Below are positions 1 to 64,000 of a DNA stretch of 64,000 nt, one piece after another (position 1 is the first letter of the stretch; every line of letters starts with the position of its first letter). Where the stretch lies: positions 1,612,001-1,676,000 of the forward strand of contig NZ_CP157199.1 of assembly GCF_039954625.1 (NCBI RefSeq), read 5' to 3'. This DNA comes from Pontimicrobium sp. SW4 (GTDB lineage Bacteria; Bacteroidota; Bacteroidia; Flavobacteriales; Flavobacteriaceae). The translations under genes were made by a program, and so were the position numbers. The notes below the pieces were generated by a model. It was not told the origin of the DNA, made no database searches, and saw only the letters and a list, made by a program, of their open reading frames with translations.

Positions 1-230
1 TCATTTCTTTAGAAATTACTACTAACAGCAAACCAATTCATCAGTTTAAAATTCCAAAAAATATGCCTATTGCATTAGTCATTGGAGATGAGAATTTCGG
101 AGTTTCTGAAGAAATTTTAAACATTTCAGATGCAATAATCCATATAGATATGTTTGGGCAAAACAGTAGTATGAATGTTGTACAAGCAGCAAATATTGCA
201 CTATATGAAATGACTAAGCAATTATTGTAA
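1..230 (+). CDS. TrmH/SpoU-family RNA methyltransferase, C-terminal end (partial)
   Basis: Only the last 75 or so codons are in the window; the gene begins upstream. The reading frame (codons from base 3, stop TAA at 228-230) gives the two C-terminal SpoU knot motifs: ALVIGDENFGVSEEIL (motif 2, SAM and dimer contact) and NSSMNVVQAANIALYEM (motif 3, the SAM-binding loop of the trefoil knot). Enzymes of this family 2'-O-methylate ribose in tRNA or rRNA. The substrate cannot be told from this fragment. It lies 21 bp before the AI-2E transporter gene on the same strand. Confidence 0.85.
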   Translation, partial: ISLEITTNSKPIHQFKIPKNMPIALVIGDENFGVSEEILNISDAIIHIDMFGQNSSMNVVQAANIALYEMTKQLL

Positions 231-251
231 ACTCTTTTATATATTTACTAA

Positions 252-1340
252 ATGAATTCTAAAATCATATCAAACGGTATATTAAGAGCGTTAGCAATTA
301 TTCTTGGTATAACAGTATTGCTTTATTTTTTATATAAAATTCAGTCAGTAATAGTATATATCGCTATTGCTTCTGTTATTTCATTAATTGGTTTACCAAT
401 TGTTAGGTTTTTAAAGGCAAAATTAAAATTTAGAAGCACTATAGCTGTTGTTACTACCATGGCTATTTTAATAGCATTACTAATTGGGCTTGTGAGAATG
501 TTTATTCCGCTTATAGTTGAGCAAGGTCATAACTTGTCTTTGCTAAATATTGACCAATTACAAGACAATGTTGAAGATTTATACTTTCAATTAACCAATT
601 ATTTTGGTTTAAATAGTTATGATGTTGAACGCTCAATAAAAGAATCCAATCTACTCTCAAAGCTTGATTACTCTATCATTCCAAATTTTTTAAACTCTGT
701 AGTTAGTGGTTTAGGTAGTTTTAGTGTAGGATTGTTTTCAGTACTATTTATTGCATTTTTCTTACTAAAAGACAGTCAATTATTAGAACAAGGTATTATG
801 GTTTTTGTTCCAGATAATAAGGAAACACGGTCTAAAAAATCATTTGAAAAAATAAAAACATTATTGTCTCGCTATTTTGTTGGCTTGATATTTCAAATAC
901 TCATCCTATTTGTAATCTATACAATCGTATTACTCGTTTTTGGAGTGAAAAACGCTATTGTAATTGCGTTTCTATGCGCCTTATTAAACTTAATTCCTTA
1001 TGTAGGACCTATGGTTGGAGGCGTTTTAATGCTAACGCTTACCATGTCAAGTTTTATGGGCTCTAGTTTTAGCGAAGTAATTGTACCCAAAACGACGTAT
1101 GTAATGATCGGTTTCGTTATTGGTCAATTAGTTGATAATTTTTTTAGCCAACCATTTATCTTCTCGAAAAGTGTAAAATCTCATCCTTTAGAAATATTTC
1201 TAGTAATTATAATAGCTGGAATTTTATTTGGCGTTTTAGGTATGATTGTCGCAATACCAACTTACACAGCTATTAAAGTGATTTTAAAGGAGTTTTTAGC
1301 CGAAAACAAGATAGTCAAGCAACTTACTAAAGATATATAA
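252..1340 (+). CDS. AI-2E family transporter (PerM-like membrane protein)
   Basis: A 362-residue inner-membrane protein with several hydrophobic segments: about residues 10-30, 33-50 and 63-85 at the N-terminus, then a soluble middle part and about five more helices from residue 150 to 345. The segment LLNLIPYVGPMVGGVLM is the signature of the AI-2E/PerM family. Members have been linked to autoinducer-2 export, Na+/H+ antiport or general permease roles, so the substrate here is not known. The length fits the family (about 350). The next gene starts 8 bp downstream, suggesting co-transcription. Confidence 0.85.
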   Translation: MNSKIISNGILRALAIILGITVLLYFLYKIQSVIVYIAIASVISLIGLPIVRFLKAKLKFRSTIAVVTTMAILIALLIGLVRMFIPLIVEQGHNLSLLNIDQLQDNVEDLYFQLTNYFGLNSYDVERSIKESNLLSKLDYSIIPNFLNSVVSGLGSFSVGLFSVLFIAFFLLKDSQLLEQGIMVFVPDNKETRSKKSFEKIKTLLSRYFVGLIFQILILFVIYTIVLLVFGVKNAIVIAFLCALLNLIPYVGPMVGGVLMLTLTMSSFMGSSFSEVIVPKTTYVMIGFVIGQLVDNFFSQPFIFSKSVKSHPLEIFLVIIIAGILFGVLGMIVAIPTYTAIKVILKEFLAENKIVKQLTKDI

Positions 1341-1347
1341 CATCTAT

Positions 1348-2529
1348 TTGAATAATTCTATTTTAAATACTGAAATTCAAGAATTCATAGATGATAATAT
1401 TAATTCAGATGTAGCCTCTTTATTATTTAAAAAAAAATCTTTTAGTAATGTTGAATTAAAAGAGGTTATTGAACAGATTGAAGCCAAAAGAAAATGTAAA
1501 ACAAAACTACCAACTTGGTTTAAAACTTCTAATATTTATTATCCGAACAAGTTAAATATTGAGCAAACATCTTCAGAAATTACCGCAGATTACAAATCCA
1601 GATTAATGAATGGCAACTCCATTATTGACATTACAGGTGGCTTTGGAGTTGATTGCTTTTTCTTTTCAAAATATTTTGAAGAAGTAACGCATTGCGAAAT
1701 TGATAAAAACTTATCCAAAATTGTGTCTCACAATTACAATCAATTAGAAGCAAATAATACAAAAACATTAAATGTAGATGGAATTGAGCATATACAGCAA
1801 GTTGAAAAAACTTGTGATTGGATTTATATTGACCCATCCAGAAGGCATGACAGCAAAGGGAAAGTTTTCTACCTCAAAGATTGCTTACCAAATGTTCCTG
1901 AACATTTAGACTTACTTTTTAAGTACACTAATAATGTATTAGTAAAAGCTTCTCCAATGCTAGATATATCTATTGGTATATCCGAAATAAAACACACTAA
2001 AGCCATTCATATAGTTGCGGTAAATAACGAAGTCAAAGAAGTCCTCTTTATGCTAAACAAAGGGCATAAAGACGAAATAGCAATAGATACAATTAACATT
2101 AAAGGTGAGAAAAAAGAAACTTTTAGTTTTTTATATTCAACCGAATTAAATGCAAAAGCCAACTTTTCTTTACCACTAACCTATTTGTATGAGCCTAATG
2201 CAGCAATATTGAAATCTGGAGCCTTCAAAACAATAGCACAGGAGTTAAATATAAATAAATTACATCAACACTCACATTTATATACTTCAAATGCATTAAT
2301 AGATTTCCCTGGGAGAATTTTTAAAATAGTCAAGCACATTCCCTACAACAAAAAAGCAATTAAAAAGATTTTAGGAAACTCTAAAGTTAATATCACAACT
2401 AGAAATTTTTCAGAATCTGTAAGTGAGCTTAGAAAAAAATTCAACATGAAAGATGGAGGAGAAAGTTATGCATTTTTTACAACTAATATTAGCGATGAAA
2501 AAATCGTACTTGTTTGTGAAAAATTATAA
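1348..2529 (+). CDS. SAM-dependent methyltransferase with THUMP-like C-terminus
   Basis: A 393-residue protein with a class I SAM motif IDITGGFGVDCFFFSKYF near residues 93-110 and a DWIYIDPSRR motif near residue 155, the catalytic-loop equivalent in RNA/DNA methyltransferases. The C-terminal 100 residues resemble the THUMP-like domain seen in Bacteroidota proteins of the PG_1098 type, which suggests a structured RNA substrate; this is inference from family. The start is a TTG codon 8 bp after the AI-2E gene, with no better ATG nearby in frame, so translation may be coupled. The exact target nucleotide cannot be inferred. Confidence 0.75.
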   Translation: MNNSILNTEIQEFIDDNINSDVASLLFKKKSFSNVELKEVIEQIEAKRKCKTKLPTWFKTSNIYYPNKLNIEQTSSEITADYKSRLMNGNSIIDITGGFGVDCFFFSKYFEEVTHCEIDKNLSKIVSHNYNQLEANNTKTLNVDGIEHIQQVEKTCDWIYIDPSRRHDSKGKVFYLKDCLPNVPEHLDLLFKYTNNVLVKASPMLDISIGISEIKHTKAIHIVAVNNEVKEVLFMLNKGHKDEIAIDTINIKGEKKETFSFLYSTELNAKANFSLPLTYLYEPNAAILKSGAFKTIAQELNINKLHQHSHLYTSNALIDFPGRIFKIVKHIPYNKKAIKKILGNSKVNITTRNFSESVSELRKKFNMKDGGESYAFFTTNISDEKIVLVCEKL

Positions 2530-2534
2530 AAAAA

Positions 2535-2556
2535 GGGTTGCCAAAAAAGACAACCC
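2535..2556. terminator. Terminator-like hairpin after the methyltransferase gene
   Basis: Perfect 6-bp stem GGGTTG/CAACCC around a 10-nt A-rich loop, starting 5 bp after the stop codon. The T-rich tail lies on the minus-strand reading (seven T after the stem), while the plus-strand reading is followed by A-rich sequence, so it may act as a weak or Rho-assisted terminator for the plus-strand gene. Confidence 0.45.
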
Positions 2557-2804
2557 AAAAATCCTTTATTACTAATAACATTAACCTTAAACTATAGTTT
2601 TACTAAAGGATTCACTCTATAATTATCACTAAAAATTTTATAGACAGTTAATTTACTGAATATTGTAAATTTCGAGTGTCTTATGTCAAAAATTTAAGTG
2701 TAAATTAACAGTTAAGCTTATCAAAACCTGTTTAAATATTGAACTAAATAATATATACTTTTAATACTTAGCATATTAAAGTATATTCGCAAAAAAATAG
2801 AATT

Positions 2805-3461
2805 GTGATAAAAGCAGTAATATTTGATATGGATGGTGTTATTGTTAACTCCGAGCCTTTACATAAAAAAGCCTATGCAGAAATGTTTAATACTGTTGGA
2901 ATTAATGTTTCTAGTCAATTGTATGAATCTTTTACTGGTCAATCAACTTACAATATTTGCAAAACGCTATGCTCAAAATTCGATTTGCAAAATACCCCAC
3001 AAGAGTTAGTAAACTTGAAGCGTCAATATTTCAAATATATTTTTGAAAACGATAAAGATTTAGATCTTATAGATGGGGTACATAATATTATAAAAGATTA
3101 TTACAAAAACGGTTTAACTTTAGTATTAGCCTCTTCTGCTTCAATGACTACTATAAACAATGTTTTTAATCGTTTTGATTTAGATAAATATTTTAAAGAT
3201 AAATTAAGTGGTGCTGATTTAAAAGCATCAAAGCCACATCCTGAAATTTTCATTAATGCAGCTAAATCTTCTGGCTATAATAGAAATGAATGTATAGTTA
3301 TTGAAGATTCTACTAACGGAATTAAAGCAGCAAACTCTGCAGATATCTATTGCATTGGATATAAAAGTGAACATTCAAAAAATCAAGATTACTCAACAGC
3401 TAATAAAGTTGTGACTTCTTTTGAAGATATTACTTTTGATAAAATTAAAAGTATAATTTAA
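2805..3461 (+). CDS. HAD-superfamily phosphatase, beta-phosphoglucomutase-like
   Basis: A 218-residue HAD hydrolase with all four motifs in order: VIFDMDGVIVNSEPLH (nucleophile Asp8 and acid/base Asp10), LASSAS around residue 110 (motif II), KASKPHPEIF (motif III Lys) and CIVIEDSTNGIKAA (motif IV acidic residues). The helical cap between motifs I and II and the NSEPLH context are typical of the PGMB-like subfamily, which includes sugar-phosphate phosphatases and beta-phosphoglucomutases. The start codon is GTG. It stands alone, preceded by 275 bp of AT-rich sequence, so neighbours do not indicate the substrate. Confidence 0.85.
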   Translation: MIKAVIFDMDGVIVNSEPLHKKAYAEMFNTVGINVSSQLYESFTGQSTYNICKTLCSKFDLQNTPQELVNLKRQYFKYIFENDKDLDLIDGVHNIIKDYYKNGLTLVLASSASMTTINNVFNRFDLDKYFKDKLSGADLKASKPHPEIFINAAKSSGYNRNECIVIEDSTNGIKAANSADIYCIGYKSEHSKNQDYSTANKVVTSFEDITFDKIKSII

Positions 3462-3520
3462 AACCTTTATTTGTCAATTTTAAAACTAAACGAAAACTAT
3501 AGTCACTTATAAAACCAACA

Positions 3521-3544
3521 AAACCTTGCATTTCTGCAAGGTTT
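3521..3544 (-). terminator. Hairpin downstream of the tRNA cluster
   Basis: Perfect 10-bp stem AAACCTTGCA/TGCAAGGTTT with a TTTC loop, between the convergent HAD gene and the tRNA-Arg gene. On the minus strand it follows the tRNA-Arg 3' end by a few bases and is followed by a T-rich stretch, so it most likely ends the tRNA transcript; it can serve the HAD gene too. Confidence 0.7.
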
Positions 3545-3549
3545 CTTTG

Positions 3550-3626
<77 letters not shown>

Positions 3627-3641
3627 AGTTAATTTAATTTG

Positions 3642-3716
3642 TCGGGGTGGCAGGATTCGAACCTGCGACCTCCGCGTCCCAAACGCGGCGCGATAACCGG
3701 GCTACGCTACACCCCG
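3642..3716 (-). tRNA. tRNA-Pro (anticodon TGG)
   Basis: Minus-strand cloverleaf of 75 nt with acceptor CGGGGTG/CACCCCG, anticodon stem CCGCG/CGCGG with loop TTTGGGA (anticodon TGG, reads CCA and probably all Pro codons by wobble), and T arm GCAGG/CCTGC. The 5' C-G first pair is usual for bacterial tRNA-Pro. CCA is not encoded. It lies 21 nt after tRNA-Ser and 15 nt before tRNA-Arg, so the three are probably one transcript. Confidence 0.95.
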
Positions 3717-3737
3717 AAACGATTATCTTAAAAAATG

Positions 3738-3824
3738 CGGAGAGACGGGGATTCGAACCCCGGGTACCCGTTAGGGTACGCTTGTTTAGCAAACAAGTCC
3801 TTTCGGCCACTCAGGCACCTCTCC
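3738..3824 (-). tRNA. tRNA-Ser (anticodon GCT)
   Basis: Minus-strand class II tRNA of 87 nt. Acceptor GGAGAGG/TCTCTCC with discriminator G (a serine identity element), anticodon stem CTTGT/ACAAG with loop TTGCTAA (anticodon GCT, reads AGC/AGU), and a long variable arm built on GTACCC/GGGTAC. CCA is not encoded. First gene of the three-tRNA cluster. Confidence 0.95.
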
Positions 3825-3930
3825 AATTCTATGTTGTAAGAACGTTGCATTATTTTTTAATGCGGATGCAAATGTAACTTTTCATCTTAAAGAACGCAAA
3901 CAATTTTTTTACTTTTTTAAAGTAATATTA

Positions 3931-5979
3931 CTATTCTGGATATTCAATGCGTAAGTGATAGATATTAGCCAACTTATGCTTTAATACTTTTTTAATAGAT
4001 TGAATTTCTTTGAAGGTAATATTAGCATTTAAAAATTGTCCATTTTCAATTTGTTTACTAATAATATTTTCAACAAATACTTCAATCTTAGCAGAAGTAG
4101 GCTCTTTTAAACTTTTGGAGGCCGCTTCAACACTATCACACATCATTAAAATGGCTGTTTCTTTACTAAATGGGCTAGGTCCTGGATATCTAAAATCATT
4201 AATATCTATTCCACCATCCATTCCTTTCTCTTTACTATAAAAGTAATAGACCAAGCTAGTTCCGTGATGTGTTCTAATAAAATCTATAACGCGATCAGGA
4301 AGATTGTACTTTTTTGCTAATTCAATACCATCAATTACATGACCAATTATAATTGCTGCACTCTCTTTAGGAGATAATTCGTCATGAGGGTTAATGCCTG
4401 TTGCTTGGTTTTCAGTAAAGTAAGTTGGGTTTTTCATTTTCCCTATATCATGGTATAAGGCACCTACACGTACTAACATAGCATTAGCTCCAATTTCATT
4501 CGCCGATGCCTCAGCTAAATTTGCAACATTTAAAGAATGATGAAACGTACCTGGAGCTTTATTAGATAACTCTTTTAATAATTTTGAATTCGTATCTGAA
4601 AGCTCTAATAATGACACATCAGAAACTAAACCAAATAGCTTTTCGTAAGCATATATTAAAGGTTGTACAAACAAAGTTGCTAATCCACAAAGTATAAAAA
4701 GAATGAAAGTCTCACCTTTTAAATTGTCAATACCTCCTTCATGTATAACAAAAAAAGCAAAGTAAGCTACTATATAAATAAGTGTGATTTGCCCAACAGA
4801 TATAAATAGATTAGCTCTTTTGTAAAGCTCAGATACTGTAAGTATTGTAACAATTCCTGCAATTATTTGCAAGAACATATATTCATAATTGTTTGTTACT
4901 ACAAATCCAAGTAATAACACAGTAACAACATGTGCAAACAAGCCTAATCGTGCATCAAAAAAGGCTTTTAAAACTAGAGGTAAAATACATATTGGAACTA
5001 TATAGACATATGCTGAATTATAATTTACCACCAAAGTGGTTAGCAATACCATTAGCGAAATATTAAAAAATATGAAAGTGACTTTTGTATTGTTTTTAAA
5101 TACATCTGGTCGATATTTTCTTAAAAAGAGTAGCAACATTAACAATGTTAGCGCCACTAATAAAGTATAAGCAGCTATAATCCAATTATAATTTGCTTCA
5201 CTCCATATTTGCGATTCATATTCTGACTCTAATGATTTTAAAACCTCAAACTTATCGCCTTCTACAACTTCTCCTTTCGATATAATAATAGTACCTTGAG
5301 CTATCCTGCCTCTTACTAATGAGATTTTGTCTAATTCTTCTTGTAATGAATTACTAGTAATACTTGTATTTAAAGCAATATTTGGCTTTATTATGTCAAA
5401 AAATAATGAAATCAACTTTTGTGAATCTTCAATTGCAAGATTTAATTCACTAATATTCTTCTCGGCATGAGTCCTGAAATTAGGCTTAATGAAACTTGAA
5501 TAATTTGTAGACTTAATTTGATTTCTATCCTCTAGAACAATTATTGTTTTATTATCTGGATAATCATAGTCTTTATCAAGAATGCCTATTGAGTACATTT
5601 TATTTAACAAAGATATACCCTGATTAAACAACTGTGTTTTCTCTCTTCTAAATAATGAATCTGAAAATACTATAGGAAATTTAGTTTCATAATCTTTTAT
5701 TACTTCAGAAGTAATTTCCTTATTAATATCAAAATATATAGATGCGTTTTCTTGTATTTTTTTTCGCTCCTCTTGTACTTCTTCTTCTGCCTTTTTAATT
5801 GCAAAATCAAAAGGTGCATACAAATTTTCAGATTGCCAAGGCTTTCCTTTTTCAAAACTATACTTAAACTTTCCGCTCTTAGGGAATAAGTATACTATTA
5901 AAAAAGAAGTTGCTATAAAAAGTAGCGCCTTATATATTAAGGAATGATTTTTATATAGCCTATTTATAAAATCCTTCAT
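3931..5979 (-). CDS. 7TM receptor with HDED extracellular domain and HD phosphohydrolase (PgpH-like)
   Basis: A 682-residue membrane enzyme. It has one N-terminal transmembrane helix (about 17-33), a large periplasmic 7TMR-HDED-type region to about residue 265, seven closely spaced hydrophobic helices (about 268-450), and a cytoplasmic HD domain with ALYHDIGKM near residue 508 and further metal-ligand histidines (IIGHVIDG, RTHHGTS). This architecture is that of PgpH, a c-di-AMP phosphodiesterase in Firmicutes; in Bacteroidota the same activity is likely but is inferred. It has its own transcription unit, divergent from the thiolase gene. Confidence 0.9.
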   Translation of the reverse strand: MKDFINRLYKNHSLIYKALLFIATSFLIVYLFPKSGKFKYSFEKGKPWQSENLYAPFDFAIKKAEEEVQEERKKIQENASIYFDINKEITSEVIKDYETKFPIVFSDSLFRREKTQLFNQGISLLNKMYSIGILDKDYDYPDNKTIIVLEDRNQIKSTNYSSFIKPNFRTHAEKNISELNLAIEDSQKLISLFFDIIKPNIALNTSITSNSLQEELDKISLVRGRIAQGTIIISKGEVVEGDKFEVLKSLESEYESQIWSEANYNWIIAAYTLLVALTLLMLLLFLRKYRPDVFKNNTKVTFIFFNISLMVLLTTLVVNYNSAYVYIVPICILPLVLKAFFDARLGLFAHVVTVLLLGFVVTNNYEYMFLQIIAGIVTILTVSELYKRANLFISVGQITLIYIVAYFAFFVIHEGGIDNLKGETFILFILCGLATLFVQPLIYAYEKLFGLVSDVSLLELSDTNSKLLKELSNKAPGTFHHSLNVANLAEASANEIGANAMLVRVGALYHDIGKMKNPTYFTENQATGINPHDELSPKESAAIIIGHVIDGIELAKKYNLPDRVIDFIRTHHGTSLVYYFYSKEKGMDGGIDINDFRYPGPSPFSKETAILMMCDSVEAASKSLKEPTSAKIEVFVENIISKQIENGQFLNANITFKEIQSIKKVLKHKLANIYHLRIEYPE

Positions 5980-5999
5980 GAATTGTATTAAGATTATTT

Positions 6000-6007
6000 C
6001 AAAAGTA
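6000..6007 (-). promoter_or_regulatory. Bacteroidota -7 element upstream of the 7TM-HD gene
   Basis: Minus-strand TACTTTTG fits the Bacteroidota -7 consensus TAnnTTTG and sits 20 bp before the start codon of the 7TM-HD gene. A TTG is present about 15 bp further upstream, shorter than the usual spacing, so the call is tentative. Confidence 0.4.
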
Positions 6008-6110
6008 ATAAAAATAAAGGCGCAACTTAGATAATGATATTGACATAATCATTCTATTTTCTTCTAAATTTTAACTAATTTCGCATCACTAATAAATTCA
6101 TAAAATTATA

Positions 6111-7289
6111 ATGAGTAAAGAGGTTGTAATCGTTTCAGCAGTTAGAACTCCTATTGGAAGCTTTTTAGGAGCTTTATCAACAATTCCAGCACCTAAATTA
6201 GGAGCAATAGCAATTAAAGGAGCTTTAGATAAAATTCAGCTTAACCCAGAATTAGTTGAAGAAGTTTTAATGGGAAATGTTGTTCAAGCAGGAACTGGAC
6301 AAGCACCAGCGAGACAAGCAGCTATTTATGCTGGGATCCCGGATACTGTTCCTTGTACCACTATTAACAAAGTTTGTGCTTCAGGTATGAAAACAGTAAT
6401 GCAAGCAGCTCAATCTATTGCTCTCGGTGATGCAAATATTATTGTCGCTGGAGGTATGGAAAACATGAGCTTAATCCCTCACTATTACCATGCACGAACT
6501 GGGACAAAATTTGGACCTACAACACTTGAAGATGGTATGCAAAAAGATGGCTTAGTGGATGTATATGATGGAAATGCTATGGGTGTTTGCGCAGATGCTT
6601 GTGCTTTTGAATATAATTTTTCTAGAGAAGATCAAGATGCTTTCGCCATTCAGTCATACAATCGCTCAGCTGCAGCTTGGGAAGCTAATAAATTTAGTAA
6701 TGAAGTAGTTCCAGTTGAAGTCCCACAACGTCGTGGAGAACCTATAATTGTTAGTAAAGATGAAGAATACACTAACGTAAAAATAGAAAAAATTCCAGCT
6801 TTACGTCCTGCATTTACTAAAGACGGAACAGTTACTGCTGCTAATGCTTCTACAATTAATGATGGAGCTGCAGCTTTAGTGTTGATGAGTAAAGAAAAAG
6901 CAAATGAATTAAGTTTAAAGCCTTTAGCAACCATTAAAAGTTATGCCGATGCTGCACAAGAGCCAAAATGGTTCACCACTGTACCAGCCAAAGCTTTGCC
7001 AAAAGCTTTGGCTAAAGCGAGTATAGATATCAAAGATGTTGACTATTTTGAGTTTAATGAGGCCTTCTCTGTAGTAGGATTAGCAAATATGAAGCTTCTT
7101 GGATTGACAGATGATAATGTAAATGTTAATGGTGGAGCAGTTTCTTTAGGGCATCCATTAGGATGTTCTGGAGCTAGAATAATTGTGACATTATTAAATG
7201 TATTAGAACAAAACAATTCTAAAATTGGAGCTGCGGCTATTTGTAATGGTGGTGGTGGTGCATCTGCTATTATTATAGAACGTAATTAA
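6111..7289 (+). CDS. Acetyl-CoA C-acetyltransferase (thiolase)
   Basis: A 392-residue thiolase, the usual length. The acyl-accepting cysteine is Cys89 in TTINKVCASGMK. The C-terminal part has the general-base motifs NGGAVSLGHPLGCSGAR (His and second Cys) and CNGGGGASA. GGMENMS and FNEAFS are further family signatures. It reversibly condenses two acetyl-CoA to acetoacetyl-CoA, or cleaves beta-ketoacyl-CoA in fatty-acid oxidation. No other beta-oxidation genes are adjacent, so the direction used cannot be told. The sequence looks closer to biosynthetic PhaA/AtoB thiolases than to FadA. A peptidase gene follows within about 10 bp. Confidence 0.9.
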   Translation: MSKEVVIVSAVRTPIGSFLGALSTIPAPKLGAIAIKGALDKIQLNPELVEEVLMGNVVQAGTGQAPARQAAIYAGIPDTVPCTTINKVCASGMKTVMQAAQSIALGDANIIVAGGMENMSLIPHYYHARTGTKFGPTTLEDGMQKDGLVDVYDGNAMGVCADACAFEYNFSREDQDAFAIQSYNRSAAAWEANKFSNEVVPVEVPQRRGEPIIVSKDEEYTNVKIEKIPALRPAFTKDGTVTAANASTINDGAAALVLMSKEKANELSLKPLATIKSYADAAQEPKWFTTVPAKALPKALAKASIDIKDVDYFEFNEAFSVVGLANMKLLGLTDDNVNVNGGAVSLGHPLGCSGARIIVTLLNVLEQNNSKIGAAAICNGGGGASAIIIERN

Positions 7290-7298
7290 TATTATTTG

Positions 7299-8048
7299 AT
7301 GCAATACGGAATTTGCAATCTGAGTATTGTCCCTTTAAGATTAGAAGCTTCTGATGCTTCTGAATTGGTTTCGCAAGTGCTTTACGGTGATTTTTTTAAA
7401 GTACTAGAAAAACGAAAAAAATGGAGTAAAATTCGTTTGGATTTTGACAGTTATGAAGGTTGGATTGATAACAAACAGTATCATGAGATTACAGAAAGTG
7501 AGTTTAAAGAACTACAACAAACTGTACCTGTTTATGCTACAGATTTAGTGGAATTTATAGAAAACACTTCAAAAGAATTAATTCCTATACCTTTAGGCGC
7601 ATCATTAAATGGATTATCGATATTAAACCATATTCATGATGGGAATACCACATCTGGTGTTCTTCAAAAAAACAACATATTACATATAGCTTCTTTTTAT
7701 TTAAATGCACCTTATTTATGGGGTGGAAAGACACCTTTTGGAATAGACTGCTCTGGATTTACACAAATGGTTTATAAACTTAACGGTTATAAATTACTAA
7801 GAGATGCATCACAGCAAGCTACGCAAGGAGATGCTTTAAGTTTTATTGAAGAGAGTGAACCTGGAGATCTTGCTTTTTTTGATAATACTGAAGGAAATAT
7901 TATCCATGTAGGTATTATTATGAAAGATAATTACATTATTCACGCACACGGAAAAGTAAGAATAGATAGACTAGACCATACTGGAATATACAATGCGGAA
8001 TCTAAAATCCACACACATAAATTGCGAGTTATAAAAAAGATTATATAA
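7299..8048 (+). CDS. C40-family (NlpC/P60) cell-wall peptidase with SH3-like N-terminus
   Basis: A 249-residue protein. The first 80 residues form SH3-like repeats (VLYGDFFKVLEKRKKWSKIR, then GWID), and the C-terminal half is an NlpC/P60 domain: Cys151 in FGIDCSGFTQMVY is the nucleophile, His203 (NIIHVGII) the catalytic His, and a third polar residue lies near IIHAHGK. The closest characterised type is the gamma-D-Glu-diamino-acid endopeptidase of the YkfC / dipeptidyl-peptidase VI group, used in murein peptide recycling. A TTG sits directly before the ATG, but ATG at 7299 is the better start. No signal peptide, so it acts in the cytoplasm. Probably co-transcribed with the thiolase. Confidence 0.87.
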   Translation: MQYGICNLSIVPLRLEASDASELVSQVLYGDFFKVLEKRKKWSKIRLDFDSYEGWIDNKQYHEITESEFKELQQTVPVYATDLVEFIENTSKELIPIPLGASLNGLSILNHIHDGNTTSGVLQKNNILHIASFYLNAPYLWGGKTPFGIDCSGFTQMVYKLNGYKLLRDASQQATQGDALSFIEESEPGDLAFFDNTEGNIIHVGIIMKDNYIIHAHGKVRIDRLDHTGIYNAESKIHTHKLRVIKKII

Positions 8049-8050
8049 TA

Positions 8051-8081
8051 AAAAAAGCCGCTTTAAAAAGCGGCTTTTTTG
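8051..8081. terminator. Bidirectional intrinsic terminator
   Basis: Stem AAGCCGCTTT/AAAGCGGCTT (inner loop AA) flanked by A6 on one side and T6 on the other, placed between the convergent peptidase and TPR-protein genes. It reads as a Rho-independent terminator in both directions. Confidence 0.92.
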
Positions 8082-8102
8082 TGAAATCTAAATTGTTATA
8101 GA

Positions 8103-9380
8103 TTAATTCTCACTTTTCAAAGCTTCAACTCTTGCTTTCATTGCTTTGAAATTTGCGGTATCATCTAGAGCACTGTATAAATTCATTAGTGTAGTCGCAG
8201 CATTAATATCTTTTGGGTTTAATTCTAAAACCTTTGATAGATATGGTGTAGCTTCTCTATATACTTGTTCTCTCTTCACTTTTAATTCATCGTATTTCTT
8301 ATTATCAGCCGCTGAAGTTCCAAGTTTATTCATTTCTTCAATAATCCCTTTTTCTTGATCAAGTACCAATACAGCCATATTCATATAAGCATTAGAATAC
8401 TTTGGATCCATTTCTATGGCTTTATTATAATACTTTTTAGCAGCTTCAAAATCGTTATTATCTGCTGCGGTAACTCCTAAATTAAATACTAAAGCTACAT
8501 TATTAGGGTCTAACTCTAAAGCTTTAGATATTAACTGAGCATACTTTTCAGTATTATCCATTTGTCTATACAAATCTGCTTCAGCAAGAATTAAATTAAC
8601 ATCATTTGGATTAGATTTCTTTGCTTCTTCAATTGCCGTTATTGCTTTATCATTCTTACCTTGACTTATGTATATTAAAGTAATGTTTTTAGCTATTTCA
8701 CCTACTTTAGAATCTGTATTAACAACCCTTGGGTTGGTATGCGTTTTAGCTTTGACAGATAAATCTCTCAATACATCACTTGGAAATGATTGGTCTTCAC
8801 CTGTGGCAACCTCAGTAGCCATATATTGCTTAGAAATTCCAGTATAACTAATGTTCGATAATTCCTTATAAATTTTTAAAGCTGTATCATAGTCTTTTCC
8901 ATTAACAGCAGCAGTTGCTGCATTATACAAGAAAATTGTATCAGTTGGAGATATTCTATAAGCTTTTTCAAAATTACTACTAGCTAACTCAAAGTTTTTA
9001 TTACCATAAGCCGCTGTCCCTTTTTCTACTAAAGCTAGTCCCATTTGATCTTTAATACTATTAGCTTGACTTGTATAAACTTTTTTTCCAGTTTTTGACT
9101 CTAAATCCGTTAGCATTTTAAAGCTTTCTAATGCACCATCTATGTCAGCATTACTACCAGCTCCATTTGCGTACAAAGCTTGTCCTTTTAATAAATAAAA
9201 CTTTGCCTTTGTTTTGTCATCCATTGCAGACATTAATGATTCTGCTGCACTAATTGCAGCTTTTGCATCTGCATAGTTGCTACTTTTAATAGCTTTTTCG
9301 GCACTTTTAATTTCTTTCTTCTGTGCGAAAGAAAAAGAACCAATCATCAGAGCTAGTGCTAGTATAACCTGTTTTTTCAT
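8103..9380 (-). CDS. Secreted/periplasmic tetratricopeptide-repeat protein
   Basis: A 425-residue protein with a clear Sec signal peptide (cleavage after SFSFA, about residue 19) and TPR repeats throughout, for instance ALELDPNNVALVFNLGVTAADN, followed by DFEAAKKYYNKAIEMDPKYS and later LSKVLELNPKDINAATTLMN. TPRs mediate protein-protein contacts; no catalytic domain is visible. It begins 27 bp after the gyrA stop codon on the same strand, so it is probably read through from gyrA, a linkage common in flavobacteria. Its partner is unknown. Confidence 0.85.
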   Translation of the reverse strand: MKKQVILALALMIGSFSFAQKKEIKSAEKAIKSSNYADAKAAISAAESLMSAMDDKTKAKFYLLKGQALYANGAGSNADIDGALESFKMLTDLESKTGKKVYTSQANSIKDQMGLALVEKGTAAYGNKNFELASSNFEKAYRISPTDTIFLYNAATAAVNGKDYDTALKIYKELSNISYTGISKQYMATEVATGEDQSFPSDVLRDLSVKAKTHTNPRVVNTDSKVGEIAKNITLIYISQGKNDKAITAIEEAKKSNPNDVNLILAEADLYRQMDNTEKYAQLISKALELDPNNVALVFNLGVTAADNNDFEAAKKYYNKAIEMDPKYSNAYMNMAVLVLDQEKGIIEEMNKLGTSAADNKKYDELKVKREQVYREATPYLSKVLELNPKDINAATTLMNLYSALDDTANFKAMKARVEALKSEN

Positions 9381-9407
9381 TTTTAATAGTTTAATTGTTA
9401 ATGTATT

Positions 9408-11960
9408 TTATTCTTCTTCTTTGGTATTATCAAGAGTTGTGCCATCTTCATTTTGATTAGCGTTATCAACTGTTTCAGAAGTTATTACATTACCTTCTTC
9501 ATCCAACTCAACTTCATCTTCATCATGCATTACCTTAGCCACAGCAGCAATAGAATCACTCCCTTTCAAGTTAATAAGTTTAACTCCTTGAGTTGCTCTA
9601 CCCATAACTCTTAAATCTTGAACAGCCATTCTTATAGCAATTCCCGATTTATTGATTATCATCAAGTCATCTTCATCGCTTACATTCTTGATTGCTACTA
9701 AATTACCGGTTTTTTCTGTAATAGAAATGGTTTTTACACCTTTTCCTCCACGATTAGTAATTCTGTAATCTTCTAAACTAGAGCGTTTACCAAAACCATT
9801 TTCTGAAACAACAAGTATATCACTTTCCATATCATTAACGGCAATCATACCTATTACTTCATCTGTTTTTTCATCTTGAAGTCTAATACCACGAACACCT
9901 GAAGCGTTTCGTCCCATTGGTCGCGTTTTAGCTTCTTCAAATCTAATTGCTTTACCAGATTTTAGCGCTAGCATTACTTGGCTTTCACCAGTTGTAAGTT
10001 TAGCTTCTAGTAACTCATCATCTTCCTTAATCGTTATTGCATTAATCCCATTTGTTCTTGGTCGAGAATATTGCTCTAATGAGGTCTTCTTAACTTGTCC
10101 TTTTTTAGTCGCCATAATCACATAATGATTATTTATATAATCCTCATCTTTTAAATCTTGAGTACAGATAAACGCTTTAACTTTATCATCTTGCTCAATA
10201 TTTATAAGATTTTGAATAGCCCTACCTTTTGAAGTCTTGCTTCCTTCTGGAATTTCATAAACACGCATCCAGAAGCATTTTCCTTTTTGAGTAAAGAACA
10301 ACATATATTGATGGTTCGTTCCTACAAATAGGTGTTCTAAAAAGTCTTCATTACGCGTAGTAGAAGCCTTTTGACCAACTCCTCCTCTATTCTGCGTTTT
10401 ATATTCAGTAAGTGATGTTCTTTTAATATAACCAGCGTGAGAAATAGTAATAACTACTTTCTCATTTGGTATCATATCTTCAATACTTAAATCTCCTCCA
10501 GCATATTCTATTACTGAACGACGTTCATCACCATATTTTTGCTTAACTTCAAGAAGCTCTTCTTTTATGATATTCATTCGACGTTCTTTCTTGTCAAGAA
10601 TATCTTTTAAATCTTCAATAGTTTTCATTAATTCATCATACTCAGCTCTTAGTTTGTCTTGTTCTAAACCTGTAAGCTGGCGTAAACGCATCTCAACAAT
10701 AGCTTTGGCTTGAATCTCGGTAAGCTCAAATCTATCAATTAACTTTTGTCTAGCTTCATCTGCGTTAGCTGATGCACGAATTAAAGCAATAACTTCATCA
10801 ATATTATCCGAAGCTATAATAAGTCCTTCTAATATATGAGCACGTTCTTCAGCTTTTCTAAGTTCGTATTTTGTTCGTCGTACAACTACTTCGTGGCGAT
10901 GCTCTACAAAATGATGAATCATATCTTTAAGATTCAACATTTCTGGTCGCCCATTTACAAGTGCAATATTATTTACACTGAATGATGATTGTAATGCAGT
11001 GTATTTATATAACTTATTTAGAACAATATTCGGTATAGCATCACGCTTTAAAACGTACACTACACGCATTCCATTTCTGTCAGATTCATCTCTAATAGTC
11101 GAAATACCTTCTAATTTTTTATCGTTAACAAGGTCAGCAGTCTTTTTAATCATATCTGCTTTGTTAACTTGATAAGGAATTTCAGTTACAATAATACTTT
11201 CACGTCCTTGAACTTCTTCTATTATTGCTTTTCCTCGCATTACTACACGACCACGACCAGTTTTAAAAGCTTCTCTAACACCGTCGTAACCATAAATGAT
11301 TCCTCCTGTCGGAAAATCTGGTGCTTTTACATGTGTAATTAGCTCATCAATTTCTATATCGTTATTTTCAATATACGCTATTGTACCATCTACAACTTCA
11401 GATAAATTGTGAGGTGGCATGTTTGTAGCCATCCCAACCGCAATACCAGACGCTCCATTAACAAGAAGTCCAGGAATTCTAGTTGGAAGTACTGTTGGCT
11501 CTTGAAGTGTATCATCAAAATTCAACTTATGATCTACTGTTTCTTTGTCAATATCTGCCAACATGTCCTCAGATATCTTACGCATACGTGCTTCAGTATA
11601 ACGCATTGCTGCAGGACTGTCACCATCTATAGAACCAAAGTTTCCTTGTCCATCAACAAGCATATAACGTAAGCTCCATTCTTGAGCCATACGTACCATA
11701 GTATCATACACCGATGTATCACCATGTGGATGATATTTACCAAGAACTTCACCAACTATTCTAGCTGATTTTTTATGCGCTGTATTAGATCTTACACCTA
11801 ATTCATGCATACCATAAAGTACGCGTCTATGAACTGGCTTCAAACCATCTCTTACATCTGGTAGTGCACGTGACACAATGACTGACATTGAATAATCAAT
11901 GTAAGCCGATTTCATTTCATCTTCAATATTTATTGGAATGAGTTTTTCTCCTTCTGCCAT
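9408..11960 (-). CDS. gyrA: DNA gyrase subunit A
   Basis: An 850-residue type IIA topoisomerase breakage-reunion subunit. The catalytic tyrosine is Tyr121 in [10 protein letters not shown]. The quinolone-resistance region is [19 protein letters not shown] with Thr82 at the position of E. coli Ser83 and Asp86 at that of Asp87. The C-terminal half has the six-bladed pinwheel repeats with a GyrA box (NRGGKGVK near residue 740), which favours gyrase A over ParC, and an acidic tail. With GyrB, encoded elsewhere, it introduces negative supercoils. The TPR gene follows in the same transcription unit. Confidence 0.95.
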
Positions 11961-12221
11961 AAATAAAATTATTAGTTTTTGTAGGTTTTCAAATCGAGCT
12001 AATATAACAATTTTGTTAGTCCAAACACTATCTAAACAAGGCTTTTTTAAGACTTTTTATCAACAATATTTAGGATGATTTTAGTTAATAACTATAGGCA
12101 GATTTATTTTGATTTTTTAGACTTTTTATTGTCATTTACTCCAATAAAGTATAATTAAGGTATAGTTTTTGCCTTAATCAAGTAGATTTTATTATTTTTA
12201 ATGCAGAAAGGAACCAAATTT

Positions 12222-14774
12222 ATGGATGATAATTTTTCACCAAGAGTAAAAGATGTTATTGCTTATAGCAAGGAGGAAGCATTACGTTTAGGTCATGATT
12301 TTATTGGCACTGAACACTTAATGCTTGGTCTATTACGTGATGGAAATGGGAAAGCTATTGACATTTTAAGCGCTTTAGATATTGATTTAAATCACTTGAG
12401 ACGGAAAGTAGAAATATTAAGTCCTGCTAACCCAAACATTACGACCGCATCTAACGAAAAGAAAAACCTACATTTAACTAGACAAGCTGAACGTGCTTTA
12501 AAAACGACGTTTTTGGAAGCAAAATTATTCCAAAGTACATCAATTAATACTGCACATTTATTGCTTTGTATCTTAAGAAATGAAAACGACCCAACTACTA
12601 AACTATTAAACAAACTTAAAGTGGACTACGACAACGTGAAAGATCAATTTAAATATATGATAGCTAACGATGATGATTATATTGAATCTCCAAAGGCAGA
12701 ATCATTTTCAGATGAAGGTGATGATGCTTCTGATGACAATTCAAAAGATAATCCGTTTAGCCAATCAACAGCTAAAGGTGCAAAAAAATCTAAAACTCCA
12801 GTTTTAGATAATTTTGGTAGAGACCTAACCGCTATGGCAGAAGAAGGGAAATTAGACCCTGTTGTTGGAAGAGAAAAAGAAATACAACGTGTGTCTCAAA
12901 TTTTGAGTAGACGTAAAAAGAATAACCCTCTTTTAATCGGAGAACCAGGAGTTGGTAAATCAGCTATTGCAGAAGGATTAGCTAATAGAATAATTAGTAA
13001 AAAAGTTTCTAGAATTTTATTTAACAAGCGCGTAGTTACCCTTGATTTAGCAAGCTTAGTTGCTGGAACTAAATATAGAGGGCAGTTTGAAGAGCGTATG
13101 AAAGCAGTTATGAATGAGCTTGAAAAAAATGATGATATCATTTTGTTTATAGACGAAATTCATACCATCGTTGGTGCAGGTGGAGCAACAGGTAGTCTTG
13201 ATGCTTCAAATATGTTTAAGCCAGCTTTAGCAAGAGGAGAAATACAGTGTGTTGGAGCAACCACTCTAGATGAGTATAGACAATATATTGAAAAAGATGG
13301 TGCTTTAGAGCGTCGTTTCCAAAAAGTAATTGTAGAACCAACCACTGTTGATGAAACAATAGAAATACTAAACAATATTAAAGGTAAATATGAAGAGCAT
13401 CATAATGTAACTTATACAGATGAAGCTATTGAGGCCTGTGTAAAATTGACAAATCGTTATATGACAGAACGCTTCCTTCCAGATAAAGCTATTGATGCTT
13501 TAGATGAGGCTGGGTCGAGAGTACATATTACCAATATAAATGTTCCTGATCAAATTATTGAGCTAGAGAAACAACTAGAAGCTGTAAAAGAAACTAAAAA
13601 TTCGGTTGTAAAGAAGCAAAAATATGAAGAGGCTGCAAAGCTTAGAGATGATGAGAAACGTATAGAAAAGAGCCTCACTGAAGCTCAGGAGAAATGGGAA
13701 GAGGATTCCAAATTACATCGCGAAACAGTTTCTGAAGATAATGTTGCTGATGTTGTTTCTATGATGACAGGAATTCCTGTAAATAGAATAGCTCAAACCG
13801 AAAGTAATAAATTAGCAAAATTACCAGAATTAATAAAAGGCAAAGTTATTGGTCAAGATGAGGCTGTTAGTAAAGTGGTTAAAGCTATACAGCGTAATCG
13901 TGCTGGACTTAAAGATCCTAATAAGCCAATTGGGTCATTTATCTTTTTAGGGCAAACTGGTGTTGGTAAAACACAGTTAGCAAAAGTATTAGCCCGTGAA
14001 TTATTTGACAGTGAAGATGCTCTAGTAAGAGTAGACATGAGTGAGTATATGGAGAAGTTTGCTATTTCTCGTTTAATTGGAGCACCTCCAGGCTATGTTG
14101 GTTATGAAGAAGGAGGTCAATTAACCGAAAAAGTAAGACGCAAACCTTACGCAGTTGTATTACTTGACGAAATAGAAAAAGCACATCCTGATGTTTTTAA
14201 CATGTTACTACAAGTATTAGATGATGGTTTTTTAACTGATAGTCTAGGTAGAAAGATTGATTTTAGTAATACCATAATTATCATGACATCTAACATTGGA
14301 GCTAGAAAACTAAAAGATTTTGGTACTGGTGTTGGTTTTGGTACTTCTGCTCAAAAATCTCAAGCAGGAACACATTCTAAAAACATTATTGAAAATGCAC
14401 TAAAGAAAGCGTTTGCTCCAGAATTTCTAAATAGAATTGATGATGTTGTAGTATTTAATGTACTTGAAAGAGAAGATATAGACAAGATTATTGACATAGA
14501 ACTGGAAAAACTTTTAGCTAGAATTAAAGAGTTAGGATACACGCTCAAATTATCTAAAAAAGCTAAAACATTTATAGCAGATAAAGGGTTTGATAAGCAA
14601 TACGGTGCTCGTCCTTTAAAAAGAGCAATTCAAAAATATATTGAAGACGCTTTAGCAGAAGAAATTATTGTTTCTAAAATCCATGAAGGTGATATTATTA
14701 CTATGGATTATGAAAAAGATGCTACCGAATTAACTGTAAAAGTCAAGCATTCAGAAAAAACTACTGAATCGTAG
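12222..14774 (+). CDS. clpC: ATP-dependent Clp protease ATP-binding subunit ClpC
   Basis: A Hsp100/AAA+ unfoldase of 850 residues from this start: N-terminal Clp repeat domain ([15 protein letters not shown]), AAA1 with Walker [10 protein letters not shown] near residue 240 and Walker B ILFIDEIH, a middle region with a UVR-type motif ([15 protein letters not shown]) that marks ClpC rather than ClpB or ClpA, then AAA2 with GQTGVGKTQ near 577, ending in the Clp C-terminal D2 domain. It feeds proteins to ClpP. An in-frame ATG at 12201 would add seven residues (MQKGTKF); the start at 12222 is chosen because family members usually begin [10 protein letters not shown] and AGAAAGGA lies upstream. 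Monocistronic, with its own terminator. Confidence 0.93.
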
Positions 14775-14790
14775 ATATTATTTAACTAAA

Positions 14791-14825
14791 AAAAGCTCCA
14801 CTTACAAATTAGTGGAGCTTTTTTT
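14791..14825 (+). terminator. Intrinsic terminator after clpC
   Basis: Perfect 9-bp stem AGCTCCACT/AGTGGAGCT with an 8-nt loop, preceded by A-run and followed by seven T, starting 17 bp after the clpC stop. A strong Rho-independent terminator. Confidence 0.92.
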
Positions 14826-14855
14826 GATTAATACATTCGATAATTAATTTTATTT

Positions 14856-15227
14856 ATGCTTAAGTCTCTAAAATATTCTTTTTGCACAATTGATGTTTAT
14901 AACGATTATGTTATCTCTCGCATTAATGAAGGCTTTCATTTAACGCCAGATAAAAACAAAATCTTAGAAGATATTGCAAACGATTATTTTATTGATAAAC
15001 CGTTTGTATATATTACACATAGAAAACATTCCTACTCAGTAGATCCTTCTATTTACTTACAAACTTCTAAAGTTAAAAATCTAATTGGATTTGCAGTTGT
15101 TGCAGAGGCACCATTATCAAAAGGAAATGCTGAAATTGAAAAATTGTTTTTAAACAAACCATTTGAAATATTCTCAGACTTAGATGACGCCATAAAATGG
15201 GCAAAATCTCTAGTGTCTAATGAATAA
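14856..15227 (+). CDS. Small STAS/SpoIIAA-like protein of unknown function
   Basis: A 123-residue soluble protein with alternating beta strands and helices. The motif FVYITHRKHSYSVDPSIY in the middle and the ending FEIFSDLDDAIKWAKSL resemble the fold pattern of SpoIIAA/STAS-like proteins common in flavobacteria, usually annotated as hypothetical. No catalytic residues stand out. Its stop codon overlaps the start (15220) of the broken zinc-finger gene downstream, so the two were probably translationally coupled. The role is unknown; the call rests on general pattern only. Confidence 0.6.
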   Translation: MLKSLKYSFCTIDVYNDYVISRINEGFHLTPDKNKILEDIANDYFIDKPFVYITHRKHSYSVDPSIYLQTSKVKNLIGFAVVAEAPLSKGNAEIEKLFLNKPFEIFSDLDDAIKWAKSLVSNE

Positions 15228-15553
15228 AAGCGAATTAAAGCATCTCGAAGAAAAAATTGCAGAAGAAATTTCTAAAACTGAAGCGGCAATAATTCATTAC
15301 AAAGAAACTCACCTAACCCATAGCTCCCGAAAACGCTATTGGTAGAATATCAAGAATGGATACTCTTAAAAACAAATCCATCAATGAGGCTGCTTTAAAA
15401 CAAGCTGAACAAAAACTTAAGAATCTTAAAGTTGGCCTATCAAATATTAATGATACCGATTTTGGATTGTGTTTTAAATGTCATAATCAAATACCTTTAG
15501 GTAGAATTTTATTAGTGCCTCATGCTCGCTATTGTGTTAATTGTGCTAGTTAA
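15220..15553 (+). pseudogene. DksA/TraR-type C4 zinc-finger protein, frameshifted
   Basis: Reading from ATG at 15220 gives a helical start (MNKSELKHLEEKIAEEISKT) that ends at a TAG at 15343-15345. The next frame, from 15317 on, continues with PIAPENAIGRISRMDTLKNK and the zinc finger CFKC...CVNC typical of short TraR/DksA proteins of Bacteroidota. The two parts are collinear with an intact family member but lie in different frames, with one surplus base (or a net +1 change) between about 15307 and 15317. An internal ATG at 15356 could yield a 65-residue zinc-finger fragment. It is either a real pseudogene or a sequencing error; no slippery site is visible. Confidence 0.75.
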
Positions 15554-15559
15554 TGCACT

Positions 15560-15625
15560 TCGTCATTGCGAACACAGTGAAGCAATCTCACAATACAGAA
15601 CTACAAATTATATAGATTGCTTTCG
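15560..15625. repeat. REP-like intergenic inverted repeat
   Basis: The segment starting CGTCATTGCGAACACAGTG carries GAAGCAATCT (15579-15588) and its near-complement AGATTGCTTTC (15614-15624), forming a stem with one bulged T. It resembles the short CGTCATTGCGA / GAAGCAATCT palindromic repeats scattered in many Bacteroidota genomes. It lies between the broken zinc-finger gene and the terminator of the giant adhesin gene. Confidence 0.55.
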
Positions 15626-15651
15626 TCGCTACGCTCTTAACAATAACGTAT

Positions 15652-15681
15652 AAAAAAAGGAGCTATTTCAAGACTCCTTTT
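15652..15681 (-). terminator. Intrinsic terminator of the first giant adhesin gene
   Basis: Stem AAAAGGAG/CTCCTTTT with an 11-nt loop; on the minus strand it is followed by a run of seven T and lies about 22 bp after the stop codon of the adhesin gene. A closely similar hairpin follows the paralogous gene at 22731-22758. Confidence 0.85.
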
Positions 15682-15703
15682 AATTATTTATCTAATAATC
15701 AAA

Positions 15704-18700
15704 CTATAACTTAGAAGCTAATATCTTCTTAGTTACAGTACCGTTGTTAGTAATTAATTTTACATAGTACATTTGATCAGCTCCATTAATACGTAATGGC
15801 ATCGTAGCATCTGCACCAGCTTTATAAGCTGCTTTTTTAGTTACTACTAATAATCCTTTAGTATCGTAAACCTCTACAGTTACGTCAGTATCAAACTCAA
15901 AGTTATAACTTACTGTTACATCTTGATTAAATGGTACTGGGTATACTTTAAAATCTAGCTCTGTCATCATATCCTCACCAGAACTATTGTTGGCAGAAGA
16001 TGGTGCGTCATCAACAACGCTCCATTTATATACTACAGAACATAAATCACTTTCGTTGCCACAGTCATCAGTAGCTTTAAAGCTTCTAATTTTCATATAA
16101 TTAGTGACTCCTGGTCCTGCTGCATCACCTATACAATCTACACGTAAAATTTTACAGTTAAGTGTGTTTTGCATATAATCTGTCTCAATCCAATTAGCAT
16201 CACAGTCTGGGAATTCGTCATTATTATTAGAATTCTTTAAGGCAATTAATTGTCCATTTAATCGTAATACCCAATCATTTAATGATTCCACAGGATTCGT
16301 ATTAGGGTTGTCTACGCCTTCTTCAAACGTTAACGTATACGTTCCCATAGTAGTTACAACTGATATGTAATTTGCTTGATTTCCAGAAGTTCCTACATTA
16401 GTGAACGTACCGTCCCAAACAAAGGTTATAAAGTTAAAATCAGGAATTCCTGGTGTTTGACATGTAAATTTATATACTGACCCTGGTGCATTACCACTAG
16501 GTGTTCCTGGTACATACGTGCTGTCGTCAGTGTCTCCAACAAAAGTTATTATTGGATCTGAGTCACAATTATCAGTTGCTGTAATATCAGCTACTTCAGC
16601 AAATGTTGGCGTTTCGGTAACTTCGCCAAAATCAACATCATCTGGACAGTTTACTATCACAGGTTTTGTCTCATCCTTGATAATAATTTTCTGTTCTACT
16701 TCTATACTATTACCACAAGCGTCTTCTACTTTATAGGTTCTAGTAATAGTTTCTGGACAATTACCATTATCACTCTCGTCCTTAACCCATGTTACTGTTG
16801 GTGTACTACAGTTATCGTCTGCATCTGTCACTACTGTAATATCTGGGTTTGGCACATCGTCTGTACACACTACATTAACATCAACTGGATTACTCGCAGT
16901 TGGTTTTGTTTCATCTTTTATTGTAATTATCTGTGTTCTTGTTTCTGCAACATTTCCACAAGCATCTGTGATATTCCATGTTCTGGTAATTGTACCATTA
17001 CAGTCAGTACCTTCTAAGGCGCTATCTACACCTTCTACTGTACCGTCGGCATCACAGTTATCTGTATAACCAAGACTTATCATATCTGGCACATCTGCTA
17101 AACAAGATACTGTTACTGCAGCTGGTGCAGAAGCCAATACAGGTGCTGTAGTATCTTTAACTGTTATTTTTTGAATAGATGTAATGGTGTTTCCACAATC
17201 ATCTGTCGCTTTCCATGTACGTGTTATTACTTCATCTGCACATAAAGATGCAGCTCTTTCTCCAGTTAACTTTACATCGTCAATAGCGATATCTTCATCA
17301 CCACTATCTAAAAAGTCAATAGTAATACGAATATCTAATGATGTTCCCGTTCCTGAAATATTAGAGATGAACTCTGCAAATACATCAGTAATTTCCGTTC
17401 CATCGCCAACACCATTAAAGTCAGTATCAAGTCTAGGCTTTTCGTTGGTTTCATTACCATCTGTACCAAGTTCAGATTCTACAGCTAAAATTGAATTATA
17501 GCCACCTCCATCAATTTGAACTTGTAATTTAACACTAGACGTTGTATCCCAATCTTCAGCCCCATCCGAAGAATCATCTTCGGCTAATTTGATCGCTAAT
17601 TTTAGGTTTGAAACATCAGTAATATCAATTCCTGTCCAGTTTAACTGAAGGTTATCTATATTACCACTACTTGTACCATCGGTATCATGTGCTGTATAGA
17701 ATGAATTACCTTGAACATTAGTATAATTTATACTTGACGGTAAGTTTGCATTGTTTATACGTCCAAAATAATCACTTGTACCTAATTCATCAATATCATC
17801 AGCAATAGATGGTGTATAAGTAATTGTAGCGTCTTCGAAATCTTCAAATAGCAACGTTTCTTCTCCTCCCCCGTTATTAGTTGATTCTTCATCACTAAAA
17901 GTAACAGTTGGTCTAGCACAATTATCAGTAGCTGTTGCAGTTCCTCCAGTATTAGATGGATCTGTAGATGCATCACATTCAATTGTAACATCAGCTGGTG
18001 TAAACGTTATTACAGGCTTAGTAGTATCGTTTACAGTAATAACTTGTGTTCTAGTAACTGCTTCATTTCCACATGTATCTTTTATATTCCATGTTCTAGT
18101 AATAGTTCCTCCGCATTCGCCGCCCACCAAATCTGTATCAACTCCTTCAACACTTCCGCCAGCATCACAGTTATCAGTCCAATCTAGACTAATCATTGCT
18201 GGCACGTCTTCAATACATTGTACAGTTATATTTTCTGGTGCTACATCAATTACTGGTATTGTTGTGTCGTCTACAGTAATAATTTGAGTTCTTGCTACTG
18301 CCTCATTACCACATGCATCTTTAACATTCCAAGTTCTTGTAATGGTTCCTCCACATTCACCTCCAACTAATTCACCGTCTACTCCTTGAACGGATCCACC
18401 TATTTGGCAATTATCTGTCCAATCTAAACTTATCATTGCTGGAACATCTTCAATACATTGTACTGTAATGTTTTCAGGTGCAGCGTCAATTACTGGTGCT
18501 GTATTATCAGAAATTGTAAAATATTTTGTGTAAGTCCCTGAAGTATTACCACAAAGATCGTGCGCTACAAAATCAATTGATAATTCTGCATAACATCCTC
18601 CTCCAGATTTAGTGACATCTGTAACTTCTATTACAATATCATTCGTTGCAGTGCAATTATCATGAAGAAGTGGTGCATTAAATAATTCTTGGTAAAGTGC

Positions 18701-21700
18701 AGCATAGAACCCTTGTTGAGTACTTGCAACGCTAAATGTTGAATTTATATTTAACTTATCACCAACACTTAATGTCGTTGTTGCATCTGATGGACAATCT
18801 GCTCCACTTTCAGTAAATAAATTAACAGTTTTTTTATCATGAACTTCTTGACCCCAAACAGGCGCCGATTGATCGCTACCTTGGTAGATAATCTTGAATG
18901 GAGGGTAAGAGTTACCACAAGCATCAGATACTGTGTACTCAAATGAGTTAATCCATCCATTACCACAATTAGATCCTGTTCTATGAGTAGTTTTCACTAC
19001 TGATAATCCACATTCTTCATGGAATAATGCAGCTATCTCAGCTTCTGTTGGTCCTTCGTAAGAATCTATACATGCATCTAAATCACTCATATCACTTGGA
19101 ATTGTTCCAATTAATTCTGGTGCTGTATTATCTTCACCGCTAAAGTTTTGTGTGAAATCGTACTCGTTTCCACATTCATCAGTTACTGTGTATGTATAAT
19201 GGAATGCCCACTTACATGCGTCTTCAGTTACTGTTAACTCAGACTTAGCTGATACTTTCCCACCACAATTATCTTCGAATATCTTCTCGATAGCGTGATC
19301 TTCTACTGCTGGGTTAGCTGCTAATGCATCTGCTAAACAAGCATTGATACCACTAGCTCCTTCTGGCAATTTCTCACCATCAATTAAGTTTGGTGCTGTT
19401 TGATCAGATCCCCAATAAGTTACCTTAACCGTTCCGTCATAAACGTTACCACAGTTATCTGCAACTTCGTATACAAATTGTACTGCCCAGTCACAAGTAT
19501 CATCACTAATAGTAATTGTATTTACTAATGTAGCAATTACATGACCACAAGCATCTGTAAATTGATCTGCGATAGATTGCTCTGCTGGTGCAGCTGGTGC
19601 TGAACATGCATCTACATTAGACATATTGAATTGTCCAACGTTTCCAGTATAAACTGGTGCTAATTTATCGATAAGCGTAATCTTTTGATCTTTTGTAGTT
19701 ACATTTCCACAATCATCTGTAGCTTTCCAAGTTCTAATAATTGTTGTTACACAAGCTTGCTTATCTTCTACATCTGTTTTAGTAATTGTTACACTTGAAC
19801 ATGCATCTCTTCCATATGCCATACCTGTGTTAGCTGGAGTAATATCTGCTTCACACTTCTCATCTAATTCTAATACAACATCTTCAGGAATATCTAAGCT
19901 TGGTGCAATAGTATCTACTATTCTATACTCTGCAGCTGTTGAAGAGCTCAATCCACAGTTATCTGTTACTGTAAATGTTACAGTAATTCTTCCTGTGTTT
20001 CCACACTCATCTGTTAACTCTTTTCCATTCCAGTCATTTGACCATGTAAGATCTTTATCACACATGTCCATTGCTTCTGCTCCACCATTAGTATGTAACC
20101 AATGTAAGAATGGAGAATAACATCCTTCTGTTGATGTTGGACAATCATGTTCTTGACCACACTCAACTATTAAATCTTGTGCTTCGTTTCCAATTGCTGG
20201 ACTGTTTGTATCTACTACATGGAAAGATGCAGTTGTTGTTGATACATTACCACACTGATCGTAAGCGTAGAAAGTTGTTCTATATTCTGTGTCACAAGAA
20301 TTTCCATAAACTCTGTAACGGAATTTCCAGTAAACTCCTGAACATCCGTCAGTAGCTGTTGCTCCTCCATTATTTCCTAACCAAGTTAACCATGCATGAT
20401 AGTTTGTTCCTGGGTAAGCTCCACCTCCTTGAGCATCTAAATCTGCTTGATCATAATCAGTGTTTTCTTTCCAATAATCTGGAATAGAACTATCACACTC
20501 AACTGTCATATCTGAAGCTGGTGTTACTTCTGGTGCTATACTATCTTCGATTGTGAAAGTAGCTGGTAAATCAACATCGTTTCCACATGCATCTGTTGCA
20601 GTGAATACTACATTAATATATCCAGTATATGAACCTTCTCCACATGATTCTTTTAAGTAATCACGAATATCGAAATCTTTATGCTTTGGATCTCCAGGGA
20701 AATCGTTTGTCCAAGTTACTCCTGAACAATCATCTTTAGCTGTAGCGTCTCCATTGTTATCTAACCATGTTTGGAATTGATCTACATTTCCTTCTCCATC
20801 ACATACTACAGTCTTGTTGTAAGCTGGAGTTGTTTCTGGGTCTTTAGTATCTACTATCTTAAATGTAGCATATGTTTTAGATTGGTTTCCACAAGAGTCT
20901 GTTACTGTAAAGATTACAGTTTTTTGTCCTGTTGCGCCACAGTCATCACTCATTGGTTGACTTGCTGCATTGTTTGTCCATACTAAATCCTCAGTAGCTG
21001 TACAGTTATCCTGTGCTGATGCGTTTGCATTTGTAGCTATCCAGTTGTTGTAATCTTCTATGTTTCCTTCACCATCACATTCTACTGTTAAATCTTCAGC
21101 TGCATTTAAAACTGATGGATTTACATTATCAAAGATAGTTACTGTCATACTTTCGTTAATAGTACGCCCACAGTTATCTGTAAAAGAATATGTTACTTCG
21201 AATGAAGCACAGTTAGAATCTGGTGCTGTATATTCTGGCTTAGCTAATCCGCTAATCTCACATGCACCTGTCATTCCATTTGAATAGTATAAATCTGGTA
21301 TTAAACCTTCGAAGTTATTTCTGTCTTCACATGAGATACTCATGTCTTGTGGTTGATTGAATACTGCTTGTTTTGCTGGTCTAACTGTAATAGTTTGTTT
21401 GTGCCATGCATTGTTCCCACATTCATCAGTTGCTTTCCACCATCTTTCGATGATTCCTCCTGCACATTCTTGACCTTCAACGATTGTTGAAACTTCTTCA
21501 TGTAACTTCGCTTTTCCGCTTGGTGCACAGTTATCTGTGTAAGGAATTGCTACTGCATCTGGAATCTTATCACAGTCTACAGTAATATCTTTAAGACCTT
21601 CTATAGCCTTTTCATTAAATACTGGTTCTGATTGATCGCTTCCTGAATATGTAATAGAAAATTCAAACGCATTATCATCACAGTAATCTTTTACTGTATA

Positions 21701-22366
21701 TACGTGAATCTCTACCCATCCGCAATCATCATTTTTTGTCTTTGTACGCTTAGATACTAATTCTCCGCTCACTTTTACGTGCTCACAGTTATCAGTATAT
21801 AACGCTGCAATCTCATTTGCTGTTGGTGCTATTGGGCGGTTGTCAAAGCATAGATCTAGGTCCAACTTATCTGCAATTAGTGCATTGTAAGCTGCTTTGT
21901 TTTGCTTTGGTACCCATGGCGCTGTTGCATCTCCTCCATTATACTTTACAGTAAATGGTGTTACTTCGCCAGCACACTTTACTGAATAAACATAATAGTA
22001 AGTCCAACTACAGTGTGTACTTCCTTTTGCAAATCCAGTGGCAACTCCCCATTCACCATCAACTCCTTGTTGAGCAGCTACTGGGTGAATTTGAAATTCT
22101 TCACTTGAATCATGGCATGCATCAAAGAATCCATCAAAGTAACCAGGAGCCATTAATTCTGACACTGATTTCATTGCTGGCACTTCATGCATACAGCCAT
22201 TAACAGGACCTAACTCCTCACCACCACCAGTGTTATTCGCTCCGGTGCCTTGTGCGTAAGATAAGCTCGTTAATGCTAAAAACATAAACAACATTAATGT
22301 TGATTTGCCTTTGTTTTGTAATCTCCCGAAAGAGCTACAACATTTGGTAAAATTGTTCATAAACAT
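15704..22366 (-). CDS. Giant secreted HYR-repeat protein with T9SS type A sorting domain (copy 1)
   Basis: About 2220 residues. A signal peptide (GKSTLMLFMFLALTSLSYAQ) is followed by some two dozen HYR/Ig-like repeats of 75-110 residues marked by TVECD, DNC and DxCGN cysteine motifs. Two adjacent repeats (VAPENITVQCIEDVPAMISL) are nearly identical. A different acidic domain starting LLFEDFEDATITYTP (about residues 1495-1700) interrupts one repeat. The last 80 residues (KVYPVPFNQDVTVSYNF ... KKILASKL) form a type A T9SS sorting domain, so the product is exported across the outer membrane and probably anchored or released. Likely an adhesin or surface scaffold (inference). A longer frame reaches 22417, but that codon overlaps the -7 element, and the paralog begins at the equivalent of 22366. 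Confidence 0.88.
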   Translation of the reverse strand: MFMNNFTKCCSSFGRLQNKGKSTLMLFMFLALTSLSYAQGTGANNTGGGEELGPVNGCMHEVPAMKSVSELMAPGYFDGFFDACHDSSEEFQIHPVAAQQGVDGEWGVATGFAKGSTHCSWTYYYVYSVKCAGEVTPFTVKYNGGDATAPWVPKQNKAAYNALIADKLDLDLCFDNRPIAPTANEIAALYTDNCEHVKVSGELVSKRTKTKNDDCGWVEIHVYTVKDYCDDNAFEFSITYSGSDQSEPVFNEKAIEGLKDITVDCDKIPDAVAIPYTDNCAPSGKAKLHEEVSTIVEGQECAGGIIERWWKATDECGNNAWHKQTITVRPAKQAVFNQPQDMSISCEDRNNFEGLIPDLYYSNGMTGACEISGLAKPEYTAPDSNCASFEVTYSFTDNCGRTINESMTVTIFDNVNPSVLNAAEDLTVECDGEGNIEDYNNWIATNANASAQDNCTATEDLVWTNNAASQPMSDDCGATGQKTVIFTVTDSCGNQSKTYATFKIVDTKDPETTPAYNKTVVCDGEGNVDQFQTWLDNNGDATAKDDCSGVTWTNDFPGDPKHKDFDIRDYLKESCGEGSYTGYINVVFTATDACGNDVDLPATFTIEDSIAPEVTPASDMTVECDSSIPDYWKENTDYDQADLDAQGGGAYPGTNYHAWLTWLGNNGGATATDGCSGVYWKFRYRVYGNSCDTEYRTTFYAYDQCGNVSTTTASFHVVDTNSPAIGNEAQDLIVECGQEHDCPTSTEGCYSPFLHWLHTNGGAEAMDMCDKDLTWSNDWNGKELTDECGNTGRITVTFTVTDNCGLSSSTAAEYRIVDTIAPSLDIPEDVVLELDEKCEADITPANTGMAYGRDACSSVTITKTDVEDKQACVTTIIRTWKATDDCGNVTTKDQKITLIDKLAPVYTGNVGQFNMSNVDACSAPAAPAEQSIADQFTDACGHVIATLVNTITISDDTCDWAVQFVYEVADNCGNVYDGTVKVTYWGSDQTAPNLIDGEKLPEGASGINACLADALAANPAVEDHAIEKIFEDNCGGKVSAKSELTVTEDACKWAFHYTYTVTDECGNEYDFTQNFSGEDNTAPELIGTIPSDMSDLDACIDSYEGPTEAEIAALFHEECGLSVVKTTHRTGSNCGNGWINSFEYTVSDACGNSYPPFKIIYQGSDQSAPVWGQEVHDKKTVNLFTESGADCPSDATTTLSVGDKLNINSTFSVASTQQGFYAALYQELFNAPLLHDNCTATNDIVIEVTDVTKSGGGCYAELSIDFVAHDLCGNTSGTYTKYFTISDNTAPVIDAAPENITVQCIEDVPAMISLDWTDNCQIGGSVQGVDGELVGGECGGTITRTWNVKDACGNEAVARTQIITVDDTTIPVIDVAPENITVQCIEDVPAMISLDWTDNCDAGGSVEGVDTDLVGGECGGTITRTWNIKDTCGNEAVTRTQVITVNDTTKPVITFTPADVTIECDASTDPSNTGGTATATDNCARPTVTFSDEESTNNGGGEETLLFEDFEDATITYTPSIADDIDELGTSDYFGRINNANLPSSINYTNVQGNSFYTAHDTDGTSSGNIDNLQLNWTGIDITDVSNLKLAIKLAEDDSSDGAEDWDTTSSVKLQVQIDGGGYNSILAVESELGTDGNETNEKPRLDTDFNGVGDGTEITDVFAEFISNISGTGTSLDIRITIDFLDSGDEDIAIDDVKLTGERAASLCADEVITRTWKATDDCGNTITSIQKITVKDTTAPVLASAPAAVTVSCLADVPDMISLGYTDNCDADGTVEGVDSALEGTDCNGTITRTWNITDACGNVAETRTQIITIKDETKPTASNPVDVNVVCTDDVPNPDITVVTDADDNCSTPTVTWVKDESDNGNCPETITRTYKVEDACGNSIEVEQKIIIKDETKPVIVNCPDDVDFGEVTETPTFAEVADITATDNCDSDPIITFVGDTDDSTYVPGTPSGNAPGSVYKFTCQTPGIPDFNFITFVWDGTFTNVGTSGNQANYISVVTTMGTYTLTFEEGVDNPNTNPVESLNDWVLRLNGQLIALKNSNNNDEFPDCDANWIETDYMQNTLNCKILRVDCIGDAAGPGVTNYMKIRSFKATDDCGNESDLCSVVYKWSVVDDAPSSANNSSGEDMMTELDFKVYPVPFNQDVTVSYNFEFDTDVTVEVYDTKGLLVVTKKAAYKAGADATMPLRINGADQMYYVKLITNNGTVTKKILASKL

Positions 22367-22375
22367 AACATTTAG
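18861..22375. repeat. 3.5-kb direct repeat, copy 1 (shared adhesin N-terminal region)
   Basis: This block matches 23806-27320 at a constant offset of 4945 bp with no indels that I could see. I noticed about ten base differences, most between 18900 and 19160. It encodes the first 1150 or so residues of the giant adhesin plus 9 bp upstream of the start codon. Identity stops abruptly at 18861 (at the codons for GSDQSAP) and at 22375. Confidence 0.93.
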
Positions 22376-22414
22376 TATTAGTTGACTACTGCATTTACAA
22401 AAGGTTTTATAAAA

Positions 22415-22470
22415 CAAAAGTAAATGAGCTAATAATCAAGAAATTGTTGTGCTATTAAACAATTATTTTT
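22415..22470 (-). promoter_or_regulatory. Promoter and dyad upstream of adhesin copy 1
   Basis: Minus-strand TACTTTTG (22415-22422) fits the Bacteroidota -7 consensus and predicts a transcript start near 22408, 42 nt before the start codon at 22366. Just upstream lies a 43-bp stretch (22428-22470) shared with the paralog, containing the dyad AATTGTT-N9-AACAATT (22442-22464), placed where a regulator could contact the -33 region. No clean TTG box at 19 bp spacing is present, which fits an activator-dependent promoter. Confidence 0.5.
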
Positions 22471-22728
22471 TTGAAAAAGCTTTGAATAACGTAACAATAT
22501 AAGTTACCTAAGAAGCTTTTATTTAAATAGGCAAACTTATAACCTAAACCATCATCTCTAAAATTAAACTTTTATTAACATTTAGAAAAGGTTATTTAAC
22601 TAAAATATAAGCTTTTAATCAGATAATAATGAAATTATTATTTAAACAAAATACTTAAAAAAGCTACCTTATTACTAACATCGTAATAATATGGTTAATA
22701 ATGCTATTCCTTTTAAAAATTACACATA
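22471..22728. other. AT-rich spacer between the two adhesin genes
   Basis: Together with its flanks this forms a 425-bp gap between the adhesin starts and stops. Apart from the promoter/dyad on one side and the terminator on the other I see only very AT-rich sequence without an open frame, RNA gene or clear repeat. Confidence 0.6.
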
Positions 22729-22730
22729 AA

Positions 22731-22758
22731 AAAAGGAGTCATTTTCATGACTCCTTTT
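22731..22758 (-). terminator. Intrinsic terminator of the second giant adhesin gene
   Basis: Perfect 11-bp stem AAAAGGAGTCA/TGACTCCTTTT with a 6-nt loop; on the minus strand it runs into eight T. It lies about 33 bp after the stop codon and resembles the terminator of the tandem paralog, so the duplication included the 3' flank or both ends share ancestry. Confidence 0.9.
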
Positions 22759-22790
22759 AAATTTATGATAATTACTTATCTAATTAGTTA

Positions 22791-25700
22791 CTATAGTTTA
22801 GAAGCTAATATCTTCTTAGTTACAGTTCCTTTATTAGTAATTAATTTTACATAGTACATTTGATCTGCACCATTGATACTTAATGGCATAGTAGCATCTG
22901 TTCCAGCTGAGTAAGCTGCTGTCTTAGACATTACTAATAATCCTCTAGTATCGTAAACTTCTACAGTTACATTAGTATCAAACTCAAACATATACTTAAC
23001 AGTTACATCTTTGTTGAATGGTACTGGATAAGCTTGGAAGTCTAATGATACATCATCTCCATCGTTAGCAGATGAAGGAGCTCCACCTTCTTGCTCTACT
23101 TGTTCTAATTCAGGAGAACTAGTTCTAGCTCCATTTGTTCCAGGAACATCCGCCGTATAAGACCAGAATACTGAAACTGTGTCTGCAGTGTTTCCACATG
23201 TGTCTGCAACACTATAATCAAGTCTTAGTACAAATTGACGTACATAACCAGTATTAGTAGCTACAGGAGAGAAACCATAAATAGTACCACCTACAATACT
23301 TTGTACTGTATTATTACAATTATCAGTTGCAGGTAATTCATCATAAGCAGCATAAGCAACTACCCAGTTTGGATCACCTCCATTAAAGAATCCTGCAGGA
23401 TTATGACCTAAATCAATTGTATTACTAAAATCAGTTTCCCATGGAGTCCAAGATGTGCTAGGCGCATCAACTACTGGTGCAACTGTATCAGCAGTTTTGT
23501 GACCTTTGTAGTATACTTCTGAAGCATTACCACAATTATCTCTAGCTACTAATCCTAATACAATATTACTTTCACAACCATTAGATGTAGTTTCTTTACT
23601 AACAACTTCGATTACGATATCTGCATCAGCTGTACAATTATCAGTTACTGCTGGGTTTGCATAAAGATTTACTAAGAAACCATTGAAATCATAAGTAACA
23701 TATTGGTTAAAAGTATCTCCAACTTCTAATGATACTGATGCATCATCAGGACAAACTCCAGATACAGAGTTATCTATCCAGTTCTTCCAATCGAAAGTCC
23801 ATTCTGGCGCCGATTGATCGCTACCTTGGTAGATAATCTTGAATGGAGGGTAAGCATTACCACAAGCATCAGATACTGTGTACTCAAATGAGTTAATCCA
23901 TCCATTACCACAATTAGATCCTGTTCTATGAGTAGTTTTCACTACTGATAATCCACATTCTTCATGGAATAATGCAGCTATCTCAGCTTCTGTTGGTCCT
24001 TCATAAGAATCTATACATGCATCTAAATCACTCATATCACTTGGAATTGTTCCAATTAATTCTGGTGCTGTATTATCTTCTCCACTAAACTCTTGTTTGA
24101 AATCGTACTCGTTTCCACATTCATCAGTTACTGTGTATGTATAATGGAATGCCCACTTACATGCGTCTTCAGTTACTGTTAACTCAGACTTAGCTGATAC
24201 TTTCCCACCACAATTATCTTCGAATATCTTCTCGATAGCGTGATCTTCTACTGCTGGGTTAGCTGCTAATGCATCTGCTAAACAAGCATTGATACCACTA
24301 GCTCCTTCTGGCAATTTCTCACCATCAATTAAGTTTGGTGCTGTTTGATCAGATCCCCAATAAGTTACCTTAACCGTTCCGTCATAAACGTTACCACAGT
24401 TATCTGCAACTTCGTATACAAATTGTACTGCCCAGTCACAAGTATCATCACTAATAGTAATTGTATTTACTAATGTAGCAATTACATGACCACAAGCATC
24501 TGTAAATTGATCTGCGATAGATTGCTCTGCTGGTGCAGCTGGTGCTGAACATGCATCTACATTAGACATATTGAATTGTCCAACGTTTCCAGTATAAACT
24601 GGTGCTAATTTATCGATAAGCGTAATCTTTTGATCTTTTGTAGTTACATTTCCACAATCATCTGTAGCTTTCCAAGTTCTAATAATTGTTGTTACACAAG
24701 CTTGCTTATCTTCTACATCTGTTTTAGTAATTGTTACACTTGAACATGCATCTCTTCCATATGCCATACCTGTGTTAGCTGGAGTAATATCTGCTTCACA
24801 CTTCTCATCTAATTCTAATACAACATCTTCAGGAATATCTAAGCTTGGTGCAATAGTATCTACTATTCTATACTCTGCAGCTGTTGAAGAGCTCAATCCA
24901 CAGTTATCTGTTACTGTAAATGTTACAGTAATTCTTCCTGTGTTTCCACACTCATCTGTTAACTCTTTTCCATTCCAGTCATTTGACCATGTAAGATCTT
25001 TATCACACATGTCCATTGCTTCTGCTCCACCATTAGTATGTAACCAATGTAAGAATGGAGAATAACATCCTTCTGTTGATGTTGGACAATCATGTTCTTG
25101 ACCACACTCAACTATTAAATCTTGTGCTTCGTTTCCAATTGCTGGACTGTTTGTATCTACTACATGGAAAGATGCAGTTGTTGTTGATACATTACCACAC
25201 TGATCGTAAGCGTAGAAAGTTGTTCTATATTCTGTGTCACAAGAATTTCCATAAACTCTGTAACGGAATTTCCAGTAAACTCCTGAACATCCGTCAGTAG
25301 CTGTTGCTCCTCCATTATTTCCTAACCAAGTTAACCATGCATGATAGTTTGTTCCTGGGTAAGCTCCACCTCCTTGAGCATCTAAATCTGCTTGATCATA
25401 ATCAGTGTTTTCTTTCCAATAATCTGGAATAGAACTATCACACTCAACTGTCATATCTGAAGCTGGTGTTACTTCTGGTGCTATACTATCTTCGATTGTG
25501 AAAGTAGCTGGTAAATCAACATCGTTTCCACATGCATCTGTTGCAGTGAATACTACATTAATATATCCAGTATATGAACCTTCTCCACATGATTCTTTTA
25601 AGTAATCACGAATATCGAAATCTTTATGCTTTGGATCTCCAGGGAAATCGTTTGTCCAAGTTACTCCTGAACAATCATCTTTAGCTGTAGCGTCTCCATT

Positions 25701-27311
25701 GTTATCTAACCATGTTTGGAATTGATCTACATTTCCTTCTCCATCACATACTACAGTCTTGTTGTAAGCTGGAGTTGTTTCTGGGTCTTTAGTATCTACT
25801 ATCTTAAATGTAGCATATGTTTTAGATTGGTTTCCACAAGAGTCTGTTACTGTAAAGATTACAGTTTTTTGTCCTGTTGCGCCACAGTCATCACTCATTG
25901 GTTGACTTGCTGCATTGTTTGTCCATACTAAATCCTCAGTAGCTGTACAGTTATCCTGTGCTGATGCGTTTGCATTTGTAGCTATCCAGTTGTTGTAATC
26001 TTCTATGTTTCCTTCACCATCACATTCTACTGTTAAATCTTCAGCTGCATTTAAAACTGATGGATTTACATTATCAAAGATAGTTACTGTCATACTTTCG
26101 TTAATAGTACGCCCACAGTTATCTGTAAAAGAATATGTTACTTCGAATGAAGCACAGTTAGAATCTGGTGCTGTATATTCTGGCTTAGCTAATCCGCTAA
26201 TCTCACATGCACCTGTCATTCCATTTGAATAGTATAAATCTGGTATTAAACCTTCGAAGTTATTTCTGTCTTCACATGAGATACTCATGTCTTGTGGTTG
26301 ATTGAATACTGCTTGTTTTGCTGGTCTAACTGTAATAGTTTGTTTGTGCCATGCATTGTTCCCACATTCATCAGTTGCTTTCCACCATCTTTCGATGATT
26401 CCTCCTGCACATTCTTGACCTTCAACGATTGTTGAAACTTCTTCATGTAACTTCGCTTTTCCGCTTGGTGCACAGTTATCTGTGTAAGGAATTGCTACTG
26501 CATCTGGAATCTTATCACAGTCTACAGTAATATCTTTAAGACCTTCTATAGCCTTTTCATTAAATACTGGTTCTGATTGATCGCTTCCTGAATATGTAAT
26601 AGAAAATTCAAACGCATTATCATCACAGTAATCTTTTACTGTATACACGTGAATCTCTACCCATCCGCAATCATCATTTTTTGTCTTTGTACGCTTAGAT
26701 ACTAATTCTCCGCTCACTTTTACGTGCTCACAGTTATCAGTATATAACGCTGCAATCTCATTTGCTGTTGGTGCTATTGGGCGGTTGTCAAAGCATAGAT
26801 CTAGGTCCAACTTATCTGCAATTAGTGCATTGTAAGCTGCTTTGTTTTGCTTTGGTACCCATGGCGCTGTTGCATCTCCTCCATTATACTTTACAGTAAA
26901 TGGTGTTACTTCGCCAGCACACTTTACTGAATAAACATAATAGTAAGTCCAACTACAGTGTGTACTTCCTTTTGCAAATCCAGTGGCAACTCCCCATTCA
27001 CCATCAACTCCTTGTTGAGCAGCTACTGGGTGAATTTGAAATTCTTCACTTGAATCATGGCATGCATCAAAGAATCCATCAAAGTAACCAGGAGCCATTA
27101 ATTCTGACACTGATTTCATTGCTGGCACTTCATGCATACAGCCATTAACAGGACCTAACTCCTCACCACCACCAGTGTTATTCGCTCCGGTGCCTTGTGC
27201 GTAAGATAAGCTCGTTAATGCTAAAAACATAAACAACATTAATGTTGATTTGCCTTTGTTTTGTAATCTCCCGAAAGAGCTACAACATTTGGTAAAATTG
27301 TTCATAAACAT
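22791..27311 (-). CDS. Secreted HYR-repeat protein with T9SS type A sorting domain (copy 2)
   Basis: 1506 residues. The first 1150 or so are almost identical to those of the downstream giant gene: same signal peptide, same 12 or so cysteine-marked HYR-like repeats. After the motif GSDQSAP the sequences diverge sharply: the next domain (EWTFDWKNWIDNSVSGVCPD) is only distantly similar, about eleven repeats of the longer paralog are missing, and a unique domain with WTPWETDFSNTIDLGHNP and DTCGNTADTVSVFW follows. The final 80 residues are again a T9SS type A domain (QAYPVPFNKDVTVKYMF ... KKILASKL), similar but not identical to the paralog. Probably an outer-surface or released adhesin. Start ATG at 27311; Met3 is an alternative. 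Confidence 0.88.
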   Translation of the reverse strand: MFMNNFTKCCSSFGRLQNKGKSTLMLFMFLALTSLSYAQGTGANNTGGGEELGPVNGCMHEVPAMKSVSELMAPGYFDGFFDACHDSSEEFQIHPVAAQQGVDGEWGVATGFAKGSTHCSWTYYYVYSVKCAGEVTPFTVKYNGGDATAPWVPKQNKAAYNALIADKLDLDLCFDNRPIAPTANEIAALYTDNCEHVKVSGELVSKRTKTKNDDCGWVEIHVYTVKDYCDDNAFEFSITYSGSDQSEPVFNEKAIEGLKDITVDCDKIPDAVAIPYTDNCAPSGKAKLHEEVSTIVEGQECAGGIIERWWKATDECGNNAWHKQTITVRPAKQAVFNQPQDMSISCEDRNNFEGLIPDLYYSNGMTGACEISGLAKPEYTAPDSNCASFEVTYSFTDNCGRTINESMTVTIFDNVNPSVLNAAEDLTVECDGEGNIEDYNNWIATNANASAQDNCTATEDLVWTNNAASQPMSDDCGATGQKTVIFTVTDSCGNQSKTYATFKIVDTKDPETTPAYNKTVVCDGEGNVDQFQTWLDNNGDATAKDDCSGVTWTNDFPGDPKHKDFDIRDYLKESCGEGSYTGYINVVFTATDACGNDVDLPATFTIEDSIAPEVTPASDMTVECDSSIPDYWKENTDYDQADLDAQGGGAYPGTNYHAWLTWLGNNGGATATDGCSGVYWKFRYRVYGNSCDTEYRTTFYAYDQCGNVSTTTASFHVVDTNSPAIGNEAQDLIVECGQEHDCPTSTEGCYSPFLHWLHTNGGAEAMDMCDKDLTWSNDWNGKELTDECGNTGRITVTFTVTDNCGLSSSTAAEYRIVDTIAPSLDIPEDVVLELDEKCEADITPANTGMAYGRDACSSVTITKTDVEDKQACVTTIIRTWKATDDCGNVTTKDQKITLIDKLAPVYTGNVGQFNMSNVDACSAPAAPAEQSIADQFTDACGHVIATLVNTITISDDTCDWAVQFVYEVADNCGNVYDGTVKVTYWGSDQTAPNLIDGEKLPEGASGINACLADALAANPAVEDHAIEKIFEDNCGGKVSAKSELTVTEDACKWAFHYTYTVTDECGNEYDFKQEFSGEDNTAPELIGTIPSDMSDLDACIDSYEGPTEAEIAALFHEECGLSVVKTTHRTGSNCGNGWINSFEYTVSDACGNAYPPFKIIYQGSDQSAPEWTFDWKNWIDNSVSGVCPDDASVSLEVGDTFNQYVTYDFNGFLVNLYANPAVTDNCTADADIVIEVVSKETTSNGCESNIVLGLVARDNCGNASEVYYKGHKTADTVAPVVDAPSTSWTPWETDFSNTIDLGHNPAGFFNGGDPNWVVAYAAYDELPATDNCNNTVQSIVGGTIYGFSPVATNTGYVRQFVLRLDYSVADTCGNTADTVSVFWSYTADVPGTNGARTSSPELEQVEQEGGAPSSANDGDDVSLDFQAYPVPFNKDVTVKYMFEFDTNVTVEVYDTRGLLVMSKTAAYSAGTDATMPLSINGADQMYYVKLITNKGTVTKKILASKL

Positions 27312-27320
27312 AACATTTAG
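23806..27320. repeat. 3.5-kb direct repeat, copy 2 (shared adhesin N-terminal region)
   Basis: Partner of 18861-22375. Near-perfect identity covers the region from 9 bp before the start codon to the codons for GSDQSAP. Protein-level differences that I could see are few, for example DFKQEFSGEDN here against DFTQNFSGEDN in copy 1, and ACGNAYPPF against ACGNSYPPF. Confidence 0.93.
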
Positions 27321-27714
27321 ATTTAATTAAAATTATTTTAACATTTTACAACGGCATTTCTGCCGTCTACATAACTTAAAATAGGTACTGTAAATACACA
27401 GTAGACAAAGGGCGTTAACATAATGGCATTACTAATTAAAATTAATAATGCAATTTGCTGTAAATCAATGAATAACTAATGTTAAACATTAATAATAAAA
27501 TGTGCTAATAATCAATAAATTGTTGTGCTATTAAACAATTATTTTTGGGTAGTAAAACAATTTTAATAATGATGTAGGTTTTCATATAAAATTGTTAGAA
27601 CTTTTAAATAAATATACGAGATACTTATATAATTCAAAATTAGAGCATCTTCTACGTTATTCCAAATGAGTTCAACTAATATTTAGGTATTTAAACGAAA
27701 AATAAGGTCTAGTT
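27321..27714. other. Intergenic region upstream of adhesin copy 2
   Basis: AT-rich, no gene. It holds a small hairpin ACGGCA-TTTC-TGCCGT (27351-27366), a second pairing GTCTAC/GTAGAC (27365-27370 with 27401-27406) and, further up, the 43-bp element shared with copy 1. The bases where copy 1 has its TACTTTTG box read TATTATTA here, so the same promoter is not conserved. Confidence 0.6.
27504..27546 (-). promoter_or_regulatory. Shared 43-bp element with dyad upstream of adhesin copy 2
   Basis: Same 43-bp sequence as 22428-22470 with one mismatch, including the dyad AATTGTT-N9-AACAATT (27518-27540). It lies 207 bp from the start codon, against 76 bp in copy 1, because a different, longer spacer separates it from the coding repeat. 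A regulator-binding site is a plausible reading; no regulator is known. Confidence 0.45.
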
Positions 27715-29226
27715 TTAATTCAAAAGCTCCTCATTATCAATAGATATGGTACTTATGAAGGAAATTGAGGCTACAATATCGTGATGCAAAAACCTATCTT
27801 CATTTACAAAAGAAACAGCTTTTCTATAAGTAGTTAAGAACGTTTCAAGAAAAGATGATGTCTTTAATGGTTTTCTAAAATATAAGGCTTGGGAAGCATT
27901 TAACAGTTCAATTGCCAAAACACGTTCTACATTATTTACTAATTGAAAAGCTTGTGTGGCAGCATTAGCTCCCATACTTACATGATCTTCTTGTCCGTTA
28001 GACGAAACAATCGAATCTACACTTGCAGGCGTAGCTAATTGCTTATTGGCACTAACAATACTTGCCGCAGTATATTGTGGAATCATAAAACCAGAATTTA
28101 ATCCAGGATTATCCACTAAAAATGGTGGTAAGCCTCTATTGCCAGAAACTAACTGAAATGTTCTTCTCTCTGAAATGTTTCCAATTTCTGCCATAGCAAT
28201 CTTTAAATAGTCTAAAGCCAAGGCTAATGGTTGACCATGAAAATTACCTCCTGAAATAATTTTATCTTCACCTATAAATATATTAGGATTATCAGTAACT
28301 GAATTAATTTCGGTAACAAATGTTTTCTTCACAAACTCTAATGCATCTTTAGTTGCTCCATGTACTTGAGGAATACATCTAAAAGAATATGGATCCTGTA
28401 CATGTTTCTTTTTTTGAGCTATTAATTCGCTGTCTTGCAAAAACTCGCGAATTCTTTCAGCAGTTTTTAATTGCCCATTATGAGGTCGTACTAAATGTAC
28501 CAGTTCATTAAAAGGTTCTATTCTACCATCATAAGCATCAATAGATAACGCTCCTATTAAATCGGCTAAATACGAAAGTTTATAAGACTTTAATAATAAG
28601 TAGACTCCATAAGCACTCATAAATTGAGTCCCATTTAGTAGCGCTAGTCCTTCTTTAGATTTAAGTTCTATAGGCTTCCAATTATATTTTGCATTTATTT
28701 CACTAGCCTTTTTAACTTCTCCTTTATACCATACTTCTCCATTACCTATTAAAGGAAGTGATAAATGTGCCAAAGGAGCCAAATCGCCAGAAGCTCCTAA
28801 AGAGCCTTGTGTATAAACTACTGGAAGAATATCATTATTATAGAAATCAACTAAACGATTAACAGTTTCTAATTGGCTTCCACTATGTCCGTAACTTAAA
28901 GATTGAATTTTAAGTAACAGCATAAGCTTTACTACTTCTCGAGGAACTTCATCTCCTGTACCGCATGCATGCGACTTCATTAAGTTTTCTTGAAGTTTTG
29001 TTAAGTTCTTATTACTTATCTTAACATTATAAAGCGAACCAAATCCTGTATTAATTCCATAAATAGGCTCTTTGTGGGATGCCATTTTATTATCTAAATA
29101 GGTTCTGCATTTTATAATACTATCTATAGCTTCCTTAGATAGTTCTAGTTTTTTCTCTTGAGTTAGAATATCATTAATAATATTCAAGTCTAATATATCG
29201 CGAGTAATATAATGTATGTTGCTCAT
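27715..29226 (-). CDS. hutH: Histidine ammonia-lyase
   Basis: A 503-residue aromatic amino-acid lyase. Ala145-Ser146-Gly147 in GSLGASGDLAPL cyclise to the MIO electrophile. Ser-His at 85-86 (NLMKSHACG) is the selectivity motif of histidine lyases rather than Phe/Tyr lyases. YGINTGFG supplies the catalytic Tyr, and SGNFHGQPLA and SSNGQEDHVSMG are family motifs. It converts L-histidine to trans-urocanate, the first step of the Hut pathway. No hutU, hutI or hutG genes are adjacent, so the rest of the pathway must lie elsewhere or the gene serves another route. It appears to be monocistronic. Confidence 0.93.
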   Translation of the reverse strand: MSNIHYITRDILDLNIINDILTQEKKLELSKEAIDSIIKCRTYLDNKMASHKEPIYGINTGFGSLYNVKISNKNLTKLQENLMKSHACGTGDEVPREVVKLMLLLKIQSLSYGHSGSQLETVNRLVDFYNNDILPVVYTQGSLGASGDLAPLAHLSLPLIGNGEVWYKGEVKKASEINAKYNWKPIELKSKEGLALLNGTQFMSAYGVYLLLKSYKLSYLADLIGALSIDAYDGRIEPFNELVHLVRPHNGQLKTAERIREFLQDSELIAQKKKHVQDPYSFRCIPQVHGATKDALEFVKKTFVTEINSVTDNPNIFIGEDKIISGGNFHGQPLALALDYLKIAMAEIGNISERRTFQLVSGNRGLPPFLVDNPGLNSGFMIPQYTAASIVSANKQLATPASVDSIVSSNGQEDHVSMGANAATQAFQLVNNVERVLAIELLNASQALYFRKPLKTSSFLETFLTTYRKAVSFVNEDRFLHHDIVASISFISTISIDNEELLN

Positions 29227-29318
29227 ATTTTTTTATTCAATTCCAAAATTCAGCATTCATAAAAATATATCCAAATAAATACAGCTCATATTATGAATTA
29301 AAAATATTTAGCTCTAAT

Positions 29319-30899
29319 CTAAATATACATTTCTTCATCTGTGCCCTTTTTATCTTTATCTTCTTGTTTTTCTTGTGGTGGTTGCTCTGGCTTTTTAAAC
29401 AAATCAATATAAGCTTCTCCTAAGTAATCAATAATATGGCTCGCTATTAAGCTTTGATAACCAAAATCCTCTAAAGCTATATCTGCAGAACGACCATGAA
29501 GGTAAACTCCAAAAATAGCTGCCGCTACAGCATCATAACCCTGAGATATTAATCCGGTGATTATTCCTGTGAGTACATCTCCACTCCCTGCTGTTGCTAA
29601 TCCAGGGTTTCCTGTGGTATTAATATATAGCTTGTCTTGAAAAACTACAATTGTATTTGCACCTTTAATAACTAAAATCGTTTTGTGTTTTTTTACAAAA
29701 GATTTGGCTTTTTTAAGTTTATCAAAATCGTCTTTCCAACTTCCAATGAGGCGCTCTAATTCTTTAGGGTGTGGTGTTAATACCGAATTTTCTGGTATTA
29801 ATTTCAATAATGCTTTCTTTGAAGATAATATGTTTAGCCCATCTGCATCAATAACCAGAGGGTGTTTATTTAGTTTTAAAAATGCTTCAAAAGCATTAAT
29901 TGTTTTTTTATCTGTACCTAATCCAATTCCAATTCCTATAACAGTAGGTTCAATATCTAAATTAATTTTAGAAACTACATGCTCATCTTCATCTGTAATA
30001 ACCATTGCTTCTGGTAATGCTGTTTGTAGTATAGTATAACCACACTTCGGAATATAACTTGTCACTAATCCTGCTCCTGAGACTAAAGCAGCGCGACTTG
30101 CCAATGTAACTGAGCCTATTTTACCATAACTTCCTCCAATAATTAAACTATGACCATAAGTTCCTTTATGAGCAAACTTTTCACGAGGTCTATATAATGG
30201 TAACACTTCGTATTTACCAATAAGTTCAGCTTCTGTTTCAGTAGTCATTAAAAATTCCTTGTCTAAACCAATATCAATAACTTCCCATTGCTGAGTATAC
30301 CTTGCCGTATCTGGTAAAAAGAATACTAACTTTGGGGAGGCAAAACTTAGTGTATGGTTAGCCCAAACAACTCCATTTTGATCTTCAGGTACTTTATCGG
30401 CATATAAGCCTGAAGGCATGTCGACTGATAAAGTATAAGCTCTTGATTTACTAAAGTGCTGAAATAGTGCTTTCACCCAATCATCAATTGGTCTATTTAA
30501 TCCAATGCCAAAAACAGCGTCTACAATAATATCGTCTTGGTGAATTTCAGGAAACTCTTCTTTACAACTTAATAATGTCGGCCAATCTTTAGTAACGTTT
30601 TTTATTCTATCATAATTTTTTAAAAAATCCTTAGAACGTTTATCACTACAATTAACCACATAAGTAAATACATTATAACCATGCGTAACAAGGTGTCTTG
30701 CAATTACTAAACCATCACCTCCATTATTTCCAATACCACAAAACACATGAATTGGTACTTGAGCACCTTGCATTCTTATATGTAGCCAATTAAATATTTG
30801 CATGCCTGCACGCTCCATTAAATCTGTTGGTGAAATATTTTGACGTTGCGTTGTAAGTATATCTCCTTGGTAAATCTGTTCTTTAGCAAATATTTTCAT
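29319..30899 (-). CDS. nnr: Bifunctional NAD(P)HX epimerase / ADP-dependent NAD(P)HX dehydratase
   Basis: A 526-residue fusion that repairs hydrated NAD(P)H. Residues 1-215 form the YjeF_N epimerase domain (FCGIGNNGGDGLVIARHL nucleotide-binding motif, VDAVFGIGLNR). Residues 230-505 are the ribokinase-like dehydratase (HSLIIGGSYGKIGSVTLASR, LTPHPKELERLIG, and the ADP-site motif NPGLATAGSGDVLTG). The C-terminus is a charged, low-complexity tail. The same fusion is found in E. coli (Nnr/YjeF). The gene is divergent from the thr operon, and the two -7 boxes overlap in one palindrome at 31022-31038. Confidence 0.93.
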   Translation of the reverse strand: MKIFAKEQIYQGDILTTQRQNISPTDLMERAGMQIFNWLHIRMQGAQVPIHVFCGIGNNGGDGLVIARHLVTHGYNVFTYVVNCSDKRSKDFLKNYDRIKNVTKDWPTLLSCKEEFPEIHQDDIIVDAVFGIGLNRPIDDWVKALFQHFSKSRAYTLSVDMPSGLYADKVPEDQNGVVWANHTLSFASPKLVFFLPDTARYTQQWEVIDIGLDKEFLMTTETEAELIGKYEVLPLYRPREKFAHKGTYGHSLIIGGSYGKIGSVTLASRAALVSGAGLVTSYIPKCGYTILQTALPEAMVITDEDEHVVSKINLDIEPTVIGIGIGLGTDKKTINAFEAFLKLNKHPLVIDADGLNILSSKKALLKLIPENSVLTPHPKELERLIGSWKDDFDKLKKAKSFVKKHKTILVIKGANTIVVFQDKLYINTTGNPGLATAGSGDVLTGIITGLISQGYDAVAAAIFGVYLHGRSADIALEDFGYQSLIASHIIDYLGEAYIDLFKKPEQPPQEKQEDKDKKGTDEEMYI

Positions 30900-31021
30900 G
30901 CACTAAAATTTCTTTTATTGAGAATAATGTAACTTAAGGGGTAAAATAACTTGAAATTATAAATAAATATAGCTTCAATTTATAATTCATTAAAAGTTTA
31001 GTATTTATTTTTTTATTAATA

Positions 31022-31038
31022 CAAAAGTAATACTTTTG
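31022..31038. promoter_or_regulatory. Palindromic divergent promoter (nnr and thr operon)
   Basis: A perfect 17-bp palindrome, CAAAAGTA-A-TACTTTTG, places a consensus Bacteroidota -7 box (TACTTTTG) on both strands: plus strand 31031-31038 toward the thr leader, minus strand 31022-31029 toward nnr. The plus-strand start site would be near 31044, 14 nt before the leader ATG. No good TTG box at 19 bp is visible on the plus strand. Confidence 0.6.
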
Positions 31039-31057
31039 AAAAGCATTAATAAGCGAA

Positions 31058-31165
31058 ATGAACAGTTTAGACCAAAATATTAAGCTACACAATATTTCTT
31101 CTATTGGAAGCATTCCTTCTTTTGGTACTATTACTACAATTATTACAACCCTTTGGGGTTGCTAA
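31058..31165 (+). CDS. thrL: Threonine operon leader peptide (Thr/Ile-rich)
   Basis: A 35-codon frame, ATG to TAA, 73 bp upstream of thrA and just downstream of a -7 box. Its end reads GTITTIITTLWGC: five Thr and three Ile codons within eight residues, as in the E. coli thrL regulatory run, where stalling at Thr and Ile codons controls attenuation. The final codons overlap a small hairpin AACCC-TTTG-GGGTT (31147-31160), and a second hairpin TGTGAT/ATCACA follows at 31191-31207. No classic T-run terminator is seen, so the control mechanism (attenuation, Rho or translational coupling) is open. thrL is used by analogy. Confidence 0.75.
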   Translation: MNSLDQNIKLHNISSIGSIPSFGTITTIITTLWGC

Positions 31166-31238
31166 TTATATATCTTTCCGTCCGTACATCTGTGATTTTC
31201 TATCACAAAAATTAATGTTTCAATAAAAAAAGCCCAAA

Positions 31239-33692
31239 ATGAAAGTTTTAAAATTTGGAGGAACATCTGTAGGTTCAGCCAAAAACATACAAAAAGTAAT
31301 AGAAATAGTTAAAAATTCGTCTAAAAAGACTAATAATATAGCTGTAGTAGTCTCTGCTGTTGGTGGTATTACCGACAAACTATTAAATTCGGCTAACAAA
31401 GCTGTTGAAAAAGATATTACCTATAAAGAAATTTTTAACCAAGTAAAATCAATCCATCTTGATATTATTGATGGATTAATTGTAACAGGATCAACATCTA
31501 AAATAAAAGAGGAAGTGAATAATAAATTAGATACGCTCCAAAAACTTCTTGAAGGTATTTATTTAATTAATGAATTATCTCCAAAAACAACCGATAAATT
31601 ACTAAGCTTTGGAGAACAGATGTCTTCATATATTATTTCTGAAGCCATGAAAGCAAGCGGTATAGATGTAACTCTTAAAAATTCTCAAGAATTAATTATC
31701 ACCGATAATAATTATACTAATGCTTCAGTAAAATTTGACATTACAAATAGAAATATTGTAAGTTTTTTTGAGAAAAACACAAGCTCCGTAACTTTATTAC
31801 CAGGTTTTGTTTCAAAATCCGTAGATGGAGAAATAACAACACTTGGACGCGGAGGTTCAGATTATACAGCTGCCATAATTGCAGCAGCAGTTGATGCTAC
31901 TGAATTGCAAATTTGGACTGATGTAAGTGGTATGTACACAACAAACCCAAAATTAGTTAAACAAGCTAAACCAATAAGTAGTATATCGTATCAAGAAGCT
32001 GTAGAGTTATCCCATTTTGGAGCTAAAGTCTTATATCCTCCAACTGTGCAACCAGTTTTAGATAAAAAAATCTCTATAGTTATAAAAAACACTTTAGCTC
32101 CTGAAGATGTAGGCACTCACATTTCAAATAGAGCTACAAATGGAAACGTAAATGTAGTAAAAGGTATAAGCAACATTAATGATATTGCCTTATTAACACT
32201 TCAAGGTAACGGAATGGTTGGTATTCCTGGATTTTCAAAGCGCTTATTTGAAACATTATCGCAAGAAAAAATTAATGTTATTCTAATTACTCAGGCTTCT
32301 AGTGAACACTCCATTTGTATTGGTATTCAAGAGAAAGATGCAGATGCAGCTAAATTGGCAATAGATGAAACTTTTGAGAATGAAATTTCTTTGCATAAAA
32401 TAGACCCCATTATTGTAGAAAAAGAGTTAGCAATTGTTGCTGTAGTTGGAGATAGCATGAAAAACCACCAAGGAATTAGTGGACGAATGTTTAGTGCTTT
32501 AGGAAAAAACAATGTGAATATTAGAGCTATTGCACAAGGTGCTTCAGAAAGAAATATTTCTGCGGTCATTTCAAAAAAAGATGTAAAAAAAGCACTAAAT
32601 ACTATACATGAACGCTTTTTTGAAACTAAATCGAAGCAACTAAATTTGTTTATCACAGGTGTTGGCAATGTCGGTGAACGTCTAGTAGAACAAATTAAGC
32701 AACAGAAAAAATATATAAAAGAACATTTAAAACTAAACTTAAGAGTTGTTGGACTTTCTAATTCTAGAAAAATGCTCTTTAATTCAGATGGTATAGATTT
32801 AACAAATTGGAAAGAAGAACTACAAAAAGGAGAAGATGCTTCGTTATTTTGGTTTTGTGAATGTGTAAAGTCTCTTAGTTTAAGAAATAGTGTATTTATA
32901 GATATTACTGCTAACCAAGACGTCGCAAACAAATATTCAGAATATTTAAGTGAAAGTATTGCTGTTATAGCATGTAATAAAATTGCATGTTCTAGTGACT
33001 TTAATAATTATAATAACCTAAAGCAGCTGGCAAGAAAATATAATGCACCTTTTTTATACGAAACAAATGTTGGTGCTGGATTACCAATAATTGACACACT
33101 TAACCATCTTATTTCTTCAGGTGATAAAATAAATTCAATTCAAGCAGTACTATCTGGCAGTTTAAACTTTGTTTTTAATAATTTTGATGACACAAAAAAG
33201 TTTCATGATGTTGTGAAATTAGCTCAAGAAGAAGGTTATACTGAGCCTGATCCACGTATTGATTTAAGTGGTGTAGATGTGGCAAGAAAAATACTTATTC
33301 TAGCACGTGAAAGCGGTACAGAAATGAACTTAGAAGACATCAAGAATGAACCTTTCTTATCTGCATCAGGAATTGCATCAAACTCGGTTGATGATTTTTA
33401 TAAAACATTAATTGATGATGAAGCCCATTATCAAAACTTGTATAAATCTGCTCTAGAAAATAATTCTCAACTAAAATACGTTGCAGAGTTCAATGATGGA
33501 AAAGCTCAAGTTGGGTTAAAAGAAATACCGAAAGGTCACCCTTTTTATAACCTAGAAGGAAAAGATAACATTGTAATGTTTTATACCGAACGTTATCCTG
33601 AGCAACCAATGATTATAAAAGGCGCAGGAGCTGGAGCAGATGTTACGGCTTCAGGATTATTCGCTGACATTATTAGAATTGGAAATAACTAG
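31239..33692 (+). CDS. thrA: Bifunctional aspartate kinase / homoserine dehydrogenase
   Basis: An 817-residue fusion, near the length of E. coli ThrA (820). Residues 1-290: aspartate kinase with KFGGTSVGSAKN at the start, TLGRGGSDYTAA and DVSGMYTTNPK. Residues 310-460: tandem ACT domains (LLTLQGNGMVGIPGFSKR, VVGDSMKNHQGISGRMFSAL) that bind the feedback inhibitor. Residues 468-817: homoserine dehydrogenase with the Rossmann motif FITGVGNVGERL, substrate motifs ETNVGAGLPIIDTL and LSGSLNFVF, and DPRIDLSGVDVARK. It catalyses steps 1 and 3 from aspartate to threonine. First structural gene of thrABC, preceded by the leader peptide. Confidence 0.96.
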   Translation: MKVLKFGGTSVGSAKNIQKVIEIVKNSSKKTNNIAVVVSAVGGITDKLLNSANKAVEKDITYKEIFNQVKSIHLDIIDGLIVTGSTSKIKEEVNNKLDTLQKLLEGIYLINELSPKTTDKLLSFGEQMSSYIISEAMKASGIDVTLKNSQELIITDNNYTNASVKFDITNRNIVSFFEKNTSSVTLLPGFVSKSVDGEITTLGRGGSDYTAAIIAAAVDATELQIWTDVSGMYTTNPKLVKQAKPISSISYQEAVELSHFGAKVLYPPTVQPVLDKKISIVIKNTLAPEDVGTHISNRATNGNVNVVKGISNINDIALLTLQGNGMVGIPGFSKRLFETLSQEKINVILITQASSEHSICIGIQEKDADAAKLAIDETFENEISLHKIDPIIVEKELAIVAVVGDSMKNHQGISGRMFSALGKNNVNIRAIAQGASERNISAVISKKDVKKALNTIHERFFETKSKQLNLFITGVGNVGERLVEQIKQQKKYIKEHLKLNLRVVGLSNSRKMLFNSDGIDLTNWKEELQKGEDASLFWFCECVKSLSLRNSVFIDITANQDVANKYSEYLSESIAVIACNKIACSSDFNNYNNLKQLARKYNAPFLYETNVGAGLPIIDTLNHLISSGDKINSIQAVLSGSLNFVFNNFDDTKKFHDVVKLAQEEGYTEPDPRIDLSGVDVARKILILARESGTEMNLEDIKNEPFLSASGIASNSVDDFYKTLIDDEAHYQNLYKSALENNSQLKYVAEFNDGKAQVGLKEIPKGHPFYNLEGKDNIVMFYTERYPEQPMIIKGAGAGADVTASGLFADIIRIGNN

Positions 33693-33717
33693 ATGACTGC
33701 CTTTATGGCTAATAAAT

Positions 33718-34647
33718 ATGAATAACGAAATTAGAATTTTTTCCCCAGCAACTGTAGCAAATGTTGCTTGTGGTTTTGATGTTTTAGGATTTTGCCTCGA
33801 TAATAAAGGTGATGAAATGGTCATTAAAAAAACGAAACAAAAGGGTATAAAAATCACGCATATAGAAGGCTATGATTTGCCCTATGAAACCGACAAAAAT
33901 GTCGCTGGTGTTTCAGCGCTAGCAATGTATGAGGATGCAAAACCAGATTGTGGATTCGAAATAGAAATATACAAGCATATTAAACCAGGAAGTGGCATAG
34001 GTAGTAGTGCCGCAAGTGCTGTAGGTAGTGTTTTTGGTATAAACGAATTGTTAGGAAAACCATATAACAAAACACAGCTCACTTATTTTGCAATGAAAGG
34101 TGAAGCTTTAGCAAGTAAAAGTGAACATGCCGATAATTTAGCACCAGCTATTTTTGGAGGTTTTACCCTTGTAAAAAGTATCTTGCCTTTAGACATTTTG
34201 CAAATACCAACACCATCGGAGTTGTATGTCACTTTAATTCATCCACAAATAGAGATTAAAACATCTGAGGCTCGTGAAATTCTACCGAAACAAGTCTCGC
34301 TAAGAGATGCGACAACACAATGGGCAAATGTTGGAAGTTTAATTCATGCACTACATACAAGTGATTATAAGTTAATTCAAAGATCCTTACAAGACATTAT
34401 TGTAGAACCATTTAGAAAACAACTTATACCTCATTTCGATGCTGTAAAATTTGCAGCTATGGAAGCTGGAGCTTTAGGTTGCGCAATTTCTGGCTCTGGC
34501 CCCTCTGTTTTTGCTTTAAGCAAAGGAAAGGAGATTGCTAACAATGTTGAAAAAGCAATGCAAACCACATATTCAAAAACTGATATTGAGTACCATACAT
34601 TTGTTTCCAAAATTAATCTTGAAGGCATAAAAATTATTAATGTATAA
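33718..34647 (+). CDS. thrB: Homoserine kinase
   Basis: A 309-residue GHMP kinase. FSPATVANVACGFDVLGF is the N-terminal substrate motif, KPGSGIGSSAASAVGSVFG (near residue 90) the GHMP ATP-binding loop, and GALGCAISGSGPSVFAL the C-terminal GHMP motif. It phosphorylates homoserine to O-phosphohomoserine, the substrate of ThrC. It starts 25 bp after thrA, and its stop codon shares one base with the thrC start (TAATG), so translation is coupled. Confidence 0.96.
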   Translation: MNNEIRIFSPATVANVACGFDVLGFCLDNKGDEMVIKKTKQKGIKITHIEGYDLPYETDKNVAGVSALAMYEDAKPDCGFEIEIYKHIKPGSGIGSSAASAVGSVFGINELLGKPYNKTQLTYFAMKGEALASKSEHADNLAPAIFGGFTLVKSILPLDILQIPTPSELYVTLIHPQIEIKTSEAREILPKQVSLRDATTQWANVGSLIHALHTSDYKLIQRSLQDIIVEPFRKQLIPHFDAVKFAAMEAGALGCAISGSGPSVFALSKGKEIANNVEKAMQTTYSKTDIEYHTFVSKINLEGIKIINV

Positions 34648-35939
34648 TGAACTATTACTCACTAAATAGAAAAGCACCAAATACAACTTTTAAAGAGGCA
34701 GTCATCAAAGGATTAGCTCCAGACAAAGGCTTGTATTTCCCAGAATCAATCACACCGTTATCAGCAGATTTTTTTGATAATATTGAGCAACTTTCTAATT
34801 CGGAAATAGCGTTTGAAGCAATTAAACAATTCGTTTCTCCAGAAATTCCTATAAGTGTATTAAAACAAATAGTAGAAGACACTTTGGCGTTCGATTTTCC
34901 GGTAGTTCAATTAAACGAAAATATTTCTACGCTGGAATTATTCCATGGCCCAACTATGGCTTTTAAAGATGTTGGGGCTCGTTTTATGGCAAGGTGTTTA
35001 GGTTATTTTAACAAAGACAATAATAACGAAGTTACCGTTTTAGTGGCGACTTCTGGTGATACTGGTGGTGCTGTAGCGAATGGATTTTTAGGTGTAAAAG
35101 GTGTTAATGTTGTCATATTATATCCTAGTGGAAAAGTGAGTGATATTCAAGAAAAGCAACTCACAACACTTGGTCAAAATATAACAGCTTTGGAAGTCGA
35201 TGGTGTGTTTGATGACTGCCAAGACATGGTGAAACGAGCATTTTTAGATGAAGCATTAACAAGTAACATGCAATTGACATCTGCAAACTCTATAAATGTA
35301 GCAAGATGGTTACCACAAATGTTTTATTTTATGTTTGCATACAAACAACTTAAAAGTACGTATGATGACATTGTTTTTTCTGTGCCTAGTGGAAATTTTG
35401 GAAATATTTGTGCAGGAATGATGGCACAACAGTTAGGTTTACCAATTAAGCATTTTGTTGCTTCAAACAATGAAAATAATGTGGTTACTGAATACTTAAA
35501 AACAAAAAACTATAATCCAAAACCATCTATACAAACCATAAGTAATGCTATGGATGTTGGAAATCCGAGTAACTTTATTAGAATTCAAGAAATTTATAAA
35601 AACGATTTCAATAAACTACAAGAGAACCTCTCTTCTTTTAGCTTTACAGATGCTGAAACTAAACTAGCTATGTTGGAAATTTATAACAACTATAATTATG
35701 TAGCTGACCCTCATGGAGCAGTTGGCTACTTAGGATGCAAAAACTATTTAAAAAGTAATCCAAAAGCCCATTGTGTCTTTTTGGAAACTGCGCATCCAAC
35801 CAAGTTTTTAGATGTCGTTGAAGATGTTATTAAAACAACTGTAGCACTTCCAAAACAAATTGAAAGTGTAATCGGTAAAGAAAAAGTATCTGTTAAGATT
35901 AGTACCTATGAAGATTTAAAACAGTTTTTACTAAAATAA
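34647..35939 (+). CDS. thrC: Threonine synthase
   Basis: A 430-residue PLP enzyme of fold type II that turns O-phosphohomoserine into threonine and phosphate. The PLP lysine lies in HGPTMAFKDVGARFMAR, and the phosphate-binding loop in ATSGDTGGAVANGF. VPSGNFGNICAGMMAQ and DPHGAVGYLG are further family motifs. The length matches E. coli ThrC (428). The ATG overlaps the thrB stop. Last gene of the operon; a structured palindromic region follows. Confidence 0.96.
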   Translation: MNYYSLNRKAPNTTFKEAVIKGLAPDKGLYFPESITPLSADFFDNIEQLSNSEIAFEAIKQFVSPEIPISVLKQIVEDTLAFDFPVVQLNENISTLELFHGPTMAFKDVGARFMARCLGYFNKDNNNEVTVLVATSGDTGGAVANGFLGVKGVNVVILYPSGKVSDIQEKQLTTLGQNITALEVDGVFDDCQDMVKRAFLDEALTSNMQLTSANSINVARWLPQMFYFMFAYKQLKSTYDDIVFSVPSGNFGNICAGMMAQQLGLPIKHFVASNNENNVVTEYLKTKNYNPKPSIQTISNAMDVGNPSNFIRIQEIYKNDFNKLQENLSSFSFTDAETKLAMLEIYNNYNYVADPHGAVGYLGCKNYLKSNPKAHCVFLETAHPTKFLDVVEDVIKTTVALPKQIESVIGKEKVSVKISTYEDLKQFLLK

Positions 35940-36035
35940 AACATCCTCAAATACTTTACTTATTAAATACTGTTAAAAACAAATCACTTAGTGTTAGGTA
36001 TTTAACTTGATTTTAAAATTTCAAAAAACTACCTT

Positions 36036-36317
36036 CGCTTATCGACTGATATAAGTCATTGAAACGACGTTATATCATTAAAGATGGTATGTAATTGCCT
36101 GCGGCACGTAGAATCGCGTTTTGCAAACGCTTCCTTTCTACTAATTACATACCATCGTCCACTGTTAATTGCACCTCGCCAAATTAATTGTATATTTATT
36201 CGAGTCTACGAGAACTCCTCACGAAACTACACACATCAGCGTGTATAGCGAATGAGGCGCAATTATGGCTCTCCGTGAGGCGCGCCTCACTACGCCATAC
36301 ACAGTGGACGATAAGCG
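36036..36317. repeat. Nested palindromic intergenic element
   Basis: The 415-bp gap between thrC and the aminopeptidase gene holds several exact inverted repeats. CGCTTATCG (36036-36044) pairs with CGATAAGCG (36309-36317). GATGGTATGTAATT (36083-36096) pairs with its complement at 36143-36156 and encloses GCGTTT-TGC-AAACGC (36116-36130). CGTCCACTGT (36156-36165) pairs with ACAGTGGACG (36301-36310). AATTGCACCTC (36167-36177) pairs with GAGGCGCAATT (36254-36264, one mismatch). GTGAGGCGCGCCTCAC is a perfect palindrome at 36275-36290. It is more GC-rich than its surroundings and has no coding frame. It may be a MITE-like element, a structured RNA or a recombination site. Confidence 0.7.
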
Positions 36318-36354
36318 TAACTCCCAAAAAAATAGGTGTAACCTAACAGCTAGG

Positions 36355-37839
36355 TTAATCCAACTTTGGTAATACAAAATCATCTAAAGCACTTTTTTGT
36401 TTCATTAATGCTTCTATTTCACTAGATTTTCTAGGTGCTTCTCCAGATAAATTTATTGGGCCTTTTTCGGTTATTAATATATCGTCTTCAATACGTACAG
36501 CAATCCCCCACCATTTTTCATCACAAGGGCTTCCTTCTGGAATATAAATTCCTGGTTCGATAGTAACAACCATATTTGGCATAAAATCACTTCCGTCATT
36601 TAAATCATGAACATCTAAACCAATATGATGACAAATACCATGCGGTAAATACATATGCCTTTCATCTATAGATTTAATAATACCAAGCTTAAACAAGCCC
36701 TCGTTAATCACTTTTATAGCTTCTTCAAAAGTTTTACGACCATTATTTCCAATAACTGCTGACTCAATTCCAGCATTTTGAGCTTCATATACAATATCGT
36801 AAATAGCTTTTTGTTCAGGAGTAAATTTTCCGCTAGCAGGAATGGTTCTTGTAACATCAGCTGTATAACCATGGTACTCTGCACCTAAATCCATTAAAAC
36901 TAAGTCTCCTTCTACCTTTGTTCTACTATTTTCTATATAATGCAGCACACAACCATTTTCACCTGCTCCTACTATACTTGGATAGCCTTCATATTCGGTA
37001 CCATATTTTTTATAAACGTATTCATGAATCCCTTGAATTTCTGTTTCACTCATATTTGGCTTCATCGCTTTCATCACCTCTACTTGTCCCATAGCAGAAA
37101 TTCTAACGGCCTTTTTAAGTAATTTCATTTCTTCAGGTGTTTTTATTTGGCGCATACTACCCATTAATGTTCTAAGAGTTTTAGTATCAATTTTTGCTCT
37201 TTGGGTTTGTATAGCACCTTCTTTAGCCATTTCTAAACGCATTTCTTCAGTTCCTTTAGGCGCACCTTCTTCAATATAATAACCAACCTGGGTTTTAAAG
37301 GATTCTACTAAACTTGCTAAATCTGCTGGATCACGCTCATTATCACGAAAATCATCTTTAAAATCGTCAAACATTACTTTATCAAAAGACATGAAGTCTA
37401 TTCCAGAATTTAAAAACTCATTGCCGTTAAACACCATGTCAAATCCTAGCTCATCTTTTGTGCCTTCAACACCTAAACGTCTTCCATCCCACATTTCTCT
37501 ACGCGCATCTTTTTTCTGTACATAAACAAGTTCGTTGAATTTTTTACCATCTTTATCTTGTATATCCGAAAAAATAACTAATACTGCATGTGGCTCTTTG
37601 TAGCCTGTTAAATAATAAAAATTCGGATCTTGATGATAAATATAATCTACATCATTAGCTCTATTTCTAACTGCATTAGCAAAGAATACTGCCACGCTGT
37701 TTTTTGGCATTTTACTACGCAATAAATCTCTGCGTCCTTTATGAAATTCAGACGATAAATAGTCTGTTGGTAAGTCCTTTTGAGCAAATCCATTTAAAAT
37801 AAAAAGAAGCGAAAAAAGTAATGTAGATAAATATTTCAT
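36355..37839 (-). CDS. Secreted Xaa-Pro aminopeptidase (aminopeptidase P, M24B)
   Basis: A 494-residue protein with a signal peptide (MKYLSTLLFSLLFILNGFAQ), so it is exported. After an AMP_N domain (residues 25-190), the pita-bread metallopeptidase domain shows the five Mn2+ ligands: the two Asp of LMDLGAEYHGYTADVTRT, His in HGICHHIGLDVHD, Glu in TIEPGIYIPEG and Glu in VRIEDDILIT. It removes the N-terminal residue before proline. Function in the periplasm would be the breakdown of proline-rich peptides. Single gene, divergent from gcvT. Confidence 0.93.
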   Translation of the reverse strand: MKYLSTLLFSLLFILNGFAQKDLPTDYLSSEFHKGRRDLLRSKMPKNSVAVFFANAVRNRANDVDYIYHQDPNFYYLTGYKEPHAVLVIFSDIQDKDGKKFNELVYVQKKDARREMWDGRRLGVEGTKDELGFDMVFNGNEFLNSGIDFMSFDKVMFDDFKDDFRDNERDPADLASLVESFKTQVGYYIEEGAPKGTEEMRLEMAKEGAIQTQRAKIDTKTLRTLMGSMRQIKTPEEMKLLKKAVRISAMGQVEVMKAMKPNMSETEIQGIHEYVYKKYGTEYEGYPSIVGAGENGCVLHYIENSRTKVEGDLVLMDLGAEYHGYTADVTRTIPASGKFTPEQKAIYDIVYEAQNAGIESAVIGNNGRKTFEEAIKVINEGLFKLGIIKSIDERHMYLPHGICHHIGLDVHDLNDGSDFMPNMVVTIEPGIYIPEGSPCDEKWWGIAVRIEDDILITEKGPINLSGEAPRKSSEIEALMKQKSALDDFVLPKLD

Positions 37840-37924
37840 TTTATTATATTTTTTAAGAATTTGAAATTACACATTCTATCAAAAACAAATTAATTTTTAA
37901 CATTTTTTTTATAAGTAATTTGTT

Positions 37925-37932
37925 TAGTTTTG
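37925..37932 (+). promoter_or_regulatory. Bacteroidota -7 element for gcvT
   Basis: TAGTTTTG matches TAnnTTTG and lies 25 bp before the gcvT ATG. A TTG box at standard distance is not evident. Confidence 0.5.
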
Positions 37933-37957
37933 TCCTACTAACGAATAAAAATATTAC

Positions 37958-39040
37958 ATGAAAAATACCGCATTAACATCTACACACGAAGCTTTAGGAG
38001 CAAAAATAGTGCCTTTTGCTGGCTACAATATGCCAGTGCAATATGAGGGCGTAAACGCAGAACATGAAACCGTTAGAAAAGCTGTTGGTGTTTTTGATGT
38101 ATCGCACATGGGAGAATTTTTAATTAATGGCCCAAATGCTTTAGCATTAATTCAAAAAGTAACTAGCAACGATGCAAGCAAATTGGCAGTTGGAAAAGCC
38201 CAATATAGCTGTTTACCAAATGATGATGGAGGTATTGTTGACGATTTAATTGTATACATGATTAAGGAAGAACAATATCTACTTGTGGTAAACGCAAGTA
38301 ATATTGAAAAAGATTGGAATTGGATTCAATCTAAAAATGATGTTGGTGCTGAGATGAAAGATATTTCAGACGATTATTCTTTACTAGCTATTCAAGGCCC
38401 TAAAGCTGTTGAAGCTATGCAGTCTTTGACAAGTCATGATTTATCAGATATAAAATTCTACAATTTTGTAGTTGGAGATTTTGCAGGTATTGAGCATGTT
38501 ATTATTTCTGCAACTGGATATACTGGAAGTGGTGGATTTGAAATTTATTGTAAAAACAGTGAAGTAAAGCAGATTTGGGATAAGGTATTTGAAGCTGGAG
38601 CAGATTATGGAATAAAACCTATTGGATTAGCTGCACGTGATACTTTACGACTTGAAATGGGTTACTGTTTATATGGTAACGATATTGACGATACCACCTC
38701 CCCTATTGAAGCTGGCTTAGGATGGATTACAAAATTCACTAAAGAGTTTACTAATTGTAAAGCATTAGAAGACCAAAAGCGTCAAGGACCAGAAAGAAAA
38801 CTAGTGGCTTTTCAATTAGATGAACGCGGTATTCCACGCCAAGGCTACGATATTGTAGATGGTAATGGTAATAAAATTGGAGAAGTTACCTCAGGAACTA
38901 TGAGTCCGAGTTTAGAAATTGGTATTGGATTAGGTTATGTACCTTCTGTATTTACTGATGTAGGTAGCAAAATTAATATCCAAATTAGAAAGAACGCTGT
39001 TCCAGCTACTGTTGTAAAATTGCCTTTCTATAAAGGCTAG
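37958..39040 (+). CDS. gcvT: Aminomethyltransferase (glycine cleavage T protein)
   Basis: A 360-residue tetrahydrofolate-dependent enzyme of the glycine cleavage system: it takes the aminomethyl group from the H-protein lipoyl arm and forms 5,10-methylene-THF and ammonia. Motifs include [26 protein letters not shown] (catalytic-site Asp), [16 protein letters not shown] and [17 protein letters not shown]. The length is typical. gcvH and gcvP are not in the window. The glutaminase gene starts 2 bp later, so the two are co-transcribed. Confidence 0.95.
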
Positions 39041-39042
39041 AT

Positions 39043-39957
39043 ATGATAGATTTCCAAAATGTTATTGAAGATATTCATCAGGAATTAAAAAACGAAGTTA
39101 ACAAAGGTTTGGTGGCTTCATATATTCCCGAACTAACAAATATAGATCCTGATAATTTTGGAATTTTTGTTAAGCATGTTAATGGTAATTCTTATGCTGC
39201 TGGAGAGTGGAATGTGCCTTTTTCTATTCAAAGTATATCAAAAGCTTTCTCGCTAGCTTTAACATTACCCATTTATAAAGATTCTATCTGGGAGCGTATA
39301 GATGTAGAACCTTCAGGAAACCCATTCAATCATTTATCGTTGTTAGAGCTTGAATCTGGTATTCCAAGAAACCCATTTATAAATGCTGGAGCAATTGTAA
39401 TTGCAGATATGTTGGTAACGCAATTTGAAAATCCCAAACAAGTTTTTTTAGATTATGTTCGCGATTTAACTAATGATCAAACAATAAGTTTTAATTATGA
39501 AGTAGCAAATTCAGAACGTCTTACTGGTTTTGGAAATTTTGCTGCAGCTAACCTTTTAAAAGCATTTAATAATTTTGAAAATGATGTTGATGTTGTTTTA
39601 GATCTATACTTTCATCAATGCTCTATAGAAATGACTTGTGAACAACTATCTAATGCTTTTTATATGTTGGCAAATAATGGGAAATGTCTCCAGAATAAAC
39701 AACGCTTAACACCTAGTCAAGCAAAACGCATCAATGCAATTATGCTTACTTGTGGTTTTTACGATGAAGCTGGTGAATTCGCTTTTGAAGTAGGCTTACC
39801 TGGTAAAAGTGGTGTAGGTGGTGGGATTATTGCCTTATTACCTAATCACTTCACCATTACAACATGGTCACCAGGTTTAAACGAAAAAGGAAACTCACTC
39901 TTGGGCATGAAAGCTTTAGAACTTTTTACTACTAAAACTAAATTGTCTATCTTTTAG
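39043..39957 (+). CDS. glsA: Glutaminase
   Basis: A 304-residue serine-dependent beta-lactamase-like glutaminase: L-glutamine to glutamate and ammonia. The SxxK nucleophile motif is IQSISKAF (near residue 65). NPFINAGAIV, FGNFAAANLLKAF and LPGKSGVGGGI are the other substrate-site motifs. Length is that of the GlsA1/GlsA2 family. It sits directly after gcvT and 5 bp before the epimerase gene. No transporter is adjacent, so it probably acts in cytoplasmic nitrogen metabolism. Confidence 0.93.
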   Translation: MIDFQNVIEDIHQELKNEVNKGLVASYIPELTNIDPDNFGIFVKHVNGNSYAAGEWNVPFSIQSISKAFSLALTLPIYKDSIWERIDVEPSGNPFNHLSLLELESGIPRNPFINAGAIVIADMLVTQFENPKQVFLDYVRDLTNDQTISFNYEVANSERLTGFGNFAAANLLKAFNNFENDVDVVLDLYFHQCSIEMTCEQLSNAFYMLANNGKCLQNKQRLTPSQAKRINAIMLTCGFYDEAGEFAFEVGLPGKSGVGGGIIALLPNHFTITTWSPGLNEKGNSLLGMKALELFTTKTKLSIF

Positions 39958-39962
39958 TTGCT

Positions 39963-40793
39963 ATGCCTCATCATACACAAAAAGCTACCATTCTAATTTT
40001 AGGAGCTAGCGGTTTCATTGGAAACTCAGTTTACAAAGAGCTTTGTGGCTATTTTAGAACCTTTGGTACTTATAACACGAACAACAAATCTTTTGAAAAT
40101 AACCAACATTTTTTTCAATATAATGTTGAAGAAGATGATGTTTTTGACATTCTAAATGCCGTTAAACCCACTGTGATTATATCTGCTTTACGTGGCGATT
40201 TTTTTGCTCAAGTTATTGCGCATCAACATATTTCAGAATACATAATTACAAATAAATGTAGGCTTATCTTTTTATCATCTGCCAATGTCTTTGATGCTTA
40301 CAGTAAATATCCTAGTTACGAAAATGATAAAACACTTAGTCATAGTGTATACGGACACTTTAAGATAAAGATAGAGAATATGCTGCTTAGGCTTCCAAAA
40401 ATGAAAGTAGCAATTTTAAGATTACCAATGGTGTTTGGAGCGTTTTCACCTAGAATTGACGAAATTAAACAATCATTAAAAGAAAAAATGCCTATCGAGG
40501 TTTTTCCAAATTTGGTGATGAATGTCACATCTGACAATAAATTAACACAACAAATTCATTACATCATCAATCGTAGCAAGTATGGTATATTTCATTTAGG
40601 AAGTAGTGACTTAGTACATCATGATGACTTTATAAGCGACATTGTAAACACTCTGGGAGATTACAAGCCCACTTACAAGCACGTTTACACTACAAATGAC
40701 GAACGTTATTTAGCAGTACTTTCTAAAGAGAATAAGCTCCCAAAGCATTTACGAATTAAAAGTCATGAGATTTTAGAAGAATTAAAAGTTTAA
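39963..40793 (+). CDS. NAD-dependent epimerase/dehydratase-family protein (RmlD-like)
   Basis: A 276-residue short-chain-type sugar-nucleotide oxidoreductase. The N-terminal Rossmann motif is ATILILGASGFIGNSVY (GxSGFxG). LIFLSSANVFDAYSKYP resembles the catalytic-Ser strand, and VYGHFKIKIENML carries a Tyr-x-x-x-Lys-like pair (YGHFK). The fold resembles RmlD (dTDP-4-dehydrorhamnose reductase) and GDP-fucose-synthase-like proteins, but no sugar biosynthesis genes are near, so the substrate is unknown. It is probably in one operon with gcvT and glsA. Confidence 0.75.
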   Translation: MPHHTQKATILILGASGFIGNSVYKELCGYFRTFGTYNTNNKSFENNQHFFQYNVEEDDVFDILNAVKPTVIISALRGDFFAQVIAHQHISEYIITNKCRLIFLSSANVFDAYSKYPSYENDKTLSHSVYGHFKIKIENMLLRLPKMKVAILRLPMVFGAFSPRIDEIKQSLKEKMPIEVFPNLVMNVTSDNKLTQQIHYIINRSKYGIFHLGSSDLVHHDDFISDIVNTLGDYKPTYKHVYTTNDERYLAVLSKENKLPKHLRIKSHEILEELKV

Positions 40794-40840
40794 GTGATTA
40801 TCTTCAATTATTTTATTACTTTAAACATTAAAAATAAGTT

Positions 40841-41131
40841 ATGTCAAAATTAACTCCAGACCAAATAGAACAATACATGCTACGCTTTCCAGATTGGGAA
40901 TATTATGATAATGCTATTCATGCTGAATTTGAATTCGAAAACTTTAAAGATTGTTTTAGTGCCATGAGTAGGATTGCATTTGAGTGTGAAGCCTTAAATC
41001 ATCATCCAAATTGGAGTAATGTTTATAATGTGCTTACCATTTCTTTATTTACACACAGTGCTAATGGCCTTACTAAAATAGATTTTGAATTAGCAGAAGC
41101 TATAGAATCTATTGTAGAGCCAGAAGAATAG
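40841..41131 (+). CDS. 4a-hydroxytetrahydrobiopterin dehydratase (pterin carbinolamine dehydratase)
   Basis: A 96-residue protein of the PhhB/DCoH family with the catalytic motif ALNHHPNWSNVYN (His-His-Pro), the signature of these dehydratases. It regenerates dihydropterin after aromatic amino-acid hydroxylase turnover; no phenylalanine hydroxylase gene lies in the window. The length is typical (about 95-105). Its stop codon is 1 bp before the TTG box of the yebC promoter. Confidence 0.92.
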   Translation: MSKLTPDQIEQYMLRFPDWEYYDNAIHAEFEFENFKDCFSAMSRIAFECEALNHHPNWSNVYNVLTISLFTHSANGLTKIDFELAEAIESIVEPEE

Positions 41132-41132
41132 T

Positions 41133-41162
41133 TTGTTTTTGTAACAAGCATTATTATTTTTG
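41133..41162 (+). promoter_or_regulatory. Near-ideal Bacteroidota promoter for yebC
   Basis: TTG (41133-41135), then 19 bp, then TATTTTTG (41155-41162), as in the TTG-N19-TAnnTTTG consensus. The predicted start site near 41168 is about 24 nt before the yebC ATG. Confidence 0.8.
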
Positions 41163-41191
41163 TGTTCACAAATTAAACTTCAAAAAATATT

Positions 41192-41914
41192 ATGGGAAGA
41201 GCTTTTGAATTTCGTAAAGCACGTAAAATGAAACGATGGTCTGCAATGAGTAAAGCCTTTACTCGTATTGGTAAAGACATCGTGATGGCCGTTAAAGAAG
41301 GTGGGCCAGATCCTGATAGTAATTCTCGATTGCGTGCAGTAATTCAAAATGCAAAGTCAGTGAATATGCCTAAAGACAATGTTGAGCGTGCCATAAAACG
41401 TGCAAGCGATAAAAGTCAAGGCGATTATAAGGAAGTTGTTTTTGAAGGCTATGCGCCTCACGGTATTGCGGTATTAGTTGAAACTGCTACAGACAACAAC
41501 ACACGAACAGTTGCTAATGTTCGAAGTTATTTTAATAAATGTGATGGTAGTTTAGGAACTTCTGGTTCTGTGGTGTTTATGTTTGATCATACCTGTAATT
41601 TTAGAATTCCAAGCGAAGGCTTAGACCCTGAAGAAATTGAATTGGAATTTATTGATTATGGCGCCGAAGAAGTATTTATAGACGACGATGGCATTTTAAT
41701 CTATGCTCCATTTGAAAGTTTTGGAGCCATACAAGCTGCTTTAGAAGAACGTAAAATAGAAATACTATCATCTGGATTTGAGCGTATTCCACAAGTCACT
41801 AAATCATTAAGTGCTGAAGCCGCTGCAGATGTTGAGAAATTGCTTGAAAAACTAGAAGAAGATGATGATGTACAAAACGTGTATCATACAATGGAGGAAG
41901 ACACAGAATCTTAG
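41192..41914 (+). CDS. YebC/PmpR-family protein (TACO1-like)
   Basis: A 240-residue protein with the family N-terminus MGRAFEFRKARKMKRWSAMS, GGPDPDSNSRLRAVIQNAKS and MPKDNVERAIKRAS, and the acidic middle domain ending with an EEDDD-rich tail. Proteins of this family were described as DNA-binding regulators (PmpR) and more recently as ribosome-associated factors that help translation through proline stretches; the role here is inferred. It has its own strong promoter and is followed by 228 bp without a gene. Confidence 0.93.
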   Translation: MGRAFEFRKARKMKRWSAMSKAFTRIGKDIVMAVKEGGPDPDSNSRLRAVIQNAKSVNMPKDNVERAIKRASDKSQGDYKEVVFEGYAPHGIAVLVETATDNNTRTVANVRSYFNKCDGSLGTSGSVVFMFDHTCNFRIPSEGLDPEEIELEFIDYGAEEVFIDDDGILIYAPFESFGAIQAALEERKIEILSSGFERIPQVTKSLSAEAAADVEKLLEKLEEDDDVQNVYHTMEEDTES

Positions 41915-42142
41915 TTAAGTATTTATTAAATTATATCTAAAGAGTTCAGTAAATTTCCAATTGTAGATATAGCTGCTTGTGTATATTGGAATGTTCAACG
42001 TAGATGATTCAGAACAGCCAATTATATATCATTTTATTACATGAAATAGTTTCACTATTTTCACTTCACAAAACTATGTATAGCTATTACTGTACCTAAG
42101 AAAACTCAAAAACTCACCAAAATAGATACTAAAGTAAATATT

Positions 42143-42661
42143 ATGAAGAAACAAACCAATCAACTAATTCTAATTACGATTTTTATAACATTGGCTTTTG
42201 TTATACAGAGTTGTGATCAATTACAAAAAGAAGAAACAAACCAAGTCGAAAAAGAAATAATCGTTGAATCTGAAAAACCTGAGTACTTTTTGCTTCGTCC
42301 TGAAGTGGAAAAAGCTTTCGGATATTCACACGCTGTGAAAATAGGAAATGATATTAAAATTTCCGGAGCAGTAAGTATGGATAATGAAGGTAACCCAACT
42401 GCAATTGGCAATTTAGAACAGCAAATGAAAAACTGTTATGCTGATTTAGAAAAAATTCTAAAACATTACGGCTGTACATTTGATGATGTTATTGTCGAAA
42501 ATATTTTTACAACTAATATGCCTTTGTTTCTTGAAAATGCAGCGTATCGAAATGAAATTTATACTAAACAATTTCCAACAGGTTCTTGGATAGGTATAAA
42601 AGAATTAGCAATTCCAGAATTTATGATAGAAATTGAATTAGAAGTGTATAAATCCAAATAA
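42143..42661 (+). CDS. RidA-family lipoprotein
   Basis: A 172-residue protein with a lipoprotein signal ending FVIQSC (lipidated Cys24), then a RidA/YjgF domain from about residue 48 (YSHAVKIGNDIKISGAVSMD ... CTFDDVIVENIFTTNM). Classical RidA enzymes hydrolyse 2-aminoacrylate and other reactive imines in the cytosol with an essential arginine near the C-terminus. Here that region reads FPTGSWIGIKELAIPEF, with no Arg in the usual place. So it is probably not a classical deaminase, and it is exported to the periplasmic side or cell surface. The aminotransferase gene follows 13 bp later. Confidence 0.82.
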   Translation: MKKQTNQLILITIFITLAFVIQSCDQLQKEETNQVEKEIIVESEKPEYFLLRPEVEKAFGYSHAVKIGNDIKISGAVSMDNEGNPTAIGNLEQQMKNCYADLEKILKHYGCTFDDVIVENIFTTNMPLFLENAAYRNEIYTKQFPTGSWIGIKELAIPEFMIEIELEVYKSK

Positions 42662-42674
42662 TTTTACAGCTTTC

Positions 42675-43907
42675 ATGACCCTTGATTTAAACTTTATACG
42701 CTCTCAATTTCCAGCATTTACTGAATCAACACTAGATGGTTGGGCATTTTTTGAAAACGCTGGTGGATCCTACCCTTGTAAACAAGTAATTAATAGGCTA
42801 ACTGATTTTTACATGAAAAATAAAGTTCAGGTATATTATCCTTACCCTGCTTCTACACTTGCTGGTAAATTGATGGATGCCTCCTATAAACGAATGGCTG
42901 ATTACTTAAATGTTAATGAAACCGAAATCCATTTTGGGCCTTCAACAACACAAAATATTTATGTATTGGCAAACGCTATGCGACCAATGTGGAATGATGG
43001 TGATGAGATAATTGTTTCCTGTCAAGACCATGAAGCTAATTCTGGAGCATGGAGACGATTAGTTAAACAAGGTATTAATATTGTCGAATGGCATATAAAC
43101 CCAAAAACTGGTTTATTAGAGTTGGGCGACTTGGAGCGTTTACTTACTAATAAAACAAAAATGGTTGCTTATCCTCATTGTTCTAATGTAATTGGACATA
43201 TAAATCCTGCGAAGCAAATTAGTGCTATGGTTCATGCATATGGAGCTCTCTCAGTAGTAGATGGCGTTGGTTATGCACCTCATGGTTTTCCAGATTTAAA
43301 GGATTTAGGTGCAGATATTTATTTGTTTTCATTGTACAAAACATTTGGGCCTCATTTAGGGTTAATGTATGTTAATAAAAATTTGATTGTTAAGATGAAA
43401 AACCAATCTCACTTTTTTAAAGAAGGCATAACTAGAAGCATGTTGACACCTGCTGGTCCTGACCACGCCCAAATAGCTGCTGCCAATGGGATTTTAGACT
43501 ATTTTGATACAGTTTACAATCATCATTTTGATGCTGAAATAAACCCATCTGAAAAGAATAAAGCCCTAAACACATTATTCCATAATCATGAAACACTTTT
43601 AATGGAACCATTACTTACCTTTTTAAGGTCTCGTGATGACATAAGAATTATTGGTCCAGAAACCACTAAAGATAGAGCTCCTATTATCTCTATTATTCCA
43701 ACTAATAAAAACATTAAAAAAGTGTATGCTGACTTAACAAAACATAAATTAATGCTAGGAATAGGACATTTTTATGCAGTGAGACCTTTGATGAATATGA
43801 GCATTCCAACACAATCTGGAGTTATTAGAATTTCATTCTTGCATTATACAAGCCCTAAAGAAATAGACCAACTCATTGAAGGTTTAAAAATAGCTTTAGC
43901 AAATTAG
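42675..43907 (+). CDS. Class V PLP-dependent aminotransferase (cysteine desulfurase-like)
   Basis: A 410-residue fold-type I PLP enzyme of aminotransferase class V. The PLP lysine is Lys222 in FSLYKTFGPHLG. PHCSNVIGHINPAKQIS and VDGVGYAPHGFPDLKDLGAD are typical of the isopenicillin-epimerase / SufS-like subgroup (substrate-binding His and the PLP-pyridine Asp). No catalytic cysteine loop typical of SufS or IscS stands out, so a desulfurase role is not assured. Found between the RidA-like lipoprotein and a DUF1801 protein; RidA and PLP enzymes often work in linked steps, since RidA removes reactive enamines made by PLP enzymes, but the cellular compartments differ here. Confidence 0.85.
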   Translation: MTLDLNFIRSQFPAFTESTLDGWAFFENAGGSYPCKQVINRLTDFYMKNKVQVYYPYPASTLAGKLMDASYKRMADYLNVNETEIHFGPSTTQNIYVLANAMRPMWNDGDEIIVSCQDHEANSGAWRRLVKQGINIVEWHINPKTGLLELGDLERLLTNKTKMVAYPHCSNVIGHINPAKQISAMVHAYGALSVVDGVGYAPHGFPDLKDLGADIYLFSLYKTFGPHLGLMYVNKNLIVKMKNQSHFFKEGITRSMLTPAGPDHAQIAAANGILDYFDTVYNHHFDAEINPSEKNKALNTLFHNHETLLMEPLLTFLRSRDDIRIIGPETTKDRAPIISIIPTNKNIKKVYADLTKHKLMLGIGHFYAVRPLMNMSIPTQSGVIRISFLHYTSPKEIDQLIEGLKIALAN

Positions 43908-43911
43908 CAAT

Positions 43912-44277
43912 ATGGATAAAAACGAAAGTTTCTATTTAAACAAAGAAGAACCTAATAAAAGTTGTTTGTTAGCACTACGTGACATTATATTAAATCAAGA
44001 TGAAAACGTGACAGAAACTACCAAATATGGCATGCCTTGTTTTTGTTATAAGAAAAAAATGTTTTGTTATTTATGGACAGATAAAAAAACTAAAGAACCT
44101 TATATTCTTTTTGTTGAAGGACAACATATTAACCATCCAAAACTGGAAACTGGAAATCGTAATAGAATGAAAATATTACAAATAAATCCTGATGAGGATA
44201 TTCCAGTCAAAACTATTGAATCACTTCTAGAAATTGCTTTAGAGTTATATAGAAATGGAGTTATAAGTATAAAATAA
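43912..44277 (+). CDS. DUF1801-type small protein
   Basis: A 121-residue protein starting 4 bp after the aminotransferase stop. The patterns LALRDIILNQDENVTETTKY and GMPCFCYKKKMFCYLWTDKK, with the end LLEIALELY, fit the DUF1801/YdhG-like fold seen in many Bacteroidota. Biochemical role is unknown. A terminator-like hairpin overlaps the end of the gene, closing the RidA-aminotransferase-DUF1801 unit. Confidence 0.7.
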   Translation: MDKNESFYLNKEEPNKSCLLALRDIILNQDENVTETTKYGMPCFCYKKKMFCYLWTDKKTKEPYILFVEGQHINHPKLETGNRNRMKILQINPDEDIPVKTIESLLEIALELYRNGVISIK

Positions 44278-44309
44278 AAAAGCTGCATCTAATTTATGAA
44301 GCAGCTTTT
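44278..44309 (+). terminator. Terminator-like hairpin after the DUF1801 gene
   Basis: 9-bp stem AAAAGCTGC/GCAGCTTTT with a 14-nt loop; the T tail is short (four T) on the plus strand, five or more T on the minus strand. It lies just after the stop codon. Confidence 0.65.
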
Positions 44310-44538
44310 AAGATGGTTTTTCTTAATTAATAGCAAATGTTTCTTTTTAGAGATACGAATTTCACGTATTTAATTTATGTTTCATTCTAAAAAAAGTACA
44401 AACCAATTTTACTATTGCAAATCTCGTACCAATACTTTATTTTTCCAATCGGTTAATAGGTAAATAAATGTTATTCATCGAAAAGTCATAAAGTCATAAA
44501 CATATTCTACAACATTATTCGCTAAAAAAATAAAAATT

Positions 44539-45144
44539 ATGAGTTGGATACACGTTATTCCGTTTGAAGAAGCCACAGGGAAATTAAAACAGATTTACAA
44601 AAAAATAAAAGGTCCAAATAACCAAATAGATAATGTGCTAAGCATTCATAGTTTACGACCTCATACACTGGTTGGGCACATGAGTTTGTACAAAAACATC
44701 TTACACCATAGTAATAACACGTTTGCAAACTGGATGCTAGAACTTTTGGGTACTTATACTAGTTATATTAATAAGTGTGACTATTGCTACGAACATCATT
44801 TTGCTGGTATGAAGCGTTTTTTAAATAACGACACTAAAGCTGATGAATTAAGGCACCATATAGAACATAAAACTCTTGTCGAATATTTAACAAAAAAGGA
44901 ATTTGCACTAATTGATTATGCACATAAATTAACTCTTGAAGCAGATACGCTTTCTAAAGCAACCATTAGTTATTTAAAAAGCTTAGGCTATAATGATGGT
45001 GAGATATTGGAAGTCAACCAAGTAGTAGCTTATTTTAATTATGCTAACCGAACAGTTATGGGTTTAGGTGTGAATACTGATAACGAAGTATTGGGCTTAT
45101 CGCCTAGTAATAAAGATGATGAAAGTGCTTGGGGTCATCAATAA
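44539..45144 (+). CDS. AhpD-like / carboxymuconolactone-decarboxylase-family protein
   Basis: A 201-residue alpha-helical protein. The motif NKCDYCYEHHFAGMKRFL gives a CxxC followed by His, as in the peroxidase-related AhpD-like subgroup, in which the cysteine pair acts in peroxide or alkylhydroperoxide reduction. SIHSLRPHTLVGHMSLYKNI and FALIDYAHKLTLEADTL also fit the uncharacterised peroxidase-related family. The true substrate is not known. Its last codon directly precedes the convergent acyltransferase stop. Confidence 0.8.
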   Translation: MSWIHVIPFEEATGKLKQIYKKIKGPNNQIDNVLSIHSLRPHTLVGHMSLYKNILHHSNNTFANWMLELLGTYTSYINKCDYCYEHHFAGMKRFLNNDTKADELRHHIEHKTLVEYLTKKEFALIDYAHKLTLEADTLSKATISYLKSLGYNDGEILEVNQVVAYFNYANRTVMGLGVNTDNEVLGLSPSNKDDESAWGHQ

Positions 45145-45687
45145 CTATGAATATTCAGGAACTTTGCCTTTAACGCCTTCATAAAATTTATGCATAAACT
45201 TAAAGTCGGCTTCTTTATCATCTGTAGGATAAAAAGGCTCTGAGAATTTATTTTCTTTGTTTTCAAAATCTAGGGTAAACATCACTATTGGGACTTTGGC
45301 AGCTTTTGCTATATAGTAAAAGCCAGTTCGCCATTCGGTTACCTTTTTTCGTGTGCCTTCTGGTGCCATGGTCATTCTAAAAACCTCTTTTTCTTCAAAC
45401 AATCTAGCAATTGCCTCTACTTGGTTTTCGTTATTTTTTCGCTCAACCGGAGCGCCTCCTAACCATCTAAAAAACCAACCAAATGGAAATTTGAACAATC
45501 CTTTTTTACCAACGTAATTCGTTTCAACTCCAATAACCGAACGCAATAAAATACCAATATAGAAATCATGCCAACTTGTATGTGGTACAGCTATAATTAC
45601 AGCCTTTTTTACGCTTTCAAAATCACTAAATCCTGTTACTTTCCAACCTAGAATTTTATAATAAATGATTTTTGCTAACCAACGCAT
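45145..45687 (-). CDS. 1-acyl-sn-glycerol-3-phosphate acyltransferase-like protein
   Basis: A 180-residue PlsC-type acyltransferase. The catalytic HX4D motif is His36-Thr-Ser-Trp-His-Asp41 in VPHTSWHDF. The acceptor-binding motif EGTRKKVTEWRTGFYYIAK follows near residue 110. It is shorter than typical PlsC (about 240), as in many Bacteroidota paralogs. It starts 1 bp after the end of the kdnB-like oxidase gene in a four-gene minus-strand operon with kdsB, so a role in lipid A/LPS acylation rather than phospholipid synthesis is a fair guess but unproven. Confidence 0.82.
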   Translation of the reverse strand: MRWLAKIIYYKILGWKVTGFSDFESVKKAVIIAVPHTSWHDFYIGILLRSVIGVETNYVGKKGLFKFPFGWFFRWLGGAPVERKNNENQVEAIARLFEEKEVFRMTMAPEGTRKKVTEWRTGFYYIAKAAKVPIVMFTLDFENKENKFSEPFYPTDDKEADFKFMHKFYEGVKGKVPEYS

Positions 45688-45688
45688 A

Positions 45689-46771
45689 TTACATTTTTTC
45701 GTACAAGCTTTTTAGCATATCTCTTGTAATAGTTTTTTTCCAGTCTTTACCTAATGCATTTTCCCAAAGTGGCTCTAAACTAAGTGCTACATCTATCATA
45801 GTATCAAAATGGTGGTCTTCTAAATGTGCGCAAATTCCTTGTGGAAGTTTAATATTATGTGCTTTCATCATTTCTTTAAATAATGTCACACCCTCTGGAT
45901 AAAATTCTGCTAAATGGTTAAACACAATGCAGTTTCCCACACCATGTTTTGTTCCTAATAAATAAGACAGCCCATAACTCATCGCATGAGCAACACCAAC
46001 TTGTGAATATGCAATACTCATACCTCCATGCCATGAAGCCATCATTAATTTATCTTGAGATGCTTCTGTAGATAATTCATCTTTTACAAATACTTCTAAG
46101 CAAAGTTCATAAGCTTTTTCTCCATAGCTTTGGCTAAAGGCATTTAAGTAGGTACCGTTAAGTGATTCTATACAGTGTATATAGCAATCCATTCCAGTAT
46201 AGAACCATTGGTCTTTAGGGACATCTTTTGTTAACTCAGGGTCTAGAATTACTTGGTCAAAAGGTGTATAGTCGCTATTAATACCTAATTTTCTTTCGGG
46301 GCCAGTTAAAACAGTAGTACGTGATACCTCTGCACCAGTTCCAGAAATTGTTGGAATACCAACATGGTAAATAGCTTGGTTTTTTACTAAATCCCAACCT
46401 TGATAATCGCTCGCGCTTCCCTTGTTTGTCAACATTATAGAAACTGCTTTTGCTAAATCGAGAATAGTGCCTCCTCCAATGCCAATTATTCCAGAAGGTA
46501 ATTCTTTGTTAGTTACAATTAACTGTTCAACTAATTCGTCAACTTGAGATGTTTTAGGTTCTTCATTAGCAGAAATATATAATATTTTATCTTGATATGA
46601 CAACGGAATTCTTGTGGTTAACCATATATTACCTTTAAATACATCGTCTACCAAAAAAATAAAAGGAGCATGACTACTTAAACGCTTTGGGGCGATAATC
46701 TCGTTTAATTGATTAAAACTACCACGTCCAAAAACAACTCTTGGCACCATTGGGAAATTTTTATAACTCAT
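45689..46771 (-). CDS. kdnB: Iron-containing alcohol dehydrogenase, KdnB-like (Kdo 8-oxidase)
   Basis: A 360-residue group III metal-dependent alcohol dehydrogenase. The nucleotide-binding loop is IGIGGGTILDLAKAVS. IPTISGTGAEVSRTTVLTG and DQWFYTGMDCYIHCIESLNG are strong subgroup patterns, with metal His residues in HAMSYGLSYLLGTKHGVGN. The overall sequence recalls Shewanella KdnB, which oxidises C8 of Kdo to let KdnA aminate it, forming 8-amino-Kdo. Linkage with kdsB two genes upstream supports this. kdnA is not in the window. Alternative: a generic Fe-ADH. Confidence 0.75.
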   Translation of the reverse strand: MSYKNFPMVPRVVFGRGSFNQLNEIIAPKRLSSHAPFIFLVDDVFKGNIWLTTRIPLSYQDKILYISANEEPKTSQVDELVEQLIVTNKELPSGIIGIGGGTILDLAKAVSIMLTNKGSASDYQGWDLVKNQAIYHVGIPTISGTGAEVSRTTVLTGPERKLGINSDYTPFDQVILDPELTKDVPKDQWFYTGMDCYIHCIESLNGTYLNAFSQSYGEKAYELCLEVFVKDELSTEASQDKLMMASWHGGMSIAYSQVGVAHAMSYGLSYLLGTKHGVGNCIVFNHLAEFYPEGVTLFKEMMKAHNIKLPQGICAHLEDHHFDTMIDVALSLEPLWENALGKDWKKTITRDMLKSLYEKM

Positions 46772-46785
46772 CTAATTTTTTTTAC

Positions 46786-47490
46786 CTAATTCAAAAAATT
46801 TAATACCCCACGCAAACTACTAACCGTTTTATAATTTTTACCATTTGTTTCTTCCTCACCAACTTGTTCATGTGCCCAAGTAGTATGAAATGGTACATGA
46901 ATAGCATGTGCTTTGATGTTTATTAATGGCAAAATATCAGACTTTAATGAATTTCCAATCATTAAAAATTCAGAAGGTTTTATATCTAAATGATTTAATA
47001 GTTTAGAATAGTTTTCTTCTTTTTTATCACTTAATACTTCAATATGATGAAAATAATCGGTCAACCCAGATTTTTCTAATTTTCGTTCTTGATCTAATAA
47101 ATCACCTTTAGTAGCCAAAATTAATCGATACTTTTTTGATAATGCTTTTAAAACATCCTCAACACCATCTAACAATTCGACTGGTTGATTAAGCATAGAT
47201 TTACCAATATTTAAAATATTATTCAAAGTTTTATTTGACACAGATCCGTTAGAAATTTCGATAGCAGACTCAACCATAGATAGCACAAATGCTTTTACTC
47301 CATAACCATACAACCCTAAATTATCCATTTCTTTTTTAAAGAGCTCTTGATCTATCTTATTTGCTGTTTCGTAAGGACTCAGCAAACGTGCAAATTCTAA
47401 CTCTGCTTCTCTAAAAAAAGTTTCGTTTACCCAAAGGGTGTCATCGGCATCAAAGCCAATTACTCTTATGTTCTTGTAATCTACTTCCAC
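46786..47490 (-). CDS. HAD-family hydrolase
   Basis: A 234-residue HAD phosphatase of the YjjG/phosphoglycolate-phosphatase-like type, with motif [17 protein letters not shown], motif [12 protein letters not shown], Lys in the linker and motif [18 protein letters not shown]. Its start overlaps the kdsB end by 10 bp, so the two are translated together. It might handle a sugar-phosphate of the LPS core, but it lacks the small tetrameric form and length (about 170) of KdsC, the Kdo-8-phosphate phosphatase, so substrate is uncertain. Confidence 0.82.
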
Positions 47491-48209
47491 AGTTTTTTTG
47501 CTCTTAATAAATCTTCTGGAGTATCAATTTCTACACCCTCAACATTGGTTTCTACCATTTTTATCTTTTTTCCATACTCCAAATATCTAATACATTCTAT
47601 TTTCTCTGAAGCTTCAATAAATTGCATTGGTAAATTACTAAAATCTATCAGAGCCTGTTTTCTAAATGCATAAATACCTTTATGTTTAAAATATTTAGCG
47701 CCTACATTTTTATCTCTAGGATAAGGGATTGGGCTTCTTGAAAAATACAATGCAAAATCTCGTTGATCTACAATCACCTTTACAGTATTTGGGTTTGAAA
47801 TTTCGTCCCAATCTTTTATTTCTACCATCAAAGACGCCAAATCTATTTCTTTATTTGGGTCATCATGAAATACATTAAGGACTTTTTCTAAACTAGACCT
47901 TTCGGTAAACGGTTCATCTCCTTGGACGTTCACAACGATATCGCAATCTACATTTTGAACAGCTTCAGCAATACGATCACTTCCAGATTCGTGTTCTTTC
48001 TTGCTCATAATAGCTTTTCCTCCATGAGACGTAATTTCATTGAAAATAATATCGCTGTCTGTCACTACATATACCTCTGCAAATAGTTTTGTAGCTACAG
48101 TTGCCTCGTAAGTACGAAGTATCACTGTTTTACCCTCTAGGTCTTGCATTAATTTTCCAGGAAATCGAGATGCACTATAACGTGCTGGAATCATCGAAAT
48201 TATTTTCAT
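47481..48209 (-). CDS. kdsB: 3-deoxy-manno-octulosonate cytidylyltransferase
   Basis: A 242-residue nucleotidyltransferase that activates Kdo (or 8-amino-Kdo) to CMP-Kdo for LPS. The N-terminal motif [19 protein letters not shown] is the CTP-binding signature. [10 protein letters not shown] and [12 protein letters not shown] (substrate site) are diagnostic, and [15 protein letters not shown] is the usual end. The length matches KdsB. First gene of the operon kdsB-HAD-kdnB-acyltransferase. A TATTTTTG box (48232-48239, minus) lies 23 bp upstream of the start. KdsB enzymes in KdnAB organisms are known to favour Kdo8N; whether that holds here cannot be told by eye. Confidence 0.95.
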
Positions 48210-48299
48210 CTAATAAGGCTTTCTCTAATTTCAAAAATACAGTTTTTCTAAGAGATTTCACACACAAGTATGGTTAACTTTTTAAAGACTAAAAAATAG

Positions 48300-49724
48300 T
48301 TATGCTTCAAAAAAGTCATCTTTAAAACCAATAAGGTATAATTTTTCTTTTGCTCTAGTTATAGCTGTATATAACCATCTTAGATAATCTCTATTAATCC
48401 CTTCTGGTAAATATGGTTGCTCTACAAAAACCGTATTCCATTGTCCTCCTTGAGATTTATGACACGTAATAGCATAAGAAAACTTTACTTGTAAAGCGTT
48501 TAAATACTTGTTGTTCTTCACTTTTAAGAATTTTTTATAAGAAGTGGTTTCATCTTCATAATCTTTCAAAACTTCTTGATACAAATTATTCGCTTCATCA
48601 TAAGGCAGTGATGGGGTCTCTAAATTAATGGTATTTAACATTAAAACTGTTTCGAATGGCCGCATTTTTGGATAATCTACCATTCTTACTTTTACTTCAG
48701 CAAAACGAAAATTGTATAATTCTTTAATACTAAAAACTTCTAATACTTCAATAATATCACCATTAGCAATAAACCCAGCTTCACTTGTTGGCTTTAGCCA
48801 GAAATAATTATTCTTAACAATCATTAAATAATCTCCAGCAGTTAATTCATGTTCATTAAACAAAATACGAGAACGGATTTGCTGATTATATAAATTAGCT
48901 CGTTTGTTTGATCTAACAATGATTGCCGTTTCTTCATTTCCTAAACTACTATAAGCGTCATTTATAGCGTCCATAATATCATAACCATCAACAAGACGAA
49001 CAATATCCTTAAAGCCTTTTAGATTAAACTGAAAAGAGTCAAAATAAGAACCAGCGATAGATTCTCTCAATAAAGTTGCATTAAATAGAATACCAGAATC
49101 TTGCTCTTGTCTCACAACTTCGTCTAATTCCATCCTAGTTACTTCTTTATTGTAACTTAGGCTTAAAGCGTTTTCGTTTAACGCAGGACTTAAATCGAGT
49201 TTTACTGGTGGTAATTGCGCTGTGTCTCCAATTAACAATAGCTTACATTGGTGTCCAGAATAAACATATTGCATCAAATCGTCTAATAAAGATCCACTTC
49301 CAAACAAATTGCTTTGCCCCGGAATATCAGATATCATTGATGCTTCATCAACAATAAAAATGGTTTTTTTATGCTTATTGGGTGCCAATACAAACGATAC
49401 TTTTCCGCTGTTTGAATATCTCGCAGTATATATTTTCTTATGGATGGTAAAAGCTTCTTTTCCTGAGTAATTAGAAATCACTTTAGCCGCTCTACCAGTT
49501 GGCGCCATTAAAACTGCACTTTTTTTTGCCTTCCACAAGTTTGTTACAATAGTTCCAATAATTGTTGTTTTACCAGTACCAGCAAAACCCTTTAAAACAT
49601 ATAATGAATTTGGAGATGTATCAAAAACATAGTCCGCAAGTTGCTGTAAAACAATATTTTGCTTTATTGTTGGATCAAACGGAAAATCGTTTTTTATAAG
49701 TTTATAAAATTCTGAGGAATTCAT
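48300..49724 (-). CDS. RecD-like DNA helicase (superfamily I)
   Basis: A 474-residue ATPase with Walker A LKGFAGTGKTTIIGTIVTN near residue 45, Walker B FIVDEASMISD, and helicase motifs LLIGDTAQLPPVKLD (III), and the UvrD_C_2 segment SYAITCHKSQGGQWNTVFVE near the C-terminus. It resembles short RecD2/Dda-like helicases that are common in Bacteroidota; RecB and RecC are not adjacent, so it works alone or with other partners. It is a single-gene unit with its own promoter, divergent from the 245-residue membrane protein. Confidence 0.88.
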   Translation of the reverse strand: MNSSEFYKLIKNDFPFDPTIKQNIVLQQLADYVFDTSPNSLYVLKGFAGTGKTTIIGTIVTNLWKAKKSAVLMAPTGRAAKVISNYSGKEAFTIHKKIYTARYSNSGKVSFVLAPNKHKKTIFIVDEASMISDIPGQSNLFGSGSLLDDLMQYVYSGHQCKLLLIGDTAQLPPVKLDLSPALNENALSLSYNKEVTRMELDEVVRQEQDSGILFNATLLRESIAGSYFDSFQFNLKGFKDIVRLVDGYDIMDAINDAYSSLGNEETAIIVRSNKRANLYNQQIRSRILFNEHELTAGDYLMIVKNNYFWLKPTSEAGFIANGDIIEVLEVFSIKELYNFRFAEVKVRMVDYPKMRPFETVLMLNTINLETPSLPYDEANNLYQEVLKDYEDETTSYKKFLKVKNNKYLNALQVKFSYAITCHKSQGGQWNTVFVEQPYLPEGINRDYLRWLYTAITRAKEKLYLIGFKDDFFEA

Positions 49725-49752
49725 TAAGTTTTAATACAATTTTTGAATTTAT

Positions 49753-49780
49753 CAAAGATATAAATGATTTTTACTAACAA
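49753..49780 (-). promoter_or_regulatory. Promoter of the RecD-like helicase gene
   Basis: Minus-strand TATCTTTG (49753-49760) with TTG (49778-49780) 17 bp upstream, close to the Bacteroidota consensus, 28 bp before the start codon. Confidence 0.55.
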
Positions 49781-49806
49781 TAACTTTCGTGAATAAAAAA
49801 AAATTG

Positions 49807-49814
49807 TAGATTTG
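49807..49814 (+). promoter_or_regulatory. Bacteroidota -7 element for the membrane-protein/DUF3822/rsmD operon
   Basis: TAGATTTG fits TAnnTTTG and lies 36 bp before the ATG of the membrane protein gene; no clear TTG at 19 bp, but TTTCG is close to that site. Confidence 0.5.
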
Positions 49815-49850
49815 CGTTAGTCCATTAATTAATTTTTTAATAAAATCACT

Positions 49851-50588
49851 ATGTTAAATATTATTATAGCAGCAGTTGTTGTAATCGCTCTCACAATTGG
49901 AATCGTTTGGGTAATTGACAAATATGTTCCAAAAAAAGCTAAGCCTTTTATAATGATTGTACTTTGGGTACTCATTGGGTATTTAGGGTATTCTACTTTT
50001 ATGTCTGTTTATGGTGAAATTAAATTTAACAAGCTAAAAGATAAGCGTTACGCTCAAGTTATTGAGAGCTTAATTGATATTAGAGATGCTGAATTAGCAC
50101 ATAGAACTGTTACTGGGAAATTTGAAGGTGATTTTGATAATTTAATTAAGTTTATTGATACTGCTCAGTTTACCATTACACAGCGTCGTGACTCTTCTGT
50201 TATAGATGAAGAGCAAACTAGACGTTTTCAAGTTGACACCTATAAAGATATTGTTATTGTTGATACTTTGGGTTATGTATCTGTAAAAGACTCTTTATTT
50301 GGTGCAGATCCAAGATATAAAACGATGATGAATATTCCTTCTGCTGAGCCTGGAGCTAAGTTTGAGTTAAAAGCTGGTTTTCTAGAGCAAAACGGTATGA
50401 AAATTCCTGTTTTTGAAGCAAAAGCAATGAAATCTATAATATTATTCGATCAGGATAAAAACTTAATTGCAAAAGAAAATCAAGTAATTTCGGTTGATGG
50501 TGTAAATGGTGATGCAATTAAAGTAGGATCAATGGAGGAAGTTAATACAACAGGAAACTGGCCTAAAAACTTTTCAAACGAACAGTAA
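49851..50588 (+). CDS. Conserved membrane protein of unknown function
   Basis: A 245-residue protein with two N-terminal transmembrane helices (residues 3-23 and 32-52) and a soluble C-terminal part, probably periplasmic, that begins with LKDKRYAQVIESLIDIRDAE. The sequence pattern ELAHRTVTGKFEGDFDNLIKF looks like that of proteins widely conserved next to DUF3822 and rsmD genes in Bacteroidota, but I recognise no function. It heads a three-gene unit. The following DUF3822 frame begins close to its stop codon. Confidence 0.7.
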   Translation: MLNIIIAAVVVIALTIGIVWVIDKYVPKKAKPFIMIVLWVLIGYLGYSTFMSVYGEIKFNKLKDKRYAQVIESLIDIRDAELAHRTVTGKFEGDFDNLIKFIDTAQFTITQRRDSSVIDEEQTRRFQVDTYKDIVIVDTLGYVSVKDSLFGADPRYKTMMNIPSAEPGAKFELKAGFLEQNGMKIPVFEAKAMKSIILFDQDKNLIAKENQVISVDGVNGDAIKVGSMEEVNTTGNWPKNFSNEQ

Positions 50589-50613
50589 AATAGACATATT
50601 ACAAAATAATGCA

Positions 50614-51393
50614 TTGTCCATTCAAGTTAGCTTGAGTGGACTTTCTTTTTGTGTCTTGAATTTAAGCACACAATCAGTTGTTTTTTATAAGAAAATCTTA
50701 TTTGATAAGAAACTCAATCCAAGTGATGTTCTTGATAAATTAACTCACCAATTTAATACTGAAGATAGTTTAAAAGAATCATTTAAATCTGTTACAGTTA
50801 TTCATGAAAACGAATTATCGGCATTAGTACCAAAATCATTATTTAATGAAGAACATTTAGCTGACTATTTAAAGTTCAACTCTAAAATTCTACGTTCAGA
50901 TTTTATAACTTATGATGAAATATCTACAAATGATAGTGTTAACGTATATGTTCCCTATGTAAACATTAACAATTATATATATGATTCCTTTGGTGAGTTT
51001 GAATTCAAGCACTTTTCTACAATTGTTTTAGAAACTCTTTTAAATCTTGAAAAAAATGCTCAAACTACTAAAATGTATATTCACATAGCGGATACTCATT
51101 TTGAAATTATTGTTATTAAAAAAGGTCAACTGCAATTATATAATACTTTTGATTATTCCACTAAAGAAGATTTTATTTATTACATCTTATTTACAGCAGA
51201 GCAATTAGAACTAAATCCTGAGAAAACTCCTCTTATTCTATTAGGCAATGTTACTAAAGAGAATGAACTATATAAAATAGCCTATACATATGTTCGAAAT
51301 GTGTCAATTATAGAGCCTAAGACAACAATTACACCAGCAGAAGGTATTAGTAAAGCCTATTTATCAAATTTTGTAATCACAAATAGTTTTTAA
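50614..51393 (+). CDS. DUF3822 family protein
   Basis: A 259-residue protein with the opening pattern SIQVSLSGLSFCVLNLS and the middle HIADTHFEIIVIKKGQLQLY, which fit the DUF3822 family, an actin-like-fold family of Bacteroidota with unknown role that sits beside rsmD. The start is uncertain: TTG at 50614 is used, but the frame stays open upstream through the end of the previous gene, and family members usually have a few more residues before SIQVS. No ATG is in frame there. It ends exactly where rsmD starts. Confidence 0.78.
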   Translation: MSIQVSLSGLSFCVLNLSTQSVVFYKKILFDKKLNPSDVLDKLTHQFNTEDSLKESFKSVTVIHENELSALVPKSLFNEEHLADYLKFNSKILRSDFITYDEISTNDSVNVYVPYVNINNYIYDSFGEFEFKHFSTIVLETLLNLEKNAQTTKMYIHIADTHFEIIVIKKGQLQLYNTFDYSTKEDFIYYILFTAEQLELNPEKTPLILLGNVTKENELYKIAYTYVRNVSIIEPKTTITPAEGISKAYLSNFVITNSF

Positions 51394-51942
51394 ATGCGTA
51401 TAATATCTGGATTATATAAAGGACGGCGCATTACTGCTCCAAAAAAACTACCTGTAAGACCAACTACAGATATGGCAAAAGAAGCCTTATTTAATATTTT
51501 AAACAATCGTTTTTATTTTGATGACATCTCTGTATTAGATCTTTTTGCTGGTACTGGTAATATAAGTTATGAATTTGCATCTCGTGGTACTGAAGATATA
51601 ACAAGTGTAGACAAAGATTTTGGTTGCACAAAATTCATTGCTCATACATCTGATGAATTCGATTTCGATATTCGAGTAATAAAAGCTGATGTTTTTAAAT
51701 TCTTAGAAACAACCAAGCAAAAGCATACTGTTATTTTTGCTGATCCTCCTTACGATTTTAGCATAGATGCTTTTTCAAAAATTCCAGAACTTGTTTTTCA
51801 AAATCAATTATTAGTAGATGATGGTATCTTAATAATTGAGCATTCTAAACATACCAATCTGTCAAGTTTAGCAAGTTATTCCTATTCCAAAAACTATGGA
51901 GGCAATAGGTTTAGTTTTTTTGAACTGCCTAAGGCGGATTAA
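51394..51942 (+). CDS. rsmD: 16S rRNA (guanine966-N2)-methyltransferase RsmD
   Basis: A 182-residue SAM enzyme that methylates G966 of 16S rRNA. MRIISGLYKGRRI and RPTTDMAKEALFNIL are the family N-terminus, VLDLFAGTGNISYEF the SAM motif and FADPPYDF the catalytic DPPY. Length is as expected. It begins directly after the DUF3822 stop codon and is the last gene before the terminator shared with the RNase P RNA gene. Confidence 0.95.
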   Translation: MRIISGLYKGRRITAPKKLPVRPTTDMAKEALFNILNNRFYFDDISVLDLFAGTGNISYEFASRGTEDITSVDKDFGCTKFIAHTSDEFDFDIRVIKADVFKFLETTKQKHTVIFADPPYDFSIDAFSKIPELVFQNQLLVDDGILIIEHSKHTNLSSLASYSYSKNYGGNRFSFFELPKAD

Positions 51943-51956
51943 AAAAATACTATAAA

Positions 51957-52000
51957 AAACAAATCCCAAATAGAGTATATATTACTATATGGGATTGTTT
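51957..52000 (-). terminator. Terminator between rsmD and rnpB (bidirectional)
   Basis: Stem AAACAAATCCCA / TGGGATTGTTT (one bulged A) around a 21-nt AT-rich loop. On the minus strand it follows the RNase P RNA 3' end and runs into TTTGTTTTTTATAG; it can also end the rsmD transcript. Confidence 0.75.
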
Positions 52001-52004
52001 AATT

Positions 52005-52304
52005 AAGCAAATCTATAAGCCGAATTCTGTACTCTAAAGAGTCCTTATCATTTATCTACATTTACTGTTACCAGTAAACTTTAGCTGTCTACCCTCCAAC
52101 ATCACGCGTGCAGCGCTCAAACATTGGTTTACATGACATTGCACCACATAGAGTTTACCTGATTTCACTACAGCATTACCTGTACATTCTTTCTGTTGCA
52201 CTTTTCCTAGCCTCACGACTGGTGGCTGTTAGCCACTATGCTGCACTATGGTGTTCGGACTTTCCTCCCAAAGTATAAACCTTGAGCGATAAGGCGATCT
52301 ACTT
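52005..52304 (-). ncRNA. rnpB: RNase P RNA (class A)
   Basis: About 300 nt on the minus strand. Conserved P4-region sequence GGAGGAAAGTCCGAAC (CR I) is near the 5' end, GTAAACTCTATGTGGTGCAA contains the middle conserved region, and the 3' end has the ACAGAATTCGGCTTAT motif (CR V). P1 is formed by AAGTAGATC at the 5' end and GATTTGCTT at the 3' end (two wobble pairs). It is the catalytic RNA that trims tRNA 5' leaders. The 5' end fits a start site 5 bp after a clear -7 box. Confidence 0.93.
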
Positions 52305-52308
52305 ACCA

Positions 52309-52337
52309 CAAAAGTACATAAATTGTTAATAACTCAA
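52309..52337 (-). promoter_or_regulatory. rnpB promoter
   Basis: Minus-strand TTG (52335-52337), 18 bp spacer and TACTTTTG (52309-52316): a good Bacteroidota promoter 5 bp before the 5' end of the RNase P RNA. Confidence 0.82.
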
Positions 52338-52406
52338 CTTAAAATAGTGCTTACTAATTCTTAATTTTAAACTGAATTTTTAACTTTGCTATTCTAAGTT
52401 TTTTCA

Positions 52407-54179
52407 ATGGAACACTTTGTAGTATCTGCACGTAAATACAGACCACAAACATTTAAAGATGTTGTTGGACAGCAAGCTATTACAAATACGTTATTAAATG
52501 CTATTGAAAACAACCATTTAGCACAAGCTTTATTATTTACAGGTCCTCGTGGTGTTGGTAAAACGACATGTGCACGTATTCTTGCTAAAATGATTAATAG
52601 TGAAGGTGAAGAAAAAGAGGATGAAGATTTTGCATTTAACATTTTTGAACTTGACGCAGCTTCTAATAACTCGGTAGATGATATTAGAAATTTAACCGAT
52701 CAAGTTCGTATTCCACCACAAGTTGGTAAATACAAAGTGTATATTATAGATGAAGTGCATATGCTGTCGCAATCGGCATTTAATGCCTTTTTAAAAACGC
52801 TAGAAGAACCACCAAAGCATTGTATTTTTATTCTAGCAACTACAGAAAAACATAAGATTATTCCAACTATATTATCGCGTTGTCAAATATTTGATTTTAA
52901 ACGGATTACAGTTAAAGATGCAAAAAACTACTTGAAGTACATTGCAGAGCAACAAGAAATCGATGCTGAGGATGATGCTTTGCACATTATTGCTCAAAAA
53001 GCCGATGGAGCTATGCGAGATGCGCTTTCAATTTTTGATCGTGTTGTTAGTTTCTCAGGCAAGCATTTAACAAGGCAGGCTGTAACCGAAAACTTAAATG
53101 TATTAGATTACGAAACCTATTTTAAAAGCACCGATTTAATTTTAGAGAATAATATTCCTGAATTACTATTACAATTCAATAATACTATATCTAAAGGTTT
53201 TGATGGGCATCATTTTATTGCAGGTTTAGCTTCACACTTTAGAGATCTTTTAGTTTGTAAAACACCTGAAACTATAGATTTACTTGAAGTTGGTGACCAA
53301 ACAAAAGAAAAATACTTAAAGCAATCTAAAAAAACATCTCAAAGTTTCTTACTAAAAGGAATAGAGCTAGCTAACGATTGTGATCTTAAATATAAAACCA
53401 GTAGAAATCAACGTTTGCTGGTGGAATTATGCCTTATGCAACTTGCCTCTATCACTTATGATGGAGAAAAAAAAAATAGCAGTAGCCACTTTATAATTCC
53501 AGCATCCTACTTTAAAAGTAAAGGTATTACTCCAATTCCTATTAAAAGGCCAGTCAATACAGAAGCAGAAGCCAGTATAACGATATCTACTCAATCTATA
53601 GAGCAATCGGTTGTAAACGAACCACAACCTGAACCTATAAAAGCAGCGTCGGTTGAAAATGAAGTTGCTCAAAAACTAGCAATAAAGAGACCGAAAATAA
53701 TTTTAAACAAGCAAACAAAAACTACCTCTGGTTTATCGCTTAGTAGTATAAAAAAGAAAAAAGAACATCTTATTCGGCAGATGGAAGTTGTTATTGATGA
53801 AGAAAACCTTCCAACAGATTCTTTTTCTGAAAGCAACATGCAAATAGCATGGGAAGAGTTTGTTGTTAATTTAGAAAAGAAAGGAAAATATAATTTAGCA
53901 TCAATTTTGCGAATTGATACACCAAAACTATCCTCTGAGACTGTCATTAATATGGTGTTTCCGAATTCTACTAATAAAGTAGAAGTTGAAAGGCAACAGT
54001 ATGATTTACTTGCCTATTTAAGAAAAAAACTTAATAATTTTTCAATAACACTGGATATTACTGTAAATGAAGAATTAGAAAAAAAGTATGCCTATACTCC
54101 TATTGAAAAATATGAGAAACTAAAAGAGAAAAATCCAAATATTGACTTATTACGTAAAACTTTTGACTTAGATATATAA
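52407..54179 (+). CDS. dnaX: DNA polymerase III subunit gamma/tau
   Basis: A 590-residue clamp-loader ATPase. Walker A is GPRGVGKTTCARIL near residue 48, Walker B and SRC follow as IIDEVHMLSQ and PTILSRCQIFDFKRI (Arg finger). The four-cysteine zinc module normally found between the P-loop and Walker B is absent: the region reads MINSEGEEKEDEDFAFNIFE. The C-terminal 250 residues hold the tau-like polymerase and helicase contact region. It loads the beta sliding clamp. No clear slippery A-run for a gamma form was seen. The lipoprotein gene overlaps its stop by 1 bp. Confidence 0.93.
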   Translation: MEHFVVSARKYRPQTFKDVVGQQAITNTLLNAIENNHLAQALLFTGPRGVGKTTCARILAKMINSEGEEKEDEDFAFNIFELDAASNNSVDDIRNLTDQVRIPPQVGKYKVYIIDEVHMLSQSAFNAFLKTLEEPPKHCIFILATTEKHKIIPTILSRCQIFDFKRITVKDAKNYLKYIAEQQEIDAEDDALHIIAQKADGAMRDALSIFDRVVSFSGKHLTRQAVTENLNVLDYETYFKSTDLILENNIPELLLQFNNTISKGFDGHHFIAGLASHFRDLLVCKTPETIDLLEVGDQTKEKYLKQSKKTSQSFLLKGIELANDCDLKYKTSRNQRLLVELCLMQLASITYDGEKKNSSSHFIIPASYFKSKGITPIPIKRPVNTEAEASITISTQSIEQSVVNEPQPEPIKAASVENEVAQKLAIKRPKIILNKQTKTTSGLSLSSIKKKKEHLIRQMEVVIDEENLPTDSFSESNMQIAWEEFVVNLEKKGKYNLASILRIDTPKLSSETVINMVFPNSTNKVEVERQQYDLLAYLRKKLNNFSITLDITVNEELEKKYAYTPIEKYEKLKEKNPNIDLLRKTFDLDI

Positions 54180-54742
54180 TGAAATACATTTTAGCTCTTT
54201 TTATGGTATCATTTGTGTTCTTTACAAGTTGTGATGGAAAAGACAGGGCAAAAAAAACCAGTAAAGAAATATTAGAGGATAGTAATTTGTCACCTTCTTT
54301 TTTTGAGCAGGTAAGTTACATTCCTGAGCAATATTCCGAAGAAATTGTTGATACCACCTTTAGTAATGGTTTTAAAATAAGTACCAAGTATTTTTCTGAT
54401 ATGAATAACAATGTTCTAAATGAATTTGAAATAGATACAATTCATTATAAACATTATTATAGAGAATTTATAACTGAGCTCACTGTAGAATTTCAAGAAA
54501 AGAAAATATTTAGTAAAACTATTGACAAATCTCTTTTTGAAAACAAAGATGATGCTCATTTTTGGGAGCAATCTATTATGCTAGGACTCTTTATTGATAA
54601 AGAGTTGACCGATAATGATAAGTTATTTACTGTAGCTTCTTTTTGCATACCTGAATCGGAAATTTGCAAAGATTTTCGCTTAGTTATAGCTAACAATGGT
54701 GACATGGAAATTATTGAATTAAAAACTGAAGAAGTACACTAA
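54179..54742 (+). CDS. Lipoprotein of unknown function
   Basis: A 187-residue protein with a lipobox signal (FVFFTSC, Cys18), so it should be anchored to the inner or outer membrane. The rest is soluble and charged, without a domain that I recognise. Its ATG shares a base with the dnaX stop and miaE begins 2 bp after its end, so dnaX, this gene and miaE form one transcription unit. Confidence 0.75.
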   Translation: MKYILALFMVSFVFFTSCDGKDRAKKTSKEILEDSNLSPSFFEQVSYIPEQYSEEIVDTTFSNGFKISTKYFSDMNNNVLNEFEIDTIHYKHYYREFITELTVEFQEKKIFSKTIDKSLFENKDDAHFWEQSIMLGLFIDKELTDNDKLFTVASFCIPESEICKDFRLVIANNGDMEIIELKTEEVH

Positions 54743-54744
54743 TT

Positions 54745-55326
54745 ATGTTAGGACTCAAACTACCCACTGATCCTCGTTGGGTAAACATCGTTGAAAAAAA
54801 TATAGAAGAAATACTAACAGACCATGCCTTTTGTGAGCAAAAAGCAACGAGTACAGCCATTTCGCTAATTGTTAGTTTTCCTGAGTATACCGATTTAGTT
54901 CAAGAAATGATTGAACTTGTTAAAGAAGAGATGAGTCATTTTAAAATGGTCCATGATATTATTCTAGAACGTGGTTACAACTTGGGTAGAGATAGAAAAG
55001 ATGATTACGTATTACAATTACTGAAATTCTTTCCCAAAGGAGGTAGTAGAACAACACAATTGGTACATCGCTTATTATATGCTGCTTTAATTGAAGCTAG
55101 AAGCTGCGAGCGTTTTAGATTATTATCAGAAGAACTGGAAGATAAAAAATTAGCAGGTTTTTATAAAAAACTCATGATTAGTGAAGCCAACCATTATACA
55201 ATGTTTTTAGGTTATGCGCGACAATATGGAGATAGAAAAGAAGTAGATAAAAAATGGCAAGATTTATTGGAATATGAAGCCCAAATCATGAAAAACTTAG
55301 GAAATAAAGAAACTGTTCATGGTTAA
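54745..55326 (+). CDS. miaE: tRNA-(ms2io6A)-hydroxylase MiaE-like
   Basis: A 193-residue ferritin-like diiron protein. The Glu/His ligands lie in KEEMSHFKMVHDIILE, ALIEARSCERFRLL and SEANHYTMFLGYARQYG, matching MiaE, which hydroxylates the isopentenyl group of ms2i6A37 in tRNAs. The opening LPTDPRWVNIVEKNIEEILT is typical. Last gene of the dnaX operon; its end overlaps the convergent ppx-like gene by 4 bp. Confidence 0.93.
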   Translation: MLGLKLPTDPRWVNIVEKNIEEILTDHAFCEQKATSTAISLIVSFPEYTDLVQEMIELVKEEMSHFKMVHDIILERGYNLGRDRKDDYVLQLLKFFPKGGSRTTQLVHRLLYAALIEARSCERFRLLSEELEDKKLAGFYKKLMISEANHYTMFLGYARQYGDRKEVDKKWQDLLEYEAQIMKNLGNKETVHG

Positions 55327-56228
55327 ATAGTTTTGCTAGGTATTGTTTCATAGTACAAACTCTTTATTATACCATCAGACAATCCAATTTTTGGCACATA
55401 AATGTGTTTTGCTCTACTCCATTTCATTGCCGATAAATATATTTGCATAGCTGGAATTATAACATCTGCCCTATCTTGGTTTAAATCTAATTCTGTAATA
55501 CGTTCTTCATAAGAATAAGATTTTAGAGTATGGTAATAAGTACTTAAATAAAAATATGTAAGTGGTTTACCAATAGCTTTACCTGAGATTTTAAATATTT
55601 TGTTAATATTTCCTCCAGATCCAATCACATCTACTTTATCGTACTTTTCGGTATTTAATTTAATCCATGATTCTAATTCCAGCCAAGTTTCTCGTTTTAC
55701 AATATCATTTAAAAGCCTTACAGTTCCAATTTTAAAAGATTTTGAGGTTACTTTTTCACCATTATGAATAATAGAAAATTCAGTACTTCCACCTCCAACA
55801 TCAACATAGACATAATTTCTATCGTTATCTATATACTCATGTAAATCAGTTTCCGCTATTATAGCAGCTTCCTCTTCTCCATCTATTATATCAATTTGAA
55901 TTTTAGAATGTTCAAATATTTCTTGTGCTATTTCAACGCCATTTGTAGCCTCACGCATTGCAGATGTCGCACATGCTTTATAACGTTCTACTTTATGAGA
56001 TTTCATAAGCAGCTTAAATGCCATCATTGTATCTTTTAAGCGCCTTTTGTTTTCATTAGAAATAGTATTTTTTAAAAAAACTTCGGCTCCTAATCTAATT
56101 GGAACTCTAACTAGAGAACTCTTTTTAAAGCGAGTTGGTTTCCCTTCTTCCTCAATTATTATAGCAATTAATAGCCTAACAGCATTTGAACCAATATCTA
56201 TAGCACCATACTTTTTAATTGATAGCAT
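55323..56228 (-). CDS. Exopolyphosphatase / guanosine pentaphosphatase (Ppx/GppA) family
   Basis: A 301-residue ASKHA-fold phosphatase. The phosphate-1 loop is AIDIGSNAVRLLIAI, the catalytic Glu region KACATSAMREATNGVEIA, and phosphate-2 YVDVGGGSTEFSI. It is shorter than full-length E. coli Ppx (513), with only the Ppx/GppA domain. It may hydrolyse polyphosphate or pppGpp; which one cannot be told by sequence. A TATTTTTG box (56271-56278, minus) is 43 bp upstream. Confidence 0.9.
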   Translation of the reverse strand: MLSIKKYGAIDIGSNAVRLLIAIIIEEEGKPTRFKKSSLVRVPIRLGAEVFLKNTISNENKRRLKDTMMAFKLLMKSHKVERYKACATSAMREATNGVEIAQEIFEHSKIQIDIIDGEEEAAIIAETDLHEYIDNDRNYVYVDVGGGSTEFSIIHNGEKVTSKSFKIGTVRLLNDIVKRETWLELESWIKLNTEKYDKVDVIGSGGNINKIFKISGKAIGKPLTYFYLSTYYHTLKSYSYEERITELDLNQDRADVIIPAMQIYLSAMKWSRAKHIYVPKIGLSDGIIKSLYYETIPSKTI

Positions 56229-56600
56229 AAAATCTTTTTTAATAATATCGAGGAATCATTTAACGATTTTCAAAAATAAGCATTCTTATTACTTCAAAAA
56301 ATTAATATTCAACTAAGTATTATAACACATATCACTGCATCTAATTCAAAATAATTATATTATATAGTCTTTTTCCTACTATTAATTACATTTTATCGGA
56401 TAATTTATTCATTTTATAGAATTATACATATATTGTCATCGATAAAAAAATTGAACCAAATCTATTTTTTATCTCTATAAAAAGTAAAACCTACTACTAT
56501 CTATTTTATATATAGCAAAAACCTATACATATAATTTAGAAATACATGGTTAATACTACCCAATAGCGATAAATAGAAAAAGGCAGCTTAATAGCTTATT
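56229..56600. other. AT-rich intergenic region before the T9SS type B gene
   Basis: 372 bp of strongly AT-rich sequence. The ppx -7 box lies at its left edge. No RNA gene, repeat or clear plus-strand promoter is visible. Confidence 0.5.
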
Positions 56601-59486
56601 ATGAAAAGAAGTACTAAATCGAGTCACATTATTATTATCATATTGGGTTTTATTTTAATTCAAAGTATAGATATTAATGCGCAAGTACTAGATCCTTTTA
56701 CTTCAAGATATACTGAATCAATACGAGGAGACATCACTATTATTGGTAATAATATGATGTCTAGGCATTCAATAAATGACTATAATGGTATTGATGGCAA
56801 TCATGACTTTACAGACAATGTGTATGTTGACATTGATAATGATATTACAACTTTTAACTCAAGTAGCGCAAATTTCAATAACCCTAACCCATTATTAAAC
56901 TGCTTAACAATTAGAAAAGCATATTTATATTGGGCTGCTGCCGACAAAGAGACTAATGGTAATGATAATGAACCTAATTGGAATTATAATGATGTTAAAT
57001 TAATGCTTCCGGGAGAAAACACATATACTACCTATACAGCAGACGATGTTATCTATAGAGGCCGTGATAATCATTTTAGCAACGATCCATATATATGTGT
57101 AAAAGATATAACTACTGAGGTTCTAAATTTAGCATCACAATATGGTACATATCAAGTTGCAAATGTTGAAGGAAGCATAAATGATTTAATGGAGCATCTA
57201 CCAGGAGGAAATGCTGGAACTTCTGGAGGATGGCAAATAATTTATGTTTACAGTAGTCCAGATTTAAACATGAAGAACATCAGTATTTTTGATGGTTATG
57301 CACATGTTACTAGTAACGACAATAATTTTGATGTAAATTTTAATGGTTTTCAAACTACACCAACAGGCCCTGTAAATACAAGAATTGCTATTGGTTCACT
57401 AGAAGGTGATAGAGATTTAGATGGAGATAAATTACAAATTTTGGACACTTCAAATAATTTTATTGATTTAAATACACCTTTAAGAAATTCAGATAATTTT
57501 TTTAATAGTAGAATCACCATTGATAATACTGACTTTTTAGATAGAATCCCAGCTAGTACTAATACTCTTGGATTTGATGCTGCGGTATTTAATCTAGACA
57601 ATACCAATAACACAATTATTGGAAACAATCAATCATCAGCCACAATAAGACTAACCTCAGATCAAGAAACATATGGTTTTTACCTTCTTGGATTATCTGT
57701 GGATGTTTGGGCTCCAAGTTTATATCCTATTCGACTTTCTAGCGATGCTCAAAACAACTTAGTAAATGCAGATCAAAATGTAATCTTAGATTTTAATTTT
57801 TCAAACACTGGCAATGATGATGCAATAAATGTTGTGCTTAATACTACTCTGCCTAACAATCTTGAATTCATCTCTGCAAACAACCTACCTAATGGCGTTA
57901 CATATACTTACGATAATAACACCCGAATTTTACAATTTTTTGTAGAAGATGGATTAGTAGATATTGGAGATCCAGAAATAGCAATACAATTTGAAGTTCA
58001 AATAAAAGATGAATGCTACTTTCTTGAACAGAGTTGTGATTTAAATTTTGAATTACAAATAACAGCAACTTACAATGGTATAAATAATCCTACACCACAT
58101 ACAACTTTAAGCTCAAGCGATCTAGATGTTTGTCATTTAGGAAATGTTTTACCAATAACTATTATACAACCAGATGCTGCTATTTGGGCAAATCCTCCTG
58201 GAGATCTTGACAGACTTGTAGATTGTGAAAACATTAATGAACTATCGGCTGCACAAAATTTATTTCCAACGACAGATAAATGTGATTTTAACTTGATAAA
58301 AACAAGTGGTCCATTCGTCCCTGGTAATGGTTGTGGAGACCCAGGCACATATACTAATACATGGACCTTTACTGATGCTTGTGGTAGAACTATTGCAGAT
58401 TATGTGCAAGTGATTTCTGTAGTGAGTAATTCAGGTCCAGTTTTTGACGTATTTCCAAATGATATTACTATAGAGTGTACCGATACTCCAAACTTTGTTC
58501 AACCTACTTTTTCTAATAGCTGCAACAACTCTATTAATCTAACTTTTGTTGATACAACTACCCCTGGAGCTTGTGATGGCGATTACACAATAACTCGAAC
58601 ATGGACAGCTGTTGATGAATGTGGAAATACATCTAACGCAAGTCAAACAATAACTGTTGAAGATACAACAGCTCCAACATTAATTGGGACTTATAATACT
58701 GAATTATCTATTACATGCGAATTACCTCCAGAACCTCCAAACTTAGAGTTCACAGACAATTGTTCTAGCGATTTGGAAGTTATTTTTTATGAAGATATTG
58801 TGTCAATTGATTTTACCAATTTTGATATTATTAGAACTTGGGAAGTCTATGATGATTGTGCAAATATGAATACATATACGCAAGTTATTCACATGGAAAC
58901 CATAAAATCGACTACTTCGACCCAACTTAACTTATGTGCAAACGATACTCTAGTAGATTTAAACAACTATGTTCCTACTGGAAGTAATGGATATTGGGAA
59001 AATACAAATGTGAATTTGTTAAACAATATGGTATTAGACCCATCTATTTTAACTGAAGGCACTTATACATTTACTTATGTATCAACTAGCAATCAATGTG
59101 TAGAAGTAATAGAAATTATAGCAAACATTGGTGGAGATTGTGAAGAAACCGATAAGTGTATTAGATCTACTTTTGATGTAGATATTTCTAAACTGGTAAC
59201 ACCAAATGGTGATTTAAAGAATCAAACATTCGATGTTGCTTATGTTTTAAATCCAAATAAAATTAGCAGTAACGATTGCGATATTATTGTTAAAGTAAAA
59301 GTGTTTAATCGCTGGGGAACAAAAGTATTTGAATCTGTTAATTATAATAATAGATGGACAGGCACAGCTGGAGGTGTTGGTGGAGCAGATATCTTACCTA
59401 ATGGCACTTATTACTATGTAGTAACACTTGAAAATAGCGGCTTAAAACCAATACAAGGATATATCCTTTTAGGAACCGAACAGTAA
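56601..59486 (+). CDS. Secreted protein with HYR-like repeats and T9SS type B (gliding-associated) C-terminus
   Basis: 961 residues: signal peptide ending FILIQSIDINAQ, a large N-terminal domain (residues 30-380) with LTIRKAYLYWAAADKETNG as a marker, a DUF11/Ig-like part (about 400-510), two or three HYR-like repeats with ITIECTDTPNF, TAVDECGNTSNASQTITVED and DNCSSDLEV motifs (590-780), and the CHU_C/gliding-motility C-terminal domain (from about 860: VKVFNRWGTKVFESVNYNNR ... NGTYYYVVTLENSG). Type B C-termini are exported through T9SS and usually depend on a partner of the PorP/SprF family, and such a gene follows after 1 bp. Likely surface or matrix protein. Confidence 0.88.
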   Translation: MKRSTKSSHIIIIILGFILIQSIDINAQVLDPFTSRYTESIRGDITIIGNNMMSRHSINDYNGIDGNHDFTDNVYVDIDNDITTFNSSSANFNNPNPLLNCLTIRKAYLYWAAADKETNGNDNEPNWNYNDVKLMLPGENTYTTYTADDVIYRGRDNHFSNDPYICVKDITTEVLNLASQYGTYQVANVEGSINDLMEHLPGGNAGTSGGWQIIYVYSSPDLNMKNISIFDGYAHVTSNDNNFDVNFNGFQTTPTGPVNTRIAIGSLEGDRDLDGDKLQILDTSNNFIDLNTPLRNSDNFFNSRITIDNTDFLDRIPASTNTLGFDAAVFNLDNTNNTIIGNNQSSATIRLTSDQETYGFYLLGLSVDVWAPSLYPIRLSSDAQNNLVNADQNVILDFNFSNTGNDDAINVVLNTTLPNNLEFISANNLPNGVTYTYDNNTRILQFFVEDGLVDIGDPEIAIQFEVQIKDECYFLEQSCDLNFELQITATYNGINNPTPHTTLSSSDLDVCHLGNVLPITIIQPDAAIWANPPGDLDRLVDCENINELSAAQNLFPTTDKCDFNLIKTSGPFVPGNGCGDPGTYTNTWTFTDACGRTIADYVQVISVVSNSGPVFDVFPNDITIECTDTPNFVQPTFSNSCNNSINLTFVDTTTPGACDGDYTITRTWTAVDECGNTSNASQTITVEDTTAPTLIGTYNTELSITCELPPEPPNLEFTDNCSSDLEVIFYEDIVSIDFTNFDIIRTWEVYDDCANMNTYTQVIHMETIKSTTSTQLNLCANDTLVDLNNYVPTGSNGYWENTNVNLLNNMVLDPSILTEGTYTFTYVSTSNQCVEVIEIIANIGGDCEETDKCIRSTFDVDISKLVTPNGDLKNQTFDVAYVLNPNKISSNDCDIIVKVKVFNRWGTKVFESVNYNNRWTGTAGGVGGADILPNGTYYYVVTLENSGLKPIQGYILLGTEQ

Positions 59487-59487
59487 A

Positions 59488-60408
59488 ATGAATTATATAA
59501 AAAATAGTTACATATTACTCATCTTTTTGCTACTACCCTTTACAGGTAAAGCGCAACAGTTGCCACAATTTACTCAATATATGTATAATACAATCTCTAT
59601 TAATCCAGCTTACGCAGGTACAAGAGAAAGACTAAATGTTGCATTTTTAAATAGAAATCAATGGGTAGGTATTGATGGAGCTCCTGTAACACAAACCTTG
59701 ACAGCAGATATGATTATTCCTGAAGCAAATTTAGGTGTTGGCTTATCAATTATACATGATAAACTAGGTTACGAAAGTACTACTTATATCTATTCAGATC
59801 TTTCATATACAGTATACATGAATAAAGATTATAGATTATCTTTTGGTTTTAAAGCTGGATTTAGCAAATATGGCTTAGATCCAGATTTGTTGATGGATCC
59901 TGACTCTTTTGGCGATCAATATTTAGATAGAATTTTTAATAAATGGAAACCTAACTTTGGAGCAGGTGTTTATTATCGCTCCGATGATTGGTTCATGTCC
60001 TTTTCGTCACCTAGAATTTTGAGTTATAATAATAGAACAGAAATAGAGTATGCTGCAATTGAAAGGGTGAGTTACTATTTTAATGGTGGATATATGCTAG
60101 AGTTTAATCCTCATTTAAAATTTAAACCCACTTTTTTATTAAAATTCACCAATGGTGCACCAGTATCGGTAGATTTAACAGGTAATTTTTTAATTAATGA
60201 TAAGTTATGGCTAGGGCTAGCCTATAGAGTTGGAGATGCTTTAGGTGGTTTAGCAACTCTAGAAGCAAATAAAAACATTAAGTTTGGCTATGCATATGAA
60301 TTCATCACCAATGCAATAAACCCTTACACTTCTGGCTCCCATGAAATATTTATTATATACTCCTTTGATTATCCAAGATCAAAATGTGATTGCGAAAATA
60401 AGTTTTAA
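59488..60408 (+). CDS. PorP/SprF family type IX secretion membrane protein
   Basis: A 306-residue outer-membrane beta-barrel with a signal peptide (LLIFLLLPFTGKAQ). QQLPQFTQYMYNTISINPAYAGTRE is the family opening (here split over 20 residues: FTQYMYNTISINPAYAG), and AAIERVSYYFNGGYML and GLAYRVGDALGGLATLEA are barrel strands. These proteins attach or assist export of type B T9SS substrates, so it very likely serves the 961-residue protein directly upstream (1 bp gap). Confidence 0.93.
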   Translation: MNYIKNSYILLIFLLLPFTGKAQQLPQFTQYMYNTISINPAYAGTRERLNVAFLNRNQWVGIDGAPVTQTLTADMIIPEANLGVGLSIIHDKLGYESTTYIYSDLSYTVYMNKDYRLSFGFKAGFSKYGLDPDLLMDPDSFGDQYLDRIFNKWKPNFGAGVYYRSDDWFMSFSSPRILSYNNRTEIEYAAIERVSYYFNGGYMLEFNPHLKFKPTFLLKFTNGAPVSVDLTGNFLINDKLWLGLAYRVGDALGGLATLEANKNIKFGYAYEFITNAINPYTSGSHEIFIIYSFDYPRSKCDCENKF

Positions 60409-60421
60409 TCAACCTCAAACA

Positions 60422-60907
60422 TTACTTCAAATCTCTAGGGAAAATAGTTAGCGTTGTAACTCCTTTTTTAATTGCATTCCAATCATCAATATCAAATACT
60501 ATTTTAACCAACCCAGACGTTGGAACGTTATCAATATACTTAGAACCATAAACATTAACAACTGAAGTAAAAGCGTGATTATGTCCAAAAATCATAACCC
60601 TATTTAATTCTTTATCTAAAGATTTTATAAAGCTAATTAGCATATTTCCTCCAAAATCATAAATATCTTCTTGAACTTTTATGTCATCAACAGAAATATT
60701 CAAATTTTCTGTAAATATTTTGCAGGTTTTTCTTGCACGCCTAGCTGGACTAGTAAAAATGGCATCAGGAATAAAACCATACTGTTTAAAAGAGTTAGAA
60801 ACTAAGTGAGAGTCATTGATTCCACGTTTTTTTAATGGTCTTTCTCTATCACTAACATCATAATTCCATGATGATTTCGCATGTCGAATAAAAATAATTT
60901 CTTTCAT
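60422..60907 (-). CDS. SixA-like histidine phosphatase
   Basis: A 161-residue branch-1 histidine phosphatase. The phosphate-accepting motif is IIFIRHAKSSWNYDVSDRER (RHAK) at the N-terminus, with the second His in MIFGHNHAFTSVVNVYG near residue 107 and the Arg of SPARRARKTCKIF. Size and motifs fit SixA, which dephosphorylates histidine phosphotransfer domains. The substrate in this organism is not known. Convergent to the PorP/SprF gene. Confidence 0.9.
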   Translation of the reverse strand: MKEIIFIRHAKSSWNYDVSDRERPLKKRGINDSHLVSNSFKQYGFIPDAIFTSPARRARKTCKIFTENLNISVDDIKVQEDIYDFGGNMLISFIKSLDKELNRVMIFGHNHAFTSVVNVYGSKYIDNVPTSGLVKIVFDIDDWNAIKKGVTTLTIFPRDLK

Positions 60908-61308
60908 AATTATCGTTTAAATGCAATTTTTATCGATAAAATGTTGTTTTCTTCGGTTATAACGATTACTTTCGCTCTATAAAATTAATAAATAATGTAC
61001 AATCGACTAAATACCATATTTACCGCTAAGTAGTATACCTGTATCTTTTTAACGAATTTTTGGGCTATATGGCACTAATATTTGTTAACGATACAGTATA
61101 TGATTTTTTTTGTTGTATAAATTAATGAACAATGATCCCAAATCTAATTCAAATTTTTAATCCATTCGCGCTTTATAGTGCACTTCCCTCATATTACAAT
61201 CGAATTAGTTCATTACGTGTAACATCGTATATGAATATTTGGGTTTTAATCAACAAACAATAAAAGTTTAATCGCTTAGCGAAAAGTTTTAGTTAATCAT
61301 TATTAGAT
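60908..61308. other. Intergenic region upstream of the SprB-like adhesin
   Basis: 401 bp, AT-rich, between divergently oriented genes. I see no RNA gene or repeat; a TAATATTTG stretch near 61077 is close to, but not a match of, the -7 consensus. Confidence 0.5.
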
Positions 61309-64000
61309 ATGAAAACAACTGCTACATTAGTAATTTTAATTTGTTTCAATGTGTTAACCATGTTTGGTCAGCAAACAGGTGGCGAATCTGCCGATTGGCC
61401 AAAAAGAACCGAGTCGGTAAAAGAACAGGCTGCATTTGAAACCTTATTAAAGAAAAGAGCCTTAAAATATAATGCTCAAAAAGCAATGAACCTTAGATCA
61501 AGTGCTAGCTCTACGAGCTTAGTTGGAACATGTAATATTATTACTTGTGGATCTTTTAATGGAAGCGATGGTTCTCCAGACCCAAGTTGGGGTGGTTTTA
61601 AAACGGCAGTAGATGGTAGTACATATGCAGCAAATTTTAATTATTCATGTTGGGAAGACGACAAGACTACGGTAGATTATTCCGAAGGACAATATATATC
61701 TTATTCTAATTCTAATGCTAATCAAGATACACCTGCAATTATAAAGCAATCCCCAGATGGTGGAGGCTTTGCTATTTTTTCATATAAAAATGAGAATATT
61801 AGACAAACACTAAATGTATTACCAAACACAAACTATACAGTTTGTTTTGAAATTGCTGTGATACCTCGTTATAGTAATAATGATGGAAGCTTTGTAGAAT
61901 TTATACCAAATTTAGAATTTGGTATACAATCTGGTGGCTCAGTAATTTCGGATAAATTACAGTACAGTGATGACGATTTAAATATACATCCAAATTCAGA
62001 TTTTCCAACACAATTATCGACAGCTACAACTGGACCATTTCAAAATCCAGGTGGTTGGACAGAAATTGACCCATTTTGGGAAACAGTTTGTATTACTTTT
62101 AAAACAACAAATAGTGGCCAAGTAACTATATTTTATAAAACAAAAGACCCTGGTAAATCGGTAGTATTAGTTGATGGTTTAAGATTAAGCTTAGAAGGAT
62201 ATGCTACGCCTCCTACTTTTGTATCTACTGTTACTAGTAATAAAACTGTAACAATACCTGGATCTCAAACAGTTAATTTAAACGATTATATTTCTGCTGC
62301 TTCAACAAATCCTCCTGGTTCTGTTTTAGTATGGAGTACTAACCCTGATCCTTTAGTACTAACAGATCATTTATTAAACACAAATGTTACTGCTCCAGGA
62401 ACTTTTTATGCATTTTATTATAATAGTGCTGATGTTTGTGCATCTCCTGTAGCTCAATTAAATTTACTTACATGTGATTTAGGTGCTGAAATAGTATCTA
62501 AAGAAAATGTGCTTTGTGCTGGAGATACAACTGGTGAAATTGTAGCTTCTGGTGTAAATGGAACACCTCCATATATGTATTCGAAAGACGGTGGCTTAAA
62601 CTACCAAAATAGCGATACTTTTACTGGATTAGGTGATGGAAATTACACTATTACAATTAAGGATGCCAATAATTGTACAGCTGAGGTTAGTACAACTATA
62701 AACATTCAAGATAAAGAAAATCCAATAATTACAGCACCTGAAGATTATACTAAAGAAGGTTGTAATCAAAATGATATTAGTGATTTAGCTTATAGTGCAA
62801 CACTAAAAGAAATTACTTTAAGTGAACTACAATCTGCTCTAGATGGTGGAGGAAATGCTTCTGATGATATTGCAATTGATATTATTACTTATATTGACGA
62901 AATTATCTCTAGTGATACTTGTTCAACAGAAGTAAAAAGAACATTTACAGTCACAGATACATGTGGAAAAACTGCGTCTGATGTACAAACAATAATTATT
63001 GAAGATACGACTGCACCTACTTTTAATGAAGCTTTACCTAGCGACGTTACAGTAGAATGTGATGCTGTTCCTACTGCAGAGACTTTAACTGCTACAGATA
63101 ATTGCTCAAATGCTAGTGTTATTTTTAAAGAAGATAGAACGAATGGTAGTTGTGATGCTAATTATACTTTAGAAAGAACTTGGACTGCAATAGATGAATG
63201 TGGCAACTCAATAGTTCACAAGCAAACTATCACTGTACAAGATACTACTGCGCCTACGTTTGTTGAAGCACTTCCTGCTGATATAACTGTAGAGTGCGAT
63301 GCTGTACCAACAGCGGAAGTATTAACTGCTACTGATAACTGTGGTGACGCTACTGTTACTTTTGACGAACAAAGAACTAATGGTAGTTGTGATGCTAATT
63401 ATACTTTAGAAAGAACTTGGACGGCTACTGATGAATGTGGTTTAGAAACAACTCATACACAAACAATCACTGTTCAAGATACTACTGCGCCTACGTTTGT
63501 TGAAGCTCTTCCTGCTGATATAACTGTAGAGTGCGATGCTGTACCAACAGCGGAAGTATTAACTGCTACTGATAACTGTGGTGATGCTACTGTTACTTTT
63601 GACGAACAAAGAACTAATGGTAGTTGTGATGCTAATTATACTTTAGAAAGAACTTGGACGGCTACTGATGAATGTGGTTTAGAAACAACTCATACACAAA
63701 CAATCACTGTTCAAGATACTACTGCGCCTACGTTTGTTGAAGCACTTCCTGCTGATATAACTGTAGAGTGCGATGCTGTACCAACAGCGGAAGTATTAAC
63801 TGCTACTGATAACTGTGGTGATGCTACTGTTACTTTTGACGAACAAAGAACTAATGGTAGTTGTGATGCTAATTATACTTTAGAAAGAACTTGGACGGCT
63901 ACTGATGAATGTGGTTTAGAAACAACTCATACACAAACAATCACTGTTCAAGATACTACTGCGCCTACGTTTGTTGAAGCACTTCCTGCTGATATAACTG
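61309..64000 (+). CDS. Secreted SprB/HYR repeat adhesin (partial, runs off the window)
   Basis: At least 897 residues with no stop by base 64000. A signal peptide (MKTTATLVILICFNVLTMFGQ) is followed by a globular region (residues 60-300) with SCWEDDKTTVDYSEGQYISY, a SprB-type repeat near residue 400 (ENVLCAGDTTGEIVASGVNG ... NYTITIKDANNC) and HYR-like repeats marked by DTTAPTF, TVECDAVPTAE, DNCG and TDECG. From about residue 566 the repeats are 79 residues (237 bp) long and almost identical. SprB-type proteins are cell-surface gliding adhesins in flavobacteria, carried by T9SS; the C-terminal sorting domain lies outside the window. The full length cannot be judged. Confidence 0.87.
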   Translation, partial: MKTTATLVILICFNVLTMFGQQTGGESADWPKRTESVKEQAAFETLLKKRALKYNAQKAMNLRSSASSTSLVGTCNIITCGSFNGSDGSPDPSWGGFKTAVDGSTYAANFNYSCWEDDKTTVDYSEGQYISYSNSNANQDTPAIIKQSPDGGGFAIFSYKNENIRQTLNVLPNTNYTVCFEIAVIPRYSNNDGSFVEFIPNLEFGIQSGGSVISDKLQYSDDDLNIHPNSDFPTQLSTATTGPFQNPGGWTEIDPFWETVCITFKTTNSGQVTIFYKTKDPGKSVVLVDGLRLSLEGYATPPTFVSTVTSNKTVTIPGSQTVNLNDYISAASTNPPGSVLVWSTNPDPLVLTDHLLNTNVTAPGTFYAFYYNSADVCASPVAQLNLLTCDLGAEIVSKENVLCAGDTTGEIVASGVNGTPPYMYSKDGGLNYQNSDTFTGLGDGNYTITIKDANNCTAEVSTTINIQDKENPIITAPEDYTKEGCNQNDISDLAYSATLKEITLSELQSALDGGGNASDDIAIDIITYIDEIISSDTCSTEVKRTFTVTDTCGKTASDVQTIIIEDTTAPTFNEALPSDVTVECDAVPTAETLTATDNCSNASVIFKEDRTNGSCDANYTLERTWTAIDECGNSIVHKQTITVQDTTAPTFVEALPADITVECDAVPTAEVLTATDNCGDATVTFDEQRTNGSCDANYTLERTWTATDECGLETTHTQTITVQDTTAPTFVEALPADITVECDAVPTAEVLTATDNCGDATVTFDEQRTNGSCDANYTLERTWTATDECGLETTHTQTITVQDTTAPTFVEALPADITVECDAVPTAEVLTATDNCGDATVTFDEQRTNGSCDANYTLERTWTATDECGLETTHTQTITVQDTTAPTFVEALPADIT
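63004..64000. repeat. 237-bp tandem repeats inside the SprB-like adhesin gene
   Basis: Repeat units start at 63004 (diverged), 63241, 63478, 63715 and 63952 (cut by the window end), each 237 bp (79 codons). The last three full units are identical or nearly so. Each unit encodes DTTAPTFVEALPADITVECD followed by a DNCGDATVTFDEQR and TWTATDECG pattern. Slipped-strand or recombination-driven copy change is likely. Confidence 0.92.

What the first reader, a model, noticed from the sequence alone, without database searches (positions are those of the whole stretch)
15704..27323. Tandem giant adhesin genes with identical 3.5-kb fronts and divergent ends
The two minus-strand genes share 18861-22375 and 23806-27320 at a fixed offset of 4945 bp with only about ten mismatches noticed, including the first 9 bp upstream of the start. 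The next domain is only distantly similar, the rest differs in repeat number, and the tail domains are similar but not identical. A simple recent tandem duplication would leave the whole genes alike; this mosaic suggests gene conversion of the front part, or module exchange at the GSDQSAP codons, which recur in several repeats. It could be a system for switching or diversifying surface ends on a constant base.
Basis: partly seen in the sequence, partly recalled or inferred. Interest (0 to 1): 0.75.

Follow-up and report, generated by a model that had tools for sequence, protein, structure and literature searches.

The report
Tandem surface genes sharing copied front
Two neighbouring giant surface-protein genes of a marine flavobacterium carry almost identical first halves but old, different ends, most likely because one gene's front was recently copied over the other's; the same patchwork is seen in related species and resembles known adhesin gene pairs of other bacteria.

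Summary
In detail: 9 mismatches in 3515 bp, one 2548-bp exact run, and 8 of the 9 mismatches within 292 bp of the tail boundary. Both genes encode HYR-like, type IX-secreted proteins between hutH and a clp gene, as in four relatives. The tails are old: copy 1's first tail domain groups with S0862 and G2 (support 100/97), and joining it with copy 2's is rejected (p 2e-4). In the front, copies resemble others of their own genome; groupings expected from tails are rejected. Relatives show shorter homogenised patches. Best reading: concerted evolution, with a recent gene conversion from the upstream gene (copy 2) over copy 1. Signal-peptide types suggest that direction. Tail modules were also exchanged at ordinary inter-domain linkers. 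No recombinase was found among 22 neighbouring ORFs, no invertible segment, and no direct evidence of programmed switching. The kind is known (Helicobacter bab/hom genes; gingipain/HagA genes). Unexpected extras: a leader element tied to this gene family, and synonymous divergence between species lower in most of the array than in flanking genes.

The parts
15704..22366 (-). copy 1 (long, second in the array), 2220 aa, HYR-like repeats and T9SS type A sorting domain
22791..27311 (-). copy 2 (short, first in the array), 1506 aa
18861..22375 (-). homogenised front of copy 1 (9 mismatches to copy 2)
23806..27320 (-). homogenised front of copy 2
19153..21700 (-). exactly identical run (copy 1); partner 24098-26645 in copy 2
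18910..19152 (-). zone with 8 of the 9 mismatches, near the tail boundary
18512..18859 (-). first tail domain of copy 1 (type shared with S0862_C33 and G2_C4); limits approximate
17213..17896 (-). inserted non-HYR stretch in the copy 1 tail, present in S0862_C33 and G2_C4, its motif not found in Paq_C3; limits approximate
23082..23804 (-). variable tail domains D1-D2 of copy 2
15707..15970 (-). T9SS sorting domain region of copy 1 (last 88 aa)
22794..23057 (-). T9SS sorting domain region of copy 2 (last 88 aa)
22441..22463 (-). 23-bp leader element upstream of copy 1
27517..27539 (-). 23-bp leader element upstream of copy 2
27715..29226 (-). hutH, conserved upstream neighbour
12201..14774 (+). 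Clp-type AAA ATPase, conserved downstream neighbour

Best explanation
This is an old tandem array of secreted HYR-like surface proteins under concerted evolution. The copies have carried different C-terminal ends for much longer than their fronts have been alike. Their shared N-terminal front (signal peptide plus HYR-like stalk domains) is repeatedly overwritten by homologous recombination between copies. In this genome the front of the first gene (copy 2) was recently copied over that of the second (copy 1). The tract starts 9 bp before the ATG, where homology begins, and stops near the tails, where homology ends. Shown: sequence identity, tail relationships, mosaic patches in relatives. Inferred: RecA-type gene conversion as the mechanism, its direction, and an adhesin function. 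Over longer times whole tail domains are also exchanged at domain linkers, and alleles probably move between species.
For: (1) Fronts: copy1/copy2 99.74% identical; dS 0.014 over 320 codons (380 to 60 aa before the tail), against 0.40-0.78 to relatives and 1.36 between the copies' own first tail domains. (2) Trees of front 1174-3200 (7 rows; S0862_C14 left out as too short): the A copies are identical, Paq copies 100/100, S0862_C15+C33 99/99; by-tail clades rejected, p 1.2e-70 and 4.3e-41 (the identical A rows were left free in these tests, so they rest on the S0862, Paq and G5 rows). First tail domain (9 rows): A_c1+S0862_C33+G2_C4 100/97; A_c1+A_c2 rejected, p 2e-4. (3) Elsewhere: S0862 copies range from 57 to 100% along the front, Paq copies from 67 to 99% (150-bp windows). 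Paq contigs share 121-123 identical bp on both sides of an assembly gap at 745-1174, so an identical tract of about 670 bp is inferred. G2 contigs break at 355 and 3205, as expected of a collapsed repeat. (4) Direction: first genes encode MFMNNFTKCCSS in 5 of 5; relatives' internal starts MFMSN in 2 of 3 (Paq_C9n, S0862_C14n), MFMNN in 1 of 3 (S0862_C15n). Copy 1 here has the first-gene type, while the bases just upstream of it resemble the Paq internal start. (5) At sites 3465/3466 copy 1 has the pair seen only in G2_C4. (6) The same flanks, hutH and clp, at the array ends in 5 of 5 genomes.
Against: Relatives' copies are mostly pieces of draft assemblies; gene order there is partly inferred (S0862_C14 to C33 by a 140-bp identical overlap). 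S0862 fronts are not one clade in the 2300-3000 tree, and in the 1850-2250 block S0862_C14 sides with this genome (81/82; with G5 100/100), so homogenisation is incomplete and alleles cross species. Of the 8 clustered mismatch sites G2_C4 agrees with copy 1 at 3, with copy 2 at 4, with neither at 1; at 3465 Paq_C3 also has copy 1's base, and S0862_C33 has copy 2's at both. The copy 2 tail clade is weak (44/65). In the sorting domain A_c1 sits with G2_C4 (73/33), not with A_c2. G5 has a single copy. The reads behind this assembly were not available.
Confidence: 0.85

Rival explanations
1. Recent whole-gene tandem duplication followed by replacement of one tail by unrelated DNA.
For: Near identity of fronts is what a fresh duplicate shows; G5 has only one gene between the same flanks.
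Against: Arrays of two or more genes with the same two broad tail types stand between the same flanks in Paq and S0862 (in Paq the long gene's first tail domain is of another type); upstream DNA differs from base 22376 on, except short elements.
Confidence: 0.07
2. Active switching system: recombination between fronts and sorting domains swaps or deletes tails within a population.
For: Shared arms at both ends with different cassettes between; module swap in Paq_C3; P0006/P0008 with identical ends and a different middle.
Against: No recombinase among 22 scanned neighbouring ORFs (at E 1e-10); no long high-identity inverted repeats in 15000-28000; the long tail is conserved between species (A_c1-G2_C4 91% nt over 2.5 kb, about 0.3 kb of it front). 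P0006/P0008 could be two strains or an assembly chimera.
Confidence: 0.12
3. Assembly or polishing artefact duplicated one front.
For: The long identical repeat is hard to assemble; relatives' contigs break there.
Against: The contig is 3.43 Mb; copies keep 9 differences, distinct leaders and distinct tails; relatives independently show repeated fronts.
Confidence: 0.04
4. Strong purifying selection, not recombination, keeps the fronts alike.
For: dN/dS of the front is 0.16-0.35 between species.
Against: Synonymous sites are also nearly identical between copies (dS 0.014) but differ by 0.40-0.78 between species.
Confidence: 0.01

Closest known systems
Helicobacter pylori babA/babB(/babC) and homA/homB outer-membrane protein paralogs (PMC4552749 and PMC2795765, passages seen)
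   Same: Paralogs with near-identical parts and divergent parts; some segments group by strain (concerted evolution), others by gene; gene conversion by intragenomic recombination proposed.
   Different: In bab genes the variable part is in the middle and CT repeats give phase variation; here a multi-domain HYR-like stalk with a T9SS signal in a tandem array, the front homogenised. TRF found only two rows in the array, both a 240-bp domain-sized repeat in the copy 1 tail; its score threshold could miss short tracts.
Porphyromonas gingivalis kgp/rgpA/hagA adhesin-domain genes (PMC5266723, passages seen)
   Same: T9SS-secreted Bacteroidota surface proteins; modular adhesin domains rearranged; identical repeats break assemblies; gene conversion suggested.
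   Different: Gingipain genes carry proteases and CAD/DUF2436 domains; the genes here carry HYR_4C domains.
Rhs / CdiA-type genes with constant core and variable tip (recalled, not searched)
   Same: Constant front, exchangeable end.
   Different: Those tips are toxins with immunity genes (recalled); no search for such was made here, and both ends here carry T9SS sorting domains.

Membership tests
Adhesin paralogs under concerted evolution (bab/hom kind) | Paralogs in one genome more alike than orthologs over part of the gene | tested here: met
   identities; trees and AU tests; S0862 only in part
Adhesin paralogs under concerted evolution (bab/hom kind) | Another part of the gene groups by gene type, not genome | tested here: met
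   First tail domain; copy 1 type 100/97, copy 2 type only 44/65; Paq_C3 is an exception
Adhesin paralogs under concerted evolution (bab/hom kind) | Demonstrated adhesion by the variable region | not testable with these tools
   Needs binding assays
T9SS type A secreted surface protein | C-terminal sorting domain | tested here: met
   TIGR04183 30.4 and 32.7 bits, cut-off 23; Pfam PF18962 25.8 and 26.2, just under its 27 cut-off
T9SS type A secreted surface protein | Secretion machinery in the genome | tested here: met
   GldK 594 bits, SprA 2832 bits, both over cut-off; over cut-off in 0 of 14 control genomes each; other components not tested
T9SS type A secreted surface protein | N-terminal signal peptide | not tested
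   Hydrophobic stretch ending ...LSYAQ read by eye; no predictor was run
HYR-like domain protein | HYR_4C domains (PF23237) | tested here: met
   136.2 and 45.5 bits, cut-off 27
Programmed switching (shufflon or invertible) locus | Site-specific recombinase nearby | tested here: not met
   22 of 42 other ORFs of 100 aa or more in the window scanned in Pfam or NCBIfam, none a recombinase; enzymes elsewhere not tested
Programmed switching (shufflon or invertible) locus | Invertible segment with long inverted repeats | tested here: not met
   15000-28000: longest arms 33 nt at 73%; best identity shown 90% over 20 nt, a palindrome present in both fronts (25 of 59 pairs shown)

The most novel reading that the evidence does not exclude
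The array is a cross-species recombination platform: conserved leader, homogenised stalk and conserved sorting domain act as homology arms through which end modules are exchanged between copies and between species, so that a constant base carries changing surface ends.
Probability: 0.25. Interest if true: 0.6.

Novelty: new member of a known kind. Interest (0 to 1): 0.42.

Why it matters
It gives a clear natural example, in a flavobacterium, of how a repeated surface gene can keep a uniform stalk while its ends differ. The cases I met in the literature are from host-associated pathogens. It also warns that short-read assemblies of such loci break and may miscount copies.

Tried and rejected
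Fold prediction of the inserted copy 1 domain gave mean pLDDT 45.8 and was not used. The copy 2 tail model (pLDDT 73.9) gave no PDB match at E<=0.001; the top rows were mostly cadherin domains with TM-scores under 0.3, so no binding fold is claimed. Rfam found nothing over the gathering score in 22000-27900. RNAalifold on the 21 long leaders gave no convincing consensus structure. My first idea that copy 2's first tail domain was unusually diverged (dS about 1.5 to S0862_C14, Paq_C9 and G5) was dropped: flanking genes show dS 0.81-1.58 between the same species. Literature searches for this gene family: 'HYR domain' + Flavobacteri + adhesin gave 1 paper (on ice-binding proteins); 'HYR-like domain' + Bacteroidota 0; Pontimicrobium + genome 0; in two wider searches the listed titles and abstract starts (20 of 42 papers; 10 of 176) showed no description.

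Full report
Labels. A = this genome; A_c1 and A_c2 = copy 1 (15704-22366) and copy 2 (22791-27311). S0862_C11/C14/C15/C33, Paq_C3/C9/C19, G2_C4/C6 and G5 = pieces on contigs of four relatives; 'n' marks the start of the next gene on the same contig. Front coordinates count from window base 22375 (copy 1) towards the tail, 1-3515.

What was checked. The two minus-strand genes are as described: 9 differences in 3515 bp, a 2548-bp exact run, and sharp loss of similarity on both sides. The front occurs full length only twice in the 3.44-Mb genome. Both proteins hit HYR_4C and the T9SS type A sorting domain, and the genome encodes GldK and SprA. The name 'adhesin' is an inference from this architecture.

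Relatives. A search of 60 genomes found matches in 30. G004, a fifth genome of the same genus (390 contigs), had no match. hutH lies beyond the first start and the clp gene beyond the last end in all four: on one contig in G5, on separate contigs joined to the two array ends in the others. Copies: 2 here; 2 in Paq and 3 in S0862, counted from starts and ends on fragments; G2 has one start and one long end with a break between; G5 has one complete gene.

Ends are old, fronts are young. The copy 1 tail aligns in pieces with S0862_C33, G2_C4 and, distally, Paq_C3. Its first tail domain is 90% identical to those of S0862_C33 and G2_C4 but 40% to copy 2's; copy 2's is 57-63% identical to those of S0862_C14, Paq_C9 and G5. 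In the front 1174-3200 the two A copies are identical, the Paq copies group at 100/100 and S0862_C15+C33 at 99/99; groupings expected from tails are rejected, in tests that rest on the S0862, Paq and G5 rows because the identical A rows were left free. Results that do not fit a simple picture: in 2300-3000 the three S0862 fronts are not one clade (weak branches), and in 1850-2250 S0862_C14 groups with this genome and G5 (100/100) away from the other S0862 copies, i.e. alleles are shared across species. The sorting domains split by lineage (A and G2 against the rest, 100/100), with A_c1 next to G2_C4 rather than A_c2 (73/33).

Tract limits. At the 5' side the match begins 9 bp before the ATG, where copies share CTAAATGTT or nearly so; farther upstream the two copies differ except for short conserved elements. 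First-gene starts encode MFMNNFTKCCSS in 5 of 5. The internal starts seen in relatives encode MFMSN in 2 of 3 and MFMNN in 1 of 3. Copy 1 here has the first-gene type, so the likely donor is copy 2. At the 3' side the pair of bases at sites 3465/3466 of copy 1 is found only in G2_C4 among 7 relatives' rows (at 3465 alone also in Paq_C3); of the 8 clustered sites G2_C4 agrees with copy 1 at 3, with copy 2 at 4 and with neither at 1. So the 3' limit is only roughly placed, and five of the differences, in 17 bp, may be a small separate patch in copy 1.

Conversion elsewhere. Paq copies share identical contig ends on both sides of a gap (121-123 bp each), which implies an identical stretch of about 670 bp within copies that are otherwise about 84-86% alike. 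S0862 copies range from 57 to 100% in 150-bp windows. In G2 the break points at 355 and 3205 suggest a collapsed front of almost the same extent as here; that is an inference.

Module exchange. Paq_C3 combines a long-type distal tail with a first tail domain of the S0862_C15 type (support 100/99). Metagenome proteins P0006 and P0008 are identical over residues 1-823 and over the last 506, with unlike middles of 351 and 377 residues; the middle of P0008 is closer to P0022 than to P0006 or P0007, the rows compared. These could be two copies, two strains or a chimeric assembly. The downstream joint is the same kind of linker (..TAP) as GSDQSAP here. Such linkers close several domains of the front, so they need not be a recombination signal.

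Cross-species exchange. Synonymous divergence from this genome to S0862 is 0.39-0.42 in the last 380 codons of the front and 0.43 in the long tail, against 0.81-1.07 in hutH, clp and gyrA; to G2 it is 0.25 in the long tail (0.05-0.62 in 90-codon blocks) against 0.75-0.95; to G5 0.50 in the front against 0.92-1.32. Third-position G+C is alike (0.19-0.21). To Paq the front value is 0.75-0.82 against 0.88-1.58. The first tail domain of copy 2 is an exception: about 1.5 to S0862_C14, Paq_C9 and G5. Homologous import between species is a plausible reason for the low values; other constraints on synonymous sites were not excluded.

Mechanism and rivals. RecA-dependent gene conversion between tandem copies explains a front that is young and tails that are old. 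A whole-gene duplication with a fresh tail would not explain similar tail types between the same flanks in relatives. A switching machine is not excluded at low rates, but no recombinase or invertible segment was seen in what was scanned.

Comparison with the known. Concerted evolution with variable segments is described for H. pylori babA/babB and homA/homB (PMC4552749, PMC2795765: passages), and domain shuffling with suggested gene conversion for T9SS proteins of P. gingivalis (PMC5266723: passages). This array is therefore a new member of a known kind in a different protein family. No Rfam family over its gathering score covers the leaders of this window, and no paper on this gene family turned up in the searches listed under Tried and rejected.

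Noticed in passing
window 22441-22463 and 27517-27539 (-); loci L039-L086: A 23-bp element (ATTGTTTAATAGCACAACAATTT) stands upstream of both genes and nowhere else in the genome at up to 3 mismatches. At up to 2 mismatches it occurs at 23 sites in 19 of 299 family genomes (reversed control: 1 site); 21 of 23 sites lie upstream of genes whose products begin MFM[NS]NFT or hold FMNNFTK near the start. Of 14 loci found by protein, 13 have it at 2 mismatches or fewer; the 14th lacks the gene start. It begins 97-103 bp before the ATG in the internal genes seen and 198-238 bp in nearly all others. Sites beyond 2 mismatches were not sought in the 299 genomes, so its constancy may be overstated. Role unknown: operator, promoter or leader RNA.
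   Followed up: partly
about 40-90 bp upstream of the ATG in long leaders, e.g. L065, L053, L067: Many of the 21 long leaders can form a hairpin of about 6-7 bp with a short loop whose stem letters differ between species with pairing kept (single-sequence folds, read by eye); a consensus fold did not confirm a common structure.
   Followed up: partly
array versus hutH, clp, gyrA (L053-L062): Synonymous divergence from this genome is roughly half or less in the front and long tail compared with flanking genes for S0862, G2 and G5; the first tail domain of copy 2 is an exception.
   Followed up: partly
hutH, G2 versus S0862 (L060, L053): hutH dS is 0.22 while clp and gyrA are 0.54 and 0.53, as if DNA next to the array had also been exchanged recently.
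   Followed up: no
window 56601-59486 (+) and from about 62900 beyond the window end (L063): Two more HYR-like large genes lie nearby: a 961-aa protein with a T9SS type B signal, and a frame of about 2456 aa that runs out of the window.
   Followed up: no
L046 (JAADHG010000032.1, titled Chlorobiota MAG): This record carries a relative (48% identity in its best segment) with the same leader element; possibly a misplaced contig.
   Followed up: no
S0862_C33 and G2_C4 tails (L055, L059): G2_C4 has a BspA-like (PF03382) block before the sorting domain and S0862_C33 looks alike there by eye; Pfam shows none in copy 1 nor in the listing for Paq_C3 (P0014).
   Followed up: no
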